A DNA stretch of 64,000 nt from positions 6,986,493-7,050,492 of the forward strand of contig NC_060115.1 of NCBI RefSeq assembly GCF_021155765.1. Direction: 5' to 3'. Position numbers and translations under genes: made by a program. The DNA is from Diprion similis. Its lineage: Eukaryota > Arthropoda > Insecta > Hymenoptera > Diprionidae. Below are positions 1 to 64,000 of this stretch, piece by piece. Under the pieces are notes generated by a model. The model did no database searches. It saw only the letters and a list, made by a program, of their open reading frames with translations, and was not told the origin of the DNA. The first letter of the stretch is position 1, and each line of letters opens with the position of its first letter.

Positions 1-2080
1 CTGCAGCCTGACAGCCGCTTCCGGTTTCCTCGACTAATTCCCCGCTTCCTGTGTGGCTCAACAAGTTCGTGTTTGATATTTATTTATTTGTTTTTTTTTC
101 GGTGTGGTGTTTTTTTTTTTTTGTTTTTTGTTAGGGATAACCTCCATTTTTTACTCGATCATTATACTAGCAAAGACGAAGCACTGTGTAGAGTTTACCT
201 AACGTTAAATTGCCTTTTTAGTATTACAATGCTGATTCTTGATATTTGAAAAACTTTTCTTTGACAAAAGTTTACTTCAAGTATCTACGCCTTGTTTTCG
301 GGTTAAATGATAGATGATTTTACGATTTTCTGTCCGCAGTTTGTTTAGACGTTAAAATGTGCGAACTTTTTCACCGTGAGTTGAAACATAAGACAAAGAC
401 TGAAATTACCGTACGTGATAAAAAATGTCGATTTATTAAAATCCTGAAATTGAAATAGTTGAAAAAGTTGTGAAAATTTTGATATGAGTTATTTTGCAAT
501 GGAGGAATTTATTTTACGCAATTCGTGTTGAGGGTTAAATAATTTCTGACAGTAAATTTTCACCACCAAATTACAATAAGCAGCTTCGAAAATGTGAACA
601 GTGCATAGTACAAATAAAAAATTCTTTATACCCTGTACACCCTGCATATGATTACACGAGAATTTTGTGTGGCCGCGAAACGTGCAAGTGAATAATTAAT
701 TTCATTCCCACAACACAGCTTTGAAATATGCATATTTCTATGTAATTGCATTTCAATTAGATAAAACAACGATTACACGTTTATATTTGCACCTAAACGT
801 TATAGATACCAGAGAAAAAAAACAATCACAAAGATCAATTTCAACGTCTCTCTTTATTCCTGCAATTCAGATTCACTTATAGTGACCGAATCAAATTAAG
901 TTCGTGTACAATTAATCGTCAAAGGATCTGAAAAGAAGGGGCATAAAATTCGGCTTTGAAATGTGATCTATATTTGTGAAGAATCCAGGTCGTAATATTA
1001 GAAAAGCGTCAAATTAACACTCGGAAGTAATTTAATTTCTCGACAAATGTTTCGAAGCAATCAATACAGAGTAATGTTAATAATTTTTTACCGATCAGTA
1101 AATGTTGAACAATAAATTAGCATTTAGAAATCCAGGAATTAGAACTCAAATCGGAAACGATAGTCGTCGTGGATTTCGATGTCGAACTGGATTTCGTTTC
1201 TTCCAAAAGATCAATAAATGATCGAATATCGCGGGCCTGCATCGTTTGAAATAACGCGTCTATATTTCGCCGGATCAATTCCACATAATCGATCAATCAC
1301 CGCCTCAATACTCGCGTTTTCTTTTGACTAATACGCGAGCATTCATATAAATAATCCCTCGGTTTTTCATACAGATTCCTAATGAATGAAACACAGTTTC
1401 TATCATCTGAAGATTATCCCGCATCAACATCTTTCTTCTCTTTATTCAATCCCGTTCTCGACTGTCCGAAACTCCAGCCGTTCAATTTTTAGCTGCATCT
1501 CTTTTCCCATCATTAAGCTCATTGCAAAGTAAATTCGATTCGATGTTAACGAGCTAGAGAACCGGTTCGCACCTTTCGTTCGTTTCCTATTTCAACCCCT
1601 TTCACAGTCTTATTATACATGTAAAATAGTCCATAAGTCTTGAGCAGCTAACGCGTTAAGAATTTTTTTTCTTACTTTCTCGTTAGCTTTTGATTCACTT
1701 TATTCCGTAGCGTCCAATTAGCCGCGGCAGCCCGTTAAATAAACACAAAATTTAATTACAAGTCTCTACTATATACGAGATCTTAAGGAAGATCGATTCC
1801 CCCGATTTCCTAATCAATTTCCACTAAAAAATCGGCATAATGACAACAAAAGCGACAGAAAACGGCTCGTAATTTATCACATAATTAAGTGTACGGTATT
1901 TTATTACACTAAAATCAGCGAGTGACAAACGTTTTGCAACGATTTCAAAACTATTGCAAACGGTTCCGAGGGTTTTAAAAATCATTCCAACCTAATTCAA
2001 ACCATAAATTTCAAGGAGTTTCAAACGGCATATAAGTGATTTAAAGCACTCCGAATAGTTTACAAATTATTACAAACAGT
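1..2080. other. Upstream spacer of the neuropeptide gene
   Basis: AT-rich DNA with poly-T runs near 90-123 and no convincing exon on either strand. The first coding exon (start codon and start of the signal peptide) of the neuropeptide gene downstream should lie here or beyond the window edge, but I could not pick it out. From about 1920 the sequence becomes a degenerate run of short phrases such as TTTCAAACGG (see the repeat entry). Confidence 0.5.
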
Positions 2081-2185
2081 TTGAAACAATGTCAAAGTAG
2101 CGTCATGGGATTTCAAGCGGTTTCAGACCAATTTCCAGCCGTATCAAACGATTTCAGAGTGATTTCCACCAGTTTTAAACTATAC
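1920..2185. repeat. Degenerate short tandem phrases (TTTCAAACGG-like)
   Basis: About 260 bases contain many loosely spaced variants of a phrase like ATTTCAAACGGTTT: GATTTCAAAACT, TTGCAAACGGTT, GTTTCAAACGG, TTACAAACAGTTT, ATTTCAAGCGGTTT and ATCAAACGATTT. Spacing is irregular, roughly 15-25 nt. It lies just upstream of the acceptor of the neuropeptide exon and stays open in that exon's reading frame from 2081, which makes the ORF look longer than the exon probably is. It could be a decayed minisatellite or clustered binding sites. Confidence 0.4.
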
Positions 2186-2260
2186 ATTCTCAAGTGCGAT
2201 TTCTTCCACCGCCATAGATATAAACATAATTATTGTTTGAAAAAAACTGTTGATTTCCAG

Positions 2261-2848
2261 AGCATCAACACGTTGTTCTACGGCTTGGTGTTTATAACCC
2301 TGGACGAGGTGCTCGTCAGGGCGTCGGGGATATCAGGAATAGGAGATGACGGCGGTTCTTTGAATCCGTACAACACTGGAGAGCAGGAAGTTGAGCCATT
2401 TGAATTCGCGACCTTAAAACGGGACGAAAATGGCAACGGAAAGGCGAAAGTCCCTGGTGCCGGGTACTTCCGGTTAGGTCGCAACCACGTCGAAGAGATG
2501 CCGGAAGAGGCGGAAAGAGAAGCGCGCGGAAGGTCGGACAGCTTCATAAGGTTCGGAAGGTCTCACCCGAAGGCTTCGCACCACAAAAACGAGCCTGGAT
2601 TCGGCGGCTTCGGGAGAATCGAGAGAGGTAACAAGTGGGTCCGTATGGGTCGCAACGCAAGGTCTAATAACGAGAACGAAATTTCGGCGTCGTACGAATT
2701 CCTCAAGATGGACAAAGAAAACTGTCAAATAGCGCTGAACCGATGCCACAGTAGAGTTCTGGACTTTTGCAGGGCGGACGATAATGATAAAGAGACATGT
2801 ATTTACTATGAAAAGTCTGGTGCAACTGTCTGCCAAAAACATGATTAA
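2261..2848 (+). CDS. FMRFamide-like neuropeptide precursor, 3' coding exon
   Basis: Secreted prohormone expected to be cut into amidated peptides acting on G-protein-coupled receptors. I start the exon at the acceptor TTGATTTCCAG (2251-2260) rather than at the ORF start. The first residues are hydrophobic (LFYGLVFITL) and could be the end of a signal peptide begun in an upstream exon not identified here. Three Gly-Arg amidation/cleavage sites follow X-aromatic-X-Arg-X motifs: YFRL-GR, SFIRF-GR and KWVRM-GR. A fourth weak site is GGFGR. Basic residues (KR before DENGN, RGR before SDSF, R before GNKW) can release the peptides. The last third is unlike a typical FMRFamide precursor, with five cysteines (NCQ, NRCH, DFCR, ETCI, TVCQ) before the TAA. 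Family placement rests on the peptide motifs only. Another RFamide-type precursor is possible. Confidence 0.6.
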   Translation, partial: SINTLFYGLVFITLDEVLVRASGISGIGDDGGSLNPYNTGEQEVEPFEFATLKRDENGNGKAKVPGAGYFRLGRNHVEEMPEEAEREARGRSDSFIRFGRSHPKASHHKNEPGFGGFGRIERGNKWVRMGRNARSNNENEISASYEFLKMDKENCQIALNRCHSRVLDFCRADDNDKETCIYYEKSGATVCQKHD

Positions 2849-5624
2849 GAAATTATTAGCTTTGACAAATTTATACGCTTCGAATTATGTATATTATGTC
2901 CGCGATGTAATCTCTGGACACGAAATTTCCTCATGTCTAAATTGCATATTTTTCCTCCTTCAAGCTAAAGATTATTCTGTTTTATTTATTTATTTACTTA
3001 TCGAATTTTATCGCATATCTCACTAAACCGATCGTCGCTGGACTCATTTATACATACCTATATATATATATGTATAATATATGTGTTCGACGAATTTGGT
3101 ATGCATTTCGAATTCTCACAACCACAGGAAAGAAAACACTGAAATTAAACATTATTTTGATTGCTCAATAAATTTCGTTGAGGAATGGCGAGTTTTTTTC
3201 CTCGTCATTTCTTCGTTTCATTTATTTAAGCGGGTTTTGCAAAATTCGTTTCTGCGAAGCCCTGCGAAGCCATTCGAAACATCAAAATGTACTTTGGATC
3301 CTTCTGATGCAAATTTTCGACACATTATATTTGTCATGGTATAAATAATGTGTCACACTTGGAGCTGAAACATAAAAAAAATCTGACGAACATTATTTGC
3401 TTTTCCACATCTCCTTTGGATGATTAATTATTTACCCTAGAATATTATTATAGATTGGATAGTATATTTTTAGTCAAAGAACACAACGAACGATTTTAAT
3501 ATTGAATTGAAATCTTCTGCCAGTCTGTAATACGGGAGAATATTTTTTCCGCCATCAAGTTCGCTAATTTCCCTGAAGGCCTTTCAAAATCGTCTTGTTG
3601 AAGTTTAATATACCAACGACACTTTGTGACCATAAGTCCAACTTAATACGCCATCCTGCAAGGGGATTGCAAAAGTTGGCAGACTGCATAGAGATTTTTT
3701 GCAGCCTGAAATTACACAGTAAACGTGAAAAAGTATAGAGTGAAAAGCAGAAAATTACCAACCCCAGCCAATCAAAAACTACAGTATTCTTATCATGTCC
3801 TCGAGAAAGGGAAACAAGCGAACCTGAAATTGGCAATATGGTAACCAACATCAGTATGTAAATATAATATATACAAATAGTTCCAACATCGTTCGTTGTG
3901 CTCGACAAGATTTTACGAAACCCCAATTTATGTACCCACGTTGTTGTTTCTCTCGTTTCCTTTCACGTATTTTCACTTGATTTATTGATTCAAATCACAC
4001 CCGGAACAATTACATATGAGGATCATAGACTACAACATATTGTACATTATAAATTTAAATATACACAGTTGGTATAAAAAACAATGTAAATTTAATAAGT
4101 ATATACCTGTATACATATATCGATCCATAAAAGTGGCTGTACGTCATGAAATTTTAAATAATTTCTTCTCTATCATCTCACTATATGCTTGTAGATTATC
4201 CTGGAATTAAACCAAACCTCAATCCTTCGTTTGTTTCGATTCATCATCATCAGAAAGCTGCAGTTGAAAGAACATTTTCTCTGCAGTTACATACGTACTG
4301 TCCACTTGCGATACACGGAAACATTAAATCTACGCTAACAACAAGACGCATTAGGAATAATAAAAATACTAAATTCGCATTAGCGCACAATCTGCACATA
4401 CACAGTTCGACGTGTGGAGTAAGTGAACCAGGCGTTTGACAGAGACGACCTCACACTATCGATCCGACATCGATCGTTCCAAATAGCTAATCAAATTTCA
4501 GCTCGCTTCGAAGAGGTCATCAGGGCGCGTGTTTCGGTCATTCACCGTTAACCCCGAAAGATTGTTTTAAAATGGGAAGATGAAAAGTTTCTCAAAACAA
4601 GGGGGGGGGGGGGGGGGGGGAACAATCAACAATATCTCGTGAAAAATGAAGTAAAACTGCAAGAAGTTCGAAAGAAAAGTTTGAGAAAGAATGGAAGTGG
4701 GAAAGTTTCACACTCTCGGAGCATGGTGTGCATGTATCACGTGTCAACGTAAATTGGTTTTGTTGGTAAATATATAAGATGCTTGCGTAGGTATATATGT
4801 GTGTTGGTCACGGTTTATCCCCGCAGATGACCGTGTGCGCACCCTTAATCCAGAGGTAGAATATGTTGGAGATAGTTCCAGAGGCGTAATGGCAGTAGCC
4901 GACTAGGTGTATACCTGCGGTAATCCAATGTTATATTTCCACTGACTAGAGAGTTCTTTTTAACAAACCCTATATATATTTGTGCTTAATCCCACTGGCA
5001 AGCTCTCCCACTCGGAAAATATCGTACGGATTCAGCAAAGTACTCGGCTACCTACGCCCCTCAGTCTCATTTCACACTCCACATAGGACAGCTGTGAAAT
5101 ATCACTTTTACTAGAAATTTTCAAGGCCGCTTCAAATGCAGGTGAGACAATTACTCCGAATCGTTTATCAATCCAGCGATTTATAACTTAACAATTAATG
5201 TGAAAGATCGGTATCAGTTTTGGAAAATTAAAACGTCCTTCGCTTCAATTTTATTCAAAAGTGTCCGTGGAGCCAGACCATTTTTTTTTTTTTTTCATCT
5301 TTCCTCAAATTTCATTTGTCATTTTTGAATATATGTACCTACGTATTATTTCTTTTTTTTTTTTTGCGAGAGTAAATTTAATTTGGACATTTTTCTAATA
5401 CTGTTTGAGGTCAGTGTGGCGTATAGATTACAATAGATTTAGCAAACGCGAACCAACCAGCATTTGTTACTCATTGCGTTTACCATATAAGTATTAACTC
5501 TCTTGATCCAATTTACATACCTATACATACCTACGTGTGACTTCAGATAACGAGAAATAGGGGGAACACTGAAGCATCGGTTAAGGAGACGTTTTTGCCG
5601 TGATAATTGTATGGAATATCGATA
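2849..5624. other. Spacer between the neuropeptide gene and trp
   Basis: No supported gene. It holds the 3' region of the neuropeptide gene, a 20-base poly-G run at 4601-4620 and two poly-T runs (about 5280-5295 and 5350-5365). A GCAG|gtgaga sequence at 5138-5147 looks like a splice donor and may end an untranslated first exon of trp. This is inference from one site. Confidence 0.4.

Positions 5625-5625
<1 letters not shown>
5611..5625 (+). promoter_or_regulatory. Four-codon upstream ORF overlapping the trp start
   Basis: ATG-GAA-TAT-CGA-TAA sits directly before the trp start codon, and its stop overlaps that start in TAATG (5623-5627). If the transcript includes this stretch, ribosomes could terminate and restart at the trp ATG. 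The layout is visible in the sequence. Any effect on translation is inference. Confidence 0.35.
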
Positions 5626-12180
<6,555 letters not shown>

Positions 12181-12759
12181 AAATTTCATCCACAAGTCGA
12201 GTGACTCCAACGAACGATTCTGTTATACTCAATTTATCAACCGGTTGTAGTTATTATATATATATGTGTCAAAATTTCAGGTATAAAGCGAATTACGGAA
12301 AATCGTTGTTAAAATCAGAGATTGGATTAAGATAATGCGGTTGAAGTTAAAACTATTATACATACTTTCATTTTAACTTGTTATTCGTTAGTCCCCCCAC
12401 CCCCCCTTAGGTTCTCAGATTTTAATTGACCTTCGTGTGATGAATATATCTATGGGTTTGAAACTCGTAACGTTAATATATAAACGATATATTTTCAAAA
12501 AAAAAAAAATCCTACTTCAGTGAACCGTTTAGCAAAGGAAAACGTATTTTTGCGAACTCGTTACTACTCCAAAATCAATCGCAAGCTGTGGAATGGTAGT
12601 TGTTTTTGCAATGTTTCATTCCACTCACGTATTACCCTGAATATATTACAACTATTACTTTATCCTCTTAAATATCGACGATGAATATCAAATAATAATA
12701 ATTCAAAAATAATTTAATTATACATTACACATATGAGGATAGTGCCCGTTATTATCATT

Positions 12760-12803
<44 letters not shown>

Positions 12804-12932
12804 TATTATTAATATTATTATTGGCAATAATATTATTAATACTATAGTTAATTATGTATAGCTTATGTTAATGTTAAACCAAAAACAGCACAGCAGCAAC
12901 CAGCATCTGCCTTTTTTTCTCAGAATCCCGGA
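12181..12932. other. 3' regions between converging trp and cytochrome b5
   Basis: Likely 3' UTRs of both genes. Contains a C-rich run (12397-12408), poly-A at 12498-12509 and an ATC/ATT microsatellite at about 12753-12815. No further coding sequence seen. Confidence 0.5.
12753..12815. repeat. (ATC)n/(ATT)n microsatellite
   Basis: Simple-sequence tract of CAT/ATC units passing into ATT units. Similar ATC tracts occur near 26118-26160. Confidence 0.8.
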
Positions 12933-14402
12933 TTAGCCGCATAATCCACAAGATACTATCGACAAAACACTCCTGTAGAAAGACACAGTGTATAGTTAAA
13001 AAATAATAATAATCACATTTGATCAGATTCTGCATTCTTCATGATACATGTAGAATAATATTTTCCAATCGTTTATTGAACAGTATTATTTCGTCCCTAA
13101 TCTCACAAAGTGTCTGCAGTAGTTAATATTATTACGTAATTCTTGATTTTGGGTTTTAAAGGCTTTGCTATTAGACACTTCAGAAGGATCATGATTTGTG
13201 AATACGTCATTAGAGAAAATTAATTACAAGCATCGTTGTCGAGATGAAATTGATTCGGTTACACATATACGTCAAAGTTCACGTGAAATTTGTCCGGAAG
13301 AATATGGAAGATGGAGAATTCGTATAACGTACCTGTGAGACGCAGTTTTCGTCGAACTTTCAGCCGATTGATTCTTTTTCTTTCTGTTAGTCAATTTGTC
13401 TTCCTGCAGGATATAAGACAAGTCAGTTGGGCGTTTTCGCATACGCGTGAATAATCAAATGTGGGGAAAATGGATGAATCGCACGTTGCACGTATACATA
13501 TATTATATATATGTATATTGTATGTATGCATGTATGTATGTTTCAGTCATTTACCTCGATTAATTCGCCAATTTTTGAACCTTTCAAATAGCTCCGCGCA
13601 TCACCGGAGTGACCGACGTCGTTGAAAGCTTTTGTCGCATCTTGACCTGCATATTCCAATATAGAGTCTCTACCGCCAGGATGCTGGAATGAATAGGTAA
13701 CGCAGGTCTTTGGGGTAAAGAATTAATCGAACACTGGTAATGACCTTCAATTCAAACGTCACTACCAGACGTTTCCGTCGTCTGATATGCGCAGTTTATT
13801 TATTCGTAATATCCGTTACGACAAGGTCCAAGATTAGACCAACCAACGATAACTGACTCGCGACTCATTATCGCTTAGCGTTAAATTCTTGAATTGATAT
13901 TGAATCATAAGAACCGCAATTTCGAAATCGTATATGTCTATCTATAAAACCGAATGGGGAAAGAGCAAACTACGCGTTCTCTCATTATATCTATATACAC
14001 GAAGTTTTTATTCACAATCTCATATAAATATATAGTTAAACCGGAAAAGTTTGATGTATTATTATAATAAATAAATAGGATGAATGAATCTTCATAATTT
14101 AATCACCTAAATTCCCCCGCAACTTCATATCTAACTTGCCATTAAAACCTACAATTTTATCTTCTCTCTGTTACATTGTAACTGCATGAAGATAATAATA
14201 TATAAAAATTGCACAATCCTCTAAACTGGGAGATAATTGATTGTCATCCGACAGTAAAGAAGCAAAGTTCTGCACGCACCTCGTCCAGAGAATTTGTAAC
14301 ATCGAGTACATCGTCGTTGATTATTATCCACACTCTAGCTCCGTTGGTTCCGTCATTTTTTGACACCTCCTCGAGGGAGTATTTGGACATAGGTTCCGTC
14401 AT
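12933..14402 (-). CDS. Cytochrome b5
   Basis: Small haem protein that passes electrons from cytochrome b5 reductase to desaturases, P450s and other microsomal enzymes. Exons on the minus strand, in reading order: 14402-14280, 13683-13555, 13403-13333 and, less surely, 12972-12933. All join in phase to about 120 aa. The fold is clear: YSLEEVSKND and VWIIINDDVLDVT at residues 8-36, then HPGGRDSILEYAGQDATKAF, then VGHSGDAR. Both axial haem histidines (HPGG and VGHS) are present. After the haem domain comes a basic linker (EDKLTNRKKKNQSAES). The last exon I can find adds only SVLSIVSCGLCG before TAA, too short for the usual C-terminal membrane anchor of about 20 residues. Either the true anchor exon was missed or this is an unusually short form. 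The two central exons carry most of the confidence. Confidence 0.82.
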
Positions 14403-16815
14403 TTAAGTGAATTATTCGCGCAACGAGAAACGCGGTACTGCCTTGATCCGAAAGTGGAGCTATCCTTTTATCGATAGATATTTCACGCCGAGCGTGTGAC
14501 GGTATCTCACTCCTAACAATTAACCTACGATAATTCCGATAAAATAATAGCAGCCTGCCTGCCTGCCTGCCTGCGGCGGCGTGTCGTGAAAATCGCAAAA
14601 TTGAAAGCCTCAGAATATTAATTGACGAACAATCGTAGTAGTCGAAAATACGTATTGAATTAGTAACTTATGTAATGTGTATACATATAATATATGTTGC
14701 AACAATGTTACTTATATTTCAACAATCTCATGACTCATTGTGAATCGATTGATACAATATTACAAGTGGTAATAATAAGAGCCACGCAATCGTAATTACA
14801 TCGAGATCATTGTCGCAGAAATTATCCCTGGTATACAACACTAATCGATCGATTACTCAACATTTGAAAAAATTTAACCGCGAGAAGTGTGCTGCTTGTT
14901 TTACCGTTATTATATATTATAGAACGATACGACGGACCAGTTTTATTACAGATAAGCTGATACCTAATCAGCAAATTCATCGTATACAAAATCCTGCTTC
15001 AAGTTTTTAACCGTCTGAAAATTCATCAATTTACTTATCATAAACGTGCAAACTATGAAGGACATATTTTACCACCACGCATTTGGTTGATTTTTTCCAC
15101 GAAGATTCAAAAGGTTAATGTTCGTACAATCAAAAAAATGTTTCGATATAAATGATAACCGATGTTGTATCACCATGATTAACTTTTAGAATTAGTGCAC
15201 AACAACTCACCAAATTTTGTGTCCAAGCAACCAAAAAAATTATGTGCAATATTTGAGCCCTGCTTATGAAACAGTTTGATACCACTGTCTGAAGAATTTT
15301 GTTTTTGCGATATCAGACCACACTATACAATCATTTTGCAAAGATTTAAACGAGAAACTAATAATAGGAAATTTGACCTCATCATTTTAGTTCAAAATTA
15401 AAAGTGGGAAAGTGTTTGCATTTTGGAAAATTTCATTCTGTGTTCTTTACAACACTTTTCCACGTTATTACACGTCCCTGTTATTGCTAATTATTATTGA
15501 TTATAATCTGACATCTGATTGACAAATAAATGGAATCCAACAAAATAGGAACTGGATTTCCATAAAACACGCCACGTCGAATGACCACCGATCAAAAAAA
15601 TTGCTTAAACCAAGGTTACTTGAAGTCATGGTGGCCACTAATAATAGTCACCAAAATTCTTTCACTCCAGTTTTCCAAGGACCTGATAAATTTTAAATGG
15701 ATTGGAAAGCAAAAATGATAAACACCAGTTCTCCACAAGTCTGGTAGACTTTAAATTCGCCGAAGAGTAAAAACTTTCCAACAGCCTCGATTAAATACTC
15801 TCGTCCGCATTGCTAAAATACAATTATTAATGAGCAGCAACAATCAACGATGTTCCTCGAATTAATTTGAAATTGACATTTTTATATTAGAAGAAATGTT
15901 TATAAGATAAGTGTACCAGTTATTGACACGTTTAAACCCAATGATTGACTCAATTATTTTCCAAAATTATAAATTAACGGTATAAATTGTCAATTTATCG
16001 ATGATTAAAACCAATTGCTAAAGGCTTAGATACTCCAAATTTATATGTTGGTAATTTTAGAAATAAGGATCGATAATTACAACAAGGTCAGTAATTGATA
16101 CACTTAACTTAATGCATCTGCTTGTTTAGATATTATCATGAGACGCAGAATAATATATAACAATATTACTATGAGATTTAGGATTTTGTCTGTAATTAAT
16201 GAATAATAAAATAAAGTAAAATACAATGAATGAATACGAATATGAGAATATTTTATTGCCATCCTCTTATCATTATAATTGTATTTAATTTTAATGGCAG
16301 TGTTCGAAATTTGAATGACGCGTGACGCTGACGTATGCGCGATACGCACCTTGGATTTCGAACCTAACCTAACATCGTTTTGACGTCTCGAGAACTCGCC
16401 GTGAATATGTACATACACAATCCATACACGCATACTTGACGTATACGCGTGAACACAATACGAGTATACGATAATTTTGCGAGGGAAACAAACAATGCAT
16501 TTTTATAAACTGTTTCGAGAAATCAAACTATCAGCGAATCTCAAAACTGACTGAATTCTCACTCCTCGTTGTTACGGGGCACGGTATCTATTCCTTATAA
16601 TTATTTAATTACCCATTGATAAAATAGAATCAAGGAAAAAGTTTTCTTGTTAGTAGAAATAATTAGTTATAATGTAAGCAACCGACGAATCCAACAACAT
16701 TCCAATGGCATCGAGGCTTCGGTTTAGTAGTGAATCCACGACACGTCAACACTCTCATGATCTATTGTCTAGTCCGATCAATCAACTTGCGCAGTTGGTT
16801 TAACCCGTCAACATC
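14403..16815. other. Spacer between cytochrome b5 and cramped
   Basis: No supported gene. Contains the divergent promoter regions of cytochrome b5 (-) and cramped (+), a short CCTG repeat at about 14554-14575 and AT-rich DNA. Confidence 0.45.
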
Positions 16816-19800
16816 ATGTGAGTAAATTCTCATTGCTCAAATTGTACAGTAGAAAGTTATTCCTATTCTTCGGACGTAAGATTTTAGCATGAAAATTTAA
16901 ACGTATATTCTTTATTCTTGACGTTCGCACAGGGATGTCGAACAAGTTGTGGAGGAAGCGAGTAAAAATGAGGAGCCAATAGACCAGACGGAGAGTCAGT
17001 CTGCTAAAAAGCACTGTGCTTCAACTTCGCCTCATCAAGTAGCGACGACGTCGGATATCAAAGTTGCAACTGATCCGAAAAATTCTCAGATTCGCATTGT
17101 CAAGGGTACCAAAAAAATCAGAATCGACTCGGGTGATTTCACTCACTCGAGCGACAAAAAAGGTATACGTGATTCGATATTGCATGTAAAAGGGCTGATA
17201 GCAATTCGCCATTTCTAAACTAAGCACTTCAGGCACGCAGTTCCATTTCAGTAATATTTTGGCAAAATAGTCTTTCAGTTTTATGTAGATATTTTTAGAT
17301 GATGTCGCTTATATTCTAAAGTTGCGCTGTTATTTTATCACAAGCACAGTTGGTAAATTTACAATCAAATTCAAGTAATTGTAATACAAATATATTTTCA
17401 TGAAATTAGTCACCTCTGTGCAGCACTTTGTTTTACCTAACTGATAGAAATAATTTGAATGCAAAATGCTATTCTGAATTAGACATCAAACACATTATAT
17501 GAAAAAAAAAAGATGAATGACGTGTTCAACTTCTCACTAACTTCTATAAATTAAAGTCATTTTTTCATAATTCTAAGATGAATTGCTTGTTACTGGCCGT
17601 GATTAAAGAAAAAAAAATACACAACACGCAACATTAATGGATTCATATTATATTTATTACAGACACAAAGGATGATGAGAGCATTGAGGCTAAAGTTGTC
17701 CGGTCTTTAAAAAGATCATCCGAATTGTGGTCCATGGAGGACAAGAATACATTTTTCAAAGCGATTAACGAGTACGGCAAGGATTTTGATGCCCTTCAAA
17801 GTTACTTTCTGAGTCAAGGAAAGAAGAAAGGAGTAGCCGAGCCAAAAAATAAAGAGCAAATACGTCACTTCTATTATCGAACATGGCATAAAATATCTAA
17901 GCACCTTAAATTCTCCGAAGGTAATTTAATTTACCGGATACATGTGCAGTTAGATGAAATTATTCATTCTATTTTTTCTCCAGATGTTAAAAAAGCTTCC
18001 CAAGAATTGTACGGACTCATTAACTATGGCGAATTGAGGAGAAAAATGCCAAGAATGCACGAAAAAGCTCAGCTTAAATTAAATGAACTCATTTACTGGG
18101 GATCCACTCAAGTTAGACTGAGAGGAAAAACGTTGCGAATCAAAACTCCGATTTGTAGAACGTTGAGGAAACTTAATCAGCTTGAAGGTACTTGTCGCTT
18201 CAATCTTATATCTCATTATCCCACAAGAATGTTGATTTACCAGTCGAAACTGAAATTTTTCACCATCTTGTGTCTCTTTTACTATCCACCGACTACTACA
18301 CTGCACAGAGAAATTCAAAAAGCAAAATTTCTGCTGACCTATATTTTACCCGATAGTTTTCATGGCCTGAGATATTTCATTAATAAAAAATAATTACGTC
18401 AGATTGGCAGGAAGAAATTAAGCTTCCATCGAGAGTGAGCATAGAATTACGCCCTGGGAACAATTTGGCTTGGTGGCAAGTGCAGGCGGCTGCAATGAAT
18501 CCAAGAGTACGTGCCCTGGTTCCAATTCAACGTCGCTTATCAACGTTATTGATATTCTTGCAGCAACGATGGCGTTCTTCAAAATACAAAAGCGTATCCT
18601 TAAATCAACAATAATCTATTGCTCCAAATATCAATCTCACCTATTGCCATATGAACATCCTTACATCGACGCTAGTGCGCTAACATTGAGAGTCAAGCAG
18701 GCGGAGATCTCAAAGAATCCAGACTGTTGCGGGTAGCTCCACCGGACGGATGTAAAATATCTTTGCCGACTGTTAATCTTGGGGAATATCTCACCAGCGA
18801 TAGTGTTAGTTTGAACTCTTATGAAAAAAAGCTCTGTCTCAAAAGTTCAAAACTTGAGCTGCTTGGATCGGTGCAACAGTTGAAAGGCGTTGGTAGAAAA
18901 AGAATAAAGAAAAATAGATCTGATAGAAGATTACCGAGTCGCACGGATGATCAGGCACTTCCCACAGATAATAACAGCGACGTCGATGCCACAGATTCGA
19001 CCTTAATGGACAAAACTTTATTTGGCAATGATCGACCGGTATCAGAACACCCAAATGGACCTAATAGGTTTCCTGGTAGAGAAAATGTGTCTAGAATACG
19101 TCTAGGGTGGAACAACGAAGAAGCAAATACCATTACAGTTGGAGATCTGTATCTTATGGTATGAATAAATGAGGTTTTGCAAACATACTTCATTTCCTTG
19201 TTACCGTTCTGAAAATTAATTATAATTTTCACATATACTTATGAAGAGAAATAAATAATCTGTTTCGCTTCACAGTTTGGTCGGGACTCAAAAATACTTT
19301 TGGAATATTGGTGGGACCCGCCAAATAGAGAGGCGCAAATGCAGCTCACAGACAAGCCGAAATCTATTAGCAGTTTTTACGACGACACTTTATCTTTGGC
19401 GCTGCAAAAATTATTGTCTATAGCCAAGCACAGCTATGGCGCAAGTAAGGTAACGGATAAAATTATAGTGCAGTGTAATAGGGTTTGTGTATCATCAAAC
19501 GGTCCAAGACAAATTGATTAAATTTTGGGTTGATTTTTTTCAGGGATACGAAAATAATTCAGGAAGCAACGAAACAGTCGTATCGTCACGTATTTTGTCA
19601 ACTAAGGATTCGACGTTTAGACGCCCTCTGATCCCGCAGCCATATCACAAAATTGGTCCGTCGGATTCTTTCAAATCCCAGCTTGACGTAAGCCGGAAAT
19701 GTATTTTAGTATAAATACATTAATACACAATTCTGAACAAAAAGACTATAAAAAATTTTCATTTGATGTAACAATAAAGAAATGGCACGAAAACTACGAA

Positions 19801-21364
19801 ATCGCAATATTAAATTCGTAGTTTTCGTGCCATTTCTTTATTTATGCATCAAATATAAATGAACTGGAGTCTTTTTGTTCAGAATTGTGTATATAATGGG
19901 GCCGTTAATCCCTTTTTTGCGTTTGAAATACGTGAACTTTGATATCTGAAAATATGTACGACAACGTTAAAATCGACCAAGGCACCCCCTTAACGTGTTA
20001 ATTGAAGTACTTCCATTCCGTTTTGTAATCTTAAAAAAAAATAGAATATATAACAATTCCCCTCGCTGAAAACCGCATTAAAAACTCGAAACCGAGGAAC
20101 TTCCGTACAAAACTGATAAAGGGTTTTAACATTTTATGATAAATCGTGCTTGCAACTTCCGTCAAAGTAAATGATATATACATATTATTTCATGATATTT
20201 TGTAAGTGTATTCCTGACATTTGTTCCCGCGATAATGATATCAGCAAAACTTCCCGCAATTGGATACCTCACTTGGAAACGAATAATATTCGTTTCAGAC
20301 ATTCGAGCAACAAAGAAAGACGGTGTAAACAAAAATGTAATATAATTACTTATATATTCATTTTTTTTTTTAATTTTTTTTTTTTTCTTCAGAAATTCAA
20401 ATACCGTTACGGTAAACGAGCGAGGACGGTGCGGCAAAAAAATCTCGTTCAACGCGTTGTACCTATGCAGATATCAAAGCCTCCCGAGAATCCGGAGGCT
20501 TTTATCCACGAAGAATCGGGCGGACATCCGCTATTGCAGGGTCCAATTAAAAACGAGTATGAAAAAAATCAAGATACTGATGAGTTTGACGAGCAGCAGG
20601 GCAACGATACAGAGAGAAAACATTTCTTAGGCGTCTTGTCGTCCGATGAAGCTCAATCCAATAAACCATGCAATTCAATAATCACTAGTGCAACTCAAAT
20701 CCTCAAAGAAGGGGAACAGCAGTGGTTAAACAGCGAGGTAAATATCAACGATAATAAATATTTACCACTGCAAAAAGGGCTTGGAGAGAAAATTGGTCAC
20801 AACAACAAATTTTTCCGTTATTTCAGGTCGCCGACTTTTCCCTCAGCAGCTTCTTAGGTCAGCTTGAATCGCCGGTAAAAATTTCTCAACAAAGTCAAGC
20901 TGGGGGGCATATTGCGGAAGACACTCGACCAGCATCAGACGTGAATATCAATTATACTTAATATATTTTACGAGTGATAAAGAATATTTGAAACATCGAA
21001 CGTCCTTCGTAGACTTCTGCACGTATCGATTACACTGCGAATTACACGAAAAACCATACGGACAATTACTCAGGAATACCGCATTTCCTACGGTCGTCGT
21101 AGATATGATTCATGATTCGATTGCCAATACGGCGTATGGTTAGACAACTATCCAATAATTCCGGTAGCGGATCAAGGAAACTATTAACTAAGGAAAATAA
21201 TAATAATAATAAACTAATAACTGAACATAGGATAATATGAAATTTATTTTCAGGTCGTATCACAAATGCAAGGATTGATGGGAGAAAACAGCGTTGACTA
21301 CCTCGCCAAATTCGCCAATCTCGCATCGCAAATAGCTTACGACGACCATCACAAGAATAAATGA
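16816..21364 (+). CDS. crm: Cramped (SANT-domain chromatin protein, CRAMP1 family)
   Basis: Nuclear chromatin regulator. Fly cramped is genetically a Polycomb-group gene, and vertebrate CRAMP1 is its relative. Eleven exons give about 746 aa: 16816-16817 (AT of the start codon), 16933-17162, 17663-17920, 17984-18187, 18403-18593, 18691-19158, 19276-19449, 19544-19687, 20393-20737, 20827-20940, 21254-21364. The SANT/Myb-like domain (WSMEDKNTFFKAINEYGKDF through KNKEQIRHFYYRTWHKISKH) is at about residues 98-155. The conserved block YWGSTQVRLRGKTLRIKTP follows, then LPSRVSIELRPGNN, RVAPPDG and LPTVNLGEYLTS. Near the end are VADFSLSSFLGQLESP and a final NSVDYLAKFANLASQIA. Exon 6 uses an unusual but in-frame acceptor (CTAACATTGAG). 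Intron 8 carries a MITE-like inverted repeat. The start codon is split between exons 1 and 2 (see finding). Confidence 0.9.
19723..19891. mobile_element. MITE-like inverted-repeat element in cramped intron 8
   Basis: A near-palindrome of about 168 bp. The outer arms are ACACAATTCTGAACAAAAAG (from 19725) and its reverse complement ending at 19890. The inner arms are AATAAAGAAATGGCACGAAA and its reverse complement near 19828-19850. There is no coding capacity, as expected of a non-autonomous DNA transposon. A diverged relative with the same AATAAAGAAATGGCA core lies near 38662-38775. Confidence 0.7.
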
Positions 21365-24300
21365 ACTTACATCGATATAATCCATAAATAATGCCGGAAT
21401 CAGCAGATGAAGTTGGAGTGTAAATAATAAAAATAAAAAAAAGTTTTTATAACAAGCACGTTATTTTCTTATCGCCAAAATCATCGAAGAAAATAACAGA
21501 ACATTAATTTCGTGGGAAAGATGCTAAAATTTATTATAAGATGCTATTTATTTATTTATATAATTTCGTTCAACCTGACTTACAACGTCACCGTTTGTTA
21601 AAACTGATTCTTTGTACTGAATATACATTGCCAAAACACTATGATTCACAACATTCGCTGAACGAGCCAATCAAGTACATATGCAAGTGCACATGGCCAA
21701 GAATCCTGTTTCTACGATCGAAAGATGCAAACAGTAGGAGCGGAAACACCCAGTGTAATCTACACCTGGTAGAGGATAAAAAAATCTTCGACAGCAATAT
21801 TTACTAATTTTTCACAGCAAAGATCGTGATTATTTCTTAGTTTTTGTAACAAGCTTCTCAAGTAGAGAAATTTGTAAAATATGCCGAAGGAATTTGGAAA
21901 AGAATCTCGATTTTTCTCACTTGTAATGTATTTATTCTATATCCTTGATTTCCATTAACACTTAAACATTTGTTTACTTCTACTTTTTTTGTTCAGTATC
22001 TGAGGACGGTAAATAATTGCTGTACTCGAGATATGGAATCATGTATTGGATGGTAATATTAGGACGCGAAAAAAAAAAATAAATAAATAATTATCTTTCG
22101 ATTAACGCTATGCTTCTTTGCTTATACCGTAGATATCAAATGGAAAATTGAATGAACGGAAATTAAATGCCTGCCATTTTCCTCATTGGGAATTACACAA
22201 AACCGCAGCGCAGTCAAGGCATGAGGAAAAAAAAGCACATATGTGGCCGTATGTTTCATACATACGTCGAAAAAATCATGTGATACCACAATTCTGAGTT
22301 ATCGTAATCAGATATACACGTCCGAGGAAAGTAGCAACCCTCGTGTCATTTTCGATTTGTTCATAATTATTTGTTAAATAATTATTACACTAAAAGATAA
22401 CACGATTAAGTAATCTGAATTTTTTTCCAATAATCCGGTAAGTATGATATGATTTCAGCAGGGCGCTCATTTCAAGATTTTTCCCGAAGTGAAATATTTG
22501 AAAAGATCAATTTGAAAAACCAGGTTTTTCGAAAACTGTAAGAAAAATAAACAGTTTAAAATTTTACGTGTTTCCCTGTAAGCGTTAGTTTATCATCATT
22601 TATATCGGCACGATTACATTAAACAAATAAAGACGATATTAGTGGATTAAGATTGTGAAAATTTACATTATAATTATTAGCGAATAGAATGATAGTAAAC
22701 TATGTGTATAAGCTTCCTGTGAAGAATTGTGGACGCCCCTAAGCAACGTCCGGTTATCTCTCTTAACATATATCCAGGTAACAGCATGCGTGCAAATTTC
22801 GCAGCAAAAAGACAGCAACGGTTGCAAAATATTGCTATCAAAATCCACGCAAATCATTCTGAGTAAAACTTGTCAGCAGCAAAGGATTTTCTAAATACAA
22901 GCAAGTTTTGCTGTACATCAAAGTAACAAACAATTATCGCAGTACGTTTTCTGTAAAAAAAAATTATTCCGCCAAAATTTTCGGTAAAAATGCTACAAAA
23001 ACCGCAGTAGGCGAAGCAGACTTTTTGCACAAAAAATCTCTAATATTTCAGATTTTTATTCTCAGTTCTTATCCTCCTTGCAGATCGTATATTACACACG
23101 TACGAGTCGTGGGAGTTTAAATTTCTTATATTATTTTTTAATCATTTATCAAGCTGTATAACGTCGTATTTTATAATTTTTTTTAACCTTCGTTGAATTT
23201 CGAATCATCCTTATTTCCGATTGTACAGAAAGAAGATGCGCCAGAAATTTCATTCTAGTGTGCAAGGATTAATTACAGAAAAAGACCAGCAAAGAGACTC
23301 AGGACTTTACATAGAAATCTGAAAAAATTAGAGATTTATTCATTTTTTATATATATAGCCGATATACGACCATCTAACATTGAAATCCCCCCCCCCCCCC
23401 CTCCGCCAAAAAAAAACATTCAACGACCACCCTAATGTATACTTGTATTACTGTTCTATGCCCATGTTAAAATAATTTAAACTAGATAATTCAACTGAAG
23501 TAATTTATCCCAAACGTTTGCTTTGGGATTTCCCGAGTTTACATATATTAGGTCCAAGAGAAGATAAACCGTGGACACGGATTCGTCGCTTGCGCATATA
23601 TGTATAGATATACATACACCTTTTGCTTCAGTATTTTTATGTAGTTTGGTATAATATTATTATGACAAGAGGTTAACGACTTGAATTAAATTCATGGCTT
23701 TCCATAAAATAATCTCAATTAACCCTTGCAACCTAGGTACCAGAGGGAGATTGACGTGTAGATAGTGTGTTTGTATACACGATTAATTATAGATTCTCGC
23801 CATTTTTCCTCAATCGCTTCTCGGAAAAAATTGCATAATCAGGTAAGTCGTCTTCAGACGAGCAGTTGTATGCACGTATGTGTACCGTAATAGGTACATA
23901 CGACGAAAACAGTCCGCTTCGGAGAAACGTACTTAACAACTTATAAATAAGTGAACAACTATATATAATCATTTGGCTTGTATATGAAAAGTATTTGATT
24001 AACCATATAAATATAAATAAAAATCGAAGACAGATTGTCATATTTTTTTCTAATACAGAGTGTATAACATTACGCAAACATTTCAATTGACGCTGTCGAA
24101 AAAACCCGTATTATACGCGATTACATTCACTCGATACGGTTTACATGCAAATGCAATTTACTCGTGAATGTAATGAGCAACACATTTTATTTATTATTTA
24201 CTATTTTATTATTATTTTATTTATTTATTTGCTATTTTTTTTATTAAAAAATAAAAAAAATAAAAAATCAATAAACCAGGTAATTTAATTGACGCGAAAG

Positions 24301-27300
24301 TTTTCCGTGGTGAAACGGGAAACGAAATTCACAGAGATTCTTTCGAATTAATAATAAAACCAAAATTACAAGAATTCGTTTGAATGAAATAAAAGCCTCA
24401 GTTTTTTTTATGAACGTACAACTATTTCCTTGTTCCATTTCCGAAATAAGTCGTGTACGGTGCGAACTGCACTATGAGCATAAATTCCAAGGATATAGTT
24501 CCGTTCATGTTTCAGGACATTGCCGCCTCCGACCACGTGTTAGTCTAGCGTTGTTGATGTTGTAACCCCGTAAATCATATTAACGAATGGAACAATATAA
24601 AAAAATAAACAGACATATAAACAGTACTAAAGAAGTCGACTAATCTGATATATCGAATCATTCTACGTAACATTTTGTGATCGATGTGACTCGTGAGGTA
24701 ATCAATACGTTATACGATGTGATTATTTTCCTGGTATAATAATAATAATAATAATAATATAACAGAAAAATAACCATACTTCTAATCTTAGATATAAAAA
24801 AAACAACCGACAGGAAAATTTGATAGCACCTATACATACGTATATCGTTGTAACGAATGTACAATTTACGAATTATATAATTGCGCATCAAGCAAGTATA
24901 AAAACTGCGATACGCAGATCGAGAATTTGTCCTTTACTTAGCACGAAAGGTGAAAAAAAATAAACAAGAGAGCGGAGAGAACACATTACACGAATACATA
25001 CTCGCAGGAATGTATTACACGAATGTATTCGACGTGGCCGGTTTTGGTTGACGACCTGATCCTTCCTCGAATTTCGACTATTAACTTTTGATTGAGAATG
25101 CGAGAAATTGGCGGGAGCATATCGCGATATAGAAATGGTAGATGAAGCTGCGGATTAACTCTTGAGATAAAATCATCGAGAACAGAGATCGATGTCGTTT
25201 ATCTTTTCCACGAACGCGTATAACGCGATATTTTTCCGCTTCCTTCAAAATATTCTGCGACACGTGAACGGCACACCCACCTGTGCACCTGTGATACATA
25301 CACAAGATGCTTTTATCCCAATGTCTAAAATTCCAAGTAGGCTGCATCAGCAATTTACGGCGGCTTGAAAGGCGTTCGACCAGTTGGAGAAACCACTCTG
25401 TGACGTCAATGGCAAATGCAAAAAGATACGGTCTGACACACTGCGTCATTGAAGTCAACTTGACTTATCCTTGTACAAAGATTACTTGCTTTCCCTGTAT
25501 GTTGTATCCTGTGACCGTCAACGTCCGAAGCGATTGTTTTAAGTGATGACCTGATTTTATGCGTATAATAAATTTGAAGAAATGGTAAAAGCTTTTTCGA
25601 ATCGAAACGAATGAAATTAGCTCACAATTCATTCGGGATGTACGAGTACGAACTTTATTTCTAGCGTCAATTTACGTCTGGTTATAACTGATCAACGCTC
25701 TTGGTGTCGCTATTTTTTTCCGACCAATTAAACCGGAATTTGGCATCATATCGATTGAAAAAAGAAACGAAAGAATTTGTGAATCCTTACAGTTCAAAAT
25801 AGCGCGTAATTCCTGTCGAAATAACGGTTATCAACGTTATACGTAATAAAAATAACTCATGAAGAAATGATGATCGAGAGAGCGAAAAAAGAAGAAAGAA
25901 AAAAACAAACAGACAACAAAACTCCACAATCAAAAAATCATTTTATACCAACATTTCCCTTCTACTTTCGTACTAGGTTTCGGTTTCGTTTCGTGTATAC
26001 ATATAAACATATCATACAAGGTATGAATAGGTTATTAGAAGCAATTATAACTCGTCACGCGCGTATTTCTTCAAATACCTTGAATCGGAGAATCGAAGGT
26101 GTTCATTATCAGATCATTATCGTTATCATTATCATCATCATCATCATCGTCGTCGTTGTCTTTGATCGTTGAATCACAGTATTGACTTCGTATGATGGAT
26201 AAAATAAGACGATGGCAAGGTAATGTGCCGGCGGCACGAACTTCGCCGCATCGTTGAAAGAAAAACAATGATTTAACCCGACTAACGAATAACAATTAAT
26301 CGTCGATCTACGGATGACGTTGGACGAATTCTTTACACCACTCAAAGTACATACGTACGTGTATATAAATAACGGATACTTTCCTATCTTCAATTTCACT
26401 CTAGCGTCGTTCACGGAAAGATGCTAATTGAATGACCTGCTGCCGCAACGTCACCGTAATCCTGCGATTGTTATACAATAGAGATCAGTGTCAACAACGA
26501 CATCAGAGTATGAATAAAAACTGACAAATCATGCAGAAGTAATATGTTACGTGACATTTTTTTAATAACTACAATAATTCCATCGACGCCGTATAGTATA
26601 GACTGTATAGTTGAAATTTGTCAATTTAATACGATAAAGACAATGAAATATACTTAACAATACTCGCAGTCCAGTTTCTTAAATTATTGAACACTAGCTA
26701 TATCATAAATTATGACCGCAGGAGCGATAATCGAATCGAACTTACTACGCGGTTCGTGTTATTATCTACACACCGCAGTACCAGCAGCTGGGGAAAAGGA
26801 TCCGACTTTTTTCCTTGTTGCTTACACGATATACGTATGCGTATGCGTATGCGTATACATGTACATATATCTATATATACATACATGTGCATATATGCAA
26901 ACACATATATATAGGCAATGAGGAAAAATTTGTTGGAATATTATATTTACACACACGTACGTGTGTAACGGAACGATACTGCAATAATGTGAGGATACTA
27001 TTAATACACGGCGTGACTCGAGAGTGGAATTACGTCACGAAGTCAAACGATGATTTTGATTGGACAAACCGGCGTCGAAGCGGGATTTCCCGGTACAACC
27101 CATGCTCCACTTCAAAACCCGTAAGATACATTTGAAACCGAGTAGAGCTAGCCAGTACGTAAAAGACTGCGGATGTACGAAACGTCCGATGCACGTGAAC
27201 GCCGCAAGTTTAAAGCAACTCGAACAGATAGATGATATTATGCGTACGCAGTTCGATTTTCGATTTCGATTCAATAGTAAATAAACGTTCAATAATCTCT

Positions 27301-27372
27301 ATTTGATATAAAAGCGAAGCAGCGAATAGCGGTAGATGACGAATCGTTCGATTTTCACCACAATTTGACAAA
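21365..27372. other. Gene-poor spacer upstream of the ETS cluster
   Basis: Six kilobases with no ORF I can assign. It holds a 15-base poly-C run (23387-23401), an AT palindrome near 24225-24270, a (TAA)n tract near 24738-24760, an ATC/GTC tract near 26118-26160 and a GTATGC repeat near 26833-26860. Short ORFs here lack codon or domain support. Regulatory sequence for the ETS cluster may lie in the right-hand part. Confidence 0.45.
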
Positions 27373-30300
27373 ATGAAACTTGAACATAGCGTGGAAAACC
27401 ACTCGTTGTGCACGGAACAAATGAATGGGAGTGTTCTTCGTTTCTGCAATTACGCTCCGATGATCGCATCAACGAATGACGAAGTCTGCTCCATTGACCA
27501 TTTTCACATGGACAACCAAATATCACGAGTAAGTAATGTAGTGACGGGAAAACAAACGAACTACGAAACGTCCACGATGCAAAACATTCGAATTTCGGTT
27601 CCTGTAGAATCGATTTGAATGTTATTTAAAACTAGATTTATTTTGCTTGTCTACAGGTCGAGTGTCCGCGTGAGCCTTACTACGAGGATGCGAAACCTCT
27701 GCAACTGCTGAACCTGGATTTGCAGAGCAAGGCGAAGAGCGAGATTCACAATTGGAATATCGATATCGAAGATCCGTGCAACAAGTCGTATTACAGTAAG
27801 CAACCAGCATACTAATGTTGTATCTTACAGAACGTAGAATCGAAGAATAAATATGGATTTGAAACAACCGCGGACATCACGAAATGTAACTGGGATTCAA
27901 AAACTTTACGTCAAGAATTTTCCACAAGTCATAATATTCGACGAACATTCGTGAAAAAAATTACCGCCAATCCTTTGTCGCAGATTTTCAAAATGATCAT
28001 TTTGTGGGTTGGAGTTCCACCTTCAAAATTCTTTGTTTAAACTTCGTCTGCGATTATTTCTCGCCAAGTTATCCAACAATATTAAGAAAAGTAGTGTCCG
28101 CAAAACTTTGATCGTGTCAAACGAAAAAACCTTCGTAGAGAAATTTTGAAAAAAAAAAAGGAAAACTAATCTTTGAATGTCGCCATTCTGAATTTTTAAT
28201 CACTCAACCGCTAAGGCATCATGGCGGCGTTAAGCGAGCTCGTATCGTAACAGTCAAAAATCGCAAAATGGCGTCATAATGTAATTCGATGTTTTTGGTG
28301 TTTCAGGTGAATATTTACTTTTGAAAGTGGTTGGTCTAAGGATTTTTACAGTTCGAGAAATACGATTATGTCCATAAAATGTTATTTTTTCCGCGCATTC
28401 ATACAGTTTTGAGCCCTCAAAGTTGACGAATTTTTTAAATCGTGTTCTCAAAATGGCGGCATGGAACAAACTATGATCTAATTTCTTTGGAATGTATTTT
28501 TTTCTTTTCAAAAACATTGAATAACAATACTTTCGAGAAAATTACCGAGTAATTTTTATAATATAAACTTTAGTTATGCTGTATAATAAATCAAATTTGG
28601 CATGTTTCTAAAGATGGCCCTTAAAATTCGGTGATCGAAATTTAAACTCAACCGTGGCAGAGCTTCCGTAAAAATGGTGATCATGTTTCTCCATCTTCCA
28701 GATTTTCTCTATCTTGAAGAAATGAGATTTTCATTCAAACCTCTATTTTTTAATTATTCCTACGTTTCTGATAGCAAAAATATACTCAAAGCAAAGAGGA
28801 TTTTTTCACTTGTTATGTAGATTAAAAATTTTTCGAATACTATTTCTTTTGATGTTGGATAACTTGACGAGAAAAAATCGTGGACAAAATTTCATAAATA
28901 CCCTACTGAAAGAGAAAATTCGTGCTACCAAATGGTTATTTTGATTAAAAAAAAAAAGAAAGAAAAAAAAAAAACAACTGATCATAGTGTATGATCGCGC
29001 GAAATCGAAGCTTCGCCTTACAAATTTGACACGTGTGACAAAATAAGATTACTCGAGAAAAAGTCCATACAGACTAAATCTGAAAAATGGTGCTTAAAGC
29101 TAAAATTTTTAGCTTGAAAATTGTTTTTGATTCGATGTTCTACTTTTGCAGTTTGCGTCAAGTTACAGCGTTTCATCTTTTCGAATATTGATTCAAGCAT
29201 TTCTTATTTATTGCTATTTGGTTTTTTGTACAGGTAGTGACGAAGAGATGAAACCCGACTACAACAGTTGGATGAGAAAACCGATTGAGTACTGGGATAC
29301 GTCAGAGACAAAAAGTTGGCTTCTTTCGAGTTTCCTGACATTAGGTATTCACTATGAAAAACTTTGCACTGTTGCCGAGGAATTTTATATGCCAGGAAAT
29401 GAACTCCTACGATTATCGCTACAAGATTTCATCAACCGTGATCACGTCAACGGAAGAAGACTTTACGAAATGTTACAGGAGCACCGCGACATGAAATATC
29501 ACGGTAAGTTTTAAATCGGTAATATAAATTAACGGTGAAAAATATTTAAAAAAAACACACCAAATCATCGTATATTTATTACGATTTTCTTTTTTCTTGT
29601 ACAGCATACTCGTTCACAAAATGTCCACCACAATGTTCCGACGATGAAACATCCGTTACTATCAGCCAAAATTATTCCGGTAAATAATACGTCCAATTAA
29701 TACTTATATAATATTACATAATATAGTATCTATATGTTATTAAGTCGACGAAAAGGATTTTATAAAAAAAAAAAAAAAATTTATTAAAATCGGTAGTAGA
29801 AAATTTTTGTTTACGATAGCAATTCCGCTGTATGTATTAATCGGGTTTAACACGTGTAACCGTTGAAATTACAGACGAAGAATCGGTGATCAGTACGGAT
29901 TATATTAAAAAACGACAACCCGGAAGGCCTCGAAGTTTGAATACCAAACTAAAACCTGGTAAGCTGATAAAGGAATTTTCGAAGTGCAGTCTTAAAAAAT
30001 ATTTATCGATTGTGTCTAATCAATGTGATCTTTCTTTGTGTAAACCAGCAGCCAATCACAAAAGCGAGAAACTTTGGGAATTTGTGAGGAACTTGCTACT
30101 CAATCCGGAGTTTTGTCCGCAATGGATACGCTGGGAAAATTACGAAAAGAAGAGATTCCGTTTTGTGAAAAGTGACTGCGTAGCGAAAAGGTGGGGATCG
30201 CGTAAAGACAATCCAGACATGACTTACGAAAAATTCAGCCGTGCGATGAGGTAAATTCAACGACTCTTAAATATTTTTTCATCACCTTTAGTTGTATAAG

Positions 30301-30843
30301 AAAAGCATTGATTTCGGTCGAAAATCAATTTTTCTAATATCAACGAGTCTTTGCGCGTTCTCAAACCTCTAGAATCCGAAAAACAGGATTTTATAGAAAT
30401 GTCGATTTGTCCGACAAAGAGCTGGATTTTCACGGGTATAAAATTGCCGCGACGGCGAAATATCGGCGATTTGAGTTGCGCTTTTATACGAGGAATTTAA
30501 AAATTTCATTGGAAGTATGACATTCGACATTTTTCTCCTCTTCTTTATCACTTATTTTCATTCTTTTTACTGACAAACGTATACTTTTTCTTTTCTGATG
30601 AAAAGTATCGCGGAACTAAAAGTTTTTCCCGTCTCGTTCGCAACGGTTTGTCAACATGGATAAAAACAACGCAATATTAACGCTCAATTTTCTTCCTTGT
30701 GTTTCAGATATTACTACAAAAAAGATATATTCGTTGCTGTCCAAGGTAGGCGTCTCGTTTATCAATTTGGTTCTAAAGCGACGGGCCTAGAAACGGACGA
30801 TCCGAATTTCAAAAAGACCATGATGAGTAACTCAAATTGTTAA
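27373..30843 (+). CDS. ETS transcription factor, PNT + AT-hook + ETS (cluster copy 1)
   Basis: Sequence-specific DNA-binding regulator. Exons: 27373-27528, 27657-27795, 29234-29503, 29605-29679, 29875-30250, 30708-30843, about 383 aa. The third exon encodes a PNT (SAM-like) domain (IEYWDTSETKSWLL ... YMPGNELLRLSLQDFI ... NGRRLYEML). Exon five starts with an AT-hook-like KKRQPGRPRS, then the ETS domain (KLWEFVRNLLLNP ... IRWENY ... FSRAMRYYYKKD), ending RRLVYQFG and GLETDDPNF in exon six. PNT, AT-hook and ETS in this order, with RRLVY[KQ]FG, is the ESE/ELF3-EHF arrangement, so I place it there. Exon five contains a 90-nt in-frame segment (29959-30048) with strong splice sites. If removed, the protein loses 30 aa. 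Start is the first in-frame ATG of exon one. An earlier exon cannot be excluded. Confidence 0.85.
27960..28960. repeat. Degenerate inverted repeat in ETS copy 1 intron 2
   Basis: Near 28046-28090 the phrase CGATTATTTCTCGCCAAGTT ATCCAACA appears. Its near reverse complement is at about 28850-28892 (TGTTGGATAACTTGACGAGA AAAAATCG). Flanking bases on both sides also match weakly in inverted orientation. This suggests an old inserted element of about 0.9-1 kb with no coding capacity. Ends are approximate. Confidence 0.4.
29959..30048 (+). other. 90-nt in-frame intron / exitron within an ETS exon
   Basis: Donor CCTG|GTAAGC and acceptor TTTCTTTGTGTAAACCAG bracket 90 nt with a TCTAAT branch-like site. 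No stop codon occurs in frame, so both spliced and unspliced messages stay open. In copy 3 the same position, in the same phase, is a stop-containing intron (41818-41893) with a GC donor. This shows the site is a real ancestral intron. The copy in the middle locus (36058-36147) is identical. Confidence 0.7.
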
Positions 30844-33821
30844 AACAGGTGAATCATTCCCCACATAAAGCGATCCTTACTTAATTTATAGATCAATAAT
30901 TTTTTTCATTTAATTTATTATCTTTCCATCTGCCTCTCCACGTAACGAAAAATCTTCACGCATCATTCTATGTACATCACATATATCATTTTATACGATA
31001 TGAGGCTATAATTTTACGTAAGCGTATATTACATAAGGATATAGATTCGACGGTATTGTATTATATTATACAGAAGAAGGATATTTATGGAGGAAGTACG
31101 ATTGTATAGATCGAGATGAACTTGTACTCAGTCTCAGTATTATAAATATTTAAAACATAATTTAATGTGTTCCCAAGTGTATAAGTTATACTATACGACT
31201 AAAAAAATAAGATATATGTATACGTGATCTGAATTGTGTGCCAAATAAATGCCTACACAGATTAACTGTATAGGTATATTTGTGTATGAGTAAACGAGTA
31301 GTTGTAGCTTGTATCGAGCATATAAGTATTTGACCTGTAATCAGTACTCAATTGTAAGCTACTAAAGTAAGGATACAAGCGTAATTATCCTGCAAAATCT
31401 CGTCGTATATGTGTTTTATTTCAAGACTGTAGTTGAGAGAAAACTGGGGAAAACTTGAAAGAAAAATATATACAAAGATTTTTAATAATTCCATTGAATC
31501 GTTGCAAAAAAAATTGAGGCTTGTGACTAATAGTTAAAAATTGATGAAACGATATTTCGATTTGCTTGTTATATTAGTCACTTTAGAAGATAAGAATTAT
31601 AAAATGAAAACAGAGCACCGACTCTATTTCGATTTATAATTTATCCCTCGGGTTACTTAAGTTATTCGTAGAATTCCTTTTATAATTAAACGATTGAATA
31701 TTAGAGATTTGTTAATATATTTAATTTAAGAAAATGTATGATAATGGAGGAGGTACATGGAGGAGAGAACTCACGATGTATATATATCATGCAACATTAA
31801 AGATATATTGTAATATAAAAGAAAATTTGATTGACTGTTGAGACGGATGAAAGTTTTTGTTCTCTTTTTTTTTTACGTTTGAACTATAAGGTAAACCTTT
31901 CATCAATTTGTCTACACAAAAAAAAAAGTATGTTTAATTCCATAAGCATTATAACTATGCATAAGTATACGAGTTTAAGTAGTCTCGATGTAATACATGC
32001 TATTTTTATACTTTACAACTGTGTGTACGTGATGATTAGAATACACGAAAACCTTTCATCTTTCTCAATATTTCTGTTAATATTGCATCCATTGCGAACC
32101 AGTGATATCGGTATTGAATGAATATAGCGCTGTACGCGTGATTGAAATCGAAATTCGGTTACAAGCGCGGATCCAAGACAGATTTTTAGGAGGGAGCGAA
32201 GCCGAGTGAGATACGGGGGGGGGGGGGGGAGATAAAATTACTAAATAAATTTTATAAATATGAAAAAAAAAAAAAACACTAAACAAAAAAGAACGAATTA
32301 CTCTCGGTTGTCGACAATATCTCAACCGTTATAACCACAGTATCGCTGCTGTCTAATTTTTGCAATCGTTTTAGTCCTCACTTAACTACCACACTCGCCA
32401 ACAGAAGCCAAAAGGTTAAGTCAAAATAATTGGCTTTTGAAAACATATGAATTGGTCGAGGTCCGAAATTTTTTCAAATGTTTGTTTTTCCTAAAAACCA
32501 CGGTGTAACAACGATACGCCTCGCGATATAAACTCGCCCCAGTCTTCCGCACCGTTTAATCGTCCTTAATGAGACAATTAATTAATTATTTGAATGAAAA
32601 ATCTATTTAAATAATAACCAAAATATTGATGTCGGCACCATATTTAAAGTTGTTTATGTAGTTTTTTTTAAAAGTCCACAAGGGAAAAAGCAGAGTTGAA
32701 TGGCTACTTGCGAATATCTAAATATATTTTATAGTAGAATATAGTATAAAGTAGGTACTAATAATGTACTAAGATCCTGAAAGTATTGGACTTCAATATC
32801 AATTGAATATGAAACAAAAGAAAAGAAAAAATATTTACTTACGATTGACCAGACCAATTTATTTAAAAATTCAATATGTTATTGAGAGTCAAGTTAAGAC
32901 TTTCTATAGATATACAATAGACAGATTTTGATCTTGTTACGTGTGTGATATTATTTTATTTTGTTCCTTAGTTACTGTGATACTTTTCCAGTATAAAGGT
33001 AAATAAACTAAAAATCTGTCCATTGTGCATATGCATAAAAGCTCTTGACTCTCTCACTACCATAACAAATTTTCAATCAAATTGGTTATGTTACTTCAGA
33101 GAGAATTTTTTTTTATTTTGGTTATAATCTATTTCTTTTATACTAATAGGTTAAGGTCCAATTCTTTTAAGACCGTAGTATTTTGATGGTACACATACAG
33201 ATTCCGCGAGAGCAAATTTTCCTCCCGTCCGGAGGGGGCAATACCCCCCCCCCCCCCCCCCCCCCCCGCCCTTTCCGCCGCCGTTGGATACACGTAGTTT
33301 ATAGCCCACGACGTCACAAAGGAGTTTCAGAAGTTTTTTCCGGATTGCTAAACATGCTGTGCGATATTCGCATACTAACTTCGTGTGATACGACATATGA
33401 ATAGCAATACAGCGTCGGTTGATTTGATATGCTACATCGTAGGTCCGAGAATGGCCGAATGAGTAGCCGGAATCCCCGATGCTAAACTAGATGGGTGAAA
33501 CATCGGTGACCGATCAGTAGAACTTGTTGCATAAAAGCGTCCGCATGTTGAACACGGAGACATTGGTTAACGCTTATTGAAGAACGTTTTACAGATGATA
33601 AAACAAGAGATTGAAAAAAACCGTTGAAAGATACTGCTCATTCATTATAAACCATTATAAATCTCGGTACAAGTGGATAATTGAATAAAGTTTGAGCATC
33701 GTAAGGGCGTTCGGGTTAGTGGAAGAAGTACAATTCTTCGTTAACGCAATTACAAGATTATAAAAAATCTGTAACACTAGACGATTGCCTCTGTTGTTAA
33801 TTGCACGAGAGGAGCAACAAT
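30844..33821. other. Spacer between ETS copies 1 and 2
   Basis: Left part (to about 31870) is 3' flank that is duplicated after copy 2 (to about 38180). Right part, from about 33380, is 5' flank duplicated before copy 3 (from about 39772). Between lie a 15-base poly-G (32215-32229), a MITE-like element (32884-33055) and a 24-base poly-C (33244-33267). No coding sequence seen. Confidence 0.6.
32884..33055. mobile_element. Small MITE-like element with about 46-bp inverted ends
   Basis: Left end reads GAGAGTCAAG ... CAATAGACAGATTTT (32884-32939). The right end is the reverse complement of GAGAGTCAAG ... CAATGGACAGATTTT (33010-33055), with one short indel. The core is about 70 bp and non-coding. 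The organisation fits a non-autonomous DNA transposon. Target-site duplication not resolved. Confidence 0.6.
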
Positions 33822-34917
33822 ATGTCATCCGTAAGTTTCCATTTTGTTTAACGTTTCTCCTACATTTCGTTAGAATTTCACGCGCCTTTTACAAACTCAC
33901 GCACGAAACTTGGTTGCCTTATTTCTTATCTCAATTCTTTTTGTCTTATACAATCTCATTGTTGTTATAAATGCAATATAACTCTTCGCTATGACACAAG
34001 TATAAGAAAATAATAAGATTTAATCTAATTTAATTTGAAGTTTATCTTTTTTTTTACCCCTTACCCGATTTTCTGCAGTTTGGTTATCTGGTGTGTGATC
34101 TAGACGCCATGGATTTAAATCGTCAAGTACCGCTAAACCAAGATAATGAAACTCAATCCGATCGAATTCTTCGAAATTCGAAATACACCGAGAGATCCGT
34201 GCGTGGAATCGGATGACGGTAAGTAACTGCTGCTCTTTATTATTATATCTGCCTAGGAAACAAGCGAAAGAATGATATCATTCCTCGCAGTCGTTAAACA
34301 GTAATACGTTATATTATACTGTTACATATCTTCTCATATTAATGAATGATTCGCTGTTTTTTTTTCCATTTTTTGCCATCACCGTGTACAGATAGCAAAG
34401 AGGATGAGAACGAAGATTGCGAAAGTTGGAGCAAAAAGCCTCCAATTGAATGGGATAAAGACGATACAAAAAAGTGGCTACTTTCGACGATATTAAAGAA
34501 ATTGGGTGGACATTACTCCGACTGCTGCAGGAGTGAGAAACTTGTTATGCCAGGAGAAGAACTTCTAAAGTTGTCGGAAAATGATTTTATAAATTTCTGC
34601 GGAACCAACGGAAGTAGGCTTTTCGAATTGTTGCCGAAGCAAAGCGTCCCAACGATTCGTCGTAAGTTTTATAGTAGAAACGAAAGTCGAACAAACTCAA
34701 AAAGAATGTCTGGGACATTAATTTTACGTGAAACAAATCGGTCCGGATGTAAGATATTATTTTTCCGATTTTTACGCAAACAGGTGATAGAAAAAGTACG
34801 AAGATCGATGCCCAAGGGTGGAAGAAAAAACGGGTAGAACGGTGGGAGATGACAGATACAAAAAGTTGGCTCCTTTGGATATCTCATGAATTAAAGATGC
34901 TTTTCGAAGAATTTTCC
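33822..34917 (+). pseudogene. ETS cluster copy 2, 5' half: frameshifted and truncated
   Basis: Matches copy 3 exon by exon: 33822-33830 (ATG TCA TCC), 34079-34218, 34392-34661 (first PNT domain) and the start of the second PNT exon at 34784. Exon two lacks two bases relative to copy 3 (CCGAT-CGAATTC against GCGATGTCGAATCC). This shifts the frame to a TGA at 34214-34216. The second PNT exon breaks off at about 34917, after a deletion of about 21 nt (the segment with CTTTGCATTGTTGCC), into unrelated DNA. The exon encoding PNT domain 1 and the following intron are identical or nearly so to copy 3, so the damage looks recent. A protein restarting at an internal ATG in the first PNT exon is possible but not supported. 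Confidence 0.8.
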
Positions 34918-35847
34918 AAATCTCGCCGGCGCCCCGCCACCCTGTCAGACATCCAGAAAGCCCGGCCTTCCACTTCCTTCGATCCTTCGCCCCTCCCCAG
35001 TTCTTCTTTTCACCGCCCACGCTGCCTCTGTTTAACGCTTCACCCTATGATATATACCACTATACCTATACAGATTGAACCCCTTACCCTACACTCGTAC
35101 CCTTATATCTACGAACATTTGACCCTTCAACCCCACTTCCATCCACCCTCCCAACAAAACCCGAAAACGAGAGTTGGCGCGCAGGGCGAAATCCCGCTAG
35201 TATTTACATACATATATTGTGACGAAAACAAATTTCTCCGCGATCTGGCAAATATGGTCAACACGTGCAGGGGCACGAACGGGCCGATTTCTCATGGCTC
35301 GCCGACGCGAAGCTTTTTCTAACCTTCCTTTTCTCTTTCGTTAAGCGCCAAGTCAGATGTGAGTTTTCTTACCTAGACCCAAACCAAACTAGGATAGTTT
35401 ACAGTTGCCGAGGGCTGAACGTCTGTGACTGGAGCAGGGCTACCGAGCAAGGCTTTCGAGATAATATGTCAAGGAGGTGCAACGAGCAGAGGAGGGGATA
35501 AATAATACCTGGACGCGATGAGGTTGATGTTCACAATAATTTGGTTTATTACCTTTTGTAGATTCCGGTAACAATCCCCAATTGTGGCTGCGACCAAGAT
35601 ACGAAAATCCAGCTGCTGGCGCACACACACACACACACTCACTCACGAAACTATCGATGACACTTGACCTGTCGCTCATGGTGTTATTAATCCGACTAAA
35701 CGCTCTCGGCCCGTCGGCAGAAATCTCGGCCGCCGCCCCCCTCCCGGCCCCCCTTCGCATTCGGGGGTTGGCGGACTCGATCACTGTTTTCGTTTCGCAC
35801 CTTTGTGTTACACTATACAATACAGTATATGTATATATAATATAATT
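34918..35847. mobile_element. Foreign insertion, possibly a solo LTR or retroelement fragment
   Basis: This stretch has no counterpart in copies 1 or 3 and is clearly more C/G-rich in parts than its neighbours. A segment beginning TGTGACGAAAAC (35218) resembles the TGTGAC start of many insect LTRs. It later contains CAATAATTTGGTTTATTA, like an LTR polyadenylation region, and a (CA)n tract at 35621-35640. No gag or pol similarity is visible and I could not fix both ends or a target duplication. Called as an insertion with good confidence, as an LTR with low confidence. Confidence 0.45.
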
Positions 35848-35973
35848 ATTGGCGAGATTACTTTCTCTGTAAAAGAAATGATCTAGTTTGAATCTTGAAA
35901 TTTTTGTCTACGATATAGCAATTCCGCTGTATGTATTAATCGGGTTTAACACGTGTAACCGTTGAAATTACAG

Positions 35974-37326
35974 ACGAAGAATCGGTGATCAGTACGGATT
36001 ATATTAAAAAACGACAACCCGGAAGGCCTCGAAGTTTGAATACCAAACTAAAACCTGGTAAGCTGATAAAGGAATTTTCGAAGTGCAGTCTTAAAAAATA
36101 TTTATCGATTGTGTCTAATCAATGTGATCTTTCTTTGTGTAAACCAGCAGCCAATCACAAAAGCGAGAAACTTTGGGAATTTGTGAGGAACTTGCTACTC
36201 AATCCGGAGTTTTGTCCGCAATGGATACGCTGGGAAAATTACGAAAAGAAGACATTCCGTTTTGTGAAAAGTGACTGCGTAGCGAAAAAGTGGGGATCGC
36301 GTAAAGATAATCCGGATATGACGTACGATAATTTCAGCCGTGCGATGAGGTAAATTAACGTCTCTTAAATAGTTTTTCATCACCTTTGATTGATATGTCA
36401 GAAAAGCGTTGATTTCGGTCGAAAATCAAATTTCAAAAAACGGATTTTAGAGAAATACCGGTTTGTCCTGCGAAAGGCTGGATTTTCACGGGTGTAAAAT
36501 TGTTACAACGGTAAAGTGTCGCGCGTAAAAACTACGTGGTTGAATTACTGGATCTGAGTTGCTTTTTCATACGAGGTATTCAAAAATCTGGGATTGTTAA
36601 TTGGAAGTATGAACAAACGGGAAAAACGAAGAAGCAAAAAGGAACTCGAATGAAACCGTAGCTGTTATTGGAGGTAAGTAAATAATCTAATTCATTCTTA
36701 GTGTTCCAGAATCGTGCACTAATGCATAAAATGCCTTTTCATGTTTATTACCGCATGCTATAATACTGAAAATATAACAAAGTGTCCAGGGAATTTCTTT
36801 TCAACAATAATAAAAAAGATGTCAACAGTCAATGTCAATGCATTAAATGTATTACGATTCTAGAATAAGAGACGGATTAGATTATTTTTGTATACCTCTA
36901 ACAACTACCTTTTCACTCGATTTCCTTCTCGCTTCTTTATTTTCTCCGTTTGTTCAACCTGGCAAGTAAGAATCCTTGATTTTTTAATTTCTCGAATGAA
37001 AATGTAATATTCATCAACTAACTCAACCACGTGGCTTCTGACGTCCGTGAAAATTCAGCCAAATTTCCGCGATGATCTCGAAAACCGTTAGATGAAAAAA
37101 TCGGAGACTTGCAGGATTTTACAACTTAAAAACGCAAAAAAAAAAACGCAATGTTAATCATTAATTTTCTTCCTTGTGTTTCAGATATTACTACGACAAA
37201 GATATATTAGTGGGTCACCAAAATAAGCGTTTCGTTCGTCAATTTGGTCCTAAAGCGACGGGGCTAGAAACGGACGATCCGAATTTCAAAAATGCCATGA
37301 CCAGGAAAATTAAGGGCAAATCATGA
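35974..37326 (+). pseudogene. ETS cluster copy 2, 3' half: AT-hook and ETS exons without a linked PNT
   Basis: Two exons, 35974-36349 and 37185-37326, correspond to the last two exons of copy 1 and remain open to a TGA. The first is identical to copy 1 over about 280 nt, including the 90-nt exitron and the intron before it. Changes then accumulate: DNFSRAMRYYYDKD replaces EKFSRAMRYYYKKD, and NKRFVRQFG replaces GRRLVYQFG. Two of these remove positive charge in or next to the DNA-recognition helix. The tail is new (NAMTRKIKGKS). With the 5' half broken and an insertion between, a normal full-length product is unlikely. An ETS-only protein from a new promoter is conceivable. Confidence 0.7.
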
Positions 37327-38186
37327 AAATGTGAAAAAATAATAGAGCAATTTTTTTTACATTTGGAGCCGATTTATGGCCAATCAACATGATCTTCCAT
37401 TTAACGACCACCCTAATAGGTATATTTGTGTATAAGCAGACGAGTATTAGTTAGAGCTTGTATCGAACATAGTATTTGACTTGTAATTAGTAATAATACA
37501 ATTACAATTTGTAAGCTACTAAATTTAAAAGGATATAAGCGTAATCATCCGGCAAAATCTCATCACCAATTTATACGTCGTGTTCAATTTTGAGATTGTA
37601 ATTAAGAAAAAATTGTAAAAACTGGAAGGAAAAATATACAAACATTTTTAATAATTCCTTTTAATCATTGGAAAATAATAGAGATTAGAAGATATGAATC
37701 TCGATAAGAATGATCTAACGAAAATAGAGCACCGACTCTATTTCGATTTATAATTTATCCCTTGGTTTACTCAACTCATTGATACAAAAATGTAATTTTG
37801 TATTAAATCGACGCGTATATTACGGACGTTGAACGATCGAAAAGTAGAATTTTATATATATGTATATATTTGGGGGGGGGGGGGGGGCAAAAACGGGGTA
37901 CTTGAGGGAATACTTAGTTTTCGAGGACTCTAATACGCCGTCTTTTTTTTTTAATTGGAATCGAAAAAAAAAAAAAAAAAAAATGAATTTCAGATGTCAG
38001 GGAAAAAAATAAGTTTAAGTAAAAGTAAAATATTTTATAAAATTTAGAGGGTTCCCCGTTTTGCCCGCCCCTCCCCTATATATATATATATATACATATA
38101 ATGTAACGTTGAAGATATATTGCAATATAATAGAAAATTTGATTGACTGTTGAGACGGATGAAAGTTTTTGTTCTCTTTTTTTTAC

Positions 38187-38241
38187 GTTTTCATGCTTTG
38201 CCCTTAATCTTCCTGATCATTGAATTTTTTAAATTCGGATC
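38187..38241 (-). pseudogene. Inverted fragment of an ETS terminal exon
   Basis: Read on the minus strand, this segment (GATCCGAATTTAAAAAATTC then AATGATCAGGAAGATTAAGG GCAAAGCATGAAAA) matches the end of copy 2's last exon at about 37278-37331 with several substitutions. It covers the DDPNF to TRKIKGK codons and the stop region. It is isolated and inverted, so it is a by-product of local rearrangement. Confidence 0.65.
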
Positions 38242-38661
38242 GTTTTTTTTTTTTTTTACGTAATTTATTTTTTTCTATAGGTAAGGTACGTAGTATACAG
38301 AGCCGTGGTTACATTCACATATATCTTTCATCTTTGTCCAAATACTCTTTTATTATGAAGTTCATAATTATTTACAATCTGGCGTACACACGTGTCACAC
38401 ACAGTTGTTATAAAACACGGCAATGCATCGAAATGTCTTGATTCGTGATCAAGGAATTATAAATTCGAAATGTAGCGCATGTATGTACATTCTGTGCCCA
38501 ACGCTGGAGTCCCAACGCGGTCGCATGAACATTTTCAAAACGGTGCCCTGGTCGATTCCGACGTTGACCTGTATGTTTCGAAAAATATCGAAGTCAACGT
38601 ATCTCGAACGCAAAAACAGGGTTTAATGGGCACATTGTATTGGCAATTCATTTTCATTCGA

Positions 38662-38775
38662 CGAAGAAATAAAGAAATGGCATGAATCCTACAAATTTAC
38701 CATTACGATTTGGTAAAAACCATGCTATTTCTTTATATATGCGTTGAGTGAGAATGTATTGAAGTGTTTTTGTCC
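38662..38775. mobile_element. Diverged relative of the cramped-intron MITE
   Basis: AATAAAGAAATGGCATGAAT near 38669 and CATGCTATTTCTTTATATATGCG near 38722 form imperfect inverted arms. They share the core with the element at 19723-19891, and the right flank (GAATGTATTGAAGTGTTTTTGTCC) also resembles that element's right end. Confidence 0.5.
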
Positions 38776-40198
38776 TTTCAACAACGAGAACAATCCGGAA
38801 CAATGGTCGATTCGATGTGTGCAATCTGGTGATAACTGGTCATCACCATGTTCAGAGGACAGAGCTCGACTGCCAATTGCCAAATCTGAAACCCAGCGTG
38901 CTACGCTTCTGGCCGATTGTAGCGCCGGACTCTAATGGCTAATCGAAGAAACTTTTGACTGACAATACCGGGTCCGTTACTTTTTCCATGCCTCGTACAT
39001 AATTCAACTCAAATCTCTATCTACGTAAGGTTCCGTAGAAATTTTTTTTTTTTTTTTATCTTCTGATTTGAACTAAACATTTCTTCCTCTGTATTAACAT
39101 AAACGTGAACATAAATTTTCTTATATGTATATATTTTTTTTTTTCGATTTCAATATACTCAATTTTAATTAGTTGGTGACACATAGCTTGATAATATAAG
39201 TTACAACCATCCCTCCCCTTGGTTTCACCAAAACTTCCGACCCACCGCAACATTGCGAATGCATGATTAATGCGAAAAAAAACTCAACTCAACAACGACT
39301 GCACAGTACACTAAAGCAATTCAACGATTAACCAGCAAGTCAGGCGCAAGTTAGGCGCACGATGCGGTACGTATGAAGAGAATGTTTATGTTGTACGAAA
39401 GCCGATAAGCAAGCTGCATAGTGAATACGTTACACGACTGATAAAGAAAACCAAAGGCATTAAAAACACATTATGTACAGTTCTGTCTGTCACGGTGCTC
39501 AAGTCAGTAGCGGTCCATCAGTGTAGCTATAGTTAGAAGTTCCTCGTTTGGAATACAAATCGGTGAGCTTTTAAATTTACATAATTCTGTAACGCTGTGT
39601 GCGTAATTGAAATCCAAATTTAATGTTTATGGCCCATTCCTTATCTCGCGAGGGTCGTACGTCAAGAGAGGAGTCGTAGAATTTTTTTCCTGGTTCCTAT
39701 ACACATGTGTGCGACCACTTATATATATATATATATATGAGAGTGCGTACGACATTCCCACAATAATATCTTGATGTGACACGACATACGTAGTAACATA
39801 CCGTCCGTTGATTTGGTATGCTACATAGTGGGTCCGTGATTGGCCGAATGAGTAGCCGGAAGCCCCGATATTAAACTAGATGGGTTAAAACATTGGTAAT
39901 CGATCAGTAAAACTTGTTTCGTAAACGGGTCCGGATGTTTAAACGGGAGACATTGATTAACGCTAATTAAAGAAAGTTTTACAGATGATAAAAAAAAACG
40001 ATAAAAGACACTGTTCATTCATTATAAATCATTATAAATCTCCGTACAAATGGATAATTGAATAAAGTTTGAGCATCGTAAGGGTGGTCGAGTGAGTGGA
40101 AGACGTACACTTCTTCGTTAACACAATTACAAGATTATAAAAAATCTGTAACACCAGACGATTGCCTCTGTTGTTAATTGCACGAGAGAAGCAACAAT

Positions 40199-42383
40199 AT
40201 GTCATCCGTAAGTTTCCATTTTGTTTAACGTTTCTCCTACATTTCGTTCGAATTTCACGCGCCTTTTACAAACTCACGCACGAAACTTGGTTGCCTTATT
40301 TCTTCCCTCAATTCTTTTTGTCTTATACAATCTCATTGTTGTTATAAATGCAATATAACTCTTCGCTATGACACAAGTATAAGAAAATAATAAGATTTAA
40401 TCTAATTTAATTTGAAGTTTATCTTTTTTTTTACCCCTTACCCGATTTTCTGCAGTTTGGTTATCTGGTGTGTGATATAGACGCCATGGATTCAAATCGT
40501 CAAGTACCGCTAAACCAAGATAATGAAACTCAATGCGATGTCGAATCCTTCGAAATTCGAAATACACCGAAAGATCCGTGCGTGGAATCGGATGACGGTA
40601 AGTAACTGCTGCTCTTTATTATTATACCTGCCTAGGAAACAAGCGAAAGAATGAAATTATTCCTCGCAGTCGTTGAACAGTAATACGTTATATTACACTG
40701 TTACATATCTCCTCATATTAATGAATGATTCGCTGTTTTTTTTCCATTTTTTGCCATCACCGTGTACAGATAGCAAAGAGGATGAGAACGAAGATTGCGA
40801 AAGTTGGAGCAAAAAGCCTCCAATTGAATGGGATAAAGACGATACAAAAAAGTGGCTACTTTCGACGATATTAAAGAAATTGGGTGGACATTACTCCGAC
40901 TGCTGCAGGAGTGAGAAACTTGTTATGCCAGGAGAAGAACTTCTAAAGTTGTCGGAAAATGATTTTATAAATTTCTGCGGAACCAACGGAAGTAGGCTTT
41001 TCGAATTGTTGCCGAAGCAAAGCGTCCCAACGATTCGTCGTAAGTTTTATAGTAGAAACGAAAGTCGAACAAACTCAAAAAGAATGTCTGGGACATTAAT
41101 TTTACGTGAAACAAATCGGTCCGGATGTAAGATATTATTTTTCCGATTTTTACGCAAACAGGTGATAGAAAAAGTACGAAGATCGATGCCCAAGGGTGGA
41201 AGAAAAAACGGGTAGAACGGTGGGAGATGACAGATACAAAAAGTTGGCTCCTTTGGATATCTCATGAATTAAAGATGCTTTTCGAAGAACTTTGCATTGT
41301 TGCCGAAAAATTTTCCATGCCAGGAAATGAACTTCTACAATTGTCGCTACAAGATTTCATCATCCGTGATCCTGTTAATGGGGAAAAGCTTTACGAATCG
41401 TTGCACGAGCAACGCGACGTGATATATAACGGTAATTTGTATATATGTATACATGTGTGTGAAATCATTTGAATTAGAAAACAAGAAAAATGGAATGAGA
41501 AGAAAAATTAAAACCTTTTCAGGAAGTCGATTCCAACAACACCAAGCACCATATTCCGACGACGAAACATCGGTCGACACCACAGGCTCGATTTCAGGTA
41601 ATTAATACGTCAATTAGGCTACAGGAATAATTTACGAAACAAAATAAATTCCGATTCGATAAAGATGAATCTGCTTTCATCGGGATTAAGTTAAGAGAAT
41701 TTTGTTGCCAAAACGATTACGCGTTAATTGTATTTCTCTGTTTGGATTATGCAGATGCAGAATCGGTGAACAGTATAAGTTTGGAAAGAATAAAAACACA
41801 TTCAAAAGGAAAATCTGGCAAGTTGGATAAAATGTTTCGAGTGAGAAAAATGCATAGATAATTGATGTTCTAATCTATTCGATATTTCGACAGACAGGAA
41901 CACCATGTGGGCTTGGGAATTCTTACGGAACTTATTACTCGACCCGAAGTATTGTCCCGAATTTATACGTTGGGAGGACTACGACAATAAAATATTTCGT
42001 TTGATTAAAAATAAAGAAATAGCACAAATGTGGGGCGAACGTCGGGAAAAAAAAGGGCATAAGATGAACTACGACAAATTTAGCCGTGCGTTAAGGTAAA
42101 TTTTGACAATTCATATAACTATATGTATAATTACAATAACTCGTTCCTTCTCTTACACCACAGCAGTATGAATTTTTCTCAAATAAATCGGCGAATACTC
42201 GTAATCGCAATAATCATAAATGATAAATTGTAGTTTATAATTTCACATTTCAGATATCATTATAAAATTGGCACACTTAAATCTGTTTCTAAACGGCGTC
42301 TTACTTATCAATTTGGTCCCACGGCAACCGGATTAGAAACAGACGATCCCAACTTTCAAAGGGCCAACAACCTCAAATATTAG
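40199..42383 (+). CDS. ETS transcription factor with two PNT domains (cluster copy 3)
   Basis: Exons: 40199-40207, 40456-40597, 40770-41039, 41162-41431, 41523-41597, 41755-41817, 41894-42095, 42254-42383, all in phase, about 386 aa. Exons three and four are each exactly 270 nt, same phase, and both encode PNT domains: PPIEWDKDDTKKWLLSTI ... MPGEELLKLSENDFI and RWEMTDTKSWLLWI ... MPGNELLQLSLQDFI. The second is closer to the single PNT of copy 1. The ETS domain follows (WEFLRNLLLDP, IRWEDY, FSRALRYHYK, RRLTYQFG, GLETDDPNF). It has RYHY where most ETS proteins have RYYY. The linker lacks the RPR AT-hook seen in copy 1. Intron six has a GC donor. An alternative start with strong context (GCCATGG) lies in exon two. 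ESE-like by gene structure, divergent in sequence. Confidence 0.85.
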
Positions 42384-43811
42384 ATCTGATGAATTCGTTT
42401 ACAGGGATTTTTTTTTTGTGGAAAAAATCAGGAAGCGAGTAGAAGGAATTACCAGATTCGGAAATCGTATTATAGAAACTAAAAGGGGTGATAATATAAA
42501 CGAAAAAAATAACAAACACGGTGTGCAGTCAATGACGAATCTGTCAAACTTGTTATTGCTCTTCAACTGACAGAACAAATTTACGTAAGGTATTCGATAG
42601 AACAAAGAACATTTGAACAACATCTTTGAGACAAGAAGGAATTTACACAAATCCGTCATAGGAACATTTTTTTGATGCCCTGAATAGTATTTCAATTTGG
42701 TACGCGACAGTCTAATGGATGTAAAAGTAATTGAATCTTCGAAAGTATCGTTTTATTTGCTTTATAATGTATTCGGCTTCTTGAAGTTTATTATACCCAT
42801 ACGTATTATTACGTACAGTTAGAATAATGATTGTCAATTCTACAGAGTGAAGAAGTAAATGCATATAAGCTTACTAACAAGATATTAAACAATCCGATAG
42901 GATTTATAAATATTTCGATTAAAAATTATCTCTAGAGTTTATAAATTATTTTAACGTTAATTATTATAACGTTAAATATACATTGTGATATATTCGACAA
43001 CGTTCTGGTTGTCAAATAAATAACTCTTTTTCCTGTTTTTCATTACGATAGCGGTATTGGATTGAACTTTTATAATTTTCTATAATATGCATTATAATAG
43101 AAGTTTAGAGAATAACAATTACATGTAACTGCGTATGTTTAATTTTATTTTTTTACACTTTTTTACTATAGGTGTACGGTTAATAAAATACATGAAGGCT
43201 TACTACCTTTTTTTTCAATATTTGCGTATAGATAGGCGTGCGTAATTAAGAAATGCTATTTCGTTGCTGATCTAAATTCTCAATATATATATAATGATCA
43301 TTGGATATAGATATCACAGCCGGGCATTAGACGGAGCCTAGAGAGATAAAAGCTATACTCTTGTAAGATTTAGGTCTATGTGATAAAAGTTCGTACCGTT
43401 ATTATTACTATAAAGGATAAAAAAAAAGATTCGCAAAGTGAATTTTGCCCAATAGATAGACGTAAATTTATATTCGAGTTTTACCTACATTATTCGTATA
43501 CGTTTCACTGAATATATTTTATGAAGACTGAGATAATTATAAATAAAATTGAAGCAGTCCAAAGTAAAAGAAAAGAGAAGAAAAAAAAAAATGTGGACAC
43601 GACTTAGCCACTGCGTGTAAAAAATTACGTAACAAATACTCCTGCATTATATCCTTTTTGGATAGAAACCATTTATAAGTAATGCGGACTGCATAAAAGT
43701 TTCTATTGCTAAAACTCACCCTAATAGGAAGTATCTCTTACACCCAAAATTCGATGTGAATTTTCATCAATTTTTTCGAAATTCTACTGGTTACTCAACT
43801 GCGTTGATTTC
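42384..43811. other. Spacer between ETS copy 3 and PRMT3
   Basis: Converging 3' regions, AT-rich, with no coding sequence I can support. Confidence 0.5.
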
Positions 43812-46485
<2,674 letters not shown>

Positions 46486-47579
46486 CGCAAGAGTATATTT
46501 ATTATCTAAAATAAAATTACAGCTCGTAGTGCAGCATAAACTGTTTTGAATTATAGGTTAATTTTGACGAAGCACGCGTGTTGACCCTGGATCAACCTTC
46601 GACTGCAAATACTACCATAGACGTCTAACCGCCTCACACAAAATACGAACCATAGAAATAAAATTTATGGCGACGATGTGCCGAGCAGCGAATAGATTTT
46701 TAATTATCGTAGGAGAGGGATATGCCATAAGCCCCTGGACCGCGGAACAAAACGAACAAATAAGATACAAATATAAGGAATGGCTAAGAAAAGACAGAAA
46801 TGAAGTGTATTGATTCAAAATTCATTTATGCAGAGAGAAACTAAGAAAGCCGACTCTCGCGTTTTTGGTGTTCTCGATTTCGTAGCGCCATGTGACGTGA
46901 AATAGATTTTTAGAACTTATTTGTGACTGGATGGTACGAACGCATATCGGTTATCGATCCGTACGCAACCATATATACTTAGCCGCAAGCAGTAGACGAT
47001 ACAAAGCAAAGTGCCACTGCAGTGGTCGAAACAAAGCAATCGGATTACCCGTTTTCGTCCTTACTCGAATTTGGCCATTCTCACGATAGTTTCACGTAGA
47101 AGATCTGTCCGAATGCGCTCTCCAAAAATCACCTTAACTACTGTCAATTTGATATGATATCAGTATATTCAATACACTAGGTAGCCTATCGTTTCGAGAA
47201 ATTCGAACTTCAGGCGATCGGTAGTATAGAATCTACTACCGGAATATAACCGGAATTGAAATGCTCAATGACCATTGTGTATAATACCCACGGAAAATAC
47301 TAGTAAAGATCTATTTATCCATGGTAGAAAACTGTCTGTACTACTCATGACTTACAGAACTGTATAGCTCATGGTTATTGGTCGCACGTTTGAACTAACC
47401 GCTTGAACGGCTGCAATTAATATTGTTTACACTGCGCTAAAGCCGCACACATATAGTGCGTGCGTATGTGTAATTTAAAATCAGGATTTAAAATTGAGGG
47501 AAACAAGCAGCGAGTGAATTGTTATTGGAGCAAGTGCATTGTTGACCAAATTGCATTGCTGACCAAAAATTCGTCTGCA
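46486..47579. promoter_or_regulatory. Divergent promoter region of PRMT3 and the F-box gene
   Basis: About 1.1 kb between oppositely directed genes. It contains the candidate microprotein ORF at 46667-46813. The rest has no coding signal and is expected to hold the two promoters. Confidence 0.4.
46667..46813 (+). CDS. Possible 48-aa microprotein
   Basis: ATG to TGA ORF of 48 residues beginning MATMCRAANRFLIIVGEGYA and ending KEWLRKDRNEVY. A short hydrophobic patch (FLIIV) precedes a basic, helix-prone tail. Composition resembles small mitochondrial membrane-associated proteins, but I do not recognise it. It is head-to-head with PRMT3, with 180 bp between start codons. It could equally be a chance ORF. 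Comparison with related genomes would settle it. Confidence 0.3.
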   Translation: MATMCRAANRFLIIVGEGYAISPWTAEQNEQIRYKYKEWLRKDRNEVY

Positions 47580-49545
47580 ATGTTTCCCGTCGAGATATTG
47601 GAGATATTCTTCAAATATTCACATGGTACTGACATAATTAATTTTCGCTTCGTATGCAAAACATGGAATAACGTTATCACTCGACTTTCAAGGGTAGGTT
47701 CTATTTACGTAATTAGCTCGAACCCGCATCCAGTTATTGTTATTAATCTATAACTATACGAATTATTGACAAACAATAAATGTATATACTCAATTCTTAG
47801 TTTCATCACTTGATCAAAAGTTGCTTAGCCGATATTTCATACATGTTTCAGGATACAAATATGTGGCAACATAAATGCCAAAATGAAATATCCATTCACC
47901 TTCGTAGATCTATCGCACAAAAACTTTATCCAAACATTAGCTGGAATGACTTTCAAAAGTCAAAAAATAATTTGAAATGGCTATCGATGTACAGGACATG
48001 GATGAAATGGCACAAAATAAACGAATTCAGTGTTTCCACTGAACAATTTGAACCATTTTTTATCCGTCTACCATCAGTTCAAATAACTTGTCTTGCTGTA
48101 TCAGGTACGACTACAATAACAAATATTCAACTAAGAATTCTGATAGGCCTTCTGTATTTTCCTTGATAGCGATTGAATCAAGCCACATGTAAAAAATTTT
48201 ACACCGCATTTGTTAATCAACTATTTTTCTGTACAGAAAGTCTGCTGGCAGTCGGTAGCTCAGAAGGATTCATTGCTTTCTATGACATTGACAGATCCAT
48301 AGTTGAGCCAATTTTTATTGCTGACCAAATGGAACACGTATCAAATGTACAATTTTTACGAGATGGTAGAGAATTACGTTCATTTACGCTATGGATATCT
48401 TTTGTAGTTTTTTATCTTTGTTTTCTATGTTTTGTATGCTTACAGATACACGGATAGCTGCTATCTCTGCTTCTAACATGCACAGAGTAATGTTATGGGA
48501 TATTCTATTAAAAAAAGTGATTTCAGCTCCTAAATATGGGAGATTAATAAGGTAAAATATGTCAAAAGTAAACAGATGAAAAACATCTCGTTAAAAAAAT
48601 TTCTAAAACTATTATGATACTCTTGATTTCTTAGTACTACCCACGGATGTGTTTGGATCACAATGAAAAACAAGCTGATTATCCGGAGCAAGTGTATTGA
48701 AAAATCTTATGATTTCCTTGAACTATATGGCACCATTGTTGCTTTAGTAGCCGATGGTGAAGAGGTGCAGTACTTGCTCAATTCTTAATAGACATTAAAA
48801 AGAAACTGAATGTTTGACCGAAAAATGTTTGGCTGAACCTACTTATTCAATATTGACCAAAAAATTGAATGTAGTTTTTCCTTTTTGCGTCAGGCCTTTC
48901 TTTGGACTGATTTGGGTTACAACTATAAAGTAAACAGAAATGATGCTCCGTACATGGAGGAGGAGTACGTCGAACCTCCTGCAGATAGAGTATTAAAATA
49001 CTATGTGTTCAGACCTTGGACTGCCATGTGTATTACAAGTAAACAATTTTCACTCTAAAAAGATTTATGCCTATACCGTTCATTTCGTGTTGCATAAAAT
49101 TCATATTTTAATCTTACATTGTCCCTTTTTACCTTTAGTGAACGGTTTTTTGGGGATCTCTGTAAACAGTCAGCCCTGGGTAATGTACGAAATTCTATCA
49201 AAGCTTCATGGAACACCAACTGCATTACTTTTCTATGCCGATGTACTGGTTCTAGGATTAGACTCTGGTATGTACAAAATTTAAAAAAAAGTGATAAATT
49301 TTTGCAATGGAATTCACAGTTTTACATGATGTGAATTTAAACTTGCAGGTTCTGTTCACATGTACTACGTCAATAATGCAGAGTCACTAACTACTTGGGA
49401 CTTTCGTTCTAAGAACTGCAAATCAATTGTAGTCGCTAATCAAGCTATAATTGCGTTAGATATAATGGATCAGCTTGACAAGCAATATTTAATCGCCGCC
49501 ACTACTGAGAAAGTAAACATACTACAACTATGTGATCTGAGCTAA
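47580..49545 (+). CDS. F-box protein with WD40-like repeats
   Basis: Likely substrate adaptor of an SCF ubiquitin ligase. Eight exons: 47580-47693, 47852-48104, 48237-48365, 48446-48551, 48635-48764, 48894-49038, 49139-49267, 49349-49545, about 400 aa. The F-box is at the start (FPVEILEIFFKYSHGTDIINFRFVCKTWNNVI). The rest has beta-propeller-like blocks: LLAVGSSEGFIAFYDID, RIAAISASNMHRVMLWDI, VLVLGLDSGSVHMYYV and LIAATTEKVNILQLCD. The chosen ATG puts the F-box at the very N-terminus. The frame is open upstream to an ATG at 47466, which would add 38 residues. I do not recognise a specific orthologue. It ends 370 bp before the convergent PFAS stop codon. Confidence 0.8.
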
Positions 49546-49914
49546 TTACCTGTGATATTCACCTGGAAATGTGATTAAACTCCATCATTTAATCAACCGA
49601 CATACTATATTTATGGAATTCACAAACTTATTATTAACTGAAAGTTAGTCAATAGATTATCTATTTTATACTCATTATACTATGTATTCATATGTCATTT
49701 ATCAGCAGTTTTTTAAAGTAAAGATGAATTAATATATATATTTTTATTAAACTGCCAGCATTCGTTAACCGTTTCATTGCGACTTGTTAAGTTGGACGAA
49801 AAAGAAATCATCTACTCGAGTCTGCATGACGAAAATTTGCTCTGCAAACAGCCTTATCAATAATATACACAGATCTTACTTCTCTAATTGTAAGATAACA
49901 TAGTTAGTATTAAT

Positions 49915-52900
49915 TTAGACTGATTGACACCAAGCATAGGCATTTTGAAAAATACGTCCCCACGGTGATTGCTTCTGCATCCAAGAGACTGGGGCCCATG
50001 GCCACTGCCACATTTGAGTGCACCTCTCTGGATGAGGCATCATAGCTAAATGCCTTCCATTGAGCGAACAAACACCAGCTACTCCCTCTGCGAAATTAGT
50101 TAAAGTAAATTTATGCTGTTGAGGGAAGACTGGATTTTTCAATCAATGAAAGTATAAGTTATTCAGTCTTTAAATCTTACCAATACTGCCATTCGGATTT
50201 TGCGGATATTGTTCAGTTGGGATACCTTGATCATCCGTGTACCTGATAGCTACACATTTCAGTTCCTTTAATTTCCTGAAAATTTTCTGATTTCGGAATG
50301 TGAACCTTCCCTCGCCGTGAGCTACCCAAACCCCAAACACACTGCCTTCCATTCCTTGTAACATGATAGATGGAGAATTTTCAATTTTTACAGTACTCCA
50401 TCGGCACTCAAACCTTTCAGAATTATTGTGATCCAATACAACGTCTGGGATTCCATCATCTATAACCAGGTTTAAATTGCAATCATTGATATAACGTTCA
50501 CGCGGCGTTCGTAAAGTTATACTACGCGTGTTTATACTATACTTACTATTTTCTAGACAGCCTATCCATCCTAGTAAGCTCATTAGTTGACATCCATTGC
50601 ATACACCCAAACTGAAAGTATTTTCGCGCTCAACAAATTTTTGTAGTTGTGTCTTTAGAGTGGGATGGAACAAAAGGCTTGCTGCCCACCCTTTAGCTGA
50701 CCCAAGTACGTCTGCAAAGTGTACAAGAAATTATGGAATATCCTGATGAGGAAAAAAAGTCATGTTTTATTCTGTTCTTCAAACTCACCAGCATAACTGA
50801 AACCACCCGGGAATATGACACCTCTGAATGTGTCCAGTGTTAGCTGATTATTCAAAAGATCTTGCATGACCACATCCCAAACTTCGAAGCCAGCTTGTAT
50901 TAGAGACGCAGACATTTCTCGGTCCCCGTTTGAGCCCTCTTCGCGTATCACAGCAACTTTGAACGGAGCTGTTAAAATTCAAATTACTTGTGAGATTGAT
51001 TCAAGGATACAAGAGTGTCATTGTGAAACCGTGTACTTACATGCTATATGCTTTTGAGTGATAATTGGACTAACTGCAGGGTCGAATGTGAGTTTGTAAG
51101 CCGGTGAACTCCTCGTCGAAAGTTTGAGGAATTCTTCTTCAGCACAAGCTATGTTGGCTTGTCGTAGTTCCAATCGGTAACTTGTTTCCTCCCAAATCTT
51201 CATGAGAGGAAATACCGAAGAATTGAGTACAATTTTATCGTTGACTGATACAGACACCTGAAAAATATTTCAAAAGAAAGTTTACAACACTGACTAGGTG
51301 TAAAATAATCTTAGGTAACTTGTTGTGTTATATACGTACCTTTGATCGCAGGCCGAAACTCTTTGAGTTTCCGATAATATAAGCTGGAACATTATCGCGT
51401 TTAAAAACTTTCATAACATAATCAACATTTATGGGATCAACTTCCAAAATCCAGCCCAGCTCTTCAGAAAACAGAACATCAATCGGGGAGCCTGATTTGT
51501 GGTTGATATTTACGTCTATGCCAGATATTCCAGCGAAACTCATCTCCAATAAACACGTAATTAAACCACCATCACTTACATCATGCCCTGACATGAGCTT
51601 GCGATCTGAAAAAAATTTTACTTAAATTTTGCAAAGTCGATTCACTAATTAAAATGTGTTAGCATCCTACTATCACCGAATGAGAAACACTTGAATATTC
51701 GAAAAATCACGGATGATTCCACTTTCTCGTACCTCTTATTAAATTCTGTATGGCATTGAATGCATTCTTGAAAGTTACCGCATCTTCGAAATCTGGGCAG
51801 TTGTTACCAATTTGTTTGTAAACTTGAGCCAGAGCTGTGCCGCCTATACGGCTCTTTCCAGCGGATAAATCCACAAAAACGAGAGCTCCGTTTATTTTAA
51901 TGGATGGACCCTTCAAGTCAGGAGTAATAACCTGTGAACGAAAAGCAAGAATTGTCCAACAATAAACGCAATAAATAAATCAATGAGCTTCGGAAAAGAC
52001 AACGAAACTACCTAAATATTATGAAAAAAACTTGTCTGACCTGTCTTATGTCAGGACATGGTGCATAGGATGAAACAACTAGTGTTCCTGGTGCCTTGAC
52101 TACGTCTTTTCCAATTCGCGCAGCCATGCTCAGAGAATCTTTACCCCCATCAACAGCTATCCCCAATTCCTTCATTACAGAGCACATAGCAACACAGGCT
52201 TCATATAGCGCTGCACCTTCGCCTGGCAACTTGGCAGCCCACATCCAATTACCACTGCATTTAACATCCTGTAAGAGAAATCACAAGTCAAAACCTGTAT
52301 TGTTTGATTTCTAAATTTTTACGACTCGTGGAATTACAAATCTCTAGTCAGAAACTTACTGCAAGTTCTGATATTCGAGCAAATACAAGATTCGTCAGAG
52401 ATTCTGCGACTGTCATTCTTGCACCAGCAGCCGCATCAACAAGGCCTTTTATCGGCTGTTCTCCTATGGCAGTTGCGGAGCCGACCTGAAATCAGTAGGA
52501 AAACGTGTCATAGCTAAAATTTCATATGTATATACAGACACACGCACGCATGCACACACACACAAAATATGCATCCATTATTTATATGAATTGAATCACT
52601 TCCTATACGTACTGTGGAAAAATGTGAAAGTGCTGTAACAGCTACATCAGCTAGAGGAGTGTGAAGCGGACCTACGCACTGCTGTTGTGCAATCAAACCT
52701 GTTACGCAACGATCAACTTTATTGGTCAAGTAACGTTTACTTGCAACGGATGGTAATCTTAAGACTCGATCCAATGCAGCTTCGACACTCAAGCCAACAG
52801 GTAGAGTGATTGGGATAGAAGTTACTTGGTGTTTGTCAAGATTGAACATCTGAAGATATACAAATATTTGTAACAAATTAATATTTTTTTGGGATTAACA

Positions 52901-55568
52901 AGTCAACCAGGCAAAATGAACAATGTTCTCATTGGAGAACAAGTATGCATTTTACATATATACCTTCTTCGGCATTTTGCCCAAGACAAGCTCGAGTTCC
53001 AGATCCACAGGATGCCTAACATTTGTGGTTGCCTCTCCATTGAGATATTTAGATGCATCACAGTCATCTTCCTCTGATAGTACTATTTTTCCATTTCCAG
53101 TAACTGTGCCAACAAAATTAATCGGACACCGTTCACGTATCGCGATTTTTTCCAACAAACTAACATGTTCTGGTTTGCATAATATAGCATCATTTTCCTG
53201 ATACTCTGCACCCCATAATTCAAGAGTACTTATGCTGGGATCTCCTAGCTCAAATTTTTTAGTAAATATTACAGCGCCTGCTGGCTCTACCAATTCCTTC
53301 AATACATTTCCTGCAAAGCGGTATTTTATGTCAAATTTTTGTTGCAGTGTGAGAGCTAAATTCATTCAGTGAAATTCTTACTAACCGTTTCCTCCAGCTC
53401 CTTGATCGTGTATGCTCAATATTGGATTGTCGTTTCCCATTTCCATACAAGCCCTCACAAGGCGATTAAGTTTTTGCTCCATCTCTGCATCTCCTCTTTG
53501 TACTGCACCGAAGTCCAATTCTGACTTGTTGTCTCCCTGGACCTGTTTAAAAAATATTTTCAATATCAGTGAACCCATATATCTCATGATATTTGTAATG
53601 CCAAACTGATTTCTTCGGACGATTATATACACTAATCAGAATATACCTCAACCGAGCTTGCGGCTCCACCTCCAACACCAATTCTGTATACTGGGCCTCC
53701 AATTTTAATAACTTGCATTCCTGGAAGAAAGTTCCACGTTTATTGATTAAATAAAGTAAGTCACTGGTGATGCTAGATTTTTGACACAAACTGGTCTGAG
53801 AATAAATTAGATGTTTTAATGAATTTACCTTTTGCAGCTGGTAATTTCTCCGTCATGTTTGCTTCCATAGATCCCAACCCGCCACTGAACATGATAGGCT
53901 TAATCCATTCTCGACGACCACCCTCAGCCTCAACTAGCCCAAATGACCGGGCAAACCCAGATATTACTGGTTCTCCAAATTTATTACCATAATCAGAAGC
54001 GCCGTTACTAGCCTCTATTATAATTTCCAATGGGTGAGCAAAATTCGCAGGATACAAAACATTCTTTTCTTCCCAAGGCAAATCATAGCCTATGAAAATA
54101 CACAAATTTCATAGCTAATTAAAATCAACTCCCTCAGAACAATATTAATTTAGTTTGATTCAATTGAAATGATATCCAGCAATTTACCTGGAATGTGAAG
54201 ATTTCCAACACAATATCCTGCAGTACCCGCAATGTAATAGCCGCCTCTCCCGACACCTTGAATATCCCGTAAACGTCCTCCAGTACCAGTTGTGGCCCCG
54301 CTGTAATTTACATGTATATAAGCTTGCTTTTTTATTCAAGTATGAAATAAAGTCTTTACCTAAATGGAGCAACGCCAGTTGGAAAATTATGTGTTTCGGC
54401 AGTGAATATTATATGCTGATTAACATCATCAACACGGAAGTGGCTAGCCTCATGGGTTTTATCAGGGCGAAGAGTACGTAAGTTGAAACCCTTGATTGCG
54501 CTACTATTATCACTGAATTTGATGACGTTATTTGAGTTTGAGTAATTCTGCGTGTCGATAATCATGTCGATCAGAGACTCTTTCTTCATTTCACCATCCA
54601 CCACCATTTCGCCTTTGAAAAACCAATGGCGACTGTGCTCACTGTTAGATTGTGCAAGGTCGAAGCACTCTACGCTTGTTGGATTACGTTTCAACTTAGA
54701 ACCAAACAGATCTGCATAGAAATCCAAATCCCAGTCGTCAAAAGCCAGACCTGATGATGAAAAAACAAATTTAAAATGTAGGCAGCAAAGTTTTAAGTAA
54801 GATGTTCTAGTTTGTCTCATCAAAATTTGCCTGTCTATCTTACCCAGCTCTGAGTTCACATCCTCCAAGGCTTTTCTCCCGTACTTGAGAATGTCAACCT
54901 CATACCAGCCTTTTGGCTTAATACCGTGATCAAATGTTTCTATTGGTTCCAGGTACCTACACTCAGTCATTTTATCGTGCATCGCATCAACTATCTGATT
55001 GGAAGAAACAGTAATTAAGAAGTCGATATGGAATAACAATTCGATAGGACAATTAATTTCATATACGTACTGCAGATACTGTTTCTTCATTTAGCATTGA
55101 TTTAAGCTTAACGAGATATCTCGTCGAAACTTCTAATCTTCTCACTTTGTTCAGCTGAACAGATTTGCATATCGATACAGCATTGCTCGAAAACGCAGTC
55201 GAGAAGTTCAACCTAAATTTTTTGTAAAACACATTCAAGTCACCAACATTTCATGCACATTTTACTGAGAATTCAAATGATGAGACTATAAACTGTACAA
55301 ACCTAGGGCCAATTTCTATAAGCAGGGTCTGAGGATCCTGGATCAAGGTGGAAGTACTCCATAGGTTATCTGGCCAAAAAGGAGAGCCCAAGATCCATTT
55401 TAATCTGGAAATCTCATCTTGGGTAAGCTCCTGGGTAAGTTCAATGTTGTAGCAGGTTTCAGTTTCCAAGTCATTAACGGAACTTGAAATTTCTCTCAGG
55501 GTGTTCAGTTTGTTGTTTCGTTGCCCCGACTGAAGGCCGGGAATTTTGTAGAATCTCAGTATCGCCAT
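49915..55568 (-). CDS. Pfas: Phosphoribosylformylglycinamidine synthase (FGAM synthase)
   Basis: Fourth step of de novo purine synthesis: FGAR + glutamine + ATP to FGAM. Cytosolic single-chain enzyme; ade2 in flies. Eighteen exons (high ends 55568, 55212, 54994, 54750, 54300, 54089, 53720, 53542, 53310, 52849, 52485, 52268, 51931, 51605, 51257, 50968, 50711, 50087) join in phase to about 1352 aa, normal for the family. Landmarks: FDLAQSNSEHSRHWFFKGEM and FTAETHNFPTGVAPF (N-terminal synthase half), SGGLGSMEAN, SIHDQGAGGNGNVLKEL, then MSGHDVSDGGL. The C-terminal glutamine amidotransferase domain has FPGGFSYADVLGSAKGW, the nucleophile cysteine in LGVCNGCQL, HGEGRF and MPHPERC. Nothing appears broken. 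Start is ATG at 55568, preceded by a short 5' UTR. Confidence 0.96.
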
Positions 55569-56961
55569 GTCTTTAATTTACGACTATGAAAACAGACGTG
55601 AAAAATAAATATGATCAAAAGCTTTGTATGTAAGTTTAAACAATGATCTGTAGCACTCAGAGACAGTTAAATCTTTACTGACGTTAAACTTGAATAATCT
55701 AAGACCCCCTGGGGTGAACTGTGCAATAGCACATGGGTCATCGCGTGTCATCGTGGTAATCCTTATCTGTTTAGACTTGTGAATTATAACAAATAACAGA
55801 TATGACGCAGTGTTGATGTCAGAGTAGAAGAGTTATGAATGTTTATTTGTGCTCTTTTAAAGTGACGTAATCAAAATAGATACAATAGAGATGGGCATAA
55901 TACTTTTACACCTAGATGTTATTATCCAAAATTGAATCTGCTGGAAGAATATTGTTTCGTACATGAGCACAGATTGAGATGAAAATAGTTTCATCACAGA
56001 GCCGAGAAGTGATAACATTTTGCCTGACTATGAAAGACAATTTCACTAGTTATTAAAACTCGGCAAATATTATAATAATTTTTTCGAATATACCAGCATT
56101 GGATTTGAATAACATCATTAGGTTTCCGAGTATTTCAGAGTTTCTCAGAAATTAAGAAACCAACTGTTAAATGTACCCCAAATTAATCCCGAATTTCAGA
56201 GACAAACGGACGGCGCAACAGGTGACATGAACAGGTGTTTGTCGACGCACGTGGCCGCCACGTGGTTATCATTGCAATTATGCAACGAAATCGGCGTCTG
56301 TTAATAATTATTAGAATTGGCGATACGAAACTGTTTGTACTGAAATACGGCGATTAAATTACTCGACAATTTGTCTTCATACTTATCACCGATTTGCAAC
56401 TAAAGCAGCGTTACAGTACAAACGGTACAAACATTTTCACGCATGAACGCATATAGATGCATCTGCATTGAAACTAAATGCTGTTCCAAAGGCTTACGCT
56501 ATTTATTCTTATTATCTTCGTATTTTGCGATACTCTGTATCCTTTACAAACACCATTCAACTCACGGCAACTACTCAGCTCGTCAAATTCAGATTGATGA
56601 GAGGCGATAATGCGGGCACACACCAGATCATCGATATAACCTAAAATTTTTCATTCCTGCAGACTGGACAGGAAGTGTTGTGTTGAATTACAGTGAGAGA
56701 CCTAGTCCTAGACTATCACCGTAAATTGCTATAAATCTATAAAGCACTGTTTAGGAATAGACAGTATTTAAAATAAGAAATGATTATAAATGAATAAAGT
56801 AATAATATAATTGTATTCGTATATTAAAAATATTGTTGCCATGTTGTCGTGTTTCTATCCATGCGTCTCTTTTTTATTGTACAGTAGAGTATCATCAACC
56901 ATTTATATACTATTTAGATATAGCGTATGAAATTAGGAATATGCATGCCGTATCAGAATAA
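55569..56961. other. Spacer between PFAS and MED25
   Basis: PFAS promoter and 3' region of MED25, both on the minus strand. No other coding signal seen. Confidence 0.5.
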
Positions 56962-59545
56962 TTAGCCAAGAAAATCGTAATTAGAGACTTCATCAAATTG
57001 TTGAGATTGCGGATTCCCTGGTGCCATCGGCCTTGTCGGCATACCTCTTGGACCGACCATTTGCTGTTGCATTCCAGGTACTTGTCTGTATTGCGGCTGC
57101 TGCTGCAACATAAGGAAGATGTATTGACCACCGTCTCTTGGTTAATGAACTGATTTATTTGTCGAAAAATAGAGAGATTTTCACCTGCTGGAGCAAATTT
57201 CGGAGACCAGGACTGTTCGCCATTACAGGACGCATCATTCTCTGTGCATTAGGTTGTTGACCTGCCATCCCGCCACCAGAGTTAAGAGTTCTTTGGACTT
57301 GTTGTGCCTAAATAGATTTACAATGTCATCAATTTCAAATGTCAATTTCAAAATTCAATTCAATCAATTTCAATAGCTCGATGTAGTGCGTGTAGTAGAT
57401 TACCAATTTTTAGTATAGTGATTGTACAAAAAACAAATTGTATAAATAATAGAAATAATTCTCAATATTTTACCTCAATTTGCTGCTTGAACTGCATTTC
57501 TTGTTGTTGAGCCACTTCTAGGTTCCTTTGAATCTGTTTCAACAAAAGTCATACATAAGTCAATTTGTCTTGTACAAATTACTTTACCGATACGCACACT
57601 GACTTCTATCTGGGATTGATATTGGGCTTCTTGTTGCTGCGCAGCTTCCAAAGTCTGCTTTAACTGTTTTATTTTCATAAGGTTCTGCTGCCTAGCAAGT
57701 TCTATGGCATCGTATTGCGGTCTTTGTTGTCCCATCATACCACCAGGTCCTTGGCCTACTGGTTGAGGTCCAGATAATCCACCACCCTACGAGTAAGGCA
57801 ATGAAAAAAATCACGTTTCCAATTCAATTTTGCACAGACAATGAGCATTCAAATACAATGAGTGGAAAAACTTTCATTATCATGTTCATATTTTATCTAA
57901 AGGAAGAAGACAAAAAAAAAAAAGAACAGAAAGTATTTTAGTTACTGTCGTTATGTTTACCGGCATATTTATTTGTCCCTGTGGCCCACTTGAATTGCCT
58001 AATGTTTGCTGTGGTCCGGTACTAGGAACAACGTTTTCTGTTATTTGACCTCCCCCCATAGCCATAGGATTTGTAAGAATCCCACCTGCTGACATACCCG
58101 CAGTTATTGCTGGCAAATTGTTTCCAGATACATTTCCTCCCTAAAGTAATTTATTTTTTTTATTGCAATTTCTTTAGTTTGATATTTATTTACTATCTAC
58201 CTCACCGATTATATGCGTCATCAACTTACCTGCCCTTGTCTCATTAATGCTTGGGTGGTTTTTTGATGCTGTATTACTCTACGTAGACGATCTACAAACG
58301 CAGCTTGATCGTTAGGAATAAATCCAAGGTATGCTCTTTTCTCAGCAGTATATAAAAGAATAAGCACTTTTATATCACAAGCTGCCGGAGATGGTACAGA
58401 CGTGAAATGCACACAACCGGCCTGAAATACAAAAGGTTTTTATAAATACAAAACGTAACTTTTGTAAGATATGGACTCGAAATACACTTTTGGATTATAC
58501 ATACAAAACCAGTGCTCATAACTTTCGTTAAACCGTCGAGAGCCTCACAAGATGATGGGTGAAAGAGAACAGACTTCGAATTTTTTAAATAAGCTCCTCC
58601 AATATTACCTATCAGCTGTTTAGGCATCAACTGCATGATCAGCTTTTGTGGCCAAGAATCTGCCTTTCTGTAAGTAAAGATAGAAAATTGAAATTTTGTA
58701 CGATTTCGAAATAATGTTCATTTAGGTAATGCCTTATTGTATCTTCTGAATTTCAAGAAGAATTAAAATTTTGATACAATCCAAACTTACAATTCTGGTT
58801 CACCATCTTTAGAGTTGGCTGATACTTGACATGGAACGTGTCTAGTGAGCTTCTGTGTATCTGTGGGATTCTTAGCTTTTTCAAGCCATTCCAGAACACC
58901 CTGCCAGATTGTGTGACGCTCTCTGCTAGGTGCCATTTGTTGACCTGCCACAGGTCCTCCAGCAACGTTTCCCTTGAGACGATAAATAAAAATAATTATT
59001 TGATATTATTCAAATCAAACGTTCATGCACTCGAAACTTATTCATGATAGACTTATTCATGATATTTTACGAATGAAATAGGTTTAACTCAAACAGATAA
59101 TGTCAGTAAATGTCAATAGTAAACATATTTTCTTGGGTGGGTTACTCAGATTTTCTCAATAATCCACCAATAAGTTGAACTGCATAGTTACAAAGATTGA
59201 CTCTAAAGTGAGACTACTTCATGAATATTATGACAAATATGTAGTGAATGATTCAATAATGATTTGATATATCCATAAAGTTTTCTGGATAAACTGACTT
59301 GTGGTTGGCTATGCGACACTTGCGAAGGTACAGAGGACACCGAAGCAGAAGCTTGAGAAGCTGGAGTAGTCTGCTGCGCTTGTGCAGGAAGAGACTGGCT
59401 CACGCCAGATACCATTAATTGTTGTCCAGCTTGACCTTGCACCGCTTGTCCCTGCATACTCATTGTTGTTGTTTGCTGGGGACTTTGTTGTTGATTTTGT
59501 TGGTGCTGCATCAGAGTGAAACGTAATTGTTGTTGCTGCTGTTGA

Positions 59546-59589
<44 letters not shown>

Positions 59590-59602
59590 CTGTTGCTGCT
59601 GT

Positions 59603-59658
<56 letters not shown>

Positions 59659-61638
59659 TTGTTGTTGTAGTTGCTGTTGCTGTTGCTGAGAAGCGTTCGT
59701 CATGACATTAGTGTTTCCTACAATATTAAAAAACAGTAAGTTCCATTGTCTGGAGACGTTTATCGGTAATTTAAAAGAACTAAATGCCAATTGTAATGTA
59801 GAATCCTAGATACAGTCAGAACAGTGAATTCTTAACGAGAACAATCTATTATAAAATTCAACCTTACCATCCATACGCTGTCCAAATTGATTGACACCTG
59901 GTCCCAAGACAGAAGGAGGCTGTGTTAGCTGGGCAATAAGTGCGCTTCCTTGAGAATTTGATTGAGCTGTGGCTCCAGATGCAATAAATGGAGGTCGTTG
60001 TTGTGGAGGCATAATCCAACGTCTAGGACCCATTAAGGTGGGATGATAGTTAGGTGGAGCTGTGATTTGCGGATTGAAGTTTCCACGGCCGGCCATGAGA
60101 GGAGCAGACATTGGAGGAGCAGTTTGCTGATTAACTGAGGTAATATTTTGAGGTGCTTGGTTTCTAAATGCACCAGTTTGTTGCTGAGTCGGTTGGGGAA
60201 GATTCTGTTGTGGTTGATTTGGATTTGGACTGTCATTACTTTGTAAAGGACTGGGTGGTATTTGCACCGGATTACCAGGTGCGAGATGACCCGTTGCTCC
60301 CATTGGACTGACAGGCCGTTCCTTGAGATTATAATTTCTCAGGAGAACAACGTGCCTTACATCCTTAGCATAATTTTTTGTCTGTGATGACTGTAAATCA
60401 CCACCAGCTTTTTCAAATAGTTTAAATAATGCTGGTATTTTTCTTGGAGATATTATTGAGAGGTTGATATTCCTCTGCAAGAAAAATAAAAAATTCAGAG
60501 AACGTCACCATATCATAATTCAATTAGAAAAATGATTGGAATACAATTAGAGAATTCGCGTGTACAAAGTAGTGAGAATAATTTTCCAAATTGCTAACCG
60601 TTCATTCAGCTGTAAATCGAAATCTCTTACCTCTTGAAAAATTGCTGCCAACTGTTCCACGGTGTGTCCAGAGAATTTGTATGATTCCTGGACAACTGTT
60701 TGGTACGGAGGCGAATTGCAAACTAAAATACAATGTTTTTGTGAAGCGGTATTAGGTTCTCTGCGCAATTGCAAGTCTTCGAAACATTGTAACGCAGTTG
60801 CCAATCCTTCACCAATATTTGCATTGGATTCACCTTTGCCACCTACCATTCTATTACAAAACAAAACACAATGTAGTAATTGTATAAACAAATACTAAAT
60901 TTTTAGTTTTGTAGTGGTTTTTTATGATATGACGTATTGTTGCAATATGGACTTACTCAAGCTTGTCCAACATAAGTGAAAGTTTGTGAGGGTTTGAATA
61001 AGGCCCGAATGTTCCAGTGCAGGGTGCAGGTAAACAGTCGGCTGCATGGTAAACCACCACTCCATAAAGTGTTGTGCTATTCTGTAGCAAGAAAATATTG
61101 TCATAAGTTAGTGTACGACAAGAAAATTATATTTTTCAATCAAGTGCGATATTTGCGTTCAAAATATTTCGTAATTTAGGCTGTGAGAAATATCTTAGAA
61201 CAAATATATTGTTGTTCTAGTTTCTGTTTTAACAAAATAGCATCACTTTCTATACTTTGCATATTATATAATTATAGCTATTGGATTCTTAAATTGACTG
61301 TAGTACAACGCAGTAGTATTCTTACCTCAGAGACATATTCTCGATCCTCTATGCTTCCTTGATTGAAATATCTGAAAAAAATTATTTTGGAATTGGAATG
61401 ATAAACTCAGCAGTGACTTTGCTACTGCAAAAGATGAACTTTTCTTCTATTTGCTCACTGTTTGTGGATATTATTTAATTAAGTTACTTCATAGAAATTT
61501 GAATACATGAACTTACTCCAATGTTGGCATAAGATAACTGGTCTTGATATCGTGAAGGTAAGCTCCATTCACAGCTGTACCCTCGATGACGAATATCACA
61601 TCAGCTTGCATCCCATGCTCAGAAGGACCAGCCACCAT
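56962..61638 (-). CDS. MED25: Mediator complex subunit 25
   Basis: Subunit of the Mediator co-activator bridging transcription factors and RNA polymerase II. Fourteen minus-strand exons: 61638-61517, 61371-61326, 61081-60957, 60850-60631, 60474-59868, 59717-59299, 58972-58791, 58667-58505, 58421-58230, 58140-57961, 57786-57604, 57533-57474, 57307-57185, 57102-56962, about 920 aa. The N-terminal von Willebrand-A-like domain begins [18 protein letters not shown] and includes [12 protein letters not shown] and [17 protein letters not shown] proline/glutamine-rich region with a long polyQ run follows. The activator-binding ACID domain comes next ([12 protein letters not shown] ... [14 protein letters not shown] ... 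[20 protein letters not shown]). A Gly/Met/Gln-rich tail ends EVSNYDFLG. The start ATG has good context (GCCACC on the opposite strand shows as a purine-rich leader), and its position matches the usual MED25 N-terminus. Confidence 0.94.
59506..59694 (-). repeat. CAG/CAA polyglutamine tract in MED25 exon 6
   Basis: Mixed CAG and CAA codons (CTG/TTG on the plus strand) encode roughly 50-60 glutamines with one leucine early and one histidine late. The codon mix interrupts pure CAG runs. It lies between the N-terminal domain and the ACID domain, in a low-complexity linker. Confidence 0.9.
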
Positions 61639-62383
61639 GATAAATCACTCCATGTATTGTACTTTCACTAATTATGAGCGGAATCACGATACTCGATACA
61701 GATCCTTGAAAATATTCCTCCTGTAACCAATTGTAAAATGAGAGTATAACAAGCGATAAGTTGCTATCTGACAAAATGAAAGTAAGAAGAAAAAAATTAA
61801 AAGTTCAAGAATAATTAACCCACCTGTGTATTGTCAATGTATACAACAAACAAAAAAAACTTTTCCTTTGACGAGAAAAAAGATAGATATCGTACTGAAA
61901 TGTGGTTTCGATGAAACTTCTCGTCCTGCCGTATGGTTATATTCTTTCAGGAAGGTGCCAATTTGATGAATTACATGCGGAATATCACTGTGTGAAATAA
62001 AAATATCAGGAGATAGGGTTATGGAACTTTTGACGGCTTGAATAACGTTTATTTATAGGTTAGGTGTTTACCAGGGAACTGCCAGTGACGACAATTACAG
62101 AAGTTACCAAAGACCCCAAAGACTGATGATTGGCTGATGGGTCGTGTTTTACGATAAGCATAAATAGACTTTAGATTTTTGAGTACCGTCACGTTGGACA
62201 GCTTGATTTTTCTTTGTCTACGGTACAACAGCTGATCTGGATGGCGTTTGTTTTGCGTTTTAAAGGGAAATAACCGTCTGACATGAGGAAGTCGTATGAA
62301 GCAAGAGGACTTGAAACATCGTCAGGCAATTAGAAGATCGCTGCTGTCACTGACCGTGTTGAGAAGTATCGCAGCAGATTAAC
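61639..62383. promoter_or_regulatory. Divergent promoter of MED25 and WDR45
   Basis: About 745 bp between the start codons of two oppositely directed conserved genes. No ORF with support. Probably a shared bidirectional promoter, with 5' UTRs of both genes inside it. Confidence 0.5.
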
Positions 62384-63990
62384 ATGGCTGCGAATCGAGG
62401 AGTAATTAGCCTGAGGTTTAATCAAGACCAAGGTGCGTATTGCCATTGTTTATCGCGACAATAACAAAGAGCTCACTTTGCATCCCCTTTTCTCATCTCC
62501 GAAAATCTTCAGGATGTTTTACCTGCTGCATGGAGACTGGGATGAGGGTCTATAATGTAGAACCACTTGTGGAAAAAGCTCATTTTGACAATGAGCTGAT
62601 GGGGAGTATTGGAATGGGTGAAATGCTATGGAGAACAAATATTGTGGCGGTTGTTGGTGGTGGAACCAGGCCCAAGTTTGCTGACAATACAGTTCTCATC
62701 TATGATGATTTGGCAAAAAAATTTGTCCTTGAGATAACTTTCACCAGTACGGTTAAGGCAGTTAGATTAAGAAGGGACAAGTAAACAAGATTCGATCTTC
62801 AATCTTTCTTTGAACTAATGAATTTTATACTTTGCAGTTGTTTACGTAATTTTATCTTCGCAGGCTGATTGTTGCACTGCAACGAGAAATTCATGTATTC
62901 TCATTCCCTGCGCCAACCAGAAGACTGCTGACTTTAGAAACCAGGGAAAATCCCAAGGGTTTGGTGGAGATTGCAACGCTTGCCACAGCGCAAAAACAGC
63001 TGCTTGTATTTCCTGGGCACAAATTGGGCCATGTTCATCTAGTCGATTTAGCTGCTACTGATGCAGGAAGTTCTAGCACACCGGCAACTCTCTATGCTCA
63101 CCTGGTAAAAATCACCAAGTAATTAAAATTAACATGTTCATCTTGTGGCATAGTTATGCCTCGTCACAGTAAAGCATGTTTACAGCCTGTATTTGCTAGA
63201 ATTGGTACATAGGACTGTCAGCAAGTAGCTTTTGAATTTTTCGAACAATTCTTGGAATCATAATGTTACTCGCACTTATCGCATCTTTAAATGACTAATA
63301 ATTGAAAATGACAATAGGGTGCGCTAGCCTGCTTGGCAGTAAATGCTAGTGGTACAATGATCGCAACAGCTTCAGAGCAAGGTACCCTGGTCAGAGTTTG
63401 GGACAGTGTTCGCAGACATCTCATGGTCGAATTAAGGAGAGGTGCGGATCCTGCTACTCTGTATTGGTAAAGCATTAAAGAGTACTTTAGTCATATATAT
63501 TTACACTAAAGAATATTCCATTCAGAAGAATAAATCTTAATCTACAGCAGAATTGTCATTTTTCCAGTATAAACTTCAGCAGGGATTCTGAATTCTTGTG
63601 CGTATCAAGCGACAAGGGGACTGTGCACATATTTGCATTGAAGGACACACACCTCAACCGCAGATCAACGTATGTAGTTACCTATTCACTATAACAGCAA
63701 GATAGAGTTATAAAATTTTAATCACTTGAAATATGATCTAATCTAAGATCTAAAATCTCTTGAAAAATGATTTGCCACATTGAATGGTTTGTAAAGTGAT
63801 AGGCCGTGAATACTTTACTGTAAGTATCAGTATCTTGTCAGCGCTGTTGATGATTGAAATTTTTTTTTTAGATTTTCAAGCATCAGTTTCTTAGGCAATT
63901 ATGTAGAAAGTCAATGGGCGCTAGCTACGTTTACAGTCCCACCTGAGTGTGCTTGCGTCTGTGCATTTCGCTCTCGAAACTCCGTAATTG
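62384..63990 (+). CDS. WDR45: WIPI4 / WDR45, PI3P-binding autophagy propeller (partial)
   Basis: PROPPIN-family seven-bladed beta-propeller that binds PI3P on forming autophagosomes and works with ATG2. Exons: 62384-62432, 62513-62780, 62864-63104, 63318-63466, 63568-63669, 63872-63990, in phase, with the gene running past the window end. About 309 residues are present. Diagnostic parts are the N-terminal [20 protein letters not shown], the phosphoinositide motif LRRG ([19 protein letters not shown]), [15 protein letters not shown] and [14 protein letters not shown]. The LRRG form (instead of FRRG) and the overall match favour WIPI4/WDR45 over WIPI1/2. The last exons, including the C-terminal blade, are missing only because of the window edge. 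Confidence 0.93.
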
Positions 63991-64000
63991 GTAATTATTT

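Follow-up and report, generated by a model that had tools for sequence, protein, structure and literature searches.

Two adjacent PNT exons in an ESE-type ETS gene of Diprion similis and the possibility of a tandem-PNT transcription factor

Does an ETS gene with two adjacent PNT exons encode one protein with two PNT domains or two isoforms with one domain each, and where did its second PNT exon come from? The question is raised by a locus of Diprion similis (Hymenoptera: Diprionidae) contained in a window of 64,000 nucleotides, which is the whole stretch of DNA analysed here (contig NC_060115.1, positions 6,986,493 to 7,050,492). The window holds a tandem cluster of three ETS genes, of which copy 3 is a diverged member and copies 1 and 3 look intact (Table 1). 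The cluster is called ESE-type because the ETS domain of copy 1, which served as the query, has EHF (10sm, 8.1e-30), ELF3 (3jtg, 2.3e-29) and ELF5 (1wwx, 2.7e-26) as its best matches in the PDB. In the following, PNTa and PNTb denote the first and second PNT exons of copy 3, and PNT1 the PNT of copy 1. An initial annotation of this DNA had proposed that copy 3 encodes an ETS protein with two tandem PNT domains derived from a duplicated 270-nt exon, and that such a pair could change the valency of the protein.

Table 1. Predicted features of the three ETS copies, in positions of the window.
Feature	Position	Strand	Basis
Copy 3 coding exon 1 (ATG TCA TCC), predicted	40199..40207	+	Open spliced model, GT donor
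Copy 3 coding exon 2, predicted	40456..40597	+	AG acceptor, GT donor, ends in phase 1
Copy 3 first PNT exon (PNTa), 270 nt, phase 1-1	40770..41039	+	Pfam PF02198, 31.5 bits; AlphaFold model poor
GT-AG intron, 122 nt, PNTa to PNTb	41040..41161	+	Splice borders, length
Copy 3 second PNT exon (PNTb), 270 nt, phase 1-1	41162..41431	+	Pfam PF02198, 39.7 bits; AlphaFold pLDDT 84.2
Copy 3 linker exon (exon 5), acidic, serine-rich	41523..41597	+	Spliced model
Copy 3 linker exon (exon 6), ends at GC donor 41818	41755..41817	+	Sole in-frame choice of two listed donor candidates
Copy 3 ETS-domain exon, first	41894..42095	+	Pfam PF00178, 91.9 bits for the whole protein
Copy 3 last coding exon, end of ETS domain and stop	42254..42383	+	Spliced model
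Copy 1, intact-looking single-PNT ESE-type gene, 353 residues	27373..30843	+	Spliced model; Ets 103.4 bits, SAM_PNT 20.8 bits
Copy 1 exons (PNT exon: 29234-29503)	27373-27528, 27657-27795, 29234-29503, 29605-29679, 29875-29958, 30049-30250, 30708-30843	+	
Copy 2 5' part, copy-3-like	33372..34918	+	Self-BLAST, 94% over 1550 columns
Non-ETS stretch splitting copy 2, at least partly a dispersed repeat	34919..35897	+	Matches of 34919-35640
Copy 2 3' part, copy-1-like linker exon and ETS exons	35898..37326	+	Self-BLAST, ETS reading frames

The two exons begin and end in phase 1, and both are bounded by AG and GT; each is preceded by ACAG, and they are followed by GTAAGT (PNTa) and GTAATT (PNTb). 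When the eight predicted exons of copy 3 are joined from ATG to stop, they give 386 residues in an open frame with no stop or frameshift, in which Pfam finds SAM_PNT twice and Ets once, along with a marginal SAM_3 match that overlies the first PNT. The ETS domain (residues 284-364) scores well above its cut-off of 26.9 bits, and by this DNA-binding domain copy 3 is predicted to be an ETS transcription factor. Both PNT exons also exceed the Pfam cut-off of 24 bits for SAM_PNT, PNTa over profile positions 5-76 of 83 and PNTb over positions 6-78, while PNT1 falls under it. The PNT cores read MPGEELLKLS, MPGNELLQLS and MPGNELLRLS. Two consecutive exons of the same length and phase, each coding for a PNT with the MPGxELLxLS core, are thus real, and the PF02198 search that had been proposed as a check on the annotation did not refute it, with the proviso that the fold model of PNTa is poor. 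NCBIfam gave no match, and a viral_contigs scan with the PNT alignment returned 68 pattern matches and no confirmed relative. Chance likeness or an assembly artefact can be discarded, since PNTa and PNTb are just 36% identical and yet score 128 with BLOSUM62, whereas the best of 500 shuffles of PNTb scored 16 against PNTa. A whole-genome search with PNTa found PNTb at E 5.4e-10.

At the level of predicted structure, AlphaFold supports the PNT fold for PNTb only. The PNTb model, built with three aligned sequences, is the best of five whose pLDDT ran from 84 to 53. Its best match in the PDB is ETV7 (9hk0, TM 0.74/0.86), the Mae chain of the Mae/Yan complex (1sv0_C) matches at TM 0.73/0.79, and all 6 matches at E <= 0.001 are, by title, PNT/SAM domains or TELSAM fusions. 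The PNTa model has a mean pLDDT of 55.1 and matched nothing in the PDB at E <= 0.001; its top-ranked, non-significant matches were TEL SAM domains with TM around 0.3.

The presence of the Mae SAM domain (1sv0) among the structural matches of PNTb bears on one reading of the gene, in which the GC donor of exon 6 fails and the product has 290 residues, both PNTs and no ETS domain, making it a naturally occurring decoy comparable to Mae, a PNT-only regulator of Drosophila. In line with this, read-through of the donor leaves the frame open to a stop at 41859-41861, and the matching donor of copy 1 is GT. The GC donor, however, fits the consensus at 7 of 9 positions with GC itself counted as a mismatch, and a GC-AG intron is as a rule removed if its donor is otherwise good. 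A PNT-only product is regarded as very improbable.

In pairwise codon models, omega was 0.22 between the ETS exons of copies 1 and 3 (p 8e-7 against 1) and 0.35 between PNTa and PNT1 (p 0.004); the ETS domain of copy 3 is strongly constrained, and PNTa is constrained relative to PNT1. The values for PNTb-PNT1 (0.84, p 0.61 against 1) and PNTa-PNTb (0.88, p 0.77) do not differ from 1, so that the rates do not show constraint on PNTb. Over the PNT trio, a one-omega model was not significantly different from neutrality (2 x delta lnL 2.8), and branch-wise estimates were unstable, the PNTb branch running to the limit. The open frame of PNTb, with no stop in 89 codons, is mild evidence for constraint, as in neutral simulations (2000 copies, indels not counted) around 7% of the copies acquired no stop at 0.82 substitutions per codon, and around 20% acquired none at 0.4. 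These data also speak to the idea that one PNT exon, or copy 3 as a whole, is decaying, with the exon skipped or the gene hardly expressed and no stable two-PNT protein made. Such decay would agree with the omega values near 1 that involve PNTb, with the poor AlphaFold model of PNTa, with the visibly broken state of the adjacent copy 2 and with the need of copy 3 for a GC donor, but it is at odds with the constraint on the ETS domain and on PNTa and with 386 codons that hold neither stop nor frameshift. On balance we consider decay improbable.

The origin of the second PNT exon is best approached through copy 1. The initial annotation had noted that the single PNT exon of copy 1, of the same length and phase, is most like the second exon of copy 3, and this is borne out by BLOSUM62 scores of 237 for PNTb-PNT1 and 175 for PNTa-PNT1. 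In terms of identity, PNTb-PNT1 reaches 53% and PNTa-PNT1 45%, which leaves PNTa and PNTb as the least alike pair. PNTb-PNT1 is also the closest pair at silent sites, where the proportion of differences (pS) is 0.41 for PNTb-PNT1, 0.60 for PNTa-PNTb, 0.67 for PNTa-PNT1 and 0.71 for the ETS exons of copies 1 and 3. The share of bootstrap replicates in which the PNTb-PNT1 value was not the smaller one was 0.016 against PNTa-PNT1, 0.044 against PNTa-PNTb and 0.004 against ETS, in a contrast that was picked after the data had been seen and that has some 50-60 silent sites per comparison. Exon 5 alone gave a pS of 0.62 (0.35-0.91) and no separation. A PNTb derived from PNTa within copy 3 would not be expected to show fewer silent differences from copy 1 than the ETS exons do. 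An exchange with the lineage of copy 1, later than the split of the genes, is the simplest reading, and the nearness of the second PNT to that of copy 1, silent sites included, suggests an exchange between paralogues. Counts of identical codons at conserved residues go against this reading, in that PNTa-PNTb (20/28) is nearly as close as PNTb-PNT1 (32/43); the corresponding counts are 19/36 for PNTa-PNT1 and 26/51 for ETS.

Trees and flanking sequences add less to this picture. A protein tree of four sequences, with EHF as outgroup, accepts all three arrangements. With more outgroups, the best tree of eight sequences joins PNTa and PNT1 and rejects only PNTa + PNTb (AU p 0.038), and because this is the sole arrangement rejected, it does not show that PNTb belongs with PNT1. 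Over its first ten codons, PNTb resembles neither PNTa nor PNT1 (40-43% of bases). Among the flanking introns compared, a weak likeness to the beginning of the intron after PNT1 (65% over 52 columns, E 0.011) was seen at the beginning of the intron after PNTa and not at that of the intron after PNTb. A search for a lost PNTa exon in the 1438-nt intron before PNT1 gave at best 16.2 bits over three queries, within the 15.0-21.6 bits of 20 shuffles; in the 101-nt intron after PNT1 there is a single 12-residue match to PNTb of 17.3 bits, which carries no shuffle control.

Two PNT exons in one gene and one joint frame stand, as annotated, while their derivation by duplication in place has become doubtful. 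A tandem duplication inside copy 3 is disfavoured by the low likeness of PNTa to PNTb, the lowest of the three pairs, and by the smaller silent-site distance of PNTb from copy 1, but the trees do not firmly reject it. Under the exchange reading, PNTa would be the older PNT exon of copy 3, and PNTb would have been gained later from the copy 1 lineage, or overwritten by it, via unequal recombination or gene conversion. An exchange of this kind may also have produced copy 2, which, judged from self-alignment, is a chimera of a copy-3-like 5' part and a copy-1-like 3' part.

In copy 2, a run of 554 nt (34358-34911) that takes in PNTa, the intron behind it and roughly half of PNTb does not differ from copy 3 at any position, and the shared part upstream differs, on the whole more so with distance; this combination points to a recent conversion or duplication. 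The PNTa exon of copy 2 is intact (34392-34661) and its PNTb exon breaks off at 34918, where the non-ETS stretch begins; 34919-35640 has at least 28 matches in the genome, itself counted. Exon 2 of copy 2 carries a 2-nt gap relative to copy 3, and a stop is met after the gap when it is read from the shared start. The 3' part matches copy 1 at 95.7% over 537 columns and at 85.8% over 162, and less elsewhere. Within the last intron of copy 2 lies an inverted self-similar stretch (36534-37032, 68% over 526 columns). The last coding exon of all three copies (42254-42383, 30708-30843 and 37185-37326) places TGLETDDPNF directly behind the ETS domain. Human ESE proteins are not known to have such an extension.

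Across the genome (269 Mb, 60 contigs), PF02198 has at least 8 matches, of which 3 fall within the 64-kb window and 5 are single and far apart. This count is a lower bound and may miss weak second PNTs, as PNT1 is not among the 8; apart from the window cluster, no further PNT pair was found among these matches, in a search that likewise missed PNT1. Elsewhere in the window, an imperfect inverted repeat at 19718-19898 (83% over 184 columns) is related to 38542-38773 (67% over 253) and is possibly a small transposon. By Pfam on single open frames, the neighbours at 43985-55090 (-), 59809-60504 (-) and 17638-18390 (+) comprise an arginine methyltransferase, a FGAR amidotransferase of purine synthesis, Mediator 25 and a Myb-like protein, the last with Myb matches under the Pfam cut-off.

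Whichever way PNTb arose, the number of PNTs per copy 3 protein depends on splicing. Inclusion of both exons, of either alone or of neither gives 386, 296, 296 and 206 residues, and all four frames are open. DNA alone cannot show a tandem-PNT protein, because the pair has the sequence features of mutually exclusive exons and all four combinations are in frame. If the exons were mutually exclusive, each transcript would contain PNTa or PNTb and never both, yielding two isoforms that differ in their choice of partner and keep the usual one-PNT architecture. Indeed, PNTa and PNTb are homologous neighbours of equal length, phase and splice-site type, and both single-PNT versions of copy 3 keep an open frame. 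Their mutual score amounts to 26-27% of the self score in our own BLOSUM62 scoring, compared with a limit of 15% used in PMC3228551. For the fly X chromosome, that paper lists 26 internal mutually exclusive exons as annotated and a further 39 as predicted, and annotated non-exclusive neighbouring exons of such features in just 6 of 1705 genes, so that, as far as these figures go, the prior favours mutual exclusion (PMC3228551). Likewise, tandem exon duplications are described in part of PMC6071210 as often ending up exclusive.

The splice sites and introns themselves give a different impression. Both signs of mutual exclusion that were sought, a steric bar by a short intron and pairing between introns, were not found: the intervening intron has ordinary borders and a length that imposes no obvious steric bar, and pairing between the three flanking introns was not above that of 300 shuffles each (shuffles as good or better, 0.98, 0.43 and 0.69), in what is a weak test. 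Joint inclusion brings no frameshift penalty, and whole-domain symmetric exons are the classic unit of constitutive domain repeats. The donors match the consensus at 6 of 9 (PNTa) and 7 of 9 positions (PNTb), which was counted against joint splicing, though it lies within the range of 6-8 over the 13 donors of copies 1 and 3. Taking these points together, we hold strict mutual exclusion to be rather unlikely, and put the chances that PNTa and PNTb are used together in at least some transcripts at about even. Both exons would then be recognised and spliced jointly in these transcripts, and the product would be an ETS factor of 386 residues that has two PNT modules. The explanation as a whole, with two PNT exons, an origin by exchange and joint splicing, is the best that we can offer and may equally well be right or wrong.

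What two modules could do in one chain depends in part on their interface surfaces. In ETV6, A93D and V112E are reported to make the PNT monomeric, and structure 1LKY contains a V112R domain, according to the relevant section of PMC7949025. To locate these positions on the printed ETV6 sequence, residues were counted and the printed V/E variants served as a guide. In the PDB alignments, Glu stands at the A93 position of PNTa, PNTb and PNT1, and the V112 position is Arg in PNTa, Lys in PNTb and Arg in PNT1. The window PNTs lack the uncharged ML and EH interface centres (ETV6 A93 and V112) of the polymerising TEL and Yan PNTs. As both key positions are charged in all three, TEL/Yan-like polymers are predicted to be unlikely. 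The proposal that a tandem PNT raises valency by oligomerising is weakened accordingly as regards polymers of the TEL/Yan type. Instead, the two modules may bind two partners, such as a kinase and a co-regulator, or one partner more tightly, with no TEL/Yan-like polymers formed. A Glu-Lys/Arg contact between the two modules is possible from the residues at these positions. A more specific proposal, which we put forward tentatively and at somewhat less than even odds, is that of a natural ETS factor with two distinct PNTs in one chain, perhaps by entry of a paralogue's exon into a gene that kept its own, whose modules might pair head to tail through their complementary Glu and Lys/Arg centres.

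If the exons are used jointly, the locus would provide an ETS factor with a doubled partner-binding module, perhaps acquired by exon exchange between neighbours, and thus a natural test of PNT valency; mutual exclusion would instead make it an ETS factor whose interaction module is exchanged through splicing. In open-licence literature searched for two or tandem PNTs and for ETS or ESE proteins in insects and arthropods, the matches listed include no ETS protein with two PNTs, although a known example may exist. Two ETV6 PNT domains do occur together in PMC7949025, there as separate domains of a heterodimer in the section concerned, and a mollusc survey records, in the part relevant here, loss of the PNT in ESE genes (PMC10664356).

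Among known systems, the closest are the human ESE proteins EHF, ELF3 and ELF5, to which the ETS domain of copy 1 is nearest and which share with the window genes an N-terminal PNT and a C-terminal ETS domain. They have a single PNT, whereas the copy 3 gene has two PNT exons, and EHF differs from the window PNTs at the two interface positions, with His and Leu in place of Glu and Arg/Lys. Copy 1 carries a PGRPR stretch, absent from copy 3, that we take to recall the AT-hook of ELF3. AT-hooks of ELF3 are named in a passage of PMC4924247. With the polymerising ETV6/TEL, ETV7 and Yan, PNTb has the PNT fold in common, ETV7 being its best structural match, but the charged residues of the window PNTs at the ETV6 A93 and V112 positions make a TEL-like polymer an unexpected outcome. 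Mae of Drosophila resembles the PNTb model in structure, whereas the main model of copy 3, unlike Mae, has an ETS domain. The pair is likewise similar to the mutually exclusive exon clusters of insects, being homologous neighbours of equal length, phase and splice type, but it shows no intron pairing beyond shuffles. Finally, tandem PNTs in one chain, as in the copy 3 model, are found in the engineered 2TEL and 3TEL crystallisation fusions, which are, however, man-made repeats of one human domain.
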